DNA of 64,000 nucleotides, taken from Bacteroidota bacterium. GTDB taxonomy: Bacteria; Bacteroidota; Bacteroidia; AKYH767-A; 2013-40CM-41-45. The position numbers and the translations under genes are program-made. The first letter of the stretch is position 1. Every line of letters begins with the position of its first letter. The DNA is taken from the NCBI GenBank assembly GCA_004295015.1, contig SHNE01000055.1:62001-126000 (forward strand). Reading direction: 5' to 3'. The notes beneath the pieces are model-generated. The model was not told the DNA's origin. It did no database searches and saw nothing but the letters and a program-made list of their open reading frames with translations. Below are positions 1-64,000 of this stretch, in pieces.

Positions 1-1160
1 TGCACTCTGGGATAGTTGAAACTCACGGTAAATTCTGTCCCTTTTTCTCGTGAGACTTCAAGTTCACCATCCAGTTGTGCTGTCAAAGCCTGGATCAACT
101 GCATACCTAGGGATTCTGCCGCTTCAAGGTTAATTTCTTCGGGCAAACCAACACCGGTGTCGGAGATCTTGAAAATTACTTTACCATGTTGCTTCTTGAG
201 AATGATACGGATTTCACCTTTTGAATCTCCCGGGAAAGCATACTTATACGCATTGGAAACGATTTCATTAATAAGCAAACCACTTGGCATAGCAGTATCC
301 ATATCCAGTCCCACACGATCTGATTCAATAATCATTTTTACTCTATCGGTCTTATCTCCATAACTCTGGTAGATATACTGCGTAAGCTTTTCCACATATT
401 CACCAAAATCAATTTCGGAAAGCTCCTCTGCCTGATAAAATTTCTCATGGACAAGCGCCATTGATCTTACCCGGTTCTGTCCATCCTGCACAGCTTTCAG
501 CGTCGCTTCGTCTTTAATATAGCCGGACTGCAAATTCAAAAGACTGATGATTATTTGAAGATTATTTTTCACCCGATGATGAATCTCCTTCAACAAAACA
601 TCTTTCTCTTTGAGGGACTCCTCAATTTGCTTTTGCAAGAGCTTCCCTGATGTAATGTCAGTATCAACGAAAACCAGTTTTTTAAGATTGCCAAACTCGC
701 TGTAAATCGGAGTAAGCGTAGTGGATATCCAAATGTTTTTTAAGTGGTGGGTAGTAACATTGGATTCAAAAATCCGGCTGTGTTTTTCAGCAACCGCAGC
801 CTCGATTTCTTTATTAATGGCATTATAGACATTGATTTCAGAAACTTTTCTACCGAGGACTTTCTCTTTGGGCATACCAATCATACGAATAAAACCATCG
901 TTGATCCACTCAATTTCTCCCTCGGCGCTGGCAATAAGTACGGCATTATCGGTACGGCTTGCCACAAGGGAAAGCTTTTCAAGTTCAAGGTTTTTATCTA
1001 CAAGCTGTCTTGTTTTGACAATAACCCGCTCTTCCAATAATTTCCGAACGCGACGAAATGTACTGGATCGAAGTCTGAAATAAATATAAATCGTGCCGAT
1101 AAACATCAAGAAACTGATGATTATCAACCATATGTCTCTCCAAAATGGGTCCGACTCCAT
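1..1160 (-). CDS. Sensor histidine kinase, HisKA_2 family, C-terminus cut by window edge
   Basis: Reading the minus strand from the ATG at 1160 gives an open frame of 386 codons that runs off the window. It has one N-terminal membrane segment (about residues 10-29), a short coiled linker, a PAS-like domain (from about residue 65, with the ASAEGEIEWINDGF stretch), then the phospho-acceptor motif EIHHRVKNNLQ and an HATPase domain with NEIVSNAYKYAF and DTGVGL. HRVKNNLQ is the hallmark of HisKA_2 kinases, which usually signal through separate response regulators. The first residues (DPFWRDIW) resemble the end of a Y_Y_Y sensor domain that normally precedes such kinases in Bacteroidota, but an in-frame TGA lies one codon before the ATG, so no such domain is attached here. 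The partner regulator is not visible. Confidence 0.85.
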   Translation of the reverse strand, partial: MESDPFWRDIWLIIISFLMFIGTIYIYFRLRSSTFRRVRKLLEERVIVKTRQLVDKNLELEKLSLVASRTDNAVLIASAEGEIEWINDGFIRMIGMPKEKVLGRKVSEINVYNAINKEIEAAVAEKHSRIFESNVTTHHLKNIWISTTLTPIYSEFGNLKKLVFVDTDITSGKLLQKQIEESLKEKDVLLKEIHHRVKNNLQIIISLLNLQSGYIKDEATLKAVQDGQNRVRSMALVHEKFYQAEELSEIDFGEYVEKLTQYIYQSYGDKTDRVKMIIESDRVGLDMDTAMPSGLLINEIVSNAYKYAFPGDSKGEIRIILKKQHGKVIFKISDTGVGLPEEINLEAAESLGMQLIQALTAQLDGELEVSREKGTEFTVSFNYPRV

Positions 1161-1163
1161 AAT

Positions 1164-1304
1164 TCAATTGACTTTTGTGAAGAGTGGTATTAATACAGAA
1201 TACAATCTCAATCCCTTTTTGTACTGTTTAGGGCTAAAAATGTTGCTAAAAAATTTTCCTTCAATAGGGTTTTGGCCAACTGCTGCTGATCGAAGAATAA
1301 GCAT
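1164..1304 (-). CDS. Possible 46-residue small ORF just upstream of the kinase
   Basis: An ATG at 1304 opens a 46-codon frame that ends in TGA three bases before the kinase start, in the same frame as the kinase. It encodes a hydrophobic/basic peptide ending SVLIPLFTKVN. No family is recognised. It may be a leader peptide, a remnant of a longer kinase N-terminus, or chance; the remainder of 1161-1419 shows nothing else. Confidence 0.2.
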   Translation of the reverse strand: MLILRSAAVGQNPIEGKFFSNIFSPKQYKKGLRLYSVLIPLFTKVN

Positions 1305-1419
1305 TAAGACTAACTGATTGCCCGGGCCATCAGCGATAAGTTAAACGAAGACCACTAACTCTATGAATATAGGTTTATTCTGTTGTTAGTCCGAAATGAT
1401 TCCCGATTGCTGACAGGAA

Positions 1420-3075
1420 TTATTCTGCGGGCTCAGTCCTTCCAAGCTTTCGTCCATACAATCCAAAATGAACAAAAGCAAAAACCAGTGACAAATAAAA
1501 CAGCGTTCTGTCTGAATCAAATCCTACTGTATTCTGGTGGAGGAATCCGACAATCACAAGAAGGACAGATAATGCTAATCCGGTAAGCCTTGCGATTCTC
1601 ATGCCCTTCCGGTTATCAGTACCATTTCCCAGATGGCTATGTTTTGCACCATAGACAAGATAAATGTCCATACCCAATAACATCCAAACCAATAATCGAA
1701 TCCAGGTATCCATGGGTAAAAACACCATCATGAATAAACAGACGCCAACGCCCAAAAGTGGAACAAGAGGAACAAAAGGAGTTCTGAATGCCCGGGGTAA
1801 ATCCGGCATTTTCTTTCTCATAACCAATACTCCAACACAAACCAAAATGAAAGCAAACAAGGTACCTATGCTTGTCATTTCACCAACGACTCGTGCGGGA
1901 ACAAAGGCTGCAAACAAACTAACAAAAAGCATAAATAAGAGATTGCTTTTAGCCGGAGTTTGTGATTTCGGATTAACACTTGAAAATATCTTAGGAATCA
2001 ACCCGTCTTTGCTCATGCTAAAAAACACACGACTTTGTCCCATCAACATTACCAATATTACCGAAGAGTATCCGGCAAGTATGGCAACAACAATAGCTCT
2101 GTTAAGCCATGGATAATCAGGCTGAATAATTCCGGCAGCATTAACATTAGTGCCCATGTGTTCAATCGCAACTGCAACAGGAGCAATCCCATCCTTGCCG
2201 GCAAATGAAGTGTAACTGGTAACACCTGTCATAACATGAGCAAATAAAATGTACAGTACGGTACATATAAGAAGGGATCCTAAAATTCCTATGGGCATGT
2301 CTCTCTTTGGATTTTTTGCCTCTTGCGCAGCAGTACTTACGGCATCAAAACCGATATAAGCAAAGAAGACAATAGCCGCAGCTCGTATAATTCCACTGAA
2401 TCCAAATTCGCCAAACTCCCCGGTATTAGGAGGTATGTATGGATTGAAATTGCTATTGTTGATGTACTGCCATCCAAGAATGATAAACACAAGTACAACG
2501 GTTACTTTGAGTGCAACTATAAAGGCATTTACGGTAGCACTTTCTTTAGTTCCTTTTATAAGTAACATACTCATCAACACAATGATGAAAACTGCAGGCA
2601 GATTAATTATTCCGCCATCCCATGGGCCAACTGTTAATTCCATAGGAAGATGCACATTAAAGCCCTCAAGAAACTTAACAAGATAACGACTCCAACTAAT
2701 CCCGACCGTGGCAGCTCCTACGGCATACTCAAGGACAAGATCCCAACCAATGATCCAAGCCATAAACTCTCCCATCGTTGCATATGAATAAGTGTAGGCG
2801 CTCCCGGCAACAGGTATCATAGATGCAAACTCTGCATAGCAAAGTCCGGCAAATAGGCATCCAAGTCCGGCTACAACAAATGAAATAGTAATAGCGGGAC
2901 CTGCATGACTTGCGGCAGCCATACCGGTGATCGAAAACAAACCGGCACCAATGATTGCACCGATTCCCAGGGCCACCAAACCGCCCGCACCCAATGTTCT
3001 TTTCAATGTATGTTCACCGGTCTCAGCAGCTTCACTCATTAATGCTGCCATCGGTTTTCTGACAAATAAACTCAT
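1420..3075 (-). CDS. APC-superfamily amino acid permease (cationic amino acid transporter type)
   Basis: A 551-residue polytopic membrane protein with about 12-14 hydrophobic segments. The first helix carries the APC signature GIGAIIGAGLFSITG (about residues 37-51), and the segment with FFAYIGFDAVSTAAQEAKNP (about residues 237-256) is typical of the basic amino acid/polyamine antiporter and CAT group. The N-terminus MSLFVRKP matches the common start of Bacteroidota homologues, supporting the ATG at 3075. Likely role: uptake or exchange of amino acids across the inner membrane; substrate cannot be read from sequence. It stands alone, separated from the TPR gene upstream by an intrinsic terminator. 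Confidence 0.88.
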   Translation of the reverse strand: MSLFVRKPMAALMSEAAETGEHTLKRTLGAGGLVALGIGAIIGAGLFSITGMAAASHAGPAITISFVVAGLGCLFAGLCYAEFASMIPVAGSAYTYSYATMGEFMAWIIGWDLVLEYAVGAATVGISWSRYLVKFLEGFNVHLPMELTVGPWDGGIINLPAVFIIVLMSMLLIKGTKESATVNAFIVALKVTVVLVFIILGWQYINNSNFNPYIPPNTGEFGEFGFSGIIRAAAIVFFAYIGFDAVSTAAQEAKNPKRDMPIGILGSLLICTVLYILFAHVMTGVTSYTSFAGKDGIAPVAVAIEHMGTNVNAAGIIQPDYPWLNRAIVVAILAGYSSVILVMLMGQSRVFFSMSKDGLIPKIFSSVNPKSQTPAKSNLLFMLFVSLFAAFVPARVVGEMTSIGTLFAFILVCVGVLVMRKKMPDLPRAFRTPFVPLVPLLGVGVCLFMMVFLPMDTWIRLLVWMLLGMDIYLVYGAKHSHLGNGTDNRKGMRIARLTGLALSVLLVIVGFLHQNTVGFDSDRTLFYLSLVFAFVHFGLYGRKLGRTEPAE

Positions 3076-3206
3076 AGATTGATTTTTAGGTATGACTCGG
3101 AGTTGGTTTCAACAATTTATAATACACCGGTATAGACAAAGCCTAGAGGAAACGAAGCCAATAAGGGGTAAAGACCGATGACGCAATGTAGAAAAAAAAC
3201 ACTCAA

Positions 3207-3238
3207 AACAAAAAAGCCCCGAAATGCTATTTCGGGGC
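3207..3238 (-). terminator. Intrinsic terminator after the TonB/TPR operon
   Basis: A perfect 10-bp stem (GCCCCGAAAT / ATTTCGGGGC) with a 3-base loop at 3216-3238 is followed on the minus strand by a T-run. It lies just past the TPR gene stop and would end the exbB-to-TPR operon before the permease. Confidence 0.88.
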
Positions 3239-3262
3239 CCGGATGTTAATACAAATTTTATC

Positions 3263-4945
3263 TTATTTTTTATTCTTGAGTTGGTTGATTGCATCTTCAA
3301 TGCTTTTCTTTTCTTCCGGCTCAAGTGGTAACTCAGCCTTTTTCTGCAAAAACAGAAGCGCATTGGCGTTGTCTTTATGTAGTATGTAAAAATACGCCAG
3401 GTATCCATATGCCTCTATCAAACCATTTTGATAACGGCTGATATTTGCTGAGTCCGCCATGGCTATTTCTATATACTTTTCATAGTGGGGTTTTGCTAAA
3501 CCAAGTTCAGATGTTGAGTCAATATTCGCATTAGCCTTCGCCCTCCAAAGCCAGCCATTAGCATAGGTCGGCGCCTTCTCATTTAACTGAGCTAATGCTG
3601 TATCTGCTTGAGCAAACTGAGCATTGAAAAAATAAGAGCGACCAAGCATGTAATAGTCGGTAGATGAAACGTCTTTCCCTATAGCTATTTTCTCGTTAAG
3701 TGCATTGGCGGCTTCGGTATAATTCTTAACCTTATAATATGCATTGGAAATATCCGAGAGAATGTCTGTGCGATTTGGGTCAAGATTGTATGCCTTCCGA
3801 AGTTGTAATATTCCTATGGAATCCTGATCGCTGGCGACAAGAATTTTTCCGTAATACTCATAGTCATATGCCGCTCTTTTGTTTTCGGGCAGGCGATCAA
3901 AGAGCTTTTGAATCATCTGTAATCCTTTTGCATAGTCCTTCGTTTCATAATAGCAATAAGCGTAAACACGCAGCAAGGTAAGATTCCCGTTATCACAATT
4001 TTTTTCAACTTGACCAAGCTCTGTTAAAGCAGCGCTGTAATCTTTGGATAAATATAAAAATGAAGCATAACGAATTCGTGCTGAACAATTATTCTTAGAT
4101 AGCTCCAGGTATTTTTTATAATTCTCTTTTGCTTTACTGAGCTTTCCTTGCTTGAATTGTGTTTCGCCAAGTTCACGATATGCCGGTGCATAATTTGGAT
4201 CAACCTGAATAGCATTTTCAAATTCAAGTGCCGCGCCATCGTAGTTTGTGCTCCGTTTATACAAGCGACCCTTGCTTACAATCGCTCTTGCCGAGTTTAG
4301 ATTAAGGTCAAGGGCCTTGTTGTAAAACTCGGCAGCCAATGACCCGTTATTAAGTTCACCATAAAGGTCACCAAACAAAATATTTGCCTGAACATTTTTG
4401 GGGTCGATAGCCAATGCTTTGTCAAGGTATTTTTTAGCTTCCTCAAGATTCTTGTTTTTGTATTTGATGAATGCATCGGCTGCCTCGACGTAAACTGTAG
4501 CGCTCTTTGAAGGAGCCGCAGCAACGGCAGCCTGAATCATTGCTGTTCCTGTTGCAACACTTGTTCTGGCTTCTTCATACCTGCTTTTTAATGATTGGTC
4601 CGTAGGCTCTTTGTCTGCAGCAGATTTTGCTTCCAACACATTAGAAAAATCAAGAAGTATTTTGGCTTCGCCAATTTTTAACAAAAGGCTTGACGGGTCA
4701 ACATTCAGTCCGTTTTTGAAAACAACTTTAGCTGAATCAACATTCTCGCTCAACAGGAGGTTCTCTCCGTAATAGTAAAATATCGTACCGTTGTCCGGTT
4801 CGCGACTGATCAGTTGCTTATAAATACTGCTGGCTGCATCATACTGTTCGTTTTCCGTTAGCTTTTTTGCATCATCCAGTGTCTGGGCGAAAGTGAAAAG
4901 CGGAAAGCTTCCCATAAAAAGGGAAATCAAAATAATACGTTTCAT
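3263..4945 (-). CDS. Periplasmic/outer-membrane TPR-repeat protein
   Basis: A 560-residue protein with a signal peptide (MKRIILISLFMGSFPLFTFA, cleavage before Q21). The rest is built of roughly ten TPR units, for example AIVSKGRLYKRSTNYDGAA and APAYRELGETQFKQGKLSKA, so it is expected to be an all-helical scaffold in the periplasm. It is the last gene of the operon that runs exbB-exbD-exbD-tonB-small protein-pstS-like, two bases after the PstS-like stop. This order recurs in Bacteroidota, which suggests a role in assembling or tuning the energised transport system. The partner is not known from sequence. Confidence 0.82.
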   Translation of the reverse strand: MKRIILISLFMGSFPLFTFAQTLDDAKKLTENEQYDAASSIYKQLISREPDNGTIFYYYGENLLLSENVDSAKVVFKNGLNVDPSSLLLKIGEAKILLDFSNVLEAKSAADKEPTDQSLKSRYEEARTSVATGTAMIQAAVAAAPSKSATVYVEAADAFIKYKNKNLEEAKKYLDKALAIDPKNVQANILFGDLYGELNNGSLAAEFYNKALDLNLNSARAIVSKGRLYKRSTNYDGAALEFENAIQVDPNYAPAYRELGETQFKQGKLSKAKENYKKYLELSKNNCSARIRYASFLYLSKDYSAALTELGQVEKNCDNGNLTLLRVYAYCYYETKDYAKGLQMIQKLFDRLPENKRAAYDYEYYGKILVASDQDSIGILQLRKAYNLDPNRTDILSDISNAYYKVKNYTEAANALNEKIAIGKDVSSTDYYMLGRSYFFNAQFAQADTALAQLNEKAPTYANGWLWRAKANANIDSTSELGLAKPHYEKYIEIAMADSANISRYQNGLIEAYGYLAYFYILHKDNANALLFLQKKAELPLEPEEKKSIEDAINQLKNKK

Positions 4946-4947
4946 AA

Positions 4948-5898
4948 TTATTGATTAATTTTTACAATTCTTACAGGCATAGTTGCGGGTAACATTCCCA
5001 TGAGGCGAACCAGCCTTTGTCCCTGGTCGCCGGCCACAAATGATGCAAAGCCCGTGCCAAGACCATTTCGGCCTTCGCGGCTAATTATCAAGGCATCACG
5101 GGTTAGAGGATACTTCTTTAGTGCAATATAAGCCTGGTATGGTTTAAAATATTCTTTCGTTGTCTGTCCTGTATCAGGTGATGATATTTCAACTACGTTA
5201 ACTTTTGAAAGGAATTCATTCACTTCCGGATCGTCCTTATCGCTGATCCAGCTAACGGCAATTACACCTATAGAGCGCGGAGACGTACTTACATAATTTA
5301 TCATTTCATCGTTTGACTCGATTGAATACCAGTTCCCGGGAACACTCTCTCCTTGTATAAAGTTTTCCTTCAAAAACCTTGCGGTGCTACTTCCGTTTTG
5401 ATCAAATACAACCTGGATGCTGTCAAGAGACGTTTTCGGATCAATCGACTTCCAGCTTTTAATTTCTCCACGAAGAATTCCCTTTAGCTGCTCATAAGTA
5501 AGAAGCGTATCGGGGTTTTCTTTATTCAGAACAAATGCGATTGCGTCTATGGCAATCTTTGTTTCCCGAGGAATAATTTTCATTTCAATAAATTGTTCTT
5601 CTTCCTGCTTATTCAGCGATCTGGCAGTTATTGCAATCCGAACGGAATCGTTACTTGAAAATTCTTTAAACAAGTCCGCCTCTGGAAGGTAACGTACACG
5701 AATATTGGCATATTGATAGAGTGCATGAAATGTTTCAACCTGTGCCTGGATGAGGGGCTTGTAGGATTCATCGCAAAGAATAAGAATATCACCCGATACA
5801 GGTGAGTCCTTGTTCGCTTTCGAATCTGAACTGCGAGAACAGGCGCTTGCAAAAACCGTTGCCAAAATGAAAAATAAAAATTTCAATTTATTGCTCAT
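4948..5898 (-). CDS. PstS-like substrate-binding lipoprotein
   Basis: A 316-residue lipoprotein: hydrophobic N-terminus and lipobox ending ASAC, with Cys20 as the acylated residue. The body matches the PBP-like/PstS phosphate-binding fold: SGDILILCDESYKPLI near the start, a QLKGILRGEIKSW motif (hinge region typical of PstS) in the middle, and DQNGSSTARF with the Ser/Thr-rich ligand loop. No PstA/B/C ABC components are next to it; it sits between tonB and a TPR gene. It overlaps the upstream 79-residue gene by 11 bases, so translation is probably coupled. It may bind phosphate or an oxyanion and act as a sensor or helper for TonB-dependent uptake (inference). Confidence 0.8.
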   Translation of the reverse strand: MSNKLKFLFFILATVFASACSRSSDSKANKDSPVSGDILILCDESYKPLIQAQVETFHALYQYANIRVRYLPEADLFKEFSSNDSVRIAITARSLNKQEEEQFIEMKIIPRETKIAIDAIAFVLNKENPDTLLTYEQLKGILRGEIKSWKSIDPKTSLDSIQVVFDQNGSSTARFLKENFIQGESVPGNWYSIESNDEMINYVSTSPRSIGVIAVSWISDKDDPEVNEFLSKVNVVEISSPDTGQTTKEYFKPYQAYIALKKYPLTRDALIISREGRNGLGTGFASFVAGDQGQRLVRLMGMLPATMPVRIVKINQ

Positions 5899-6127
5899 GA
5901 GTCCCGGATATATTTTGGGCTATGGTCTGTTTCCTGTAAATCTTATAGCCACGATAAACAGAATAAATCAAAAGTACAATTCCTAAGCCGATCCTGTTAA
6001 ACTCAGGGAGGATTTCAGCGGGCGGCCAAACAAATATCAGTAATATCCCTGCACATGCATACAGGAGAATCATAAACAAATTAAAGAGTAAATAGATTTT
6101 TTTAGAAAAACTTTCGCGCTCCTTCAT
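5888..6127 (-). CDS. Small two-helix inner-membrane protein of the TonB operon
   Basis: A 79-residue protein with two hydrophobic segments (about residues 14-35 and 43-60) joined by a short loop, and a charged C-terminal tail. It is located ten bases after tonB and overlaps the PstS-like gene by 11 bases. Small proteins of this kind are found at this position in other Bacteroidota operons, but no named domain is recognised. Role unknown; context suggests the TonB complex. Confidence 0.7.
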   Translation of the reverse strand: MKERESFSKKIYLLFNLFMILLYACAGILLIFVWPPAEILPEFNRIGLGIVLLIYSVYRGYKIYRKQTIAQNISGTHEQ

Positions 6128-6137
6128 AACTGAAGGA

Positions 6138-6932
6138 TTATTTAAGCGTGAAATTCACAGGAAGATTGTATTGTACCTGTACACTGCGTCCATTTTGCCG
6201 ACCGGCCTTCCAATCGGGCATGGAGCGGACAACGCGCAAAGCTTCTTCATCACATCCGCCACCAATACCTCGCAGGATTTTAGCATCACGAATTTTACCT
6301 TCTTTATCTACAACAAAGGTCACATATACACGACCCTGAATACCGTTTTCGCGTGCAACAGGAGGATATTTAATGTTTTTCTGGAGATACTCAAAAAGCT
6401 TTCCTTCTCCACCCGGAAAGCCGGGCATCTCTTCAACCACTGTAAATATTTTCCCTTCATCGTCACCAACAACCGGGTTTTCAGGTGGCAGGTCAATGAT
6501 GTCTTTGTCCCCTTCAACTGTTTGAGTACTCACCTGAACATCTTTAATTTCTTCCTGTGTTGGTGGTGGCTCGTCAACTTCTTCGTCCTTGACAACTTTA
6601 GGTGGTGTAAATTTAATCGTTTGTTGCACCGGAGGAGGAGGAATTACCGGAGGAGGGGGAGGGGTGTTCTTGTCAATTGGTGGCGGTTCAAGCATAACAA
6701 GGACATCTGTCATGCTTTCTTTTGTTGTAAAATCCTGTTTCGACAAAACTGAAATAATCTTGGGTATTGCAACCAAAAGACCTATGCCGACGATAGAAAT
6801 AATTAAGGCCAACACTACACGTCTGGTATAGTCCTTCCTTAATTCATATCCTCCATAGGCTTTGTTTCGTTGTTCGAAAACCAACTCAACCCGCTCAGGA
6901 TTCACCGCATTATTCCAACTAAATATTTTCAT
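6138..6932 (-). CDS. tonB: Energy transducer TonB
   Basis: A 264-residue protein with the canonical TonB layout: cytoplasmic N-terminus (residues 1-38, with the Bacteroidota NKAYGGYELRKDY motif), one membrane helix (39-58), a proline-rich periplasmic spacer (about 83-125, including PPPPPVIPPPPVQ), and a C-terminal TonB domain (about 175-264) containing YPPVARENGIQGRVYVTFVV and the conserved end VQYNLPVNFTLK. It transmits proton-motive force from ExbB/ExbD to outer-membrane receptors. It starts ten bases after the first ExbD gene. Confidence 0.93.
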   Translation of the reverse strand: MKIFSWNNAVNPERVELVFEQRNKAYGGYELRKDYTRRVVLALIISIVGIGLLVAIPKIISVLSKQDFTTKESMTDVLVMLEPPPIDKNTPPPPPVIPPPPVQQTIKFTPPKVVKDEEVDEPPPTQEEIKDVQVSTQTVEGDKDIIDLPPENPVVGDDEGKIFTVVEEMPGFPGGEGKLFEYLQKNIKYPPVARENGIQGRVYVTFVVDKEGKIRDAKILRGIGGGCDEEALRVVRSMPDWKAGRQNGRSVQVQYNLPVNFTLK

Positions 6933-6942
6933 CCTGGAATGT

Positions 6943-7587
6943 TTACTTGGCGTTTAATATTAATTCCTTTTCTGATTCTGAAAGGTCGACTATAGCATAC
7001 CTCGCAACATTGGTAACGAGCATTTCGTCGAGGATATCTACCAGATTTCTGTATTTAGCCTTTTCGTCAGGTTTAATCAAAACAATAAGCCCTTTTTTCT
7101 CTGCAGCCTTAACTGCGGCCTTATGTTGTTTAATTTCTTCCGGTTTGTTGGGAATTAAGCCGGCGCGGACAGAATCTTCAACCATTTTGACCAAATCAAG
7201 AACGATTTTATTCTTTTCCAAAAGCATTTTATGAACGCTGTTTGGTCCGGAAGCAGAAAAATCTGCTACATTGGTTTCAGGAGGTGTTTCGGGATTGTCA
7301 ACACCCATATACCAGATAATCTTATCGTTTTCTGTGAGTAGAATTGAAAGCGTTTGAGAAGCCGGCACTTTTGATCGATCTTCTTCTTTGATATCATCTT
7401 TCACCGGCATAGTGATATCCATGGTGCGTGGCTTACTCAGAGTAGTTGTAAGGATAAAAAATGTCAACAGGAGAAAAGCCAAATCCACCATTGGCGTCAT
7501 GTCAATGTGTGTAGAGGCTTTTTTCGCGCGGACTTTACTGTGTTTACCCTTACCGGAACCGCTGTCTTGCTGTTGTACTTCTGCCAT
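6943..7587 (-). CDS. exbD: Biopolymer transport protein ExbD (copy 2 of the operon)
   Basis: A 214-residue ExbD/TolR protein with a single membrane helix at about residues 33-50 and the essential proton-carrying Asp35 in TPMVDLAFLLLTFF. The periplasmic part is longer than the classic approximately 140 residues, with a Lys/Glu-rich middle, as is usual in Bacteroidota. Together with ExbB it forms the proton channel that powers TonB. Sixty-four bases separate it from the first exbD. Confidence 0.92.
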   Translation of the reverse strand: MAEVQQQDSGSGKGKHSKVRAKKASTHIDMTPMVDLAFLLLTFFILTTTLSKPRTMDITMPVKDDIKEEDRSKVPASQTLSILLTENDKIIWYMGVDNPETPPETNVADFSASGPNSVHKMLLEKNKIVLDLVKMVEDSVRAGLIPNKPEEIKQHKAAVKAAEKKGLIVLIKPDEKAKYRNLVDILDEMLVTNVARYAIVDLSESEKELILNAK

Positions 7588-7651
7588 TTAAGAAGATCCT
7601 TTTTACTATTTATTAAAACGGCTTAAGCTAGCCGTTATTATAACTTTCTGT

Positions 7652-8266
7652 TTATTCTTCCGCCGTCTCTGAACTCTCCAGATTTGTGATCAAGGCGAAT
7701 CGGTTAGCTTTATTATTCTGTAGTATTTCTATAACTCTTTTTATTGTAGGAATATCAGCGTCACCGTCTCCATTAATTGCAATACTATTGGTTGGCGCTG
7801 CATTCCTGGCTGCATTTACCCAAAAAGTTAACTCGTTATTAGCCGAGTCAATGGGTATGCCTTTTGTTTCTTCATTCATTATTTTCTGCTCGGGCGACTC
7901 AGCATTAAGATACTCTTTAAGCTTGTTGCTTGGCATACCGATAGAGGTTAACAAGGTAAACTGCTTTTTTTCCTGGTCAGTAAAAGTTAAATTGAAGCGT
8001 GTTGCCAGTCTGTCTAAAATATCTGCTCTTAGTTGTTGGCCTTCTATGTTAAAGAACACCCTGCCTTTTGCATCAACTGTCAATAAAATTACTCCTTTAT
8101 CGGGAAGAGGAACTTCGCTTACCGATGAGGGTTGGTCAACAGTCACCGGTTCTGTCGGACGAAACTTCGTTGTTAGCATGAAGAACGTCACAAGCAGGAA
8201 GGCCAGATCGACCATCGGTGTCATGTCCAGTGATGGACTCTTCTTGGGAACTTTTATCTTCGGCAT
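7652..8266 (-). CDS. exbD: Biopolymer transport protein ExbD (copy 1 of the operon)
   Basis: A 204-residue ExbD/TolR protein with Asp20 in MTPMVDLAFLLVTFFML and one membrane helix (about residues 17-34). The periplasmic domain differs clearly from the neighbouring ExbD, so the two are probably not redundant and may form a mixed dimer in the ExbB channel. The tandem exbD arrangement is standard in Bacteroidota TonB operons. Confidence 0.92.
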   Translation of the reverse strand: MPKIKVPKKSPSLDMTPMVDLAFLLVTFFMLTTKFRPTEPVTVDQPSSVSEVPLPDKGVILLTVDAKGRVFFNIEGQQLRADILDRLATRFNLTFTDQEKKQFTLLTSIGMPSNKLKEYLNAESPEQKIMNEETKGIPIDSANNELTFWVNAARNAAPTNSIAINGDGDADIPTIKRVIEILQNNKANRFALITNLESSETAEE

Positions 8267-8329
8267 TATCGGTAAATAATATGTTGATTCGGCTGCTTAG
8301 GTATTTCCATAAACGAATGGAAAATTTTT

Positions 8330-9166
8330 TTAGTCGTGCTTCACTCTTGCGTTGAAGGACTGAACAATGGTGTAACCTGCTTCATCGATACCATAAGTAA
8401 TACTGTCGATACGGCTTGTAAACATATTGTAGAAAATAATCGCGATAGCGGAGGTGATTACTCCAAGTGCCGTGTTAATCAAGGCCTCAGATATACAGGT
8501 ATAAAAGGCTACGGCATCAGGGGCTCCGGCATTAGCAAGTGCAGAGAAGGCGCGGATCATACCAAGTACTGTTCCGAAAAGACCAAGTAGTGTTGCAATA
8601 GAAGCAATGGTTGAAATAATTACAAGGTTTTTAGAAAGCATTGGAAGCTCCAGTGTAGTTGCCTCTTCCAGCTCTTTCTGAATGGCAAGAATTTTACGTT
8701 CCTTGTCAAGCGTTTTGTCTTGTTCCATTTGACTGTATACTACCAGACCTGCATTCACTACATTGGCAATTGACCCTTTTTGCTTATCGCATTCTTTTCT
8801 TGCTCCTTCCACGTCACCTTTCATCATCAAAGCACGAATCTTTTGAATAAAGCTTTCAATATTTCCGGTTCCTTTTGATTTACGAATGGTAATAGATCTT
8901 TCAATGGCAAAAATTATTGCAGTGAACAGAGTACACAAGAGGAATGGTACAACGAATCCACCGTGGTACATTACGGCCAAATAGTGGTTTCCTGCTCCGA
9001 CTACATTTTCAGGGAGAGGATTTTTAGTTACATCCCCACCTTCAAAATTTGCCGGATTCCCCAATACGAATTTCCAAAAAGCCCAACCAAGCAATAAAGC
9101 GATTGGAATTACCAACATTGATAAAATTGATTTAAGGCCTCCGCCTTTGGATGATGCGTTGCTCAT
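8330..9166 (-). CDS. exbB: MotA/TolQ/ExbB proton channel family protein
   Basis: A 278-residue inner-membrane protein, first gene of the operon. Hydrophobic segments lie near residues 14-34, 70-90, 170-195 and 215-240. The C-terminal half holds the family signature LLGLFGTVLGMIRAF and ISEALINTALGVITSAIAII. An extra N-terminal helix compared with E. coli ExbB is usual for Bacteroidota. It forms the pentameric ring around the ExbD dimer. Confidence 0.93.
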   Translation of the reverse strand: MSNASSKGGGLKSILSMLVIPIALLLGWAFWKFVLGNPANFEGGDVTKNPLPENVVGAGNHYLAVMYHGGFVVPFLLCTLFTAIIFAIERSITIRKSKGTGNIESFIQKIRALMMKGDVEGARKECDKQKGSIANVVNAGLVVYSQMEQDKTLDKERKILAIQKELEEATTLELPMLSKNLVIISTIASIATLLGLFGTVLGMIRAFSALANAGAPDAVAFYTCISEALINTALGVITSAIAIIFYNMFTSRIDSITYGIDEAGYTIVQSFNARVKHD

Positions 9167-9531
9167 GTGTTTGTACTATTTAGGTTTGGATGTTTAACGA
9201 TAAGATATTGCCAACAATAACGTCAGATAAATGCTTAAATTTCTCTCTTCACCGGAAATTTTAGTCGACAATAATAGGAAATTTAGATCAAAACAAAAAT
9301 TAATGCCTTTAATACATACTGATTTAACGTTGTCGTGACAATCTAAGATCCTGATCATTAGCTTTTAGGCCGAATTGTGTTTTTTTACACAAAATCTTCG
9401 GTCGCTGTCTATGAAGGACAAATATGTTTTTGAAAAACAATATTAGGGTTTTACACCATCCGCTTCACTTCAGTTGCTTTTATCGGGCTATAAAAATAAT
9501 TGAACAGGATTAAAAGCCGGAGCTTATCCTC
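9167..9531. other. Intergenic region between nuoN and exbB
   Basis: 365 bases with no gene recognised. It must contain the promoter of the exbB operon, but no convincing TAnnTTTG element was found. At 9370-9401 there is an imperfect hairpin (TTGTGT / ACACAA inside CCGAA / TTCGG, with a 4-base bulge), which could be a weak terminator after nuoN or part of the exbB leader. Confidence 0.4.
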
Positions 9532-10905
9532 TCAGATTATTCCGGCAATCAGGCCCGGAGCCAGACCAAGGGCTACGGCGGCAAGCGCGGTAATCAAAAG
9601 AAGGGCATTGAAGCTTACGCTACTCTCTATGCTTGTCTGATCCGTCTCTTTGTCGAACAAGGCGATGATTACCCTGAAGTAATAAAAAACACCGATTAAA
9701 GAGCCCAGAATAGCGACAAGCACAAGGCTTGTATATCCCGCCTGCATGGTTGCGGAGAAGATATAATATTTTGCAAAAAAACCGGCAAGCGGGGGAATTC
9801 CGGCCAAAGAAAGCATTGCAACGATTGTGATTCCGGCTAAGAATGGATTACTTCTTGCCATACCCCTAAACACTCCTATAGACTCATCTCCCGATTTTCG
9901 GGACAACAGCAAGAGAACAGCGAAGGCGGTAATTGATGAAAGACTATATGCTGCTGTATAGAAGAACAGCGCGGAAGAAGAACCCGGAGTTATGGCAAGC
10001 ACGCTCATCAGCATATAGCCTGCATGTGCGATGCTGGAATAAGCCAACATTCGTTTGAAGTTTGTTTGAAAAACAGCAGTAACGTTGCCAAGTAAAATCG
10101 TTGCAACAACAATCACCCAAATTGTATTTTCCCATACACTGAATATGCTTTGGAAGGCATCTTGAAAAAGTCGGAACATAGCAGCAAAGGCTGCGGTCTT
10201 CACTACAGTAGACATAAATGCGGTAACGACGGTAGGAGAACCCTGATAGACATCGGGAGCCCAAAAGTGAAAAGGGACTGCAGAAATCTTGAAGGCCATA
10301 GCGGTCAATATCAACAAGGTTCCGGCAAGGGCGAGCGAGGATGGTTGAGAAGAGTTCTCCAGAAAATAAGCTGAAATTTGTTGGATGTTAAAAGATCCGG
10401 TCGCTCCGTATATTAACGCAATTCCAAAAAGCAAGAAACCTGTGGCAAAGGCTCCCAAGAGGAAATATTTGAGTGCCGCTTCGTTTGATGCAAGGTTTGA
10501 CTTCCTGCTGCCTGCCAAGACATAAAGGCAAATACTCAAGATTTCAATCCCCAGAAAAAGAATAAGCATGTTTGAGAACGAGGCCATTAATTGAGCTCCG
10601 ACAAGAGCAAAAATAATAAGGGCATAGTGATCCGTTTTGCTTGATGGCTCTTCGAAAAAAACCGGAGACATGATGAACCAAAGCAAGGACAAAATAATTA
10701 GCAATCCGGTAAAGGCCAACGAAAAATTATCCATCAGAACCATGTCATTGAAATAAGGTGCGTTTGTACCCCAGTCCAAAACCGTAGTAATGAGCGCTCC
10801 CACCAAACCTGCAAGCACAAGTACATGGAGGAACTTTTTAAATCCCAATATCTCTGCGAAGAGACAGCTTAGTCCAATGGCGGTTAATATGATGAGGGTT
10901 GTCAA
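9532..10905 (-). CDS. nuoN: NADH-quinone oxidoreductase subunit N
   Basis: A 457-residue protein with about 14 membrane helices and the antiporter-like Proton_antipo_M domain. Supporting motifs are LFLGIEILSICLYVLAG, FKISAVPFHFWAPDVYQGSP (the conserved Lys/Pro/His-bearing loop of NuoN) and RMLAYSSIAHAGYMLM. It forms one of the proton-pumping modules of respiratory complex I. It is the last gene of nuoLMN, 18 bases after nuoM. Confidence 0.94.
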   Translation of the reverse strand: MTTLIILTAIGLSCLFAEILGFKKFLHVLVLAGLVGALITTVLDWGTNAPYFNDMVLMDNFSLAFTGLLIILSLLWFIMSPVFFEEPSSKTDHYALIIFALVGAQLMASFSNMLILFLGIEILSICLYVLAGSRKSNLASNEAALKYFLLGAFATGFLLFGIALIYGATGSFNIQQISAYFLENSSQPSSLALAGTLLILTAMAFKISAVPFHFWAPDVYQGSPTVVTAFMSTVVKTAAFAAMFRLFQDAFQSIFSVWENTIWVIVVATILLGNVTAVFQTNFKRMLAYSSIAHAGYMLMSVLAITPGSSSALFFYTAAYSLSSITAFAVLLLLSRKSGDESIGVFRGMARSNPFLAGITIVAMLSLAGIPPLAGFFAKYYIFSATMQAGYTSLVLVAILGSLIGVFYYFRVIIALFDKETDQTSIESSVSFNALLLITALAAVALGLAPGLIAGII

Positions 10906-10923
10906 AACAGCTAATGATTAATT

Positions 10924-12390
10924 TTAATTCGAGCTAAAACCGGATGCGGAATAAATAATATCGCGTAAGTCCTTCACGGAAGGTTCTGAGATTTTCAAAA
11001 AGAAGTCGGGATAAATGCCCATCCAAAAAATTAAAACAACAATTGGAATAAGCACCAGTTTTTCGTTCGTGTTTAATTCGGTGAATGATTGCGTGGATGC
11101 AGCTGCTTCGCCCAATACTATTTTACGATAGGCGTTGAGCATATAAACGGCACCGAAAATAACCGTCAATCCGGCAAGGACTGCAGCAGGAGTGCTGTAT
11201 TGATAAAGTCCATTTAGAAGTAAAAACTCTCCCACGAAACCATTTGTGAGAGGAAGAGCAATACTTGCCAATAGAACTATAATAAAATACGTTGAGAAGC
11301 CCGGGGCAACCAACCTGATACCACCCAAGGCGTCTAAGTCACGTGTTTGTGTACGGCGTTCTATAATATCGGCAATGAAAAACAGCCCCACAACATTCAC
11401 CCCATGACTTAACATCTGAAAAACACTTCCGTGCACACCCTGAAAGCTCAGGCTAAAAACTCCGGCAGCTATGAGACCAACGTGTGCAATGGAGGAATAA
11501 GCGATGAGTCTTTTGAAATCTTTTTGCACCCAGGCTATCAGTGATGCGTATACTATTCCGATTACACAGAGCAATATGGCAATGTTCGACCATTCGTGTA
11601 CACCTTCAGGAATTACAGGAAGCATCCATCTGAGTAAACCATAGATTCCCATTTTCAACATGATACCCGATAACAGCATCGTTCCTGCTGTGGGCGAATC
11701 TGTATACGTGTCTGGCTGCCAGGTATGAAATGGGAAAATGGGAATTTTAATAGCGAAAGCGAGAAACAATGCCCAAAATAACCAGGTCTGATTTGCGGGA
11801 TCAATGTTCAGAGCATAAAAAGAGCTTAGTTCGAAACTATGGTTGCCGGGCGTTTGTGTCCATAGCCATATGAGCGCTACTAACATAAGCAGGCTTCCGA
11901 AAAGTGTGTAGATAAAAAACTTCAGTGTAATTCTCACACGATCTTTTCCGCCCCATACAAGACATATCAAATAAATTGGAATCAAGGCAAGTTCCCAGAA
12001 AACGTAAAACAAAAATGCGTCCAGTGAAACGAATACCCCAAGCAGGGCTGATTGCATAACCAGAATGAGGAAATAAAATAATCCGGGGTTTTTATGCTTG
12101 TGTTGGAAGGAAGATAATATAATCAACGGAAGCAAAAAAGTGGTGAGCAATACCAATAATAAACTAATGCCATCCATGCCGACATGATAGGAAATTCCCA
12201 GACCCTGAACCCACCAATAGTTTTCGACGAACTGGGTTCCTCCATCCGGAAGAAATTTAAATACAAGGGATATAGAAATCAGGAACTCCAATATGGTTGC
12301 CCCCAGGGCAATATGCTTTGCACGGGTTCCGGAGAATAATACGGCAATGGCCGCAAGCAACGGGAAAAATAAAAGCAGACTTAACATCAT
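10924..12390 (-). CDS. nuoM: NADH-quinone oxidoreductase subunit M
   Basis: A 488-residue membrane protein of the antiporter-like family. It has the NuoM motif VFWELALIPIYLICLVWG with the key Glu of the proton path, HTWQPDTYTDSPTAGTMLL with the conserved channel region, and RLIAYSSIAHVGLIAAG. It lies between nuoL (76-base gap) and nuoN. Length fits the family. Confidence 0.95.
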   Translation of the reverse strand: MMLSLLLFFPLLAAIAVLFSGTRAKHIALGATILEFLISISLVFKFLPDGGTQFVENYWWVQGLGISYHVGMDGISLLLVLLTTFLLPLIILSSFQHKHKNPGLFYFLILVMQSALLGVFVSLDAFLFYVFWELALIPIYLICLVWGGKDRVRITLKFFIYTLFGSLLMLVALIWLWTQTPGNHSFELSSFYALNIDPANQTWLFWALFLAFAIKIPIFPFHTWQPDTYTDSPTAGTMLLSGIMLKMGIYGLLRWMLPVIPEGVHEWSNIAILLCVIGIVYASLIAWVQKDFKRLIAYSSIAHVGLIAAGVFSLSFQGVHGSVFQMLSHGVNVVGLFFIADIIERRTQTRDLDALGGIRLVAPGFSTYFIIVLLASIALPLTNGFVGEFLLLNGLYQYSTPAAVLAGLTVIFGAVYMLNAYRKIVLGEAAASTQSFTELNTNEKLVLIPIVVLIFWMGIYPDFFLKISEPSVKDLRDIIYSASGFSSN

Positions 12391-12466
12391 AATACTTAAT
12401 CCATATAAAATTTATTACATGGAACTAATAGCACGCATAAAATTGCCTTCCTGTCATTTGACAAAA

Positions 12467-14356
12467 TCAAAGCAATAAATTAAATAACAAGATTGCAATG
12501 ATTCCAAAAACCATTGCAAAAATATAGAACCCAATATTTCCTGTCTGAATCAAGCGAACGGTTTGGCTCCCAAGAACTACGCCTTTATTAACACCGCCAA
12601 TGATGCCGTCCAGGAAAGCCTTATCAATATACTTTTGGAAAAAACTTCCAAAAGCACGTAAGGGCTTTACAAATACTGCACTATACAATTCATCAATATA
12701 ATACTTGTTATAAAGAACTTTTGTAAGCAGACTCATATCTGTTTCGTGAAGCGAAGGAATTGCTTCTCTGCTTACATATCTTCTGTAAGACCAGACAATG
12801 ATGATTGCCAGAAGAAAAACAGAACTACCCATCAGCATCCATTCAAATAAATGAGATGGTTCGCTGATCAATAATCCGGCCGGGGAAGAAATGATCGGTG
12901 CGAGAAAATTGTGGAGTAGGTGCTGTTCTGAGAAGACGGTGGGCATGCCCATGAATCCACCAACGGTTGAAAGTACAGCGAGCAACACAAGTGGCCAGGT
13001 CATAACTGACGGAGATTCGTGCAAATGATGTGCCTGTTCCTTGCTTCCTCTGAATCCACCATAAAAGGTGAGGAACAAAAGCCTAAACATATACATAGCC
13101 GTGAGTACTGATGTAAAAGCCAAAACATAAAACAGAATCGGACTTTGCATAGATACCTTAGCAAGAATTTCGTCCTTGGAAAAAAATCCGGCTAATGGTG
13201 GTATGCCACTGATGGCCAGAGTTCCAATCATGAAGACAGCAAATGTGATAGGTAATTTCTTTTTGAGACCGCCCATTTTTCGAATATCCTGTTCTCCTCC
13301 GACTGCATGAATAACACTACCGGCAGCAAGGAATAACAGGGCTTTGAAGAAGGCGTGTGTTGTAACATGAAACATTGCGGTGGAATAAGCGCCCACACCA
13401 AGAGCAACAAACATGTATCCCAGTTGGCTAACCGTTGAATAAGCTAAGACTTTCTTTATGTCTGTTTGCTTCATAGCAATGGTAGCAGCAAAAAGAGCGG
13501 TTAGGGTGCCAATAATAGCGATGAAACTCAGGGTCGCAGGTGCTATCGAATAAAGTACATTGGAACGAACCACCATATATATTCCTGCCGTGACCATGGT
13601 TGCCGCATGAATCAAAGCAGAAACGGGTGTCGGTCCGGCCATGGCGTCAGGCAACCAGGTGTACAATGGAATCTGTGCGCTCTTACCCATAGCACCAATA
13701 AATAAAAGCATCGTGATGGCAATGATTACCGGTTGATTGTCTTCAACCAGCTTGGCGGCGTCAAAAACTTTGTCATAGGAAACCGAGCCAAATGTGATAA
13801 ACATTAAAATGATTCCCAGGAGAAAACCAAGGTCTCCAATTCTATTCATAATAAATGCCTTGTTTGCTGCCTTATTGAAATCATGGTTCTTAAACCAAAA
13901 ACCAATGAGTAAATAGGAACAAAGACCAACACCTTCCCAGCCGGCAAACAAAACAACATAATTGGATCCCAAAACCAGGAGTAACATAAAAAAAACAAAG
14001 AGATTAAGATAGGAGAAGAAACGGGCAAAGGCCTGGTCGCTCTTCATATAACCAATTGAATATATGTGAATCAGGGTTCCAATACCTGTTACTATCAATA
14101 GCATGAGTAAGGAAAGTTGATCCAGCAGAAAGGAAAAGGGAATGGAAAGACTACCTGATTGAATCCAATTGAAAAGCTGCACCGTTTGGGCCTCACCTTT
14201 GAATGTAAAAAACAGGTACAACGAACAAATAAAGGAGGCAAAAACACTTGAGGAGGCCAGAATTCCTGCCGAGATTCCGCCAAGTCTTTTTTGCCCGAAT
14301 GACGTTACGAGAAAACCAATAAGTGGAAAAGCGGGAACCAGCCAGATCAGCTGCAT
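12467..14356 (-). CDS. nuoL: NADH-quinone oxidoreductase subunit L
   Basis: A 629-residue protein with the NuoL signatures FAGWEGVGLCSYLLIGFWF, PLYTWLPDAMAGPTPVSALI and HAATMVTAGIYMV, and the long C-terminal amphipathic and membrane segments of subunit L. It is the distal proton pump of complex I. It is first in nuoLMN here; nuoK and the other subunits are not upstream, so the complex I genes are split in this genome. A TTG-N18-TACTTTTG promoter lies 24 bases before the ATG. Confidence 0.95.
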   Translation of the reverse strand: MQLIWLVPAFPLIGFLVTSFGQKRLGGISAGILASSSVFASFICSLYLFFTFKGEAQTVQLFNWIQSGSLSIPFSFLLDQLSLLMLLIVTGIGTLIHIYSIGYMKSDQAFARFFSYLNLFVFFMLLLVLGSNYVVLFAGWEGVGLCSYLLIGFWFKNHDFNKAANKAFIMNRIGDLGFLLGIILMFITFGSVSYDKVFDAAKLVEDNQPVIIAITMLLFIGAMGKSAQIPLYTWLPDAMAGPTPVSALIHAATMVTAGIYMVVRSNVLYSIAPATLSFIAIIGTLTALFAATIAMKQTDIKKVLAYSTVSQLGYMFVALGVGAYSTAMFHVTTHAFFKALLFLAAGSVIHAVGGEQDIRKMGGLKKKLPITFAVFMIGTLAISGIPPLAGFFSKDEILAKVSMQSPILFYVLAFTSVLTAMYMFRLLFLTFYGGFRGSKEQAHHLHESPSVMTWPLVLLAVLSTVGGFMGMPTVFSEQHLLHNFLAPIISSPAGLLISEPSHLFEWMLMGSSVFLLAIIIVWSYRRYVSREAIPSLHETDMSLLTKVLYNKYYIDELYSAVFVKPLRAFGSFFQKYIDKAFLDGIIGGVNKGVVLGSQTVRLIQTGNIGFYIFAMVFGIIAILLFNLLL

Positions 14357-14379
14357 TAGATGTATTTTTTATTATGCGG

Positions 14380-14408
14380 CAAAAGTAGCACTATTTTTAA
14401 TTTATCAA
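14380..14408 (-). promoter_or_regulatory. Bacteroidota-type promoter of nuoLMN
   Basis: On the minus strand TACTTTTG (14387-14380) fits the TAnnTTTG -7 element, with TTG 18 bases upstream (14408-14406), matching the known Bacteroidota -33/-7 pattern. It ends 23 bases before the nuoL start codon. Confidence 0.6.
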
Positions 14409-14458
14409 TTTTCAGTCGTGCCATAAGGTTTTTATAGGTGGCGATGATGCGAAAGAAG

Positions 14459-14492
14459 ACAAAAAAACAGCCACAAACATCTCTTGTGGCTG
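14459..14492 (-). terminator. Intrinsic terminator of the small coiled-coil gene
   Basis: A 9-bp stem CAGCCACAA / TTGTGGCTG with a 7-base loop (14468-14492), followed on the minus strand by seven Ts. It lies 33 bases past the stop of the 79-residue gene and separates it from nuoL. Confidence 0.85.
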
Positions 14493-14524
14493 CCAATTTA
14501 TTATGGGGTTAGAATAATTTGTCT

Positions 14525-14764
14525 TTATTTGACTTTGTGGCTCAGGTCTTTTTGCTTAACAGATTTTTCAAAAACCCGCTTTCTATCCCTTGCTTTTTCA
14601 TTAATGGACACGGTTTCGGTGGCATAAACAGCAAAGCCGCTGTCCTTGTATTCAGACATAAATACATCTAAATCAAGGTTTTCAACTACAGATAGCTCTT
14701 CTATTTTTTTTAGTTGCTTTCCCAGTTCGTCTAATTGCTTTTTTTGCTCCTTGCTCAGCGACAT
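14525..14764 (-). CDS. Small charged helical protein of unknown function
   Basis: A 79-residue protein, start chosen at the ATG at 14764 (MSLSKEQKKQLDELGKQLKK), because the residues encoded upstream up to 14896 look non-coding and the region before 14764 is A-rich. The first 30 residues are predicted to form a coiled coil; the middle is FMSEYKDSGFAVYATETVSI; the tail is Lys-rich. No family recognised. It is monocistronic with its own terminator. Confidence 0.6.
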   Translation of the reverse strand: MSLSKEQKKQLDELGKQLKKIEELSVVENLDLDVFMSEYKDSGFAVYATETVSINEKARDRKRVFEKSVKQKDLSHKVK

Positions 14765-15112
14765 ATTTAGTTTTTGTTTGATTGTTATAAGCAAATTTAA
14801 CTCCCTTTTAGGCTGATGAGTTTCATAAAAAGGGGGCGATTTCAATACCTTATGAACCATCACTGTTAATAACCTACGTGTTATTTGCCTAAACACAGCC
14901 TGATTTGTGTGTTTTTGTCATGCAATTTGGTTCATTGTTAATAACCTGAAGATACTAACAATCAACGATCATTGAGCACCAAATCGGCTCAAAGCGCCGT
15001 CAAATATGGGATTGAGCCCAATCCGGTCATACAGAACCCCTAATTTATTGAACAATTCCATTAAAATAAAACCTTAACAAACATAAGGCTGGACATATGC
15101 GTTTGTGCAACG

Positions 15113-15120
15113 TATCTTTG
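15113..15120 (+). promoter_or_regulatory. Probable -7 element upstream of the beta-lactamase-like gene
   Basis: TATCTTTG at 15113-15120 matches TAnnTTTG and lies 42 bases before the ATG at 15162. No good -33 TTTG is seen at the expected distance, so the call is moderate. Confidence 0.45.
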
Positions 15121-15161
15121 CAGCCCTCTAAATTCAGGGGGTATTAGTATTCGGGGGGGTA

Positions 15162-16187
15162 ATGTTATATATGAAATATTTATTATTTGAAAAACGGCTA
15201 CCGGTATTTTGGTTTGTGCTTCTTGTACTGGTTGTTGGTCTTTCTTCTTTCGTTTTAATTAATAAGGTCGGTTCGAAAGAGGCCAGACAAGAAACCGTTA
15301 GCACAGTTGTAAATGACTGCATTGGGAATATGGACCAGGTGCGTGGTCGGAGATCGAAATTTATAAAGCCTTTATTGTTAACCGACGTGTTGGTACAGGA
15401 TCGTGCCATGTCTGGTTTGCGTGATCATCTGCAAGGATATATCAATCAACAAATAAGTGCCAATGCGCTGCAGGTTGCTTCGGTGTATATCAGGAAAATG
15501 GATAATGGTTCACATATTTCCATAAACGAAAACGAATTATTTAATCCTGCCAGTTTGATGAAAATCGCATACCTGATCACATACCTTGAGGAAGAGGACA
15601 TGAATCCGGGCAGACTGCAAAAACGCCTTTATTTTGATAAGCATTTCAGTGCAGGAAACAGTCAAAATATTGTTGACTTTCAACTAAAAGAAAAAACCTT
15701 TTATACGGTGTCTGAACTTCTGTATGCCATGATTGTATATTCAGACAATGATGCGACCACGGTTCTTATGCAAAATCTTAATAATGCCGTGTTCAAGAAA
15801 CTGTTTTCTGACTTGCAATTACCACCGCCTCCGATGCAAGGAGAGTATTTTATTGGAACAGCCGATTACTCCAAGTTTTTTCGGGTGCTTTACAGTTCGA
15901 CCTACCTGAGCAACAGTTCATCCGAATATGCAATCAATTTACTTTTAAAAAGTTCTTTCAAGGATGGAATTTGTTCCGGACTTGATTCCGGAATTCCGGT
16001 TGCGCACAAGTTTGGTGAGCGTGTTTTAAACAATGTAGCTCAACTTCATGAATGCGGCATTGTCTATCACAACGACTCCCCTTATTTAATTTGTGTGATG
16101 AGCAAGGGCAATAGTCTTGCGCCACTCAAAAGGGTTATGGGAGAAATATCCGGTATCGTTTTTCAATATATGAAAACTAACTCCTAA
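15162..16187 (+). CDS. Membrane-anchored class A beta-lactamase-like serine hydrolase
   Basis: A 341-residue protein with an N-terminal membrane anchor (about residues 14-33) and a periplasmic Beta-lactamase2-type domain. Visible active-site motifs: SxxK at Ser131-Lys134 (FNPASLMKIAYLI), SDN at 194-196 (IVYSDNDATT), and HKFG at 282-285 in place of the usual KTG. The fold is that of class A beta-lactamases, but members of this branch often are not true beta-lactamases, and the Phe in the third motif argues for a different substrate such as peptidoglycan peptides. A second ATG at 15171 is also possible. Neighbouring genes give no further clue. Confidence 0.8.
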   Translation: MLYMKYLLFEKRLPVFWFVLLVLVVGLSSFVLINKVGSKEARQETVSTVVNDCIGNMDQVRGRRSKFIKPLLLTDVLVQDRAMSGLRDHLQGYINQQISANALQVASVYIRKMDNGSHISINENELFNPASLMKIAYLITYLEEEDMNPGRLQKRLYFDKHFSAGNSQNIVDFQLKEKTFYTVSELLYAMIVYSDNDATTVLMQNLNNAVFKKLFSDLQLPPPPMQGEYFIGTADYSKFFRVLYSSTYLSNSSSEYAINLLLKSSFKDGICSGLDSGIPVAHKFGERVLNNVAQLHECGIVYHNDSPYLICVMSKGNSLAPLKRVMGEISGIVFQYMKTNS

Positions 16188-16199
16188 GATCGGTTCGGT

Positions 16200-16718
16200 T
16201 TATTCTGCTTTGGAATCCTCCGGAAATATTTTTTTCCAGGTAAGTTGATTAACAACCCGGGTTCCTTCTTCATAAGATTCGGCAAATTTTAATTTCAAAT
16301 AACCATCGGGAAACTCATAGGTATACTGCATAATTCCGGATGTGCTGATAACTGCTTGTGCTTTTGAATATTCATTCGTGATTCTGAAAAAGTTTTTATA
16401 CAGATACACGCCTTTCACATCGGTCGTGAAAAAACTTACATCATAAGAGTCGCCTGTCAGATTAAAGGAATCATAAAATGAACCTGATCGCATAATGGCC
16501 ACCTTTGCTGCCCGTGGGTATTTGTCGACATTATAGAGGGTGTCATACCTATAAAACTCCTGAGTAGACGATACCGTCCAAATTCCTTCAATTGCATCAA
16601 GGCTATCTTTATGTGATTCAAAATACTCACGAAAGGCCGATTCGCTATTCAACTTTTGTGCAACAGAAAAGTTGAATACGAACAAACTAAAAACAAGAGA
16701 TAGAGCGATCTTCATCAT
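16200..16718 (-). CDS. Secreted protein of unknown function
   Basis: A 172-residue protein with a clear signal peptide ending in FNFSVAQ (cleavage near residue 20). The mature part begins with short helical residues followed by IEGIWTVSS and several alternating hydrophobic strands (KVAIMRSGSFYDSF, DVSFFTTDVKGVYLY, AQAVISTSGIMQYTY), which suggests a small beta-barrel or lipocalin-like fold. No family is recognised with certainty. It lies 81 bases downstream of the M28 peptidase gene on the same strand and might be co-transcribed. Confidence 0.65.
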   Translation of the reverse strand: MMKIALSLVFSLFVFNFSVAQKLNSESAFREYFESHKDSLDAIEGIWTVSSTQEFYRYDTLYNVDKYPRAAKVAIMRSGSFYDSFNLTGDSYDVSFFTTDVKGVYLYKNFFRITNEYSKAQAVISTSGIMQYTYEFPDGYLKLKFAESYEEGTRVVNQLTWKKIFPEDSKAE

Positions 16719-16799
16719 GACGAAAATACAAATTTTTCACCGAATGATTTTAGCGAATTGTTGGTAAGGCGTCGTTGTAAAATTAAGAGTGGGTGCCTG

Positions 16800-18380
16800 T
16801 CAGTTTTCTATCGGATCAACGTGTTTTCGATTGTGCTTTATCCGAAAGTTCATGTCGGCCAATTTCCAGGTGGTAAGAAAAATCAACTCCGTCCGCTTAC
16901 ATAGCAGGTTTGGCTTTATTTTATCAGGCGTATCGCTGGGTTTATGGTAGTCTGCGTGCATACCGCTGAAATAAAAAATTACCGGAATATTCTTTTCTGC
17001 AAAATGATAATGGTCGCTCCTTTCAAAAAAACGATTCGGGTCATCAGGTTTATCATACAAATAATCAAGCTTTAGTTTAGGTCCATGATTGTTGCTGATT
17101 TCATTGAGCTGATACAGTTCATTACTGGTTTTCTTTGCTCCAATAAGGTACACATAGTCTATTGAATCTTGAGATTCATAGATGCTGTCTCTTCTTCCTA
17201 ACATGTCTATATTTAAGTTAGCAACAATCTGCTGAAGGGGGACGGGAGAATTATTTACAAAGTAAGAAGATCCCAAGAGTCCATTCTCCTCGCCACTAAA
17301 AAAGGCGAAGACAACAGACCTTTTTAGTTTCCCTGTTTGTTTGGCGGCCATTGCAAAAATTCTTGCCAGTTCCAATACCGCAGCGCTTCCGCTTGCATTA
17401 TCATCAGCACCCGGAAAAAATCGGGAATTAAGAATACCAAGGTGATCGAGGTGGGCAGAAATGAAAACGTACTCTTCTTTTTTATCCGTACCCTCTATCA
17501 TACCAACAACATTTTCGCCCATCAATTCAGAAGGCCGGCTGCTGATGTTAATAACCGCGTCTGTTGAAATTGAAAAAGATGATGACTTTGTTTTGGAATC
17601 AATTCTTCGTTTTTCTTTAATAAATTTCCGCTCGGCGTATTCAGGAAAAAAACTATTGGCCATTTCCTGAGAAATAAAAATCAAGGGTATGGAATTAGGG
17701 CCGGAGGCAAGCCTGTAAAATTCTATGGTCTTAGATTCATCTAACAATGAATCGGCAAGCGCTTTGATGTCTTCTGTAATAACAAAAACAACAGAGGGTC
17801 TTTTCTCATAAATCACTGAAAGTTTTTTCTTCCAGTCGGTGGACCAATCTGAATAAGCTGCATGAAGCTTCTTATTAACATTCTTCTTAAATGATGGGGG
17901 CTCTCCTTCATAAATTAAAACTGCCTTCCCGGTTACATCTAAATTTTTATAATCATTGTAATTGGAATCAGCAATTCCATAACCCGCAAATACAATGTTT
18001 TGAAGAACTAAGGATGTGTCATTGTAGCCGCTTACGTATATGTAGTCATCAAGAAACAAAAAAAAACGTTGGTGCAGTTCTATGTTTTTTCCTGAATTAA
18101 ATTGCAATGACAAGGCGTGCTTTTGAATCAGCTTGTCTCTTCCGGGTAAGGGAGATACACCGTATTGATGGAGTCGTGCTGCTAAATACCGCGCTGCTTT
18201 TCTTTGTCCCTCAGTTCCTGTCTTTCTTCCTTCCATTGATTCCGAAGAAAGTCTCCAAACATGCTCCATCAGGGTATCGGGCGAAAGAAGTTTGCTATAT
18301 ATAATCTCATTGTTCTGTTGAGCAAGAGACGGGTAAACAAAATTAAAAAGGAAAAAAGTGTATAACAGGTGTTTTATCAT
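16800..18380 (-). CDS. Secreted M28-family zinc peptidase
   Basis: Start chosen at 18380 (MIKHLLYTFFLFNFVYPSLA), which gives a normal signal peptide and 526 residues; an ATG 18 bases further upstream is possible. The C-terminal half is an M28 peptidase with all zinc and catalytic residues visible: SAHLDHLG, GADDNASGSAAVLELAR, FFSGEENGLLGS (the catalytic Glu pair), NIDMLGRRD and the final His in HADYHKPSDTPD. The region before it contains a PA-like domain (GYGIADSNYNDYKNLDVTG) inserted as in other Bacteroidota M28 aminopeptidases. It probably trims peptides in the periplasm or outside. Confidence 0.87.
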   Translation of the reverse strand: MIKHLLYTFFLFNFVYPSLAQQNNEIIYSKLLSPDTLMEHVWRLSSESMEGRKTGTEGQRKAARYLAARLHQYGVSPLPGRDKLIQKHALSLQFNSGKNIELHQRFFLFLDDYIYVSGYNDTSLVLQNIVFAGYGIADSNYNDYKNLDVTGKAVLIYEGEPPSFKKNVNKKLHAAYSDWSTDWKKKLSVIYEKRPSVVFVITEDIKALADSLLDESKTIEFYRLASGPNSIPLIFISQEMANSFFPEYAERKFIKEKRRIDSKTKSSSFSISTDAVINISSRPSELMGENVVGMIEGTDKKEEYVFISAHLDHLGILNSRFFPGADDNASGSAAVLELARIFAMAAKQTGKLKRSVVFAFFSGEENGLLGSSYFVNNSPVPLQQIVANLNIDMLGRRDSIYESQDSIDYVYLIGAKKTSNELYQLNEISNNHGPKLKLDYLYDKPDDPNRFFERSDHYHFAEKNIPVIFYFSGMHADYHKPSDTPDKIKPNLLCKRTELIFLTTWKLADMNFRIKHNRKHVDPIEN

Positions 18381-18431
18381 AGGCCATAGTGACAACAAAT
18401 GCTATAAAATGCAGAGGGGCTCAAGCCCTCA

Positions 18432-18869
18432 TCAAATAGCGATTTTATTTACCCTCTGGCTATGTCTGCCTCCTTCGAAATCCGTTTTTAAAAAAATCTC
18501 GACAAAAGAAAAGGCTTGTTCTTTAGTGATAAAACGTGCCGGAATACAAATAATATTTGCGTCATTATGAAGTCTGGCCAGAGAGGCAATATCAGCCTGC
18601 CACACAATGGCCGCACGAACGCCTTGATGTTTATTTGCCGTGATTGCTACACCATTAGCACTTCCACAAATAAGAATGCCGGTGTCTTCCACTTTCTTTT
18701 CGATGGCCACAGACAGAGGATGGACGTAATCGGGATAATCGACAGAGTCTGGCGAATTCGTGCCATAATCATGTACAGCATATCCTTCTGCAATTAATTT
18801 CTCTTTCAAAAAGTTCTTGTACTCAAAACCGGCGTGGTCGGAACCTATGGCAATTCGGGGCTTTTTCAT
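18432..18869 (-). CDS. rpiB: Ribose 5-phosphate isomerase B
   Basis: A 145-residue protein of the RpiB/LacAB family, interconverting ribose 5-phosphate and ribulose 5-phosphate in the pentose phosphate pathway. The N-terminal IAIGSDHAGFEYK is the family signature, and Cys68 in LICGSANGVAITANK is the catalytic Cys. Start chosen at 18869 because the motif begins at residue 6 and a TACCTTTG promoter element lies at 18903-18896, which excludes the longer start at 18908. The length fits the family. Confidence 0.93.
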   Translation of the reverse strand: MKKPRIAIGSDHAGFEYKNFLKEKLIAEGYAVHDYGTNSPDSVDYPDYVHPLSVAIEKKVEDTGILICGSANGVAITANKHQGVRAAIVWQADIASLARLHNDANIICIPARFITKEQAFSFVEIFLKTDFEGGRHSQRVNKIAI

Positions 18870-18895
18870 GATATGCACAAGTAAAAGGTTGATAC

Positions 18896-18923
18896 CAAAG
18901 GTACTCAAAATGTTATGAACAAA
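18896..18923 (-). promoter_or_regulatory. Bacteroidota-type promoter of rpiB
   Basis: Minus strand TTTG (18923-18920), 16 bases, then TACCTTTG (18903-18896), 26 bases before the rpiB ATG. The spacer is slightly shorter than the usual 17-23 bases. Confidence 0.5.
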
Positions 18924-19374
18924 GTAAAAAGCCCAATGTATATTTAGTTGATGTTTAAGCGGATGAACAAAGGCCCGATGAACAGTTTTTTGTTCGAATG
19001 TTTATTTTCGGTGTTAAACATTTTAGAACTTATGCTTGTATTGTTCATATCTGATTCTCTTTATGAAAGGAAGTCAATACGGCAAGAATAAGTTAGGATT
19101 ATCTTTCACAAATGTTCCTGACAACAAAAAGAGTTATTGGGTAATAATTTTGAAAAATAGAATGAACACATGACTTATGAGAAGCTGTTGATGAAAGTCA
19201 CATAACAATACTAATCAATCTCTTGTTATACACAGAACTGTTAACAACCTTTGTTCTAATGTGTGTAATTCAAAAGTCAAGTAAAATGGATTTAAGTTGC
19301 CAACAGTACTAACAGGCTAATAGTAGTAACATATTTAATAATTAATTTAATATATATATATATTATATCAGGAG
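18909..19374. other. Intergenic region between rpiB and nadA
   Basis: 466 AT-rich bases between divergent genes. It holds the rpiB promoter at its left end. The right end is an AT-only tract (about 19329-19367, with a TA dinucleotide run) directly before the nadA start. No open frame or RNA gene was recognised. Confidence 0.5.
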
Positions 19375-20379
19375 ATGGAGACAAGCGTGGAGAAAATAAA
19401 AAGAGTTTCTTTGCAGGGATATCTCGATGTGGATTTAGACCCGACACTGGATCTGTTCGAAGAAATCGAAAACCTTAAAAAAGAAAAAAATGCAATTATT
19501 CTTGCCCATTATTACCAGGATGCTGACATACAAGATGTTGCAGATTACATTGGGGATAGCCTCGGTTTGGCACAGCAGGCAGAGAAAACCCAAGCGGAAA
19601 TTATCCTTTTCGCCGGTGTGCATTTCATGGCAGAGACGGCAAAGATTTTAAATCCAGGTAAAAAAGTTCTGCTACCGGATCTTCGAGCCGGATGTTCATT
19701 ATCAGATTCTTGTCCACCCGAAAAATTTTCAGCCTTTAAAGATCAACATCCTGATCATGTTGTGATTTCCTACATCAACTGTTCTGCCGAAATTAAGGCG
19801 ATGAGTGACATCATTTGTACGTCATCGAATGCAGCTCATGTTGTTAACAGTGTTCCAAGAGATAAAAAAATAATTTTTGCACCTGACAAAAATCTTGGTT
19901 TGTATGTAATGGAGCAAACCGGGCGAGACATGGTATTATGGGATGGTTCTTGTATGGTTCACGAAATTTTTTCCCTTCAAAAGATACAAAAGTTAAAGGA
20001 GCGACATCCGGCTGCAGAATTTATTGCCCATCCGGAATGTGAGACAGCGGTGCTCGAAATAGCCGACTTTATAGGCTCAACAACGGGTTTGTTAAAGCAT
20101 ACGCAAAATAGTCCGGCTACAGAGTTTATTGTAGCAACAGAGGCAGGCATATTGCATCAGATGGCCAAAGCATCCCCAAAGAAGACATTCATTCCCGCAC
20201 CTCCAAATAATTCATGTGCATGTAATGATTGCCCACACATGAAGTTAAATACACTGGAGAAAGTGTATATTTGTTTGAAGTATGAAATGCCGGAACTATT
20301 AATGGAAGAAGCAACAAGGAAAAAGGCATTGATACCCATACAGCGCATGCTTGAAATTTCGAAAGCACACGGCCTGTAA
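19375..20379 (+). CDS. nadA: Quinolinate synthase NadA
   Basis: A 334-residue NadA, which condenses iminoaspartate with dihydroxyacetone phosphate to quinolinate in NAD synthesis, using a [4Fe-4S] cluster. Visible markers: [20 protein letters not shown] near the start, Cys107 in [11 protein letters not shown], Cys193 in [22 protein letters not shown], and the terminal cluster [10 protein letters not shown] (Cys281/283/286). Three of these Cys positions correspond to the family's cluster ligands. The ATG follows GGAG closely (CAGGAGATG), an unusual SD-like start for this genome. nadB and nadC are not adjacent. Confidence 0.94.
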
Positions 20380-20408
20380 ATTTTTTTTAGAATTCATATT
20401 GATTAGCT

Positions 20409-21953
20409 ATGCTTTTTAACAAAAGGATTATACCTGTATTTATTTTAGTCTGTTTTTTTCATATCGACCTGATCGCTCAACGGGACCAGACAATTAATCA
20501 GAATGGTTATAATATTTTTTATTATCCAAGTGGTGCAAAATCCAGCGAAGGAACGCTGAAGAATGGTAAACCTGACGGATACTGGAAAAGCTACCATGAA
20601 AACGGAACATTAAAATCAGAGGGAAACCGAAAAAACTATCAACTGGATAGTCTTTGGAAATTTTACAACGAAGCAGAAATTCTAACCGCTGAGTATACTT
20701 ATACCGAAGGCTTAAAAAATGGCCTGCAAAAAAACTACTATGAAACAGGTGTGTTGCAATCAGAGCAACAAGACTCCATGGGAATAGCACATGGACTGAG
20801 CAGGTTTTATAATGAAGACGGCGCCATGATAAAATCAATTCCGTTTTCAAATGGTGTGGAAAACGGTTTAGTAAAAGAATACGGCCCCGATGGTAATATT
20901 ATAACGATTACTACATACAGGAATGGTTTTTTTCAAAAGGAAGAAAAAATTAACAGAACAGATAAGCTGGGACTAAAACAGGGAGTATATAAAACCTTTT
21001 ATGAAAATGATGCCTTGCATACAGAAGGTTTTTACAAAGACGATTTAAAAAATGGTGTATTCAAAGAGTTATCTCCTGATGGCAGGGTTGTTAAAAAGGA
21101 AGAGTACAAGATGGGCGTTTTGCAAGAACAGGCTATTGCAGAGCGGGAAAAATTTGAAGTAAAGAGAAATTATTATCCGACCGGAGCCACAAAAATTGTA
21201 GGAACCTATAGAAAGGGTTTACCCGACGGAGTCTTTCGTCAGTATGACGAGAGTGGGAATATTGATTCGGCAAAGGAGTTTTCTTCCGGTCGTTTATTAC
21301 GCCAGGGAAAGATGGACAATCAAGGGAGGGAGCAAGGAGAATGGAAGGAGTTTTATGCGAGCGGGCAATTGCGTGCGATAGGCAATTATGTGGATGGTTT
21401 GCGAGAGGGGCCATGGAAATTCAATCATGAAAACGACTCTCTTGAACAGATTGGAACATATGTGCAAGGAAAGCCAAACGGACCATGGAAGTGGTTTTAT
21501 TCTAATGGCCAATTATGGAGAGAAGAAGTTTATCTCAATGGAAACGAGAATGGCTACATGAAAGAATACAGCGACTCCGGAACGGTTATGGCAGAAGGCA
21601 ATTATATAGATGGAAAACAAGAAGGGCCCTGGGTATATAGAATTGCAGAATACATAGCGGAGGGAAATTTTGTTGAGGGAAAAGAGGATGGAAAGTGGAT
21701 TCAACATTATACGGACGGACAGCTGGCTTTTGAAGGAGAGTACCTGGAAGGTTTGCCGACAGGGCTGCACAAATATTACTGGCCAAATGGAAAAACCCGG
21801 GAGGAGCGCAATTACCGATTGGGAGAAAGAGATGGTATTTGGAAATACTATGATTCAGGAGGCGCTCTTATTTTACAGGTAAATTACCGTAGCGGTGTGG
21901 AGAAAAAGCTTGACAATATTGATGTTCCGGAGGGAGAGTTGGCGCCTAATTAA
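20409..21953 (+). CDS. Secreted MORN_2-repeat protein (YwqK-like)
   Basis: A 514-residue protein with a signal peptide (cleaved after HIDLIA). The rest is about 18 repeats of roughly 23 residues such as NGKPDGYWKSYHENGTLKSE and GLREGPWKFNHENDSLEQ, each built around xGxWxxYxxNGxLxxE. This is the MORN_2/YwqK-type repeat, which makes an extended beta-hairpin ribbon. The annotation 'toxin-antitoxin YwqK family antitoxin' often seen for such proteins is not supported by any neighbouring toxin here. Role unknown; probably periplasmic or cell-surface. Confidence 0.82.
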   Translation: MLFNKRIIPVFILVCFFHIDLIAQRDQTINQNGYNIFYYPSGAKSSEGTLKNGKPDGYWKSYHENGTLKSEGNRKNYQLDSLWKFYNEAEILTAEYTYTEGLKNGLQKNYYETGVLQSEQQDSMGIAHGLSRFYNEDGAMIKSIPFSNGVENGLVKEYGPDGNIITITTYRNGFFQKEEKINRTDKLGLKQGVYKTFYENDALHTEGFYKDDLKNGVFKELSPDGRVVKKEEYKMGVLQEQAIAEREKFEVKRNYYPTGATKIVGTYRKGLPDGVFRQYDESGNIDSAKEFSSGRLLRQGKMDNQGREQGEWKEFYASGQLRAIGNYVDGLREGPWKFNHENDSLEQIGTYVQGKPNGPWKWFYSNGQLWREEVYLNGNENGYMKEYSDSGTVMAEGNYIDGKQEGPWVYRIAEYIAEGNFVEGKEDGKWIQHYTDGQLAFEGEYLEGLPTGLHKYYWPNGKTREERNYRLGERDGIWKYYDSGGALILQVNYRSGVEKKLDNIDVPEGELAPN

Positions 21954-21973
21954 GTGAAGTAGTTTTGACTTAA

Positions 21974-22034
21974 TCTGACAGTTGGGTTAACTTAGAGTTA
22001 CGAACAAATAAGTTAAACCCATTAAACTGTCAGA
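21974..22034. terminator. Long inverted repeat between convergent genes, probable bidirectional terminator
   Basis: TCTGACAGTT plus GGGTTAACTT pairs with AAGTTAAACCC plus AACTGTCAGA, giving two stacked stems with a small bulge. It sits between the stops of the MORN gene and rnr. Confidence 0.6.
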
Positions 22035-22059
22035 CTATGCAATTACAAACGAAGTTAAA

Positions 22060-24426
22060 TTATTTATTTCGATTTCTTCCTCCGCGTTTTCTGTTTTTCT
22101 TTTGTCCAAATTCTTTTGTTGTGTTTTTTTTCGGTGAGCCCTTTGTTGAAGCCTTCTTTCGGGGCATTCCGGATTGGCTGACTATAACCTGGCCATCACC
22201 ATTAACCATGCGCATATCAATTTGTTTACGGATAAGGTCGCAGCGAATAATTTGAACCTTTACATTATCTCCCAGTGTATACTTTCTTCCGGTTCGCGAT
22301 CCGATAACACAGTAGTTTGTATCGTCGAATTCATAAAAATCATCATCTAGATCGCGTAAGCGGATCATCCCCTCACATTTATTCTCGACGATTTCAACAT
22401 ACAGGCCCCATTCGGTTACGCCGGAAATCAAGCCTTCAAATACTTCGCCGACTTTATCCTGTAAAAACTCAACCTGCTTATATTTAATAGAAGCGCGCTC
22501 AGCCTCGGAAGCTTTAATCTCCATTTGTGTGCTGTGCTTGCATTGTTCTTCGAGCAACTCTTTTACCGCTCCACTGTGTCCTTCAAGATATGCCTGAAGC
22601 AAGCGGTGTACCAACACATCGGGGTAACGACGGATGGGAGATGTGAAGTGTGTGTAGTACTCGAAGGCCAATCCATAGTGACCGATATTTTCTGTTGTGT
22701 AAATGGCCTTTGACATGGTTCTGATGGCAAGTTGTTCCAGAACATTTTGTTCTTTTTTGCCCTGCAGGTTTTTCATCAGGTCATTCAGAGAGTGAGCAAT
22801 TTCTCTGTCTGTATCGATGTTCAGTTTGTAACCAAAACGATTTGCAAATTTTGTAAAGTTCTGAATTCTGTCTTGTACGGGGCCATCATGCACTCTATAA
22901 ACGAAGGGCCGTTTGACAGCATTAAGTGTTTCCGCCGACCTTTTCTTTTCTCCTTTTCCAAGGAGGTGTATTTTTCCTACATATTCAGCAACCGAACGAT
23001 TGGCAAGCAGCATGAACTCTTCGATGAGCTTATTGGCCTCTTTGCTTTCTTTCAGATACACCCCGACCGGTTTACCTTTTTCGTCCAGCTTAAACTTTAC
23101 TTCCATTTTTTCAAATGCCACAGCCCCATGCTTAAAGCGTTCTTTCCGTAATTTTTGTGCCAGGTCGTGAAGAAGAAGGATTTCTTTTTTCAAAGGACCA
23201 TCCCCGGTCTCAATGACCTTCTGTGCGTCTTCATAAGCGAAACGATGGTCGGAATGGATAATTGTTTTTCCAAACCAGCGGCTGTGAACCTTGGCATGGC
23301 TGTCAATTTCAAAGACTGCGGAAAAGCAAAGCTTGTCCTCGTGTGGCCGAAGCGAACACACGCCATTGGAAAGCTTTTCCGGGAGCATAGGAATTACTCT
23401 GTCAACGAGGTATACTGAGGTTGCACGGAAGTAGGCTTCCTTGTCTAATTGTGTTGTTGGTCGTACGTAATGACTTACATCGGCTATATGTACACCGATC
23501 TCCCATCGGTTTTCGGCAAGCTCGCGAATGGAGAGTGCATCGTCAAAATCCTTCGCATCATGTGGGTCGATGGTAAAGGTTGTAACCGATCTGAAATCTT
23601 TTCGTTTCGATACCTCTTCCTTCGGGATACCGGTGTTGATTTGTTCTGCTTCGGTTTCGACACGGTCGGGAAAGGCAAGGGGGAATCCATACTCTGACAG
23701 AATGGAATTCATCTCCACATCGTTTTCTCCCGGCCAGCCTAACAAGGCGGTAATTTTTCCTATCGGGTTTTTTGCATCGCTTGGCCAGTCGACAATTTCC
23801 GCGACGACCTTTTGACCATTTTGGGCTTCGCCTATTAAATGGTGTGGAATGAATATATCAACGAGCATTTTATTGCTATCGGGGAGAACGAAAGCGGCTT
23901 TTCCGGTGATTTGAATTTTTCCTGCAAATTCTGTTCTTGCCCGTTCCAGTACTTCTACAACAGAGCCCTCAAGACGTTGATTTTTGTGACGGGCATACAG
24001 ATATATACGCACCTTATCACCATGCAAAGCGTTTTTCACATTACGAGGAGCGATATAAACATCATCGTCTTCGTTTTCGCTTAACAGATATGCAGCACCG
24101 CTTGAGGTAATATCAATCTTACCCTCCATGTGTGCATGTTTGGGTTTGAGCTTATATTTTCCATCGCCAACCTCTATTAATTCATCTTTAGCAAGAAGAC
24201 CATTAAGAACAGAAATAACTGATTTTTTTAAGTCAGCATTTAATGTGTCAAGATCAAGGTCTTCCCCAAGATTTTCTCTTGCCTTTTGTACCAGCCCCGG
24301 GCGGATCAATTTAAAAATTTGTTTGTAGTTGAAGTTTTTGTAGGGGTTAAGGTTGAAAACCCTAAAAACTTCTGTGAGCACCAGCTCATCAAAAGGATTT
24401 TCCTTTATTCTTTTTTTCTTACTCAT
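22060..24426 (-). CDS. rnr: Ribonuclease R
   Basis: Start at 24426 (MSKKKRIKENPFDELVLTEV) gives 788 residues; the 49 codons upstream encode no family-like sequence. Order: N-terminal helix-turn-helix and cold-shock domains, the RNB catalytic domain (TIDPHDAKDFDDALSI carries the metal-binding Asp residues; later HYVRPTTQLDKEAYFRATSV, HFTSPIRRYPDVLVHRLLQ), a C-terminal S1 domain (VGEVFEGLISGVTEWGLYVE) and a strongly basic tail ending GGRNRNK. It is a processive 3'-5' exoribonuclease able to degrade structured RNA. Confidence 0.94.
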   Translation of the reverse strand: MSKKKRIKENPFDELVLTEVFRVFNLNPYKNFNYKQIFKLIRPGLVQKARENLGEDLDLDTLNADLKKSVISVLNGLLAKDELIEVGDGKYKLKPKHAHMEGKIDITSSGAAYLLSENEDDDVYIAPRNVKNALHGDKVRIYLYARHKNQRLEGSVVEVLERARTEFAGKIQITGKAAFVLPDSNKMLVDIFIPHHLIGEAQNGQKVVAEIVDWPSDAKNPIGKITALLGWPGENDVEMNSILSEYGFPLAFPDRVETEAEQINTGIPKEEVSKRKDFRSVTTFTIDPHDAKDFDDALSIRELAENRWEIGVHIADVSHYVRPTTQLDKEAYFRATSVYLVDRVIPMLPEKLSNGVCSLRPHEDKLCFSAVFEIDSHAKVHSRWFGKTIIHSDHRFAYEDAQKVIETGDGPLKKEILLLHDLAQKLRKERFKHGAVAFEKMEVKFKLDEKGKPVGVYLKESKEANKLIEEFMLLANRSVAEYVGKIHLLGKGEKKRSAETLNAVKRPFVYRVHDGPVQDRIQNFTKFANRFGYKLNIDTDREIAHSLNDLMKNLQGKKEQNVLEQLAIRTMSKAIYTTENIGHYGLAFEYYTHFTSPIRRYPDVLVHRLLQAYLEGHSGAVKELLEEQCKHSTQMEIKASEAERASIKYKQVEFLQDKVGEVFEGLISGVTEWGLYVEIVENKCEGMIRLRDLDDDFYEFDDTNYCVIGSRTGRKYTLGDNVKVQIIRCDLIRKQIDMRMVNGDGQVIVSQSGMPRKKASTKGSPKKNTTKEFGQKKNRKRGGRNRNK

Positions 24427-24636
24427 GATATAATATAAATCCCGGGGCTTGGTGATTGCAAAATGAATTCTGTTGCTTAGATGAAATAATTTAAGTGTAA
24501 GATATGGAAACAAAATAGTGTCGGGTGCGGTAAAAGCATTAATTATGAAGGATAGCGAGTTGATAAAGGACATAGTGTGTGAAAAACCTTTTTCATAACT
24601 TTTGTTGACTCAACAATATGCGAACCGGGCTCACGT

Positions 24637-24644
24637 TACTTTTG
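24637..24644 (+). promoter_or_regulatory. Probable -7 element of the coiled-coil membrane protein gene
   Basis: TACTTTTG fits TAnnTTTG and lies 43 bases before the ATG at 24688. No TTTG is seen at the canonical -33 distance. Confidence 0.4.
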
Positions 24645-24687
24645 ACTAAATAAAGATTTAAGATTATAAACCCCAAAGAGGAAAAAA

Positions 24688-25590
24688 ATGGAAACCAAAA
24701 ACACCGAACAGAAAAAAAGTAATAAAGGAACACTATGGATAGTGTTATTCTTGTTATCAGCTGTTATGAACATTTACCAGTGGCGTAACCACACCACTAT
24801 GATCAATAATTATGAGCAGCGTGTTGATACGCTGGTTGTTGAACGCGTGAATGTTGAAAAGGAGCTTGCCGATACCAAAGCGGAACTTGAAAAGTATCGT
24901 GGTATTTCTGCAAACCTTGACAGTTTGCTTAATGAGGCTACAGCACAGCTGGATGCGCAAGCAGCAAAACTTAAGAACATCACCCGTTCTGAAAGAAACA
25001 CGCTGGCCCTTAATAAAAAATTACAAGAGCAGCTGAAAGACCTTCAGGGGCTAAGAGACGAGTATCTCGGTCGTATAGATTCACTATTGATGGCCAACAA
25101 ACAGTTACAGGGAGAGAAAGAGCAGTTGACAAGCAATGTTGAGTCACTTTCTAAAAACCTTGAGACAACGGTTGCGACCGCTTCGGTATTAAAATCTGAA
25201 TACATTAAAGTAAAATCACTGAAGCGTCGTGGTAGCGGAAAGTATGTAGAGACCGCCATGGCTAAGCGAACCCACAAACTTGATGTCTGCTTTGATGTGT
25301 TGGACAATAAGATTTCCAAGACAGGAGAAAAGACGGTATATATGAAAATCACAGAGCCGGGCGGGAAACCGATTGGAAACCGGAGCACCGGTTCAAGTAC
25401 CTTCCGTACAGCGAGCGGGGAAGAGGTAATGTATGCTGCAACCGCAACTGTAAACTACACCGGAGCAAAGCAAAATGTTTGCATGAGTTATGAGGAACAA
25501 GAAGACAAAAAATTCCCGGCGGGAACATACCTTATAGAAGTGTATGTAGACGGTAACTTAAGTGGAGCCGGGTCTTATACATTGCGCTAA
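24688..25590 (+). CDS. Inner-membrane anchored coiled-coil protein
   Basis: A 300-residue protein: short charged N-terminus, one membrane helix (about residues 15-32, LWIVLFLLSAVMNIY), a long coiled coil (about 38-160, rich in Glu, Lys, Leu heptads, e.g. QLKDLQGLRDEYLGRIDSLL), then a globular C-terminal domain of beta strands (LDVCFDVLDNKIS, KTVYMKITEPGGKPI, TYLIEVYVDGNLSGAG). Such proteins are common and uncharacterised in Bacteroidota. It may project a beta-sandwich into the periplasm as a structural or partner-binding unit. It is monocistronic. Confidence 0.72.
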   Translation: METKNTEQKKSNKGTLWIVLFLLSAVMNIYQWRNHTTMINNYEQRVDTLVVERVNVEKELADTKAELEKYRGISANLDSLLNEATAQLDAQAAKLKNITRSERNTLALNKKLQEQLKDLQGLRDEYLGRIDSLLMANKQLQGEKEQLTSNVESLSKNLETTVATASVLKSEYIKVKSLKRRGSGKYVETAMAKRTHKLDVCFDVLDNKISKTGEKTVYMKITEPGGKPIGNRSTGSSTFRTASGEEVMYAATATVNYTGAKQNVCMSYEEQEDKKFPAGTYLIEVYVDGNLSGAGSYTLR

Positions 25591-25631
25591 GAATGGAATT
25601 CTCTTAACGTAGATTAAGAAGGGAGTTAAAT

Positions 25632-25670
25632 AAAAAAGGGTGGCCAATTTAATATTAGCCACCCTTTTTT
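25632..25670. terminator. Bidirectional intrinsic terminator
   Basis: AAAAAAGGGTGGC pairs perfectly with GCCACCCTTTTTT around a 13-base loop; T-runs lie on both strands. It serves the coiled-coil gene on the plus strand and the thioredoxin-like gene on the minus strand. Confidence 0.9.
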
Positions 25671-25688
25671 ATTGTTCTTTTTATCGGT

Positions 25689-25994
25689 TCATGAAACGAA
25701 TGCTTGCAGGGCGCGGATCATAACAGGACTGATGTCAAAGCCCCGCATTCTCCATACTTCAACACCTTCTTTCATGAGTACGAATGTGGGCACACTTAAA
25801 ACGCTAAAGTCTTTTGACAAAGCGGGATGTTCATCGATATCAAATTGCTGAAGGTGCATGGTTCCATTAAAGTGCTGCAATACATCCTTCACAACCGGTT
25901 CGGCCCATTTGCAGGGTTCACACCACGAAGCCTGAAACTCCAGGAGGAGCAGTTTGTGTTCGTTTAAAAGAGAAGCCAATTCAACGTTATCCAT
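25689..25994 (-). CDS. Thioredoxin-like protein
   Basis: A 101-residue thioredoxin-fold protein with the redox motif WCEPC (Cys25, Cys28) in LEFQASWCEPCKW and the cis-Pro motif VLSVPTFV. It lacks a signal peptide, so it should be cytoplasmic. It is shorter than classical TrxA by a few residues at the ends but complete in fold. It follows the persulfide dioxygenase-rhodanese gene by about 60 bases on the same strand, so the two are probably co-transcribed and may work together in persulfide handling. Confidence 0.85.
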   Translation of the reverse strand: MDNVELASLLNEHKLLLLEFQASWCEPCKWAEPVVKDVLQHFNGTMHLQQFDIDEHPALSKDFSVLSVPTFVLMKEGVEVWRMRGFDISPVMIRALQAFVS

Positions 25995-26053
25995 GATAAT
26001 AAAGGATTAAAAAATTCAGGCGACAAGGGTCAATACATAAATCTTCCATCATC

Positions 26054-27439
26054 TCAAACGACCGGCAAAGCTTTAGAAACAGGGACATCCGTGTTTTTTA
26101 TTTCAGACCAGCCCTTGTAAACATTGATAACATTATCCAGCCCGCCTTTCTTCAACATTGAGGCCGCGATCATAGAGCGGTAGCCGCCGGCACAATGAAT
26201 ATATATAGGCTCACCAGGCCGGATGGATGTAAGGTTTGCAGACAGATCAGCAAGAGGAATTATTGTTGCGTTTGTTACATGACCACCTTCTGCCTCAGAA
26301 TATTTTCTCACATCAAGAACAGATACACCGGATTTTACTTTTTTAGCAAAGTCGCTTGCATTGACAGAGTGAACCCTACCCATTTCGAATCCGGCCTTTT
26401 CCCAGGATGCAATTCCACCGGCGAGATATCCGCGAATTTTTTCGTAGCCAACTCTAGCCAGCCGGGTAATCGTTTCCTCTTCTTTCCCTTGATCGCAAAC
26501 GACAATCATTGGCATATTAATATCCAGTATAGTACCCGCCCAGATGGCAAACATCCCATTAAGACCTATGTTTATTGAACCGGGAATGAAGCCCTTTTCA
26601 AAATCATCAGGATCACGGGTGTCTAATACCAAGGCGCCGGATGAAATTTCAAGTTGCACTTCATTTGGCTGCAAGGCTTTTAAGTTTTTTTTCAGCACAG
26701 AATCCAAAGACTCGTAACCCTGTTTATTGATTCGTGCGTCGCTAAAAAAATAGGCGGGCGGCGCAACAAGCCCCTCTGTTACCTCATGTATAAACTCCTC
26801 ACGACTCATTTCACGCAATGCGTAATTCGTTTTTTTCTGATGACCGATTGTGCTCCAGGTTTCTTTTCCCAGGTTCTTTCCACAGGAAGATCCGGGACCG
26901 TGAGCGGGGTATACGATAACCTCATCGGGGAGGACTTTAATTTTATTATTCAAAGAGTCATACATCATTCCGGCCAGTTCCTCTTTAGTCATTTTCCCAT
27001 CCAGAAGGTCCGGGCGGCCAACATCGCCAACAAACAGAGTGTCGCCGGCAAAAAGACATTGTTCCTGATTGCTTTCATCGAACAATAGGTAACATGTAGA
27101 TTCAGGCGTGTGTCCGGGCGTGTGCAATGCCTTTAAGCTAATGTTTCCAAGCCTAAAGACCTCCTTGTCTTTTGCGTTATAAATGTCGTATTCCGTTTCG
27201 GCGCCCGGACCAAAAATAATTTGCGCACCGGTTTGTTTAGCCAGGTCAATATGTCCGGAGATAAAGTCAGCATGAAAGTGGGTTTCAAATACATATTTAA
27301 TTTTCGCCCCCCTCTTTTTGGCCAGATCTAAATAGACACCTGTTTCGCGAATAGGATCAATGATTGCCGCCTCTCCATCGGATTCTATATAATATGCCGC
27401 CTCGGCTAGACAATTCGTATAAAGTTGTTCTACATACAT
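26054..27439 (-). CDS. MBL-fold persulfide dioxygenase-like protein fused to two rhodanese domains
   Basis: A 461-residue protein. Residues 1-245 are an ETHE1-like metallo-beta-lactamase domain (FETHFHADFISGH with His54, His56, Asp58; LHTPGHTPES; LFAGDTLFVGDVGRPDLL). The sixth-position His of the classic HxHxDH motif is Phe59, as in many bacterial persulfide dioxygenases, which use two His and one Asp for iron. Two rhodanese domains follow (about 255-360, Cys in MIVVCDQGKEE; and about 370-461, IYIHCAGGYRS with the usual active-site loop). Predicted to oxidise glutathione- or thiol-persulfide to sulfite and to transfer sulfane sulfur. It faces the YeiH-type exporter gene across a 191-base shared promoter region. 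Confidence 0.88.
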   Translation of the reverse strand: MYVEQLYTNCLAEAAYYIESDGEAAIIDPIRETGVYLDLAKKRGAKIKYVFETHFHADFISGHIDLAKQTGAQIIFGPGAETEYDIYNAKDKEVFRLGNISLKALHTPGHTPESTCYLLFDESNQEQCLFAGDTLFVGDVGRPDLLDGKMTKEELAGMMYDSLNNKIKVLPDEVIVYPAHGPGSSCGKNLGKETWSTIGHQKKTNYALREMSREEFIHEVTEGLVAPPAYFFSDARINKQGYESLDSVLKKNLKALQPNEVQLEISSGALVLDTRDPDDFEKGFIPGSINIGLNGMFAIWAGTILDINMPMIVVCDQGKEEETITRLARVGYEKIRGYLAGGIASWEKAGFEMGRVHSVNASDFAKKVKSGVSVLDVRKYSEAEGGHVTNATIIPLADLSANLTSIRPGEPIYIHCAGGYRSMIAASMLKKGGLDNVINVYKGWSEIKNTDVPVSKALPVV

Positions 27440-27630
27440 AATAAGTATTTTAACAAAGATAAGGATCTAAAGCCTAAAAAAGGAAAGGCAGTTGTCGGGA
27501 AATACAACCTGAGAGTTGATTTCTGACCGGTTAACTGATACGAATAAGGCGATTTGCTGTATTATTCTGTTGAGGAATGTGTTTTTAAGAGTAATGGTTC
27601 AAGCCAATCATCAGCGCAATTTTTACGATC

Positions 27631-28596
27631 TTGCCGCTGTTTATTATGGAAAAGTCTACCAACAATTTTATAAATTCAACAGTGGTTGGGCGAATTGTGT
27701 TTTTCGTTTTCCTCTTTTGCATCCTCTTCTTCTTTCTTTCTCCCAGTTTTTCACTTTTTCTTGGCTTGTTGATAGGGATGGTCTTTTCTAATCCTTTTCC
27801 AAAACAAAGTAAGCCGGTCACCAAATACCTTTTACAGGGAGCCATAATAGGCCTCGGGTTCGGTATGAACTTTACTAAAGTCGTGGAGGCCGGTCAGGAG
27901 GGATTTGTTTTTACGCTTATGACGATAGGGGCTGCGATGGGATTGGGATATGTTTTAGGTAGATGGCTAAAAGTTGAAAAAAGCATTTCTTATTTAATTT
28001 CTGTTGGAACTGCTATTTGTGGAGGAAGTGCCATTGCAGCCGTGAGTCAGGTTATCCGTGCAGACGACAAAGTGATTTCGGTTTCCATAGGGACTGTCTT
28101 TATTTTGAATGCAGTCGCGCTTTTTATTTTTCCTCCTATTGGAGAATGGTTTGGGATGAGCCAGGAGCAATTTGGTATTTGGGCAGCAATTGCAATTCAC
28201 GACACAAGTTCTGTGGTGGGCGCAGCTTCTCATTACGGAAACGAATCACTTATGGTGGCTACAACAGTGAAGCTGGCCCGGGCATTATGGATAATCCCAT
28301 TGGCACTACTTACCTCACTTGTTTTTAAAAAGCAAAGCTCAGCGGCTTCCTTCCCGTGGTTTATTTTATTTTTTGTTCTTGCGTCCTTGTTCAACACCTA
28401 TTTTTTTATTCCGGAGCAGCTTGGAGGATTCATTTTAAAAGCATCAAAAGCAGCTTTCAGCGTTACACTTTTTCTCATTGGTGCAGGAATTTCCCTGAGC
28501 ACTATTAAAAAAGTGGGGGCACGACCCTTGATTCAGGGAGTTGTTTTGTGGCTGGTGATCTTACTCTCTTCGCTCTTTATCATATTGAACAAGTAA
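27631..28596 (+). CDS. YeiH/UPF0324 family putative sulfate exporter
   Basis: A 321-residue membrane protein with about 10 hydrophobic segments and the family pattern: LLQGAIIGLGFGMNFTKV, GTAICGGSAIAAVSQVIRAD, AIHDTSSVVGAASHYG and VTLFLIGAGISLS. An in-frame ATG at 27646 could also be the start. UPF0324 proteins are annotated as sulfate or taurine/sulfite-related exporters; the neighbour that should make sulfite (persulfide dioxygenase-rhodanese) fits the idea that it removes sulfur oxyanions. That link is inference from context. Confidence 0.85.
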   Translation: MPLFIMEKSTNNFINSTVVGRIVFFVFLFCILFFFLSPSFSLFLGLLIGMVFSNPFPKQSKPVTKYLLQGAIIGLGFGMNFTKVVEAGQEGFVFTLMTIGAAMGLGYVLGRWLKVEKSISYLISVGTAICGGSAIAAVSQVIRADDKVISVSIGTVFILNAVALFIFPPIGEWFGMSQEQFGIWAAIAIHDTSSVVGAASHYGNESLMVATTVKLARALWIIPLALLTSLVFKKQSSAASFPWFILFFVLASLFNTYFFIPEQLGGFILKASKAAFSVTLFLIGAGISLSTIKKVGARPLIQGVVLWLVILLSSLFIILNK

Positions 28597-28716
28597 AATT
28601 TGTCAAACCCCTCTTTTGAGTTTTTTATTGCCAACAGAAAGAATAGGCGCATCGGTTATTCTTAGGCTGTGACGACATCGAAAAAAATATTAGATTTGAA
28701 TATAAAAAACAAGCCC

Positions 28717-29961
28717 ATGAAATTGATACTCGGCCTTTTATTTATCTGCCTATTTAATTTTTCACATGCGCAGAACTGTCAGCCTAATAGCAATTCACTT
28801 GGCTTTGATGGTACAAGTGCTTATGTGAATTTGGGCGCAGCTACTTCGCTTGATATATTAAGCGGCCCGGTCAGCGTAGAGGCCTGGGTATATTCAACAT
28901 CCTGGGGCTTCTCTTCTGCACAAAACACAATATTTTGTACCCATGGCTGGACATCAGGCGAACAGGGAATGTCTTTGAGGGCGGGAGGATCCGGTGAGCT
29001 ATCCTTTAATATTGCAGGTCTGGATTCTAACTTAGTACCGGTGAGCTGGAAGGAAGTGATAAGTCCGGCCAACAGTCTCCAGCTTAACACGTGGACACAT
29101 GTTGCCGGTACATATTCGGGCACCGAACTAAAACTTTTTATCAATGGTCTGGAAGTAGCCAGCACCGGTTTTGTTGGAAGCATTGTGCAGTCCGGCTATG
29201 GTGCCAACATAGGAAAGCTTGCAGATGCCAGCCAGTCGCCGGGTCGATTTTGGAGTGGAAATATTGATGAGGTGCGAGTTTGGAATCGGGCACTTAGTTC
29301 TTCAGAACTTTTGGCCTCTTCGGCAAAACACATTGATCCATTGAGCTCCGTTGGTCTTGTGGGATATTGGAGGTTAAACGAAGGCACAGGATCAAGCATA
29401 GCCGATCTTGGCAATGGGGCCAACAATGGAACACACCTAAACTGCACCTGGTCAAGTGATGTTCCCTTTAATGAAGTACCACCAAGTCCCTCGATAAACT
29501 TTAACGGCACAACTCTCATCACAGGATTGGGCCCCCAGATCCAATGGAATCTTGGTGGCAGCCCCATTTCAGGAGCGAATTCCACCACCTATAATCCCAC
29601 ACAAAATGGTAGCTATACGGTTACTCACACAAACCTGAGTGGCTGTAGCGCTACATCAGCAGCCTATTTAGTAGTCACAGTTGGAATTGAATCAATCGAT
29701 CCCCCAGAAGAGTTTAAATTATGGCCCAACCCGGCCGGCTCCCTCATACACCTGCAATCTGCTTTATTGAATACAGATATAGTTGATGTTTCTTTTTATG
29801 ACGCTAAGCAAATGCTTGTGAAGCGAAGCCGGTTTGTTCCGCAAGGTCCGGATAGGATTGACCTTGATGTTTCCTTATTAAGTGATGGTGTGTATTATCT
29901 ACGACTTTCAGCAACTAGTTCGCAGTCGACCTTTAAAGTCGTTATAATTAATCACAATTGA
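28717..29961 (+). CDS. Secreted LamG-domain protein with Ig-like and T9SS sorting domain
   Basis: Start at 28717 (MKLILGLLFICLFNFSHAQ) gives a clean signal peptide; an upstream ATG-less GTG/ATG extension to 28669 looks non-coding. The 414 residues hold a LamG/concanavalin-like domain (LGFDGTSAYVNLG ... EVRVWNRALSSSE ... LVGYWRLNEGTGSSIADLGNG), an Ig-like stretch (PSINFNGTTLI ... SYTVTHTNLSGCSAT), and a C-terminal T9SS type A sorting domain (FKLWPNPAGSLIHLQS ... YLRLSATSSQSTFKVVI). Predicted to be exported by the type IX system and anchored to or released from the cell surface; LamG suggests carbohydrate or protein binding. Confidence 0.87.
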   Translation: MKLILGLLFICLFNFSHAQNCQPNSNSLGFDGTSAYVNLGAATSLDILSGPVSVEAWVYSTSWGFSSAQNTIFCTHGWTSGEQGMSLRAGGSGELSFNIAGLDSNLVPVSWKEVISPANSLQLNTWTHVAGTYSGTELKLFINGLEVASTGFVGSIVQSGYGANIGKLADASQSPGRFWSGNIDEVRVWNRALSSSELLASSAKHIDPLSSVGLVGYWRLNEGTGSSIADLGNGANNGTHLNCTWSSDVPFNEVPPSPSINFNGTTLITGLGPQIQWNLGGSPISGANSTTYNPTQNGSYTVTHTNLSGCSATSAAYLVVTVGIESIDPPEEFKLWPNPAGSLIHLQSALLNTDIVDVSFYDAKQMLVKRSRFVPQGPDRIDLDVSLLSDGVYYLRLSATSSQSTFKVVIINHN

Positions 29962-30113
29962 TCTTTGGCAAGACATTTCGTTTACCGGATAATTGTCTGC
30001 AGGCATAGATTGGAAGAAGGCTGAGATATTCTTTGATGTCGTCCGGATATTTGTACATTCGTTACTTTCAGGACCCCGGTCATTTCATTTAAATTGTCAG
30101 CCCTAAAGTCAGG

Positions 30114-31871
30114 ATGGAGATCGCACTGGTATTAGCCTTATTAGTCGTAGCTATTTTTCTTTTTTCATGGGAAAAAATAGGGGTTGATGTAGTTACTTTA
30201 TTTTTATTGGTCGCTCTTATCTCTTTTGGGATTTTAAGTCCATCAGAGGCTTTTGCCGGTTTTGGTTCTGACTTTATTGTATTGCTGGCTTCCATATTTA
30301 TAATAAGTGCCGCTTTACAGGAAACCGGAATTTTGGACTTGCTTGGCTCAAGGCTTTTGAAAATGGCCAGGATGCATCCGGCCTTTTTGATTACTTATAT
30401 AATGGTCGGTGTTGGATTCACCTCCGCCTTTATGAACAACACAACAGTGACGGCCATATTTATTGCGCCGGTAATTGCCGTTGCCCGTCGTTTAAATATG
30501 AGTCCGTCAAAACTATTGATGCCTGTTGCCTATGCATCTATTGTTGGTGGGACATGTACGATTGTTGGAACCTCAACAAACATTGCGGTTAACGGATACA
30601 TTGACAAGGCGGGCCTGGGAGCACTGGGTTTTTTTGAAATCCTTCCGGTAGGGATTGTTCTTTTTATCATCAGCCTGATCTATATGGCCTTGTTCAGCAA
30701 GAGGCTTTTGCCGGACCATAAAGAAGAGAGCCTGGCGGAAGAGTTTCATCTCAAAGAATTTGTGAGTGAGGTAGTAATCACACCCGAGTCACCTTTGATC
30801 GGGCAACAAATTTTCCGTTCCAACTTAAGTAAGATGGGGTTTCGAATCCTGAACGTTATCCGGGACGGACACAATTTTCTACCCGGAGATTATACTGTTA
30901 TTAAGGAAAACGACATATTAATCATAGAAGGACAACTTGAAGACCTCTTGCAGGTAAAGGAAACCTCAGGGATAGAAATCAGGGCCGACATCCTTATTGA
31001 CAAGGCGCTACAGGCGGAAGGGATCAGGCTTGCAGAGGTTCTGGTAACACCCCAGTCGGACTTTGTTAATACCAGCCTAAAGAATGCAAGCTTCCGGCAG
31101 AAGTACGGTTTGGTCGTTTTAGCTGTCAACCGCACCGGACACACCTTTAGAGAAAAGCTGGGAAGCATCATACTAAGGACAGGAGACACCCTGTTGGTCC
31201 AGGGGGCCGCAGAGAAAATCAACTATTTGAAAGCAAGCAGAGACGTCATTATTATGGACGATTTTCGGCCACTCTTATATAAGAGAAGAAAGGGTGTCCT
31301 TACCCTCTGTTTATTTGTGTCGGCCATCATTGTCGGATCCCTGGGGTGGATGCCGTTGTCGGCCTCTTTGTTGCTGGCGGCACTACTTGTGGTAATATTT
31401 AAAGCACTGCCTCTAGAGAAAGCACACGAGGCGATTGACTGGAGGTTGCTTATACTAATCGGGGGTATGGCAGCGTTCGGTACGGCCATGAGCAAGACGG
31501 GGGCAGCTGAGTGGTTATCAAATATTATTATCCACTATATGGAGCCGCTTGGGCCCATTGCCATCATGGCAGGTTTTATTATTCTCACGGTTTTTCTTAC
31601 CCAGCCAATGTCTAATGCTGCAGCGGCACTTGTGGTATTGCCTATCGCCATACTCACGGCGAACACACTTGGTGTGGACCCCAAGCCTTTTGCCGTAGCG
31701 GTAATGCTGTCGGCATCGGTTTCGCTGATTACCCCTTTTGAACCATCGTGTATTATGGTATGGGGGCCGGGTAAATACAAGTTCAAGGATTTTTTTCGCG
31801 CCGGCTTTTTTCTAACGATCATATTGATGGCGGTTTTGCTTCTGATGATCCCTTATTTCTGGCCTTTGTGA
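30114..31871 (+). CDS. SLC13/DASS-family permease with RCK_C domains
   Basis: A 585-residue membrane transporter. Helical bundles at about residues 1-195 and 395-585 flank a cytosolic part (about 205-380) with two TrkA_C/RCK_C domains (VVITPESPLIGQQIFRSNL and VLVTPQSDFVNTSLKNASF). The divalent-anion:Na+ symporter motifs are visible: FMNNTTVTAIFIAPVIAV, GGTCTIVGTSTNIAVNGYI, and in the second half LTQPMSNAAAALVVLP. Members carry sulfate, phosphate or dicarboxylates. With the nearby sulfur genes, sulfate is a reasonable guess but not shown. Confidence 0.88.
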   Translation: MEIALVLALLVVAIFLFSWEKIGVDVVTLFLLVALISFGILSPSEAFAGFGSDFIVLLASIFIISAALQETGILDLLGSRLLKMARMHPAFLITYIMVGVGFTSAFMNNTTVTAIFIAPVIAVARRLNMSPSKLLMPVAYASIVGGTCTIVGTSTNIAVNGYIDKAGLGALGFFEILPVGIVLFIISLIYMALFSKRLLPDHKEESLAEEFHLKEFVSEVVITPESPLIGQQIFRSNLSKMGFRILNVIRDGHNFLPGDYTVIKENDILIIEGQLEDLLQVKETSGIEIRADILIDKALQAEGIRLAEVLVTPQSDFVNTSLKNASFRQKYGLVVLAVNRTGHTFREKLGSIILRTGDTLLVQGAAEKINYLKASRDVIIMDDFRPLLYKRRKGVLTLCLFVSAIIVGSLGWMPLSASLLLAALLVVIFKALPLEKAHEAIDWRLLILIGGMAAFGTAMSKTGAAEWLSNIIIHYMEPLGPIAIMAGFIILTVFLTQPMSNAAAALVVLPIAILTANTLGVDPKPFAVAVMLSASVSLITPFEPSCIMVWGPGKYKFKDFFRAGFFLTIILMAVLLLMIPYFWPL

Positions 31872-31894
31872 GTTTAGGGTTTAGCGTATACCCT

Positions 31895-32959
31895 TTACTG
31901 AATTTTCTCCAGTAGTTTTCGTGCTTTACGGGAGTAGGATGCTCCTTCGTTTTTCAATTTTTCCAACAGCGGTTTAGCTTTTTCATATTCCCTGGTTTGC
32001 ACATAAGCGCTGGCCAAATACCACTCAGCCTTAGCTGACTCTTTGCGTTCTTTACTTGAAAAGGCCAAGAGAATATTGATTGTATTGATGTAATATCCCT
32101 TTTCGTATTCGTTGACTGCGCTGTCGAGCAGGGATTTGTTTTTTTTCGCCACCGCATCTGATGGTGTATTTTCAAGAGAGGTCACTGAAGTTTCACGACC
32201 TTCTAAAGACTTGGTATCCGTATCACCTTGAGTTGCCAGCCGGTAAGAATCGTCCCCCATTTGAGACTCTTCTTTAGCTGTTGAGACAAGGTTTTCGTCT
32301 TTAACGGGTTTTGGCTTTTTCTTGTTTACGGCTGCGAGCTCGGTTTTTACTTTTGCGTTTTTGTCTTTTAGCGACTCAGTTGAAGTTGATGCAGACAAAG
32401 TGGAGGAGGGCTCGTCTAAATCCAGGCTTTCTGAATGAGAGCCGTCGGAATAGCCGATTTCATTTTCGGCAGCACTGTTTTTAGCAGCTCCTTTTCCGGA
32501 ATTCATTTTCACAGCTTTTGCCGGTTCAGGGGAGCTTGGGTTTCGTCGATCTTCCTTTTGAACAGAGGGGGCTTGTCTTGAAACGGGAGCTTCCATGACT
32601 AAGTCCTGATTAGTCCGGTCCGACAAAAGAAAATAAAGTCCGGTCATTGAAAGCAGGACCAGAGCCAGAACGGCGGCATATTTTAAATAATTTCCGGCGT
32701 TGAAAAAACCACCGGCCCTTCTTCCGGTTTGGCCACGAATAATTTTCTCTTCCAGCTCAATCAGCTGTTCGTTGATCATTGGCAGATCCTTTTCTTGCCT
32801 ATACGCCTCCACAGCTTCGGAACAAAAGTCACAATCGGTCAGGTGCCTTTCAACAAGGTGCTCTCTTGCGGGATTGAGTGTCCCGGCAACATAGGAAAAG
32901 AGCGTACGCCTGTCCGGGCAAACACTTTCTTCAAAGAGGTTTTCTAACTTGTTGGTCAT
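31895..32959 (-). CDS. Transmembrane anti-sigma factor-like protein with zinc-finger and TPR-like tail
   Basis: A 354-residue protein. The cytosolic N-terminus has a zf-HC2-type motif (HLTDCDFCSEAVEAY, with His, two Cys), typical of anti-sigma factors. One membrane helix follows (about residues 92-114, YAAVLALVLLSMTGLYFLLS), then a Ser/Lys/Glu-rich low-complexity periplasmic linker (about 115-265) and a C-terminal TPR-like helical unit (SAKAEWYLASAYVQTREYEKAKP). It overlaps the sigma factor stop by four bases (ATGA), so they are translationally coupled. Confidence 0.85.
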   Translation of the reverse strand: MTNKLENLFEESVCPDRRTLFSYVAGTLNPAREHLVERHLTDCDFCSEAVEAYRQEKDLPMINEQLIELEEKIIRGQTGRRAGGFFNAGNYLKYAAVLALVLLSMTGLYFLLSDRTNQDLVMEAPVSRQAPSVQKEDRRNPSSPEPAKAVKMNSGKGAAKNSAAENEIGYSDGSHSESLDLDEPSSTLSASTSTESLKDKNAKVKTELAAVNKKKPKPVKDENLVSTAKEESQMGDDSYRLATQGDTDTKSLEGRETSVTSLENTPSDAVAKKNKSLLDSAVNEYEKGYYINTINILLAFSSKERKESAKAEWYLASAYVQTREYEKAKPLLEKLKNEGASYSRKARKLLEKIQ

Positions 32960-33525
32960 GCTTTTTTATCTAGGTAAATCTTCAGGTTTCGCTTCCCATT
33001 CTGAATATGGCTTTTGATCTGTAAGAGTGTAAAACCGGTTTTGGCGGAAATGTCTTTATAGCTCATTTCCTTAATATAGAACAGATCGATACAGGTTCGT
33101 TGTTCAGTATTGAGGTGAAGAATTCCTTCTTCCATTTCAAGCAGGCGTTTTTCTTTTTCTTCACCTTCGTTTGGATGCCCGTAAGGCGCGCTTTCCACAA
33201 AGGAGGTTTTGGTTTCGGCCTGGTCTAAAGGTACAGCAAAGAGTCCTTTTTTCTTGCGCAATTCCATTAAACAATGATTTCTGACCACGGTATGGAGCCA
33301 GGACTTAAAGTTATGGATGTCGTGCAGCAATAAATCTTTATGAAGCTTTTCAAAAACCTGCATAACGGCATCTTCGCTTTCCATGGGGTCACGAAGGTAT
33401 TTGAGTGCAACACCAAAAGCCTGTGGCAAGTAGCGTCGAAAAAGCTCTCCGAGACAGGCCTTGTCCCCATCCCGGAAGTTCCGGATCAGGTCAAGATCAT
33501 GTTGTCTGGACAGAGAGGCAGTCAT
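32956..33525 (-). CDS. ECF RNA polymerase sigma factor
   Basis: Start chosen at 33525 (MTASLSRQHDLDLIRNFRDG), giving 189 residues; the 48 codons before it look untranslated. Region 2 is visible (ACLGELFRRYLPQAFGVALKYLRDPMESEDAVMQVFEKL, in two parts), then NFKSWLHTVVRNHCLMELRK, and region 4 (GILHLNTEQRTCIDLFYIKE, followed by MSYKDISAKTGFTLLQIKSH). It is a small group 4 sigma factor kept inactive by the downstream membrane anti-sigma. The pair points away from giant 1, 1.2 kb off, so control of the giant adhesins is possible but unproven. Confidence 0.9.
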   Translation of the reverse strand: MTASLSRQHDLDLIRNFRDGDKACLGELFRRYLPQAFGVALKYLRDPMESEDAVMQVFEKLHKDLLLHDIHNFKSWLHTVVRNHCLMELRKKKGLFAVPLDQAETKTSFVESAPYGHPNEGEEKEKRLLEMEEGILHLNTEQRTCIDLFYIKEMSYKDISAKTGFTLLQIKSHIQNGKRNLKIYLDKKA

Positions 33526-34155
33526 TTTTGTTTTGCGATGAGGCGCAAGGTACATGGCAGGTGTTGAATGACCAAGAATAAGCTGCACCATTTTAAGTTT
33601 CTGTGTAACTGAGTACAACGATAAGTGTGCAACATTGACTTTGTTTTTCTTGACAAAAAAAATATTCATAAAAAAAGTAAAAAATAAAAAACCATTTTCT
33701 CATAGGAGAAACCATTTTTTATTTGCAATATTTTTTTACAAAGTAAAAATAATAAGAGCAATTTTTTTTTGCTTGAGCACGCCTCTTTTACGAATTGATG
33801 CGCCAGATTTTTTCAAATCTTCGGAACCCAATGGAGCTTTTCAGCCGGTGTTATTTTGGCGACAATGCCCGTTTGGATGATTCGGATCGGGCTCCCGGCG
33901 CCTACCCGAGGGCCTTTACAGGGGTTGCCGAAAAAATGTTAATAATTCTTAAGAGACAAAAAAAAACAGATTAATAAGCTATCTATATGATTGTTAGGGC
34001 CTTTTACAAAGCGCAAAAGAGTGTTCGCCAAGGAATATTGACTATTGGCCATTAATTATCAAGGAGAAGCAATTTTTTGTTTGAAATACTGGAAACGCTA
34101 CTTATCTTAGTGCAACGAAATCAAGGATTAAACCAAGATCTCATCTATCATATAT

Positions 34156-34530
34156 AAGGCTGGTGACTGCAACTATCACCAGATTTTTCAAACAAACATC
34201 AGTCGATACTATACAGTCTTTGAAGTGCCGACGCGAAGAATGGCTTGAAAAATTTAGTAGCGTGGAATACAAGCTTAAAAAGGTTAAGTAGCGTGAAAGA
34301 TTAAAAGTCGAGTGATTGTAGGTGCATAGCAGAAGTTGCTCCATCGAAAGCCACAAAACAAACCCCATTAAAGAGTAAAAAGGCCGGAGACTTTTCCCCG
34401 GATTTTTCAAACAAACAACAGTCTGATCTGATACTAAGTTAAAAAGATCGACGCGAAGAATGGCTTGAAAAATTTAGTAGCGTGGAGTGCAAAACTTAAT
34501 ACAAGTTTAGTAGCGTGAAACATTGAGTCA
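34156..34530 (+). repeat. Duplicated intergenic element, two copies 220 bases apart
   Basis: Copy 1 spans about 34156-34316 and copy 2 about 34380-34530. Both start with AAGGC(T/C)GG, form a terminator-like hairpin followed by GATTTTTCAAACAAACA, then share a 36-base identical core (34231-34266 and 34451-34486, beginning ACGCGAAGAATGGC and ending TAGTAGCGTGGA), and end with a second AGTAGCGTGAAA. In the first hairpin a T-A pair in copy 1 is a C-G pair in copy 2, so pairing is kept although bases changed. Confidence 0.75.
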
Positions 34531-34665
34531 AAATTGCCTGTGATTTAGAAGGAAGCTGCGATTAACAGAGAACACTTCGGGTCACAAAAAGAAACTGAAA
34601 CACACGTATGAATTACTCTAGTTTTTTTACCCCTGTAAATTCACACCCCCCTATGCTCTATACAT

Positions 34666-34696
34666 TGCATTGCGTTTGATACGTGATGCATTTTTT
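34666..34696 (+). promoter_or_regulatory. Terminator-like leader hairpin of giant 1
   Basis: TGCATTGCG pairs with CGTGATGCA (nine pairs, two of them G-U) around a 7-base loop and is followed by six Ts; it ends 57 bases before the giant 1 ATG. The same hairpin with different pairs lies before giant 3. Confidence 0.7.
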
Positions 34697-34753
34697 ATGC
34701 CCGGGACTCGACATATAAAACAAAAAAAACAAACACAATTTATAATCAACAAC

Positions 34754-37700
34754 ATGAAACAAAACAACTACACAAACACGCACACAACGAAATTTAATCG
34801 TTGGATGTTATTTGCCGGGATTGCTATGCTATCCTTGTTTGCAACGAACACGAACGCGCAGATCGCAGTGACGGTTACTAACCCCACTAACACGACGCCA
34901 AATCTGGCAGCGAGTTATACGGATCTGGCTACTGCTATCACAGCACTAAACGGAGTGGTTATGACAGGGCCGGTAACCCTTACGCTCAGTGGCACTGAAA
35001 CCGCACCAATAAAGGGTTATGTTTTAGGGACAACCGGTTTGAGCGGGTCTATGAATGTTACCAACACTTTGACAATTAATGGCGGCGGTACAGCCACCAT
35101 TAATGCAGGGGTGGGTACGGCCGCTTCTCCGAACAGCACGACGCCGGATGCCATGTTCAACATTTTAGGTTGTGACTATGTCACCCTGGACGGCATTGTG
35201 TTTACCGATGGCAACAGCGCCAGTGCAACAGTCGCAATGGAAAGTGGAGTTGCTTTTTATAAGTTGAGTGTAACGGATGGTTGTCGGTTTAACACGATTC
35301 AAAATTGTACCTTCAACATGCAGCGCATAAACAACGCTACAGGTTCGGGGCCCATGGTTGAGGGATCAATTGCAATCAGAACAGTAAATGCTGCTTTTGC
35401 AACACCAACAACTGCGATGACAATTACATCTGCAGGTGGAACGCATTCTTACAATAAATTTTATACCAATACGATAGACGGCGGAAACGCCGGAATTGTT
35501 CTAAGTGGATTTGCCGCGACGACCCCATTTACAGCAGGTGATACCGGAAATGATATTGGAGGAACGTCTTCTGGACAAGGAAACATAATCACCAACTTTG
35601 GCGGTGGAGCTGCTACGAACCCTGCTTCAGGTATTCGTGCGATAAACCAGTGGGGAATAAACATCTCTTACAATACCATCAATAATAATAATGGTAGTGG
35701 GGTGAATCATGCTACTACCCTTCGTGGTATTTATGCTCAGTCCGGTACAAGTGCAAGCGCTGATATTAATAACAACACTGTTACTATGCACGGTGGTGCA
35801 ACTACAAGTCAGGTTTCGGCAATTGAAAACACGATTGGTTCTACGGCCGCTTCTAACACTGTGAATATTAACAACAACACCGTACAGAACAGTGATTATA
35901 CTACAGCAACTTCTGCAACTTTCTATGCTGTGTACAATACTGCAAGTGCGGCTACGGTAAATATGAACGGGAACACGGTTACCGGAAATACTATGGGCGC
36001 TTCGGCTACGGCAACTTCGTGTACTTTCTATGGTGTTTATTCTTCAGCGACTGTGACAACTTGCGCGACAAGCTCTAATACGGTTACCAATAACTCCATC
36101 CTTAATGGTGGTGGATCGTTTTATGGAGTTCGCGCAAGTACATCTCTTTGGACCGCGAATAGTAATACAATCACCGGCAATACCATTCCAAACAATTCGG
36201 GTACCTTAAGTGCTACTCTTTATTGTTTATATAATGCTTCTTCTCCAACTTCCGAGACGATCAATAACAATACTATACACACGAACACAATTACATCTTC
36301 CTCAACTTCCACCTCGTCTAACCTTGGTGGAATTTACTTAAGTACCTCCTCATCTTCGAACAAGACGATCAGTGGAAACTTAATTCATACCCTCACTTAT
36401 ACAAACTCTTCTACGGGCTATGCTACAGTAAGGGGTATTTATCAGAGTTTGGGAGCTACCATCAATATGTACAACAATAAGGTATATGGCCTGAGTGCTG
36501 ATGGATCAAGTGCTAACGTTCATGGAATTTATACAGCATCAGGAACAACGTATAATATTTACAATAATATCATAGGAAACCTGACTAGTCCTACACAGGC
36601 TAACTCGGGAAACTTATCCGGATTATATATAAGCAGCGGCACAACCGTCAACGCCCATTACAATTCTATTTATTTGAATGCAACAAGCTCCGGCACCAAT
36701 TTTGGTTCGTCCGGAATTTATGCTTCTACGACACCGGCACTCACACTGAGAAACAACTTGGTGGTTAACTTGTCTACTCCAACAGGAACCGGCAACACGG
36801 CAGCGTATCGCAGAAGTAGCAGCACTCTTAGCAGTTATAGCGCTTCATCAAATAACAACTTGTTCTATGCAGGTACACCAGGTGCTGCTAATTTGATTTA
36901 TGTTGAAGGAACATCAACATTTACCAGCCCACAAAGTACTATTGCGGCGTATCAAAGTTTCATGAGCACAAGAGATCAGGCTTCGGTTACGGAAAACCCT
37001 ACATTTACCAGTACCACAGGTTCAAGCGCAGACTTCTTGCATTTTGCAGCAGCAACAAATACACTTGCTGAAAGCGGAGGCTCGAATGTTTCCGGTGTTA
37101 CCGATGACTTTGACGGAAATGTGCGTCAGGGAAATGGCGGTTATGCAGGTGCAGGAACCGCACCTGATATTGGTGCTGATGAGTTTGAAGGAAACAATCC
37201 TGCGCCTAGTATTACGGGTGTTTCAATTACACCAACAGGAAATCAGTGTACCGCTTCGTCACGTGCTGTATCTTGTACAGTAACTACACCAAGTGGAACT
37301 ATTACAGGTGTTGTGATTAATTATTCATTGAATGGAGTTGCACAATCTGCAATATCCATGGTGAATACAAGTGGAAACATTTGGGATGGAACAATTCCTG
37401 CGGCATCACCTGCCAATGCAGTAGTTGTATGGTCAATTGTTGCAACAAACTCAATTCCATATAGCATTACTTATACTGGAACGGGTTATCAAGATGCTCC
37501 ATTTACAGGAATCAGCGCAAGCGCAACTGCAACACCTCCTGTAATTTGTGGAGTAGGCTCTACTACATTAGCAGCTGTGTTTAATGGACCAGGCGTAGCT
37601 ACATTAGGAGCTGGCGCCCTTACCTCTTCATCCACTGCCTTCTCTCCATTCAATGGAACGTATGGCGGAGCTAAAACTCAAATCATTATGACTGCTGCCG

Positions 37701-40700
37701 AGTTGCAAGGCTTGGGTCTGGCAGCAGGAAACATCACATCAATAGGATTTGATATCACATCTGCCGGTGCTGCGCTTACAGGATTGGGTATCAGCATGGG
37801 TCACACAGCTTTGACCGAGTTTCCGACTCCTGTTTCCATTGTTGGCGGACTAACAAGTGTTTATTCAACTGCTACGTTCACCCCGGTTGCGGGAATCAAT
37901 ACATTTACATTAAATACTCCATTTAGCTGGAACGGTACATCGAATGTGATCGTTTCTATTTGCTGGAGCAATAACAATGCAAGCAACACCTCATCAACTG
38001 TTAAATATGATGTAACGTCTGATTACAAGAGTCAGAGTTACAGACAGGATAATGAGACAGATGCTAATCTTTGCGCCTTCACCGGAGCAACAGGTTTAGG
38101 AACCAACTCCTTTACTCGTTCGCTTGGAAGGGCTCAGCTCAAAATCGGAGGAACCATAACTCCATCATTGACCTATTCTTGGTCTGATGGTACAAGTACG
38201 GTTGGCTCCGGAATCAGCTTGAGTCAATCACCGACGGTGAATACAACTTATACAGTTACTGCAACAATAGCGGGTGGTTGTACAAGTGAAGCAACGGTAT
38301 TGGTAACTGTTGATGATTTAACTATACTAGGAACAAGCAATACAGACCTTACTTGTAATGCTTCCGGTGATGGAGCAATTACCGTAAACGTTACAAGCAC
38401 AGCGGGTGGACTAATGTATTCTCTGAATGGAGGTACGCCACAGGCTTCTGCAACGTTTACCGGTTTGAGCGCAGGTTCTTATACGATAGTTGTTACAAAT
38501 TCTAATGGTTGTTCGAAGTCAGCCGTCACGAGCTTGAATGAGCCGGCCGCTGTAGTAACCGTAGCCAGCAATGATGGCCCGGTCTGCGATGGAGCAACTG
38601 TTAACTTGAGCGCTACCGGTGCTTATGTGAGTTATGCATGGACCGGTCCGAATTCATATTCGGCCTCAGGTGCTGCTCAGGCTTTCAATATTGCCTTAGC
38701 TGATGCAGGTGTATATACAGTAGTTGCTACTGATGGTATCGGTTGTACCGGTTCGTCAAGCACAACTGTTGTTGTAACGGCAAACACTCCGGTTTCGGTT
38801 AGCCTTGCGGCGACGCCGAGTTTGAGCGTTTGTACCGGTGACCAGGTAACATACACGGCAACTCCAACCAATGGCGGAACAACTCCATTGTATGAGTTCT
38901 TTGTAAACAATGTTTCTACAGGAGCAGCAAGCGCATCAAACACATACGCGTTCAATCCAATTGATCAGGATGCAGTACATGTGTTTATGACATCAGACAT
39001 TACTTGTACCAGCGGAAACCCTGCAAGTTCAGATACACTTGTTGTATCTGTATCAGGAGCCGTTGCAGCCGGTGTTACCGTAACACCTTCCGCAAATAAT
39101 CTTTGTGGTACAGCGTCAGTAACATTCACTGCGGTTGCGACTGCAGGCGGTGGAGCTCCAAACTTCGATTTCTATGTGAACAGCGTTTCTGTTCAGAATG
39201 GCTTATCAAATACCTATTCTTATTCTCCTGCTAATGATGACACTATTCGTGTGGTGATGACATCCAGTTTCAATTGTGCAACAGGAAGTCCGGCTACATC
39301 TACAGATGTTATCATGGTAATTTATACGATTCCATCAGCACCTACTATCACTCCTGGTGGAGCAACAACATTCTGTGCTCCGGGTTCAGTTACATTGACC
39401 AGTTCTTATACAGGTGGAAATGTTTGGAGCACAACTGAAACAACAGATGCAATTTCTGTTTCAGCCTCAGGATCATATACGGTTACTTATACTGATGGAA
39501 ATGGTTGCTCAGCAACATCGGCAGCTGAAGTGGTGACAGTAAATGCTGCATCAGCTGTAATTAGCGGATCATTGGCACTTTGTACCGGTGGTACAAATGT
39601 GTTGACTGCTACAGCGACACCAGCAGCAACTGCTTACTTATGGTCACCGGGTTCAGAAACAACTAATACTATTAGCGTAACTGCAGGCGGATCATATTCG
39701 GTTCAAACAACTGATGCAAATGGTTGTACGGCTACAGATATGGTTACGGTTGTTGAAAATGCTAACCCTACAGCAAGTATATCCGGAAACTCCAGCTATT
39801 GCACAGGAGTTCCTGAAACATTAACAGCGACGGCCAATGCGGGATCTGGAACAATCACTTCATACCAATGGGTATTAAATGGTTCTACGAATGTTGGAAC
39901 GAATCAAAATACATATGCAGCAGCAACTGCCGGATCATATACGGTAATTGTAACAAATTCGAATGGATGCTCTGTTACGTCTGCCGCACATGTGCTTTCC
40001 GGAACCGGTGCTCTTGCAGGAACATATACTATCGACCAAAACCAAGCAGCTTCTTGTACTAATTATCTATCATTCGCTGCTGCTTTTAGCGACTTGAACA
40101 CAGTCGGAATTAGCGCAGATGTAACTTTCGAAGTTGCTGCCGGTCAAATCGACACAGCGAATCTTACCTTAGATATGTGTGCATTAGGCGCGAATGCTCC
40201 AAATGCATCACAAAAACTGGCCTTCCGTAAAACCGGAGCAGGTGCAAATCCAATCATCACTGCAGGTACCGGAGTTGGGACAGCAGATGTGATTGTTAAG
40301 ATCGTTGGAGTTGACTACCTGACTTTTGATGGAATTGATTTGAGAGCCAATGCAAATAATGTGACTTCAATTACGCAATCAGAAGTTGGTTATGCATTAT
40401 TAAAGTGTTCAGGAACGGACGGAGCACAAAATGATACTATTAAAAACTGTACTGTCACTTTAAACAAAGCAAATACAAACACAACTGTTGGTATATATGC
40501 TCCGAACTTAGACGCAAGCCTTGCTGCAGTAACCGTTACAGCGGCATCGGGCTCTCATTCAAACAACAAGTATTTCAGCAACACTGTTACAAATTCTTAT
40601 TCAGGTATAGTGCTTGGAGGAATGAATGATGTAACGCCTTATGCTTTATACGATCAGAATAACGAAATCGGAGCAGCAGGCTTAGGAAATACTGTTACTA

Positions 40701-43700
40701 ATTTTGGTGGTGGCACTGCTGCTACTTATGGTATCTATGCTGATTATCAAAATGGATTTAACCTTGTAAGCAACACTGTAAACAGTGGCGCTTCCGCAGG
40801 AACCGGACTCATTAACGGTATTCGTTTGGGTGACATGAAGAATGCTAATGCAAATGTTAACGGAAACACGGTTACTATTAACTCCAGCGCCGCTTCAACT
40901 ACACAATGTATTGCTATCAGAAGTAGCGCCGGTTCTCGTATTGGACGTCCTGAATCTGACGGAGTATTGAATACGGTAAACATCACAAATAACATTATCC
41001 AGAACTGTACATATACAGGGTCTAGTGATCTTTGGTTAATGTTCCAGGGAAGAGCTGCAACAGATACATTATCTGCACGCAGTTTAAATATCACCGGCAA
41101 CCAGTTGTTGAACAACACAAGTACTTCGACAAATGCAACCGGCACCTACTTCGGAATCATTTCTCAGAACATGGCCGATACTGTGAACATCACTGGTAAT
41201 ACAATTACCGGAAACGTGATGAATGGAGCAGTTGGTCATCAAATGAGAAGCATCGTTACCGGAGCGAACAGCTTGGGTAGCGGAACTTTGATTTATGTTA
41301 CACAGTTTAATGTGTCTAATAACGTTGTAGAGGGAAATACATCAACAGCTACAACAGGGCAAACAACAGGTATCTCTGTTGAGTTGTACACAGGAGCTGC
41401 TCCAGCTCTTGGTTCTACATCAAACGTAAATAATAACCGTGTTGGTGCTACTACTGTTGCATCTACAACAGGTGCTTATACGGGTATCAGCTCCAGTGCA
41501 TGGGGTAATACTGTTTATTCATTAAGCGGTAACAAGGTTTATAATGTAGTCCGCTCGGCAAATACTACCGGTACATTCACTGGAATTACTGCAACGAATA
41601 GCGGAATTCCGGTGAGCATGACTATTGATAATGATACAGTAAGTGGAATAACAGCACCTACGGCTACTACTTCTATATTTTATGGAGTATACACTTTGAT
41701 TTCTCCTACATCTGCTCCTTCTTCCATCAGCAACAACCTTGTAATGAATAATATCATTCACGGTACCGGAACATGGTATGGGGTTTATCAGACAGGATCT
41801 CCTGACAGCTTAACCATGACAGGAAATATTGTAAGAGACAATAGAAAATCTCAGACAGGAACTATGTATGGGGTGTTCTTCTCCAGTCCTCTCAATCTGA
41901 CATTCACAAATAACGTAGCTACGGGTAATAAAATTACAGGAGCATCTGCGACTTGTACAATGTATGGTTTCGCTGGTAGCACGTCTAAGTATTTGTTCAA
42001 TAACAATACTGCTGAAAATATTGGTGTTGACAATATGACTGGTACAAGTACCGCGACGGTTTATGGATACTATAACCTTGGATCGCCTCTTGAAGAGACA
42101 ATTACGAACAACGTTATTCGCAATCTATTCGTAAAGGGAACATCTACCGGTTCAAGTACTATTCGTGGTATGTATCACAGTACTACATCAGCTGCTGGTG
42201 CTTTCCGTACATATCGTAATAACGTAATTGATAGCCTATACACAAGTGTCGGACTTAGTGAAAACGTAGTTGGTATCTGGTCTGCAACCGGTAATGCAAT
42301 TACAATTTCTAAAAACAAAATCTTCGGTTTATATCCAGGACAAAGCACGGGTACATCTACAGCAAAGGGAATTCAGGTTTCCAGCGGAACGACCGTGTCT
42401 ATTGAAAACAACTTAGTTGGACTGGATGTTTCTGCTGCCCCTGCTGTATTAACTAACGTAGCAGGTTTGGTTGGAGTCGAGATTAGTGGCGGAACAACAC
42501 AGAATGTTCGTTACAACACTATTCGCCTTGCGGGTAATGGCAGTGGAACAACATTTGGATCTAGCGGTATTTCAATTACCTCTACTACTCCAACCGTTAC
42601 ATTAAACAATAACCTTGTATTGAATCTTGCCGGAGCCGGTGGAGGTACTGCTGCAGCGTCAGCCGTTGCTCTTCGCCGTTCTGCAGCAGCATTAACAGGT
42701 TATTCATCAGCTTCAAATAAGAATATCTGGTATGCCGGAACTCCATCAAGCTCACATTTGATTTATTTTGATGGAACGAATAGCGACCAGACTCTAGGTG
42801 CATTCAAGACTCGTGTTAGTCCTGCTGAAGCAGGGTCACAAAGCGAAAACGTTACTTTGCTCAGTACAGTAGGGGCAAGTGCTCAATACTTGCATGTTGA
42901 TGCTTCTATTGCTACTCTCGCGGAAAGTGGAGGTGTTGCTATCACCGGAATCGATACTGATTTTGATGGAGATATTCGTCAAGGTAGTGTTGGGTATCCT
43001 GGAACAGGAACATCGCCTGATGTTGGGGCCGATGAATTCAATGGAATTTCTGCTGCTCCTTATATCACAAATGTAATTGTGACACCGGGTAGCACATGTG
43101 TTGCTGCTAGTCATTCTATATCTGCTGACGTTACTACTGCAGTAGGAGTTATAGATTCAGTAAGTCTAAGCTATAGCTTCAACGGAGTTCCTCAGCCATA
43201 TATTCTGATGACTGTTCCTACTTCCGGTAATACATATACGTTTACGATTCCGGCTGCAACACCAAGTAATGCAATTGTAACCTGGTCTTTAAACGGGTGG
43301 AATTCTGCACTCTTGAATTACTTTTATTCAGGCACTTCTTATCAAGACGAATACATGGTATCTCCGCTGGTCACAGCCAGTCCTAGTACCATTTGTCTTG
43401 GCGATAGCATTACTCTTTTAGCAGGCGCCCTTCCGCCGGCCGCACCTTCTGCAGCCAGTTATTGTGCATCTACTCACGCTTCAGGATGTTCAACAGACGG
43501 GATGCTCCTTGTAGTAATGAATACATTGAACAATCCTTCTGTTTGTCCGGGTTCTCCTTATTATTCCGACTTCAGTGGATTGGGTGGTTCAGCTACTACG
43601 ACTCTTGCTTATGGTAACAACCCTCATTCAGTTGCGGTCACATTTGATACAGATGGTAACCAATATTTTGGTGCCTGGATCGATTACAACCATAATGGTG

Positions 43701-46700
43701 TTTATGAGGCATCTGAATTCCTGGGAGCCTCAGGAAATGCCGGAGCCAGCGGAACAATAGCTGTTTCTTTCAGCATCCCTTCAACAGCCTACAATGGTCT
43801 GACTCATATGCGTATTGTGGGAGGAAATGATTCTCCGGTACTAGCCACTCAGGCTTGCGGTGCATCATCTAGTGGTTTTGGCGAAACAGAAGATTATGAC
43901 GTAACCATCACGGGAGCGACAAATGTTATTGTTAGTCCAATCTTTACATCCTACAGCTGGTTTGATGGTACCAATACTTATACCGGAAACCCTGCAACAG
44001 CGATACCGACAACTGCGGGAACATATACTTATACACTTACTGCAGGTGATGGTTTGTGTTCGGTAACAGCTGTAACAGATACAGTTGAAGTTCTTCCAAT
44101 CCCTGCTGCACCTAATGCAACAGATTCCATACAGTGTGGTAATGGTGCTCCATTTGCTTATGTACAAGGAACTCCGGGGGCTACCTTAAATTGGTATGAC
44201 GCTGCTGTTGGTGGCAATCTTTTGCAGAGCAGCACAGATACAACATATACTACTTCTATTAATGCTACTACAACATTCTATGTTGCAGAACTTGGCACTA
44301 ATGGCTGCCCTGGACTTCGTGTAGCTGTTACGGAAACGGTTACTTCGCCTGATCCAATTGATGCACAGTCTACATTCGCGGCAGTATGCCCGGGAACATC
44401 AATCGACTTGAGCGTTGTTCAAACAGGAAGCACGAATACCTACAATTATACCTGGATTGCACAACCTGCAGCGGGCAGTGGAATTTCGGGTAGTCTGATT
44501 GGAAATCCGGTAAGCGCAACTCCTGTGATTCCGGGAACTTACAACTATGTTGTTACTGCAGTTGACATTCCGAATAACTGTGTTATTCAGGATTCAGTGT
44601 CTGTATTGGTTTACAATATACCGACCATTACATCTATAGACGCTAATCCGGATACAGCTTGTGCAGGAAGCCCTGTAATCCTTACGGCACTTACACCTGC
44701 ACCTGCACCGGGAACTGCTCAAATTGGAACAGGTACCTTAACAACATCAACATATCCTTACTACAGATTATATGGTTCGTCCAAGACACAGATGTTATAT
44801 CTGGCGAGCGAACTTTCTGCTGCTGGTTTGATTGCAGGTAATATTACTTCGATTGGTTTTAATGTAACTACTGCTTCAACCAATATGCCGAATGTTAAGA
44901 TCAGCTTAAAGAATACCGCATCGACTACTATTTCCGCATTTGAAACAGGCATGACTCAAGTTGCAACAGAAGCTGATTATATCCCTGTAGTGGGCGTAAG
45001 TAATCACCCTGTTACTCCATTCTATTGGAACGGAACATCAAACCTCTTGGTTGAATTCTGTTTTGAGAATAATGATGCTGGTGGATCAAGCACAAGTGTA
45101 AGCTACACGAATCCGGGATTCGCATCTGTTTTCAAGCAGTATTCAGATCTTACTCCTTCTCATTGCTCTACACCTACAGGAACAACAAGCGCTTCAAGCT
45201 CAACTCGCCCTAACCTTTATATTGGCGGGGTAGTTAACGGATTTGGAAGCGGAACATATAGCTGGTCATGGAACCCGGGTGGTGGAACCGCCAACCAGGT
45301 CACTGTTAATCCAACAACTTCAACGAATTACACAGTAACTGCTACAGATGGAACAACCATGTGTACAAACACTGCTACTGTAAATGTTGTTGTGAATGCT
45401 ACACCTCCTGCTCCAACAGCGTTTAACGGAGGCCATTGCGGTAATCAGACACCTACTGCCTACGTAACACGTTCGGTAGCGGGTACTACTTTCAACTGGT
45501 ACTTCCAGCCTACCGGAGGAACTGCAATTGCAGGGCAAAATGACAGCATACTTATCAGCTACCCACGCAATCAGGTGGACACTTTCTATGTTTCCGAAAT
45601 CTATGCAACAGGACCATGTGAAGGCCCAAGGGTGATGTTGATCGAAACAAATACAGCCGCTGACGCGATCACCGCAACTGCAACTGTTCCAAACGACACA
45701 ATTTGTCCTTTCGGTACAGTTACGTTGAGCGCAACTCAAGGAACAACGAATACTTATACTACTTATACTTGGACAACTATTCCAGCAGGTGGATCAGCTA
45801 CAGGTCAGAATACGACTGCAGTGGTTCCAAACAATGCCGGTCAGTTAATCTGGTATGTAACAGCCAGCGATGGTTCTTGTGTAACAAATGCACAGGATAC
45901 AATTTTTGTTATCGCGCCTCCAGTTATATCTAGCGTTACTCAATCTACAGATTCAATATGTCCCGGAACGAGTGTTACTTTGACAGCATTGACTGATGTA
46001 GTAAGCGGAGGCTTGGCAACCGTTGGTGTACAAACCACCACATCTATTTCCGGTAGCCCACTTCGTGGTGGAGCCGGAACTACTGTGGGTAACAAAGTTC
46101 AGTACTTATTTACAGCAGCTGAGTTAACCGCTGCCGGATTGTATGCCGGATCAATTGATAGTATTGGGTTTATTCTTACTTCAAGTTCTACGACTTACAA
46201 TAGCCCGAACTTTACAATAAGAATGGGACATACGGGAGTATCAACTCTTACTTCAACATATGAGTCGGATCCTGCAAGTATTGTATTTGGTCCAACAAAT
46301 TATGCATCTCCAACAGTTGCCGGAAATCATTATATTCCAATTACTCCATTTATTTGGAATGGGACTTCAAATATCCTGATTCAGATATGTAATGACCCGA
46401 TTAACCCAATTGGTTCTTCATTGAATGCTGCTATGGATGCTGCAGGAACAGGAAAGATGATTTATTCTAATAATGCATTATCGTGTGCTACAGTTACCGG
46501 AACATTGGCTTCGAACCGAATGGTTATGATGTTTGGCGGACAGGTTAATGCCGTTGGTGCCGGTTCTCTAAATTGGACATGGAATCCAGGTAGTTTAACA
46601 GGAAACTCTGTGGTGGTTACACCAGCTGTAACAACAACATACACTGTTACTGCCGGAGACCCTAATCCTCCATCATGTTATAATGAAGAGACAATTACGG

Positions 46701-49700
46701 TGTTCGTACACCCTGAGCCATTGGCCCCACTAAATCCGGTGAGCGATGTACAGTGTGGAAGCGGTATACCAACAATTGGTGTAACTCGTTCAGGTCCTGC
46801 CACAGATACATTCTTGTGGTATGATGCGCCAACAGGTGGTACGGCCTTGGTAGGCGAAAACGATTCGGTGCTTACATCGTTAATCGTGAGCGCTACAACC
46901 ACTTACTACATTGCTGAATACAATGGTTTCTGTGAAGGTCCACGTGTTCCTGTGACGGTGACGGTTAACTTACCGGATCTGGTTACGATCAATGCTGTCT
47001 CAGGTGTTTGTTTACCTTCAACTACATTTACATTGGATGCGATTCAAACAGGATCGACCTCTAACTATGTGTACACATGGTCAGCTAACCCAAGCGGTAC
47101 TGCAGGATTAAGTGGCACATCAGGAGCTTCTGTAAGCGCAACGCCTACTGCTCTTGGTACTTATACTTATACAGTTAGTGCTGTAGATGCGGGTGCACAG
47201 TGTGCCTTGGTTGTTGATCATATCGTAGCGGTAAATAATTATCCTACAATCACCAACGTTACTGCCAGCCCTTCTACTACTTGTGCAGGAGATTCAGTGA
47301 ATCTTTCTGCGAATAGTATTGGCGTGGGTGCAGGAACGGCACAAATCGGTGTAGCAACAACAACCACCAGTACATATCCTTATTACAGATTGTACGGTTC
47401 TTCTAAAACACAAATGTTATATAAAGCTACTGAGTTAACAGCCGCAGGTTTAGTTGCCGGTAATATCACTTCAATCGGATTTGATATCAGCACAGTGGGT
47501 ACATATATGCCTAACGTTAGAATCAGCTTGAAGAATACTGCTTCTACAGTACTTGTAGCAAGTACATTTGAGTCCGGTTTGACACAGGTAGCTAGTATTG
47601 ACACAGTGTTCCCTGTTCTGGGTGTAAATGCTCATCCGATCACTCCGTTCTATTGGAATGGAACATCGAATATACTTGTTGAGTATTGTTTCGAGAATAA
47701 TGATGGCGGTGCTACCAGCAGCACGGTTCGTTATTCAAACCCTGGTTTCTCTGCAACAGTTAAGAGATATCTTGATAATGCTCCTACTTATTGTTCAAAC
47801 CCTTCATCGGGTACATTCAGCAATTCATCAACCATTCGTCCTAACCTTTATATCGGAGGTACGGTGGCTAATGCTAATCTGAATAATACACTTAGTTGGT
47901 CATGGAATCCGGGAAGCCTTAGCGGTAGTACTGTTGCGGCTTACCCTACTGTTACGACCACCTATACGGTTACGGCTGCTGCCGGCGCTTGTACAGATGA
48001 CACAACAGTTACTGTTACGGTAATTCCATTACCTGCTACTCCAACTGCAACGAATTCTTTACAGTGCGGTTATGGAACCCCTACTTGTTCAGTTAGCGGT
48101 GGCGCAGGTCCGTTTGCATGGTATCTTAGCCCAACAGGCGGAACAGCCCTTGCGGGACAAAGCGGAACATCTTTGGTATCTTATCCAATTTCTGAGACGG
48201 ATACATTCTATGTTTCAGAATTCAATGGAACATGTTGGAGCTCACGGGCTCAGGTAATTGCCGAGGTTACTCCGGTTGATACGGTCACTGCGACCCTTAC
48301 TACAGACACTATCTGTTTAGGTTCTTCGACTACGCTTGGTATTCTTCAAGCGGGCGGAAACGGTAATACATACGCATTCACATGGACTGTTTCTCCTGAT
48401 ACTTCAATAAGTGGTATCACAGGATCAGCCTCGGGATCACCACTTGTTATCACTCCAACCGGAGCCGGTACATTTGTATACACCGTGAATTCAGTTGATG
48501 CTGCATGTGTTGCGGTGCCTTCAAGCATTAGTCTGGTAGTTGCTCCTATTCCGAGTATCACTGTTAATGCTGACCTTACTGTTTGTGACGGTGGCAGTGT
48601 ATTGTTAACTGCAAATTCTCCAAGCTTTATTCCAACGCTTCGTTGGACAGAGTTGATGGTTCAGGGATGGATAGCTTCCGGTTATAGCGGATTCACTCCT
48701 CCATACTTCGTTGTACCTACAGGAACAACTGAAGATATCTGGGAGGTAACTAACCTTGGAACTGCTCCGGTAGATCCTTCAGGAGTAACCTTCGAGCATT
48801 GGACAACTGCATCAACGGTTGCACATACAGTTACTATTCCAAGCGGAGCTGCTATGGTTCCTCCAGGAGGATCAATATTGCTTCATGCAAACTCTGTTAA
48901 TGCAATAGCTGACCTTGTAAATAACGTTTATCATTTTGGTGGCGTGAACTTTAATATTGGTTCAGGTACGGCGGGTGGTTACATCATCAAAAAGAATGGT
49001 GTTATCATAGATGCGGTTGCTGTCAACGGAATGACATTCCCTGCAGCAGCCGGACTCTCAGCCTCTGATTGGGTTGGAAGCATTCCAAGCAATAGTGGTC
49101 AGAACGGGTCTGTATTGATTAAAAATGATATAGATTCCAGCGGAGCTTGGGCTGTTACCAGTACTGCGGGTTATAAATCGTCATACGGAACCTTAAACCC
49201 GGGTGTGACAGTAACTTTACCTCCAACGGGAGTTGTTGCATGGTCTTCAATTCCATCGGGCTTCAGTGGTAATACTGCACAAGTTACGGTTGGCCCTGTT
49301 ACCGCTGCTACTCAATATATTGCTACGATGTCTAACATCTTCGGATGTGAAAGCAGCGATACTGTATTGGTGACTCCGACAACAGCAGGTGGAGTGGGTA
49401 CAATTGTATCTACGCCTGATACTATTTGTAACTCAGGTTCTGCATCTCTTACTTTAACAGGTGTTGCTTCCGGTGCTACAATTCAGTGGCAGAGCTCACC
49501 TAGTGGTTTGATTAATACCTGGACAAATGTTGGAATAGATTCAGTTGCCTACAATACGGGTACATTGACGTCGACTACATATTTCCGTGCGTACGCAACT
49601 TGTACTACAACTGACACATCTAATGTGAAAGAGGTAATGGTAGTTGTTCCGACTGTTACTGCAACGAACAACTCACGTTGTGGAATCGGACAAATTACTC

Positions 49701-52324
49701 TGACAGCTACCAGCAATGGTACAGTATCGTGGTATGCAGGTTCTTCAGGCGGATCAGCCTTGTATGTAGGTAACCCATTTGATACAACATTAATTGCGAC
49801 AACTACTTATTGGTTAGAGGCATCCATTGGTACCTGTATCAATACCGGCGGCCGTGTTCCAATTACGGCTACACTTAATCCCGCACCTCCGGTTAGCTTT
49901 AATGCAAGTTCAACTTCTGTTTGTGATGGTCAGTCAGTGACTCTCACAGCAAGTAGTCCAAATAGTGGATACACTTATTACTGGTCAACAAATGGCTCTG
50001 CTATTGTCTATACAGGTAATCCATACATCTTTACGCCTACTGCTACCAATTCATACTATTTGTTAGCTGTGGATAGTTCAGGCGGAGCAAATAACCTTTG
50101 CGGTGCCTTTGATGGTCCTGTAACAATTACCTGGAATGAGCAACCTATTGTTCCTGTTGTCAGTCCTTCTTCAACGACAGTTTGTGCTGTTGGTGATTCA
50201 GTTCTGTTGACAGTGACTAATGCTCCTACGGTTTCTTCAGGGTTTGCTTATAGCGGCACAGGAACGGTTCAGAATGCTATCACTACTACTACAGATATGC
50301 CTCCTTATGGTAATTACTATACAGGCAAACGTGACCAGATGTTGATTCTTGCTTCTGATCTTATCGCGCAAGGTGTAGCACCGGGCCCACTTACTTCTGT
50401 GGCCTTCGATGTAGTGAGCAATGGCAGTCTGTTGTCGTATAATAACTTCACCGTTAAAATAGGACATACAGCAGCTACAAGTCTCAGTACAACATTCGAA
50501 CCGGCACCTGCAGCAACTGTATGGAACCAGGCTACCTTTAATCCTGTAGCCGGCTGGAATCAGCATACTTTCTCCAGCGCGTTTGTTTGGGATGGTTCGT
50601 CTAACTTGTTAGTGGAAACATATTTCAGTAACTGTGTTGGCACAGCCACTTGCTCCGGAGTAACATGTACCGGCGTCGGTTCTGGTATAACTTATGATGA
50701 AAATGCCATCACGAACAATACAACTACCTCTTATGTGAGTCATAGTTACTTCTATTCTGATGGTTCAGGTTGCAGCCCAGAGACACAAACCATTGCTTCC
50801 ACAACGAACTCAACTCTTCCGAACATGCGTTTCGGTGCACAGGTTGGATCATCAATTCTGTACACATGGAATCCGGGCGGTCAGACAGGAGCAAGCGTGT
50901 ATGTTACACCAACTGCTTCCACCTTGTATACTGTAACAGCAAGTCTTGGAATATGCTCGGCCTCTGCTACTGTTCAGGTAGACTATACTCCGATCAATCT
51001 GGTGATCACACCATCAGGTCCTACAACATTCTGTGGATCAGGAACGGTTACTCTTGATGCAGGTGCAGGTTATGCTGCTTACTCATGGTCTGATGGTACT
51101 TCAGTTATCGGTACCACTCAAATGATCACAGTAAGTCCTACTGCTACTACAAGCTATACAGCAACGGTGGATAGTGGAGCATGTACAGTATCTGAAACGA
51201 TTGATGTAACGGTTTATCCTGCTACAGCGATCAATATTACACCTTCTACAACAATCCCAATTTGCGGTGGGGTAGGAAATGTAACGCTGACAGCAGATGC
51301 AGGATATACAAATTACTCATGGAATCCTGGATCAGAGACTACACAGGCCATCACGGTGTCTCCTGCTTCTACAACGACCTATACGGTAACTGGAGTAGAT
51401 GGCAATGGATGTACGCAGACAGGAACCTATACAGTGGTTTCTAATCCGGCACCACCGACACCGGTTATTACACCGGCAGGTCCTGTGACCTTGTGTTGGG
51501 ATGGAGTAAGTGGAACAACGTTTGTTAACCTCACGGCCGATACCACAGGTGCAGGTGCAGGTGCCAGCATAGGATGGGATGATATCTTCCTGTCTACCGA
51601 TGACTTCATCGATGTGTATGCAGCGGACTATGGACAGAGTACGTCCAATACCTTCACCATCACGGTTACCAATAGCTATGGTTGTGTATCTACAGCTTCT
51701 GTTGTAGTGAACATTGATCCATGTGCAGCAGGACTTGATCTTGATCTGACAGTGTTTATCGAAGGATACTATATCGGACCAAGCACGATGTGGAGCACAC
51801 TTTATGACTTAGGTTATAGTGTTGACCCAAGCGAGACAGACACGATTGAAGTAAATCTGTGGTCAGCGGGCAGTCTTTCAAATCCTACCCCTGATTATTC
51901 AGAGAAGGTGATTGTTCATAACGACGGAACAGCTTCAGTGAACTTCCCGACAGCTGTAGCAGGAAGCTATTACATCGCAGTAAAGCACCGTAACTCAATA
52001 GAGACATGGAGTTTGAATACTGTAGCGATGGCTTCTGGAGTAACAATCTATAACTTCAGCACAGCGTTGAGTCAGGCTTATGATGATGGCTTCAATCCGC
52101 CAATGCAGAGTATGGGTGGAGTTTATGCCATCTACAGTGGTGACGTGAACCAGGATGGAACCGTTGATGGAACCGACCTGACCGATATCGATAACGATAA
52201 CAACATCTTCGCCTTCGGTTATAACGTCACAGATTGTACCGGTGACGGAGCGACTGACTCGAATGATATCATCATCGTGGATAACAATAAGAAACTGTTC
52301 TTATTCTATGCACGACCATACTAA
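34754..52324 (+). CDS. Giant 1: about 5856-residue secreted multi-domain surface protein with dockerin-like end
   Basis: Start at 34754 (MKQNNYTNTHTTKFNRWM) because the paralogous giant 3 begins with the same MKQ(N/D)NY and because an upstream extension would run through a terminator-like hairpin. A long-n-region signal peptide ends at NTNAQ. Domain order (approximate residues): parallel beta-helix 1 (36-815, many NNNTV-type turns); Ig-like domain with a large insert (816-1185); SprB-like repeat (1190-1260); Ig-like domains (1265-1755); parallel beta-helix 2 (1755-2767); five super-units of Ig-like domains with inserts (2872-5042); a sixth insert-bearing Ig (5130-5415); three Ig-like domains (to 5655); C-terminal beta-sandwich and two EF-hand-like loops (DVNQDGTVDGTDL and DCTGDGATDSNDI). 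No T9SS type A tail is seen. Expected to be an extracellular adhesin or filament. Confidence 0.88.
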   Translation: MKQNNYTNTHTTKFNRWMLFAGIAMLSLFATNTNAQIAVTVTNPTNTTPNLAASYTDLATAITALNGVVMTGPVTLTLSGTETAPIKGYVLGTTGLSGSMNVTNTLTINGGGTATINAGVGTAASPNSTTPDAMFNILGCDYVTLDGIVFTDGNSASATVAMESGVAFYKLSVTDGCRFNTIQNCTFNMQRINNATGSGPMVEGSIAIRTVNAAFATPTTAMTITSAGGTHSYNKFYTNTIDGGNAGIVLSGFAATTPFTAGDTGNDIGGTSSGQGNIITNFGGGAATNPASGIRAINQWGINISYNTINNNNGSGVNHATTLRGIYAQSGTSASADINNNTVTMHGGATTSQVSAIENTIGSTAASNTVNINNNTVQNSDYTTATSATFYAVYNTASAATVNMNGNTVTGNTMGASATATSCTFYGVYSSATVTTCATSSNTVTNNSILNGGGSFYGVRASTSLWTANSNTITGNTIPNNSGTLSATLYCLYNASSPTSETINNNTIHTNTITSSSTSTSSNLGGIYLSTSSSSNKTISGNLIHTLTYTNSSTGYATVRGIYQSLGATINMYNNKVYGLSADGSSANVHGIYTASGTTYNIYNNIIGNLTSPTQANSGNLSGLYISSGTTVNAHYNSIYLNATSSGTNFGSSGIYASTTPALTLRNNLVVNLSTPTGTGNTAAYRRSSSTLSSYSASSNNNLFYAGTPGAANLIYVEGTSTFTSPQSTIAAYQSFMSTRDQASVTENPTFTSTTGSSADFLHFAAATNTLAESGGSNVSGVTDDFDGNVRQGNGGYAGAGTAPDIGADEFEGNNPAPSITGVSITPTGNQCTASSRAVSCTVTTPSGTITGVVINYSLNGVAQSAISMVNTSGNIWDGTIPAASPANAVVVWSIVATNSIPYSITYTGTGYQDAPFTGISASATATPPVICGVGSTTLAAVFNGPGVATLGAGALTSSSTAFSPFNGTYGGAKTQIIMTAAELQGLGLAAGNITSIGFDITSAGAALTGLGISMGHTALTEFPTPVSIVGGLTSVYSTATFTPVAGINTFTLNTPFSWNGTSNVIVSICWSNNNASNTSSTVKYDVTSDYKSQSYRQDNETDANLCAFTGATGLGTNSFTRSLGRAQLKIGGTITPSLTYSWSDGTSTVGSGISLSQSPTVNTTYTVTATIAGGCTSEATVLVTVDDLTILGTSNTDLTCNASGDGAITVNVTSTAGGLMYSLNGGTPQASATFTGLSAGSYTIVVTNSNGCSKSAVTSLNEPAAVVTVASNDGPVCDGATVNLSATGAYVSYAWTGPNSYSASGAAQAFNIALADAGVYTVVATDGIGCTGSSSTTVVVTANTPVSVSLAATPSLSVCTGDQVTYTATPTNGGTTPLYEFFVNNVSTGAASASNTYAFNPIDQDAVHVFMTSDITCTSGNPASSDTLVVSVSGAVAAGVTVTPSANNLCGTASVTFTAVATAGGGAPNFDFYVNSVSVQNGLSNTYSYSPANDDTIRVVMTSSFNCATGSPATSTDVIMVIYTIPSAPTITPGGATTFCAPGSVTLTSSYTGGNVWSTTETTDAISVSASGSYTVTYTDGNGCSATSAAEVVTVNAASAVISGSLALCTGGTNVLTATATPAATAYLWSPGSETTNTISVTAGGSYSVQTTDANGCTATDMVTVVENANPTASISGNSSYCTGVPETLTATANAGSGTITSYQWVLNGSTNVGTNQNTYAAATAGSYTVIVTNSNGCSVTSAAHVLSGTGALAGTYTIDQNQAASCTNYLSFAAAFSDLNTVGISADVTFEVAAGQIDTANLTLDMCALGANAPNASQKLAFRKTGAGANPIITAGTGVGTADVIVKIVGVDYLTFDGIDLRANANNVTSITQSEVGYALLKCSGTDGAQNDTIKNCTVTLNKANTNTTVGIYAPNLDASLAAVTVTAASGSHSNNKYFSNTVTNSYSGIVLGGMNDVTPYALYDQNNEIGAAGLGNTVTNFGGGTAATYGIYADYQNGFNLVSNTVNSGASAGTGLINGIRLGDMKNANANVNGNTVTINSSAASTTQCIAIRSSAGSRIGRPESDGVLNTVNITNNIIQNCTYTGSSDLWLMFQGRAATDTLSARSLNITGNQLLNNTSTSTNATGTYFGIISQNMADTVNITGNTITGNVMNGAVGHQMRSIVTGANSLGSGTLIYVTQFNVSNNVVEGNTSTATTGQTTGISVELYTGAAPALGSTSNVNNNRVGATTVASTTGAYTGISSSAWGNTVYSLSGNKVYNVVRSANTTGTFTGITATNSGIPVSMTIDNDTVSGITAPTATTSIFYGVYTLISPTSAPSSISNNLVMNNIIHGTGTWYGVYQTGSPDSLTMTGNIVRDNRKSQTGTMYGVFFSSPLNLTFTNNVATGNKITGASATCTMYGFAGSTSKYLFNNNTAENIGVDNMTGTSTATVYGYYNLGSPLEETITNNVIRNLFVKGTSTGSSTIRGMYHSTTSAAGAFRTYRNNVIDSLYTSVGLSENVVGIWSATGNAITISKNKIFGLYPGQSTGTSTAKGIQVSSGTTVSIENNLVGLDVSAAPAVLTNVAGLVGVEISGGTTQNVRYNTIRLAGNGSGTTFGSSGISITSTTPTVTLNNNLVLNLAGAGGGTAAASAVALRRSAAALTGYSSASNKNIWYAGTPSSSHLIYFDGTNSDQTLGAFKTRVSPAEAGSQSENVTLLSTVGASAQYLHVDASIATLAESGGVAITGIDTDFDGDIRQGSVGYPGTGTSPDVGADEFNGISAAPYITNVIVTPGSTCVAASHSISADVTTAVGVIDSVSLSYSFNGVPQPYILMTVPTSGNTYTFTIPAATPSNAIVTWSLNGWNSALLNYFYSGTSYQDEYMVSPLVTASPSTICLGDSITLLAGALPPAAPSAASYCASTHASGCSTDGMLLVVMNTLNNPSVCPGSPYYSDFSGLGGSATTTLAYGNNPHSVAVTFDTDGNQYFGAWIDYNHNGVYEASEFLGASGNAGASGTIAVSFSIPSTAYNGLTHMRIVGGNDSPVLATQACGASSSGFGETEDYDVTITGATNVIVSPIFTSYSWFDGTNTYTGNPATAIPTTAGTYTYTLTAGDGLCSVTAVTDTVEVLPIPAAPNATDSIQCGNGAPFAYVQGTPGATLNWYDAAVGGNLLQSSTDTTYTTSINATTTFYVAELGTNGCPGLRVAVTETVTSPDPIDAQSTFAAVCPGTSIDLSVVQTGSTNTYNYTWIAQPAAGSGISGSLIGNPVSATPVIPGTYNYVVTAVDIPNNCVIQDSVSVLVYNIPTITSIDANPDTACAGSPVILTALTPAPAPGTAQIGTGTLTTSTYPYYRLYGSSKTQMLYLASELSAAGLIAGNITSIGFNVTTASTNMPNVKISLKNTASTTISAFETGMTQVATEADYIPVVGVSNHPVTPFYWNGTSNLLVEFCFENNDAGGSSTSVSYTNPGFASVFKQYSDLTPSHCSTPTGTTSASSSTRPNLYIGGVVNGFGSGTYSWSWNPGGGTANQVTVNPTTSTNYTVTATDGTTMCTNTATVNVVVNATPPAPTAFNGGHCGNQTPTAYVTRSVAGTTFNWYFQPTGGTAIAGQNDSILISYPRNQVDTFYVSEIYATGPCEGPRVMLIETNTAADAITATATVPNDTICPFGTVTLSATQGTTNTYTTYTWTTIPAGGSATGQNTTAVVPNNAGQLIWYVTASDGSCVTNAQDTIFVIAPPVISSVTQSTDSICPGTSVTLTALTDVVSGGLATVGVQTTTSISGSPLRGGAGTTVGNKVQYLFTAAELTAAGLYAGSIDSIGFILTSSSTTYNSPNFTIRMGHTGVSTLTSTYESDPASIVFGPTNYASPTVAGNHYIPITPFIWNGTSNILIQICNDPINPIGSSLNAAMDAAGTGKMIYSNNALSCATVTGTLASNRMVMMFGGQVNAVGAGSLNWTWNPGSLTGNSVVVTPAVTTTYTVTAGDPNPPSCYNEETITVFVHPEPLAPLNPVSDVQCGSGIPTIGVTRSGPATDTFLWYDAPTGGTALVGENDSVLTSLIVSATTTYYIAEYNGFCEGPRVPVTVTVNLPDLVTINAVSGVCLPSTTFTLDAIQTGSTSNYVYTWSANPSGTAGLSGTSGASVSATPTALGTYTYTVSAVDAGAQCALVVDHIVAVNNYPTITNVTASPSTTCAGDSVNLSANSIGVGAGTAQIGVATTTTSTYPYYRLYGSSKTQMLYKATELTAAGLVAGNITSIGFDISTVGTYMPNVRISLKNTASTVLVASTFESGLTQVASIDTVFPVLGVNAHPITPFYWNGTSNILVEYCFENNDGGATSSTVRYSNPGFSATVKRYLDNAPTYCSNPSSGTFSNSSTIRPNLYIGGTVANANLNNTLSWSWNPGSLSGSTVAAYPTVTTTYTVTAAAGACTDDTTVTVTVIPLPATPTATNSLQCGYGTPTCSVSGGAGPFAWYLSPTGGTALAGQSGTSLVSYPISETDTFYVSEFNGTCWSSRAQVIAEVTPVDTVTATLTTDTICLGSSTTLGILQAGGNGNTYAFTWTVSPDTSISGITGSASGSPLVITPTGAGTFVYTVNSVDAACVAVPSSISLVVAPIPSITVNADLTVCDGGSVLLTANSPSFIPTLRWTELMVQGWIASGYSGFTPPYFVVPTGTTEDIWEVTNLGTAPVDPSGVTFEHWTTASTVAHTVTIPSGAAMVPPGGSILLHANSVNAIADLVNNVYHFGGVNFNIGSGTAGGYIIKKNGVIIDAVAVNGMTFPAAAGLSASDWVGSIPSNSGQNGSVLIKNDIDSSGAWAVTSTAGYKSSYGTLNPGVTVTLPPTGVVAWSSIPSGFSGNTAQVTVGPVTAATQYIATMSNIFGCESSDTVLVTPTTAGGVGTIVSTPDTICNSGSASLTLTGVASGATIQWQSSPSGLINTWTNVGIDSVAYNTGTLTSTTYFRAYATCTTTDTSNVKEVMVVVPTVTATNNSRCGIGQITLTATSNGTVSWYAGSSGGSALYVGNPFDTTLIATTTYWLEASIGTCINTGGRVPITATLNPAPPVSFNASSTSVCDGQSVTLTASSPNSGYTYYWSTNGSAIVYTGNPYIFTPTATNSYYLLAVDSSGGANNLCGAFDGPVTITWNEQPIVPVVSPSSTTVCAVGDSVLLTVTNAPTVSSGFAYSGTGTVQNAITTTTDMPPYGNYYTGKRDQMLILASDLIAQGVAPGPLTSVAFDVVSNGSLLSYNNFTVKIGHTAATSLSTTFEPAPAATVWNQATFNPVAGWNQHTFSSAFVWDGSSNLLVETYFSNCVGTATCSGVTCTGVGSGITYDENAITNNTTTSYVSHSYFYSDGSGCSPETQTIASTTNSTLPNMRFGAQVGSSILYTWNPGGQTGASVYVTPTASTLYTVTASLGICSASATVQVDYTPINLVITPSGPTTFCGSGTVTLDAGAGYAAYSWSDGTSVIGTTQMITVSPTATTSYTATVDSGACTVSETIDVTVYPATAINITPSTTIPICGGVGNVTLTADAGYTNYSWNPGSETTQAITVSPASTTTYTVTGVDGNGCTQTGTYTVVSNPAPPTPVITPAGPVTLCWDGVSGTTFVNLTADTTGAGAGASIGWDDIFLSTDDFIDVYAADYGQSTSNTFTITVTNSYGCVSTASVVVNIDPCAAGLDLDLTVFIEGYYIGPSTMWSTLYDLGYSVDPSETDTIEVNLWSAGSLSNPTPDYSEKVIVHNDGTASVNFPTAVAGSYYIAVKHRNSIETWSLNTVAMASGVTIYNFSTALSQAYDDGFNPPMQSMGGVYAIYSGDVNQDGTVDGTDLTDIDNDNNIFAFGYNVTDCTGDGATDSNDIIIVDNNKKLFLFYARPY
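43370..49880 (+). repeat. Five 1.25-1.32 kb super-units inside giant 1
   Basis: Units start near 43370, 44620, 45925, 47245 and 48550. Each begins with an Ig-like domain of the form (C-x-G-xS-V-x-L) that is interrupted by an insert; units 1-4 then have a CHU_C-associated Ig_7 domain (W-Y-x-x-x-x-G-G-T) and a further Ig-like domain, while unit 5 has an extra Ig first. Inserts: GEVED domain (about 43440-43915), a recurrent module (44705-45250, 45995-46565, 47325-47890), and a lamin-tail-like domain (48620-49240). Confidence 0.75.
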
Positions 52325-52330
52325 ATAATT

Positions 52331-52369
52331 ATCAGCAGGGTGTCCGGATTAAAGGGCATCCTGCTGATT
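52331..52369 (+). terminator. Terminator-like hairpin after giant 1
   Basis: ATCAGCAGGGTG pairs with CATCCTGCTGAT (one or two G-U pairs), extended by CC/GG, and is followed by TAATTTAAT, a weak T-tract. It suggests that giants 1 and 2 are at least partly transcribed apart. Confidence 0.6.
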
Positions 52370-52474
52370 AATTTAATGATGATTGGTTAATATGTAAATC
52401 ACATCAGGTCACTATAATAGCACCAACAAACAAAGGAAATAACAAACAAACAAATAACTTAACTCCATAAAACA

Positions 52475-55400
52475 ATGACAATGAAAACACAACTATCTGC
52501 ATGTCGCCGGTTATGGCTCATCTTCGCTTTCTTAGCGATAGGGATGACGTCACAAGCCGTGCCCACCTACAAGCTTTACCTGACCAATGAGGTACAGGTA
52601 TCGCCAACTGAGTATGAATTTGACCTTTATTTATTGCGCACCAGTGTAGAACAGTTGGAACTGTCTTTGTTCCAGTTCGGACTGGCTTATGACACCTCTA
52701 TTACTAATGGCGGGGCGTTATCAATCCAGAAATTAGCCGGAACCTCCCAATTGCCTGCTAACTACACCAGCGGTAGTATGCTAATGGGAGGAGTTAATTA
52801 CACTATTGGCGGAGTTGTCTGCCGCTATATAAATAGTGCAGCCGGTGGATTGCCGTCAGGAGGTCCGGGCAATGGATTTTTAGTTCCAGATGTAACAGGC
52901 GGATGTTCTTCTCCGGGGGTTCGTGTATCGCGTTACCGTCTGACTAACACCGTACCTTTTAAGACAAACTCAACGTTGAAGCATACCTGGGCAGCAGCCG
53001 TAGGATCACAGCGTACCAACACTCAGGTGAGTGCCTATGTTGGAACTACCAATACGAACATTTCTGCAGGAGTTCAGACAACAAGTCATTTGACCTATAC
53101 CGATCCGGGAACCTGTATTCAGAACATTACTTTAAACCCTGCAGCTACCTGCGCCGTATCAGCAGCCACATCCACAACAGCAGTTAGCTGCTTTGGCGGT
53201 AGCGACGGATCAGCAACAGTTACTTTATCAGGAACCGGCGCAACAGCAAGCGGAAGCTACACAGTTGACGGAGGACCGGTACAGAACTACAACAGCAATC
53301 CATTTACAGTAAACGGCCTTACAGCCGGATCCCATGCTATTTCAATTACAACCAGCACACCATGTCCTGCTACTGCAAACGTGACAATCGGTGGACCAAC
53401 AGGACCAAGCGCCTCATCAGAGACCGTTTCAGCCTGTGATAGCTATACATGGGCACAGGACGGACTAACCTATACTACCAGCGGTACATACACTACATCA
53501 GGAACAGTAGCAGGATGTCCACACGCTTATACTTTAAACCTGACCATCACCCCATCAACAAGCAACAGCACAACAGCATCGGCTTGTGATTCATACACAT
53601 GGTCAGTAAACGGACAGACTTACACTGCATCAGGAACATATACTGACGTAGTAGGCTGTCATACTGAGACCTTAAACCTGACCATCACTGCATCGACAAG
53701 CAACAGCACAACAGCATCGGCTTGTGATTCTTATACATGGTCAGCAAACGGACAGACCTACACTGCAAGTGGCACTTACACTTCAGTAACAGGATGTCAT
53801 ACTGAGACGCTGAACCTTACAGTAACTGCATCAACAAGCAACAGCACAACAGCATCGGCTTGTGATTCTTATACATGGTCAGCAAACGGACAGACTTACA
53901 CTGCAAGTGGCACTTACACTTCAGTAACAGGCTGTCATACTGAGACCTTAAACCTGACTATCATCGCATCTACAAGCAACAGCACAACAGCATCGGCTTG
54001 TGATTCTTATACATGGTCAGTAAACGGACAGACTTACACTGCATCGGGAACATATACTGACGTAGTAGGCTGTCATACAGAGATTCTGAACCTGACTATC
54101 ACTGCATCAACAAGCAATAGCTCAACTGTATCGGCTTGTGATTCTTATACATGGTCAGCAAACGGACAGAGCTACACTGCATCAGGAACATACACTTCAG
54201 TAACAGGCTGTCATACAGAGACTTTGAACCTGACTATCACTGCATCAACAAGCAACAGCTCAACAGCATCGGCTTGTGATTCTTATACATGGTCAGTAAA
54301 CGGACAGACTTACACTGCAAGTGGAACATACACTTCAGTAACAGGCTGTCATACTGAGACCTTAAACCTGACTATCACTGCATCAACAAGCAACAGCACA
54401 ACAGCATCAGCTTGTGATTCATACACATGGTCAGTAAACGGACAGACTTACACTGCATCAGGAACATATACTGACGTAGTAGGCTGCCATACTGAGATTC
54501 TGAATCTGACTATCACTGCATCAACAAGCAACAGCTCTACTGTATCGGCTTGTGATTCTTATACATGGTCAGCAAACGGACAGACTTACACTGCAAGTGG
54601 AACATATACTTCAGTAACAGGCTGTCATACAGAGACGCTGAACCTTACCGTAACTGCATCAACAAGCAACAGCTCAACAGCATCAGCTTGTGATTCTTAT
54701 ACATGGTCAGTAAACGGACAGACTTACACTGCAAGTGGAACTTATACTTCAGTAACAGGATGTCATACTGAGACCTTGAACCTGACTATCACTGCATCAA
54801 CAAGCAACAGCACAACAGCATCAGCTTGTGATTCATACACATGGTCAGTAAACGGACAGACTTACACTGCATCAGGAACATATACTGACGTAGTAGGATG
54901 TCATACAGAGACGCTGAACCTGACAGTAACTCCATCAACAAGCAACAGCTCAACAGCATCGGCTTGTGATTCTTATACATGGTCAGTAAACGGACAGACT
55001 TACACTGCAAGTGGAACATACACTTCAGTAACAGGCTGTCATACTGAGACCTTGAACCTGACTATCACTGCATCGACAAGCAACAGCTCAACAGCATCAG
55101 CTTGTGATTCATACACATGGTCAGTAAACGGACAGACTTACACTGCATCAGGAACATATACTGACGTAGTAGGTTGTCATACTGAGATTCTGAATCTGAC
55201 CATCACTGCATCAACAAGCAACAGCTCTACTGTATCGGCTTGTGATTCTTATACATGGTCAGCAAACGGACAGACTTACACTGCAAGTGGAACATACACT
55301 TCAGTAACAGGCTGTCATACAGAGACGCTGAACCTTACCGTAACTGCATCAACAAGCAACAGCTCAACAGCATCAGCTTGTGATTCATACACATGGTCAG

Positions 55401-57772
55401 TAAACGGACAGACTTATACTGCAAGGGGAACATACACTTCAGTAACAGGCTGCCATACTGAGACCTTAAACCTGACTATCACTGCATCAACAAGCAACAG
55501 CACAACAGCGTCAGCTTGTGATTCATACACATGGTCAGTAAACGGACAGACTTACACTGCATCAGGAACATATACTTCAGTAACAGGATGTCATACTGAG
55601 ACCCTGAACCTGACAGTAACAGCTTCTACCAGCAATTCTACCAACGTAACAGGATGTGGAAGCTATACCTGGTCGGTAAATGGTATGACTTATACTACAA
55701 GTGGAACATACAGTAACACCTCAGGCTGTCATACAGAGACTATCGTTCTTACCATCAACAACGTGGTAGTAACAGCAACACCAGCAGGAGCTATCCAGTG
55801 CTTTGGAGGAATGGTTATGGTTAACGTATCGGCAACAGGCGGAACAGCTCCATACACCGGAACAGGTGGCATGATGCAGGCAGCAGGAACGGTTACATAT
55901 ACAGTAACAGACGATGCAGGTTGCACCGGTTCAGCAACAGTAACACTTTCTGAGCCTACAAAAGTAGAAGGAACAACCAGTACAACCCCTGCCAATTGCG
56001 GATCGTTCAATGGAACAGCTACCGTAACGGCTAGTGGTGGAGCAGGAGGTTATACTTACCTGTGGTCAGATGGCGCCTCACAAACAACAGCTACAGCGAC
56101 CGGCCTGGGAACAGGAACATATACGGTAACTATTAGCGATGCAAACGGATGTACAGGAACAGCATCAGCGACAATCACCGGAGTAGGTGGACAGCCAGAT
56201 CCGGCAGGACCTATTGCAGGTCCGGCAGGAGCATGCCGTAATACATGTGTTACTTATACAGTACCACCGGTATCCGGAGCAACTTCATATACATGGACAC
56301 TTCCTGCTGGAGCAACCGGCACATCTAGCACTAACAGCATCACGGTATGTTTTGACAATACCTATGCAGGCGGATTCCTTTGCGTAACTCCAAGCAATAC
56401 TTGCGGAACAGGAACACAGTCATGTATCAACATTCCTGTAATAACAGTTAAGCCGGCACAGCCGGGCTTCATCGTGGGCAATCCAAACCCATGTGGACCG
56501 ATTGTTCAGACCTATTCTATCCCACCAAGTGCTAATGCGTTGAGTTATACCTGGTCAGTGACCGGAGCCGGCGTAGCTATCTTGAGTGGTCAGGGAACCA
56601 ACAGTGTTCAGGTAAGCTTCCCAGCCGGCTTTGGTCAGGCAGTAATCGGAGTTTACGCAAGCAACTGTATCGGAGTAACTTCAACACGTTCAACAACACT
56701 TACAGGAATACCAACACACTCTAGTCCATTAACAGGACCGGGTTATGTATGTGCCGGAACAACAGGAGTAGCTTATTCTATCAGTGCCGCTATCGGAGCG
56801 GGTTCATCGTATGTATGGTCAACGACCGGCGATATTACAGTAGCCGGAGCGCAGGGATCAACTTCGCAGACCTTCAACTTTGGAGCCACTTTCACAACGG
56901 GAACAATCAACGTGACAACATCGAGCTCATGCGGATCTTTCACCCGTAGCTTCACGATTCGTTCAACACCGGGCCAGCCTGGATCTATTGCAGGACCATC
57001 GAGCAATCTTTGCGGACAGACCGGTGTTACTTACAGCATCGCAGCGGTAGCAACAGCAACCAGCTATGTATGGACAGTACCGGCAGGAGTAACGATGGTA
57101 TCACCAAACGGAGGTACTTCTATTACAGTAGACTTTACTCCGTCCTTTACCGGAACGGGTAATATCTGTGTATCTGCTGTTAGTGCATGTGGAAGCAGCA
57201 TAGCACGTTGTTATTCAGTAACAGCGTTGACAGCTTCATCTGGAACACCATCAGGATCCTCATCAGTATGTAAGACAGCATCGGGTGTAGTTTACACGAT
57301 CGCTCCAGTAGCCGGCGCAAGCAGTTACCTGTGGTCAATCTCCGGAGGCGCATCAATAGCACCATCAGGAACATCGGCAACAGTGAACTTTAACACGGCA
57401 ACATCAAGCGCGGCAGTAATCACAGTAAACGCGGTGAATGCATGTGGCTATAGCCAGCCTGGTAAGAAGACTATCGCAGTGAACTTAGGATGCCGTAATG
57501 CAGGCGATATGAGTTCAACGGTAGACTTCAGCGCTTATCCGAACCCAACATCAGGACTACTAAACGTAAGCTTCCAGGCGGAGAAATCAGCCAAGTATAT
57601 AGTTAAGGTAGTAGACCTGTTAGGTAATGTAGTGATCAGCGAAGTGATCAGTGCAACAGAAGGATCAAATATGCAGGAAGTGAACCTGAGCCATGTAGCT
57701 AAGGGCATGTACCTGTTAAGTATCGAGACAGAAGGAACGACAGCTCAAACACTACGCGTAGTGGTAGAGTAA
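52475..57772 (+). CDS. Giant 2: repeat-rich T9SS-secreted surface protein with cohesin-like N-terminus
   Basis: 1765 residues (an ATG two codons later is equally possible). Signal peptide ends at MTSQA. Residues about 28-220 look like a cohesin-like beta-sandwich (SPTEYEFDLYLLRTS, SLFQFGLAYDTSITNGG). A SprB-like unit (about 225-310) follows, then a divergent repeat, fifteen near-identical 46-residue repeats (361-1050), another divergent repeat, two SprB-like units (about 1098-1235, TLSEPTKVEG, TVTISDANGCTGTASATI), five PKD-like domains (about 1236-1665), and a T9SS type A sorting domain (from about 1687, AYPNPTSGLLNVSFQAEKSA ... GMYLLSIETEG). Each 46-residue repeat has two Cys (ACDSYTW and GCHTET) that could form a disulfide. 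Likely a long adhesive stalk. Confidence 0.88.
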   Translation: MTMKTQLSACRRLWLIFAFLAIGMTSQAVPTYKLYLTNEVQVSPTEYEFDLYLLRTSVEQLELSLFQFGLAYDTSITNGGALSIQKLAGTSQLPANYTSGSMLMGGVNYTIGGVVCRYINSAAGGLPSGGPGNGFLVPDVTGGCSSPGVRVSRYRLTNTVPFKTNSTLKHTWAAAVGSQRTNTQVSAYVGTTNTNISAGVQTTSHLTYTDPGTCIQNITLNPAATCAVSAATSTTAVSCFGGSDGSATVTLSGTGATASGSYTVDGGPVQNYNSNPFTVNGLTAGSHAISITTSTPCPATANVTIGGPTGPSASSETVSACDSYTWAQDGLTYTTSGTYTTSGTVAGCPHAYTLNLTITPSTSNSTTASACDSYTWSVNGQTYTASGTYTDVVGCHTETLNLTITASTSNSTTASACDSYTWSANGQTYTASGTYTSVTGCHTETLNLTVTASTSNSTTASACDSYTWSANGQTYTASGTYTSVTGCHTETLNLTIIASTSNSTTASACDSYTWSVNGQTYTASGTYTDVVGCHTEILNLTITASTSNSSTVSACDSYTWSANGQSYTASGTYTSVTGCHTETLNLTITASTSNSSTASACDSYTWSVNGQTYTASGTYTSVTGCHTETLNLTITASTSNSTTASACDSYTWSVNGQTYTASGTYTDVVGCHTEILNLTITASTSNSSTVSACDSYTWSANGQTYTASGTYTSVTGCHTETLNLTVTASTSNSSTASACDSYTWSVNGQTYTASGTYTSVTGCHTETLNLTITASTSNSTTASACDSYTWSVNGQTYTASGTYTDVVGCHTETLNLTVTPSTSNSSTASACDSYTWSVNGQTYTASGTYTSVTGCHTETLNLTITASTSNSSTASACDSYTWSVNGQTYTASGTYTDVVGCHTEILNLTITASTSNSSTVSACDSYTWSANGQTYTASGTYTSVTGCHTETLNLTVTASTSNSSTASACDSYTWSVNGQTYTARGTYTSVTGCHTETLNLTITASTSNSTTASACDSYTWSVNGQTYTASGTYTSVTGCHTETLNLTVTASTSNSTNVTGCGSYTWSVNGMTYTTSGTYSNTSGCHTETIVLTINNVVVTATPAGAIQCFGGMVMVNVSATGGTAPYTGTGGMMQAAGTVTYTVTDDAGCTGSATVTLSEPTKVEGTTSTTPANCGSFNGTATVTASGGAGGYTYLWSDGASQTTATATGLGTGTYTVTISDANGCTGTASATITGVGGQPDPAGPIAGPAGACRNTCVTYTVPPVSGATSYTWTLPAGATGTSSTNSITVCFDNTYAGGFLCVTPSNTCGTGTQSCINIPVITVKPAQPGFIVGNPNPCGPIVQTYSIPPSANALSYTWSVTGAGVAILSGQGTNSVQVSFPAGFGQAVIGVYASNCIGVTSTRSTTLTGIPTHSSPLTGPGYVCAGTTGVAYSISAAIGAGSSYVWSTTGDITVAGAQGSTSQTFNFGATFTTGTINVTTSSSCGSFTRSFTIRSTPGQPGSIAGPSSNLCGQTGVTYSIAAVATATSYVWTVPAGVTMVSPNGGTSITVDFTPSFTGTGNICVSAVSACGSSIARCYSVTALTASSGTPSGSSSVCKTASGVVYTIAPVAGASSYLWSISGGASIAPSGTSATVNFNTATSSAAVITVNAVNACGYSQPGKKTIAVNLGCRNAGDMSSTVDFSAYPNPTSGLLNVSFQAEKSAKYIVKVVDLLGNVVISEVISATEGSNMQEVNLSHVAKGMYLLSIETEGTTAQTLRVVVE
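53555..55624 (+). repeat. Tandem array of fifteen 138-bp coding repeats
   Basis: Fifteen units of exactly 138 bp (46 codons), each reading STSNS(T/S)T(A/V)SACDSYTWS(V/A)NG, followed by QxYTASGTYT and GCHTExLNLTxxA. Divergent units flank the array on both sides (53411-53554 and 55625-55762). Units 5-7, 8-10 and 13-15 form a repeating 3-unit (414-bp) block that also shares synonymous codon choices. Confidence 0.93.
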
Positions 57773-57813
57773 TCGTGCCGGAGTAAGGGTACAATACAAT
57801 AGCATACAATGAA

Positions 57814-57849
57814 AAGAAGTCCTTCCTTAAACGGGAGGACTTCTTTTTT
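57814..57849 (+). terminator. Intrinsic terminator of giant 2
   Basis: AAGAAGTCC pairs with GGACTTCTT (extendable with one G-U pair), followed by a T-run; 42 bases after the giant 2 stop codon. Confidence 0.85.
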
Positions 57850-57872
57850 TTATAGGGGTCAGAGGCAGTGTT

Positions 57873-58124
57873 ATGCAGAGGATAAGCGGATTAAATGTAC
57901 AAGCCGGCACTTACAAAGGATAACTTCAGTCTGAGGAGGGCACTGAAAAGCTGCACAAGCTGCTTATTGGACTATTTGATGGAAGTAAATTGGCAGGTGT
58001 CAAGGAGGAGAAAAGAATGAAACAGGGACTTAGCCGATTGATCGGTGAAAGGCTCTTGAGACGAGTAAAAGACACACAGGAGGCTTTTCGATTTACTCTT
58101 GTGAGAAAATTATTGGATAGATAA
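57873..58124 (+). pseudogene. Possible decayed small gene with internal stop
   Basis: From the ATG at 57873 an 83-codon frame runs to a stop at 58122-58124 with one in-frame TAA at 57921. The second part reads like a natural basic helical protein (LHKLLIGLFDGSKLAG, GLSRLIGERLLRRVKDTQEA). An ATG at 58017 gives an intact 35-residue frame. No family recognised; it may be chance. Confidence 0.2.
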
Positions 58125-58889
58125 ACGAGGCAATAATTGAATAAGCCTTGACTTAGGCAACTAGAAAAAATTTATAGGCGAACCCTTGTTATTGATTCTC
58201 CTAATTAGGTTCAATGGATTTACCTATGCTCCTGCAGCCTTGAGCATGATCCCTTAATCATTTTAATGAATAGACGAATCAGGAACAGCCGGAGCCCCTT
58301 GCATGGCAAATCCTGTCAATTATTTGAAAAGTCCAATTAATTATCGTATATTAAGCCAATAGAGGCGAAAATTCTATAGCTTGTACTATAACAAGACTCA
58401 AATAACAGTCAGAAATTTTTCGATAAAAATTGAAGTTATATTCATACTTGGATTATTTTTTGAATAAATTCCGACAAAATTGTTAATAAGCTCCGGCCTT
58501 CTTTATAATTTTCTAAATTAAAGCAAAAAGCCGCTTATTTTACTTATTTCACATTATTATAAAAGACATTCACCAAGGATTTATAGCCTTCGGCCATTAA
58601 TATTTAAAATAATTGGACTTTTCCTTTGAGTCGCAATGTGATTTTACTACTTTAGTATTGAAATTATGGAAAGGTTGACCATAAATAGTACAGGATTTAA
58701 CTAATACCGACTGCGTGTTATTAGAAAATCCAAGATTGTTTTAAGTGATTTTTTTGTGCTGCATTCGCAGAGATTCTTGAAATCATCCAAAGAGTAAGCC
58801 CATAAGTTAATCTAAAAGACTAGAAAGCCCTAAATGATCAAATTTTACGCACCCACTTATTGTAGTGTCATAAACTTCCCTGAAATCGG

Positions 58890-58921
58890 TGCATTGTGTT
58901 CATTATCACAATGCATTTTTT
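58890..58921 (+). promoter_or_regulatory. Terminator-like leader hairpin of giant 3
   Basis: A perfect 9-bp stem TGCATTGTG / CACAATGCA with an 8-base loop, followed by six Ts, ending 51 bases before the giant 3 ATG. It is the counterpart of the hairpin at 34666-34696, with three pairs changed but pairing kept. Confidence 0.75.
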
Positions 58922-58972
58922 ATGTCCGGGAATCCAACATATAAAACAAAACACAAATAAATAATCAACAAC

Positions 58973-61900
58973 ATGAAACAAGACAACTACCCGAACACAG
59001 CAACAACGAGTTTTAAGCGTTGGATGTTATTTGCCGGAATTGCAATAATTTCTTTGTTTGCAACCGACCTGAACGCGCAGATCGCGGTAACAGTAGATGT
59101 TCCGACGAACACTAGCCCTAATCTTGCAGCCAGCTATACGGATTTGGCAAGTGCCTTAGCAGCAGTAAATGCTGTCACGGCAATGTCGGGACCGGTGACT
59201 CTGACCCTTTCCGGCAGTGAGACTGCACCTATCAAAGGATTTAGCCTGGGAAGCGCAACTTTGAATCCTGCACTTAGTGTAACAAATACACTTACGCTGG
59301 TCAACAGTGGGACTGTAACGATCAATGCAGCGGTTGGAACAGCGTCCTCTCCTAACAATGCGACACCCGATGGGATGTTCAGAATCGAAGGATCTGACTA
59401 TGTAACTATCGATGGTATCACATTTACAGATGGAAACGCTACCAATGCTACCGAAGCAATGGAATTCGGGATTGCTTTGTTCAAGTTGAATTTGAGTGAT
59501 GGAGCACAATACAACACAATTCGGAATTGTGTGTTCAACATGCAGCGCCTACATAATGCTTCCGGTTCCGGGACAATGGTTGAAGGATCTGTTGCCATCA
59601 GGACGGTAAACTCCACTTCAAGTGCGGCAACAACTGCTTTAACACCTACAGCTTTTGGCGGAACGAATTCTTACAATAAGTTTTATACAAATACGATCAA
59701 TGGTGGAAATGCCGGCATCGTATTATATGGTTATGCAGCATCCTCTCCTTTCACAGCCGGGGATACCGGAAATGATATCGGTGGATCGTCATCAGGACAG
59801 GGGAATATTATCACCAATTATGGAGGTGGAGGAACAACAAACCCTGCAGCAGCTATTCGTACGGTGAATCAATGGAATGCCAACATCTCTTATAACACCA
59901 TTAACAATAATGATGGAGGGGGTGTTAATCACGCTACAACGCTTCGCGGAATTTATGCTCAATCAGGTACGAGTGCAAATATCGACATTACGAACAACGT
60001 CATTACCGTAAACGGTGGAGGTACAACAAGTCAGGTTTCAGGTATTGAAAATGCCACAGGATCAACTGCTGCATCAAATACTGTAAACATCAATAACAAC
60101 ACCGTTCAGAATAGTGCTTATGCCACAGCTACTTCAGCGACTTTTTATGCAATATACAATACAGCCACAGCAGCAACGGTTAATATGAATGCTAATACTG
60201 TGAGCGGAAACAGTCATGGTACGGCAGCAACGAACAGTTCTTGTACTTTTTACGGAATCTATTCTTCAGCATCTGTACCAACATTGAATACGAACTCAAA
60301 TACGATCAGCAATAACACAATTAATAATAATGGTGGTACAATGTACGGCATACGTGCCAGCACATCACTTTGGACAGCAGATGGAAATACAATAAGCGGC
60401 AATTCATTTTCCGGAGGTGGTGGAACCTTGGCTACTTCATTGTATGGACTGTATGACGGGTCTTCTCCAACTATGGAGACTCTAACCAATAATACCATTA
60501 CGAACAATACCATTACTACTGCATCCAGTTCAACCTCTTCGAACTTGCAGGGAATTTATCTTTCCACTTCCTCCTCATCTGTAAAGGACCTGAGCGGAAA
60601 TTTAATTCACACACTCACATTCACAAATTCTTCCAGTGGTGCGGCTACGGTAAGAGGAATCTATCAGAGTTTAGGTTCAACGGTTCTTATTTCGAAAAAT
60701 AAAATATACGGATTGAGTGCTGACGGGGCATCATCAAATGTCCACGGAATATATATTAGTAGTGGAACTACAATTGATGCGCGAAATAACATCATTGGAA
60801 ATCTTTCCGCTCCGGCGGTAAGTGCCACAAATAATCTTACAGGAATATATGTGGGAGGCGGGACAACGGTAAACGCAGACTTCAATTCAATTTATATTAA
60901 TGCAAGTAGTTCCGGTGCCACCTTTGGGTCTGCCGGAATTTATGCGTCTACGACTCCCACTCTTACCTTAAGAAGTAATCTGATAGTTAATACGTCTACT
61001 CCAAATGGAACAGGAAATACTGCTGCTTTCAGAAGAAGTAGCAGTACTTTAACTTCCTATAGTTCTTCATCAGACAATAATTTATTGTATGCAGGCACGC
61101 CCGGTGCCGCAAACCTTCTTTATGTTGAAGGAACTTCCACATATACAAACGATCAAAGTTCATTAGCCGGTTATAAAGCATACATGTCGACCCGAGACCA
61201 GGCTGCTGTGACTGAAAATCCAAGTTTTACGAGTACAACAGGATCAAGTGTAGATTTTCTACATATAAATACGGGTGTTGCTACTCAGGTTGAAAGTGGC
61301 GGATTAACCGTTTCCGGGATTACAGATGACTATGATGGAGACACAAGAAATGTAAGTACTCCTGATATCGGTGCCGATGAGTTTACAGGAATCCTTGCAG
61401 ACATAACTGCTCCGTCAATTTCTTTTGCAGCTTTAACTGATGGTAATTGCACCACTTCGCGTACGATTTCAGCAGACATCAATGATGTGAGCGGAGTGAA
61501 TACTAGCGGTGGAACAAATCCAAGAGTTTATTTCAGAAAATCTACAAATGCAAATGCATTAGGAGGAACCAATGATAACACAACAGATGGCTGGAAGTAT
61601 GCAGAAACAGCAAGCGGAAGCACTCCTTTTAGTCTTGTGATTGACCCTGTTCTGATTTTTGGGGGAATAACTGCCGGAGATATAATAGAATATTTTATAG
61701 TTGCTCAAGATCTTGTAGCAACACCTAATGTAGGCAATAGCAGCGGAACATTTGCAGCTGCACCTTCAAGTGTTGCCTTAACAGGCAGCGCGTTCCCAAT
61801 AGGAGGAACAATTGACAACTATACAATAACTGCATCCGCTCTTGCAGCAACTGCAAGTGCTACTCCTGCATCACTTTGCAATACCGGGGCAGCATCAGTG

Positions 61901-64000
61901 AGCGTTACAGCTACGGATGGTACGGCACCTTATACTTATAGCTGGTCGCCGGGTGGAGAAACCACTACTTCCATTGTAACAGGAGTGATAACTTCAACGA
62001 GTTCTTATACTGTAACTGTATCGGATGCCTGTGGAGGTGTAACAACAACTTCAGCGACAGTTGAGGTCTTTACACCTACAATTACAGGAACAACTGCCGG
62101 ATCGCGTTGCGGAACAGGATCTGTTTCTCTGGAAGCAACAGCATCGGCCGGATCCGATATGACATGGTATGATGCATCACTCGGAGGAAATCTGTTGGGA
62201 ACAGGTAGTCCGTTTGCAACTCCTGTCATCAGTTCAAATACAGATTTTTATGTTGCCGCTTCTAATCCGGTTCCGGGTTCCGAATTAACAGTAGGAATTG
62301 GAGCTGCAACAAGCAGCAGTTACGAAAGTCCATACTATCATTTATATGGTGGAAAGAAAAGCCAATACCTTATTCTTGCATCTGAACTTTCTGCAGCTGG
62401 ATTTATTGCCGGGGATATTACTTCGGTTGCTTTTGAAGTTGTGTCAGCAGGGGTGAGTCTGAGTGATTTTGGCATCAGCGCAAAGTTGACCACTTCATCT
62501 GTCATGACATCCACGCTGGAAACAGGTCTGACTTCAGTCTACTCTTCCGCAAGCGTTTCACCAACTGTTGGGTTTAATGTATACCCGTTCAGCAGTCCGG
62601 TAAATTGGGATGGAACTTCAAATCTTCTGATAGAAGTTTGCTGGAGTAATGTGAACGGAGGAGGAACTTCATCGAGCGTAAAGAGAGATGCGACGACTTT
62701 TGTTTCGCACGCATATTACCGGGCCGACAACGAATCAGCGGCTTCATTATGTGCTGCTACCACAGCTACTTCCACATCCAGCCTTCGTCCGAAAATGACT
62801 TTTAGCGGAACAGGTGTTTGTGTGAGTGCAAGGACAGCAGTCACGGCTTCTGTTACTTCAGCTCCTGCTGTTTCTATTGCCGGAACAAGTACCATTTGTT
62901 TTGGAGAAAGCACAATTCTTACAGCCAGCAGTACCAATGATCCGAACTATGATTATACATGGTCTCATAGTGCAGGTACTACCGCATCAGTCACTGTAAG
63001 CCCAAGTGTAACTACCACCTATACGGTTGATGCACTTGATAACTCAGCCGGACCTAATGCCGGTTGTGCAGCCGTTGCAACAAAGGTGGTAACGGTTAAC
63101 CCACCACCACCATCAGTTTCGATAAGTCCGATGACTTCGACAATTTGTGCAGGTGGTAGTCAGGCACTAACAGCTTCCGGAGCAAACGTTACTCAAGTCA
63201 ATTATAACTCGATTAGTGTTAGCTTGTCGAATCCTTCGACAGATGAAGACAATGGCTCTTCAGGGACTAGCGGGTACATTTGTCCTGGTAACAACCTGAT
63301 TGGAAGTTTTACCGTTCCGGCATTTTCAGGAACGATGGTCGGTGCCCATCTGACAATCACCGGGGTTAGTTTGAATGGAGGTTCTTATGGATCTGAAATT
63401 CGTTTAGCATTTTCAGGATCAGGAATTTCGGGATCATCTCCTTGTTTCCAAGGAGCAACAAGCACTAGCAGTCCGAATCCGATGGATTGGGCTATTGGAA
63501 ATTCCAATTCCGGAGATACCGCTACCTTTGCTGCCTTGTTTGATCCGGCAGGAGGTACGGTAGATATTTATTATAGCGAATCATACAACGATAATACAAG
63601 TGGACCGGATGCAACATTCCCTGCAACTGCAACTTTTGAATATTATACGAGTGAAAACGTTCAGTATCCTATCGCATGGACACCCGCAGCTTCAGGCCTT
63701 GATGTTTATACAGGCTTAGATGTAATAGCCAGCCCATCTGTGACCACGACATACACAGCCACGGCAACTGGTGCCGGTGGTTGTACAATTAGTGCTACGG
63801 CAAGCGTAATAGTTGACATTCCAACTGCTGATATCAGCGGAACTGCAACTATTTGTGATGGCCAATCCACAGATCTGATATTTACGCTGACAGGAGATGC
63901 TCCTTGGTCGGTAACTTACAATGATGGAACGAGCAACTTTACGGAAAGTGGAATTGCTTCAAGTCCTCATACTATTTCAGTTTCGCCTGCAACAACAACT
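58973..64000 (+). CDS. Giant 3: paralogue of giant 1, cut by window edge
   Basis: ATG at 58973 opens a frame read without a stop to the window end (1676 codons). The signal peptide (MKQDNYPNTATTSFKRWMLF ... TDLNAQ) and a beta-helix domain (about residues 35-805) align closely with giant 1, including SETAPIKG, GNDIGGSSSGQGNIIT and TPDIGADEF. After it come a different domain (about 810-950, DGNCTTSRTISADI), a SprB-like unit, an Ig_7 domain (WYDASLGGNLLG) that carries the same recurrent module as giant 1 (about 1100-1280), then further Ig-like domains, one with a new insert (about 63185-63700). Predicted surface adhesin; the C-terminus is outside the window, so its sorting signal is unknown. Confidence 0.85.
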   Translation, partial: MKQDNYPNTATTSFKRWMLFAGIAIISLFATDLNAQIAVTVDVPTNTSPNLAASYTDLASALAAVNAVTAMSGPVTLTLSGSETAPIKGFSLGSATLNPALSVTNTLTLVNSGTVTINAAVGTASSPNNATPDGMFRIEGSDYVTIDGITFTDGNATNATEAMEFGIALFKLNLSDGAQYNTIRNCVFNMQRLHNASGSGTMVEGSVAIRTVNSTSSAATTALTPTAFGGTNSYNKFYTNTINGGNAGIVLYGYAASSPFTAGDTGNDIGGSSSGQGNIITNYGGGGTTNPAAAIRTVNQWNANISYNTINNNDGGGVNHATTLRGIYAQSGTSANIDITNNVITVNGGGTTSQVSGIENATGSTAASNTVNINNNTVQNSAYATATSATFYAIYNTATAATVNMNANTVSGNSHGTAATNSSCTFYGIYSSASVPTLNTNSNTISNNTINNNGGTMYGIRASTSLWTADGNTISGNSFSGGGGTLATSLYGLYDGSSPTMETLTNNTITNNTITTASSSTSSNLQGIYLSTSSSSVKDLSGNLIHTLTFTNSSSGAATVRGIYQSLGSTVLISKNKIYGLSADGASSNVHGIYISSGTTIDARNNIIGNLSAPAVSATNNLTGIYVGGGTTVNADFNSIYINASSSGATFGSAGIYASTTPTLTLRSNLIVNTSTPNGTGNTAAFRRSSSTLTSYSSSSDNNLLYAGTPGAANLLYVEGTSTYTNDQSSLAGYKAYMSTRDQAAVTENPSFTSTTGSSVDFLHINTGVATQVESGGLTVSGITDDYDGDTRNVSTPDIGADEFTGILADITAPSISFAALTDGNCTTSRTISADINDVSGVNTSGGTNPRVYFRKSTNANALGGTNDNTTDGWKYAETASGSTPFSLVIDPVLIFGGITAGDIIEYFIVAQDLVATPNVGNSSGTFAAAPSSVALTGSAFPIGGTIDNYTITASALAATASATPASLCNTGAASVSVTATDGTAPYTYSWSPGGETTTSIVTGVITSTSSYTVTVSDACGGVTTTSATVEVFTPTITGTTAGSRCGTGSVSLEATASAGSDMTWYDASLGGNLLGTGSPFATPVISSNTDFYVAASNPVPGSELTVGIGAATSSSYESPYYHLYGGKKSQYLILASELSAAGFIAGDITSVAFEVVSAGVSLSDFGISAKLTTSSVMTSTLETGLTSVYSSASVSPTVGFNVYPFSSPVNWDGTSNLLIEVCWSNVNGGGTSSSVKRDATTFVSHAYYRADNESAASLCAATTATSTSSLRPKMTFSGTGVCVSARTAVTASVTSAPAVSIAGTSTICFGESTILTASSTNDPNYDYTWSHSAGTTASVTVSPSVTTTYTVDALDNSAGPNAGCAAVATKVVTVNPPPPSVSISPMTSTICAGGSQALTASGANVTQVNYNSISVSLSNPSTDEDNGSSGTSGYICPGNNLIGSFTVPAFSGTMVGAHLTITGVSLNGGSYGSEIRLAFSGSGISGSSPCFQGATSTSSPNPMDWAIGNSNSGDTATFAALFDPAGGTVDIYYSESYNDNTSGPDATFPATATFEYYTSENVQYPIAWTPAASGLDVYTGLDVIASPSVTTTYTATATGAGGCTISATASVIVDIPTADISGTATICDGQSTDLIFTLTGDAPWSVTYNDGTSNFTESGIASSPHTISVSPATTT

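Follow-up and report, generated by a model that had tools for sequence, protein, structure and literature searches.

Why should a structure that resembles a transcription terminator lie just ahead of the start codon of a giant gene when the upstream neighbour is transcribed away from it? The question is raised by giant 1, a gene in the 64,000-nucleotide stretch of DNA analysed here (the window), which belongs to a 3.86-Mb Bacteroidia genome (G000). Few bacterial proteins are larger than the giant repeat proteins that leave the cell by the type IX pathway, and we found no publication on how their synthesis is gated; a premature stop site ahead of an 18-kb gene would make an efficient checkpoint. 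The reading that we favour, and consider fairly likely, is that the hairpin acts as an attenuator, being an intrinsic terminator of transcription that the giant genes carry within their 5′ leader. The analysis also yields exact predicted RNA ends, a candidate RNA element without an Rfam match and a candidate operator common to many secreted-protein genes of the family.

The hairpins before giant 1 and giant 3

An initial annotation of the window had described a 9-bp stem followed by six Ts, 57 nt before the giant 1 ATG, and this is confirmed at the coordinates in Table 1. A tenth pair, T-A, is available inside the 9 bp, and the isolated hairpin has a folding energy of −12.3 kcal/mol (z=−3.9), with none of 200 shuffled sequences equally stable. 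A stable stem-loop followed at once by a T-rich tract is the arrangement of an intrinsic terminator. The upstream regions of giant 1 and giant 3 become homologous at the hairpin, all nine pairs of which are kept before giant 3, and the three pair changes that had been taken as covariation are present, although only that from C-G to T-A is two-sided; the other two convert a G.U into a Watson–Crick pair by a change on one side only, and the covariation between these two paralogues alone is therefore modest.

Table 1. Positions of the giant genes and of the elements in their leaders within the window
Feature	Position	Strand	Description and basis
Giant 1 direct repeat, putative activator site	34024..34054	+	TTCGCCAAG ... 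TTGGCCATT, period 21 nt; TTCRCC-N15-TTSRCC pattern
Giant 1 predicted sigma-A promoter	34080..34110	+	TTTG (34080-34083), 19 nt, TATCTTAG (34103-34110); spacing
Giant 1 predicted leader RNA	34115..34696	+	~580 nt, ends at terminator-like hairpin; from promoter and hairpin
Giant 1 extra terminator-like hairpin	34160..34188	+	CTGGTGA...TCACCAG (hairpin 34160-34182) and ATTTTTC; −7.9 kcal/mol; giant 1 only
Giant 1 tandem duplication in leader	34176..34524	+	Period 219-222 nt; repeat families D1, D2, D5
Giant 1 terminator-like hairpin	34666-34690 + T6 34691-34696	+	9-10 bp; arms TGCATTGCG (34666-34674) and CGTGATGCA (34682-34690), loop TTTGATA; sequence, folding, scanner
Giant 1 gene	34754..52324	+	5856 aa, N-terminal signal peptide
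Giant 2 terminator-like hairpin	57812-57847		−21.8 kcal/mol
Giant 3 direct repeat	58569..58599	+	TTCACCAAG ... TCGGCCATT, period 21 nt; pattern
Giant 3 predicted promoter	58625..58655	+	TTTG, 19 nt, TACTTTAG (58648-58655); sequence, spacing
Giant 3 terminator-like hairpin + T6	58890-58921	+	Arms TGCATTGTG (58890-58898) and CACAATGCA (58907-58915), 8-nt loop TTCATTAT, T6 58916-58921; sequence, folding, scanner
Giant 3 gene (only the start inside the window)	58973..64000	+	Extends past the window end

We note an ATG at 34697, right behind the T-tract, that is in frame with giant 1 and would extend it by 19 residues; it is probably unused, since the matching frame of giant 3 is closed by a TAA. 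Most leaders also have TATAAA somewhere between T-tract and ATG (34691-34753 in giant 1, 58916-58972 in giant 3); this stretch does not match TAnnTTTG and may be a second promoter or the A-rich region where translation starts.

The argument that no plus-strand gene needs a terminator here holds for giant 1, whose neighbour is divergent, but not for giant 3, upstream of which lies the co-directional giant 2. In the relatives, too, the upstream gene is co-directional, at a distance of 560-890 nt, as would suit a terminator that shields the giant gene against transcription coming from upstream and plays no role in the gene's own leader. However, the divergence at giant 1 and the strong terminator-like hairpin that giant 2 has of its own speak against such insulation, the conserved position of the hairpin is relative to the start codon and not to the upstream gene, and the gene's own transcript must pass the hairpin because a predicted promoter lies upstream of it in every leader; we regard insulation as very unlikely. 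The genes divergent from giant 1 encode a sigma-70-like factor with regions 2 and 4 (32956-33669, minus strand) and a 354-residue protein without a Pfam match (31895-32959, minus strand), whereas the co-directional neighbour in the relatives encodes a protein of about 550 residues, with a weak Wzi-like match in one of them.

Conservation and chance level of the hairpin

The N-terminal signal-peptide region was traced in 11 genomes of the same family and in the order, giving nine leaders: those of giant 1, giant 3 and of genes in genomes G001, G005, G006 (two genes), G009, G010 and G036. The hairpin with its T-tract is present in seven of these (six genomes), always before long signal peptides of the same type. 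It had been tied to peptides that start with MKQ(N/D)NY and it does recur in the relatives, but the peptides there are related rather than identical (MENN.., MKNDNYP..). The T-tract starts 56-78 nt before the ATG in six leaders and about 93 nt before it in G005; the G001 hairpin (−11.9 kcal/mol) has one A between stem and T-tract, and the hairpins of G010 and of the second gene in G006 are imperfect and lack a good T-tract. Stem pairs were tabulated from the arms, a MAFFT alignment of the isolated hairpins having misplaced the loops, and all 59 stem cells hold standard pairs despite the differing stem sequences, with two-sided changes at stem positions 5, 6, 8 and 9 and a nearly invariant outer TGCA/TGCA. 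These counts support the selection on hairpin structure proposed in the initial annotation, and pairing is not poor in the further homologues as far as the sequence tells. Although G036 is from a different family of the order, its leader matches the G006 leader at 84 % identity; this may reflect transfer or a misbinned contig, and G036 was therefore not treated as independent.

Distant homologues in other families that share the mature domain have no hairpin, or only the terminators of upstream genes. The hairpin was for this reason rejected as a feature of the mature-protein family, and it belongs to a module of leader and signal peptide in the window's family and not to the protein domain. 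The conserved string TTTTTTATGYCCGGG was also rejected as a wider motif, its matches in other genomes being scattered and unrelated.

The conserved TGCA...TGCA ends would also be expected of a DNA palindrome that is the operator of a regulator, but the length of the loop differs widely between leaders, the giant 1 stem contains G.U pairs and the T-tract lies on the gene side only; we hold an operator to be extremely unlikely. Hairpins in leaders can stabilise mRNAs, and a stem-loop that protects or processes the message or affects its translation, the T-run being incidental, has to be weighed as well. We give it a very low probability, as the T-tract stands directly behind the stem in all seven hairpin leaders (in G001 after the single A) and the hairpin is distant from the predicted 5′ end.

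The scanner used to set the chance level required one hairpin of at least six pairs with a T-rich tract directly behind it. No terminator-like hairpin at −11 kcal/mol or below arose in 800 dinucleotide shuffles of eight giant leaders. In a sample of about 350 kb from the window's genome, a comparable hairpin is found in one of 49 other divergently flanked leaders and in five of 58 co-directional ones, the latter being unsurprising because terminators of the upstream genes are expected there. For the 3′-end terminators in this sample the quartiles are −20.3, −17.6 and −12.0 kcal/mol, and hairpin plus T-tract in the seven leaders (−11.5 to −17.7 kcal/mol) fall within their range. By these quartiles the two hairpins of the window (−11.5 and −13.0) fall among the weaker of the normal terminators and those of the relatives (−16 to −18) are typical terminators; the giant 1 stem is weaker than the relatives' stems, and the stems contain A+T.

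The predicted promoter region and leader RNA

The pattern TTCRCC-N15-TTSRCC(A) is present in all nine leaders, with one deviation each in G001 and giant 3. Its layout of two direct repeats of about 9 bp, about 12 bp apart and with a period of about 21, is that of LytTR operators as defined previously (PMC6193735). In the 11 genomes of the family the pattern has 87 matches, against 30 for a reversed control, and the repeat (TTCRCC-N15-TTSRCCAA) is present in every one of them, mostly before secreted-protein genes, which makes it a candidate LytTR-type regulon of exported proteins. At 36 sites, the best TAnnTTTG-like box follows the second repeat at distances that cluster at 36-38, 47-49, 58-60 and 69 nt, and these clusters hold 23 of the 30 strong boxes; the period is one helical turn, as expected of an activator site. 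Giant 1 and giant 3 fall in the 58-60 nt class, with the −7 box 58 nt after the second repeat in both, and their start sites are accordingly predicted near 34115 and 58660. In Flavobacterium psychrophilum the −7 box spans −12 to −5 (PMC9723704). The initial annotation had named a transcription start downstream of the hairpin as the observation that would count against it; to judge from the sequence, the promoter architecture lies upstream, and the conserved elements there support the entry of transcription into the hairpin. A terminator between an upstream promoter, here a predicted one, and the start codon is the arrangement of an attenuator leader.

The hairpin does not characterise the direct-repeat regulon as a whole: most genes with the repeat have short leaders without a terminator. 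At one other locus of the window's genome, L162 (G000:C6:29500-43500, minus strand), a direct-repeat site stands before an open frame of >1200 codons, with a hairpin and T-tract 66 nt before the start (−12.9 kcal/mol) and alternative pairings GATTCC/GGAATC and GATTCC/GGAATT. We also note that G000 has four genes with LytTR domains, one of which (G000:C10:60668-60940, minus strand) lies 1 kb outside the window start and about 36 kb from giant 1 and may encode the regulator that acts on the direct repeats.

From the predicted 5′ end to the hairpin there are 230-270 nt in G006, G036, G009, G005 and giant 3, about 400 nt in G001 and about 580 nt in giant 1; the distance from −7 box to hairpin is nearly constant in the first five (214-238 nt). 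The median 5′ UTR of F. psychrophilum is 24 nt (PMC9723704) and 13.5 % of the 5′ UTRs of Bacteroides thetaiotaomicron exceed 100 nt (PMC7366714), so the predicted giant leaders would be far longer than is typical of the phylum. The duplication in the giant 1 leader contains four copies of a TAGCGTGRAA-type motif.

A second element, the sequence CATCAAC in a hairpin loop, lies about 100-111 nt before the terminator in G001, G005, G006, G036 and G009, on stems that are unrelated in sequence and weak in G005. RNAalifold, given an alignment of five leaders (A7), recovers both this hairpin and the terminator unprompted. The first helix of the CAUCAAC hairpin has two-sided changes in five of its six pairs, and its covariation score is reached by none of 500 column shuffles and destroyed by sliding the partner; as the comparison covers five related sequences, it is suggestive but falls short of proof. 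We could not recognise this hairpin in the giant 1 leader, and the giant 3 leader has only a weak counterpart. In most leaders TGCGTGAA or a variant of it occurs 45-61 nt before the terminator, and a search of the order (42 genomes) for the pattern CATCAAC-N-TGCGTGAA brought up no additional leader. Searches with Rfam gave no match in the window and, at eight leader loci, only Thr_leader, below the cut-off and outside the leaders.

The near-constant length of about 230-260 nt between promoter and hairpin in five leaders would also suit a stable, trans-acting sRNA derived from the 5′ UTR, with the hairpin as its 3′ end and the giant mRNA as rare read-through from the same promoter, and Bacteroides is known to have 5′-UTR-derived sRNAs with intrinsic terminators (PMC7366714). 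Between genera, however, the leader outside the two hairpins is poorly conserved, unlike a trans-acting sRNA, and the giant 1 leader is over twice as long; we consider such an sRNA unlikely. The hairpin may be an attenuator and also form the 3′ end of a separate leader RNA, the two roles being compatible.

Proposed attenuation and known systems

When the full predicted leaders are folded, the pairs of the terminator stem have probabilities mostly >0.9. Since the stem thus stays formed, the default state of the leader would be to stop transcription, and some factor or condition would have to permit read-through. Leaders truncated before the 3′ arm fold with differing partners and gave no conserved antiterminator pairing; a protein-dependent attenuator needs no such mutually exclusive pairing. 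Among candidate factors, no NusG paralogue of the UpxY/LoaP type was found in 11 genomes of the family, each of which has one NusG-domain gene; the CAT_RBD domain (the BglG/LicT-type RNA-binding domain) is absent from G000, the positive control being detected in four genomes; and ANTAR proteins gave no match, the control genomes being silent too.

A ribosome could take the place of such a factor if, by entering the hairpin on a short ORF, it blocked formation of the terminator, and attenuation of this kind has been suggested for amino-acid operons of Flavobacterium (PMC9723704). Short ORFs with an ATG do overlap the hairpin in six of the seven leaders (23 codons in giant 1, 36 in giant 3), but there is none in G001, the peptides of different genera have neither sequence nor amino-acid bias in common, the conserved ATGCA of the stem partly accounts for the ATG, and between the ORFs of G006 and G036 amino-acid-changing differences outnumber silent ones. 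As the overlapping ORFs show no shared peptide, ribosome-controlled attenuation is possible but unsupported, and we think it distinctly unlikely.

From the hairpin, the T-tract, the conserved pairing and the promoter-like elements in their order, all read directly from the DNA, we infer termination, conditional read-through, an antitermination factor and a purpose for attenuation at the giant genes, as follows. Transcription would start at a sigma-A-type promoter, probably switched by a regulator bound to the repeat of 21-nt period. RNA polymerase would make a leader of about 230-580 nt and, 56-100 nt ahead of the start codon, reach the hairpin and its U-tract; some or all complexes would stop at the T-tract and free a short leader RNA, and the remainder would go on into a gene of 5-18 kb. 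Whatever sets the read-through would, in the relatives, probably make contact with the upstream hairpin, whose CAUCAAC loop is invariant, and with the UGCGUGAA element, which lies 45-60 nt before the terminator. The cell can probably abort transcription early in this way and spare itself a very costly protein, and the terminator would add a second check on the synthesis of secreted surface proteins of very high cost.

Antitermination of the UpxY type acts near the start of the long surface-structure operons for Bacteroides capsules. These systems belong to the same phylum as the giant genes, but the window's genome and its relatives have no NusG paralogue. The structured 5′ leaders of F. psychrophilum (PMC9723704) also come from this phylum, lack an Rfam match, in some cases show signs of attenuation and have TAnnTTTG promoters; they precede amino-acid, tRNA-synthetase and metabolic genes, however, and none of those named precedes giant secreted proteins. 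The direct repeat resembles LytTR operators (PMC6193735) in having two short repeats, spaced by a period of roughly two turns of the helix, ahead of a promoter, and differs from them in its sequence (TTCRCCAA) and in its distance to the −7 box, which is 58-60 nt at the giants and in other helical phases elsewhere.

The closest parallel appears to be the leaders of the dfn and mln operons of Bacillus velezensis, in which a small hairpin and then an intrinsic terminator precede a giant, costly operon under the control of LoaP (PMC12691694). Both concern long, costly units with these two elements in the 5′ leader, but LoaP is a NusG paralogue that acts with a UNCG tetraloop hairpin (PMC12691694), whereas the leaders described here have a CAUCAAC loop and their genomes no NusG paralogue. 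Since paralogue and UNCG loop are both missing, the giant leaders are not members of the LoaP class, and the dfn leader is their best published analogue in layout. We suggest, tentatively, a new family of leader RNAs in one Bacteroidota family, in which the CAUCAAC hairpin, UGCGUGAA and the terminator, with an antitermination factor other than a NusG paralogue, might gate the giant genes. The type of control is already established, and what is new is the layout of the regulatory RNA.
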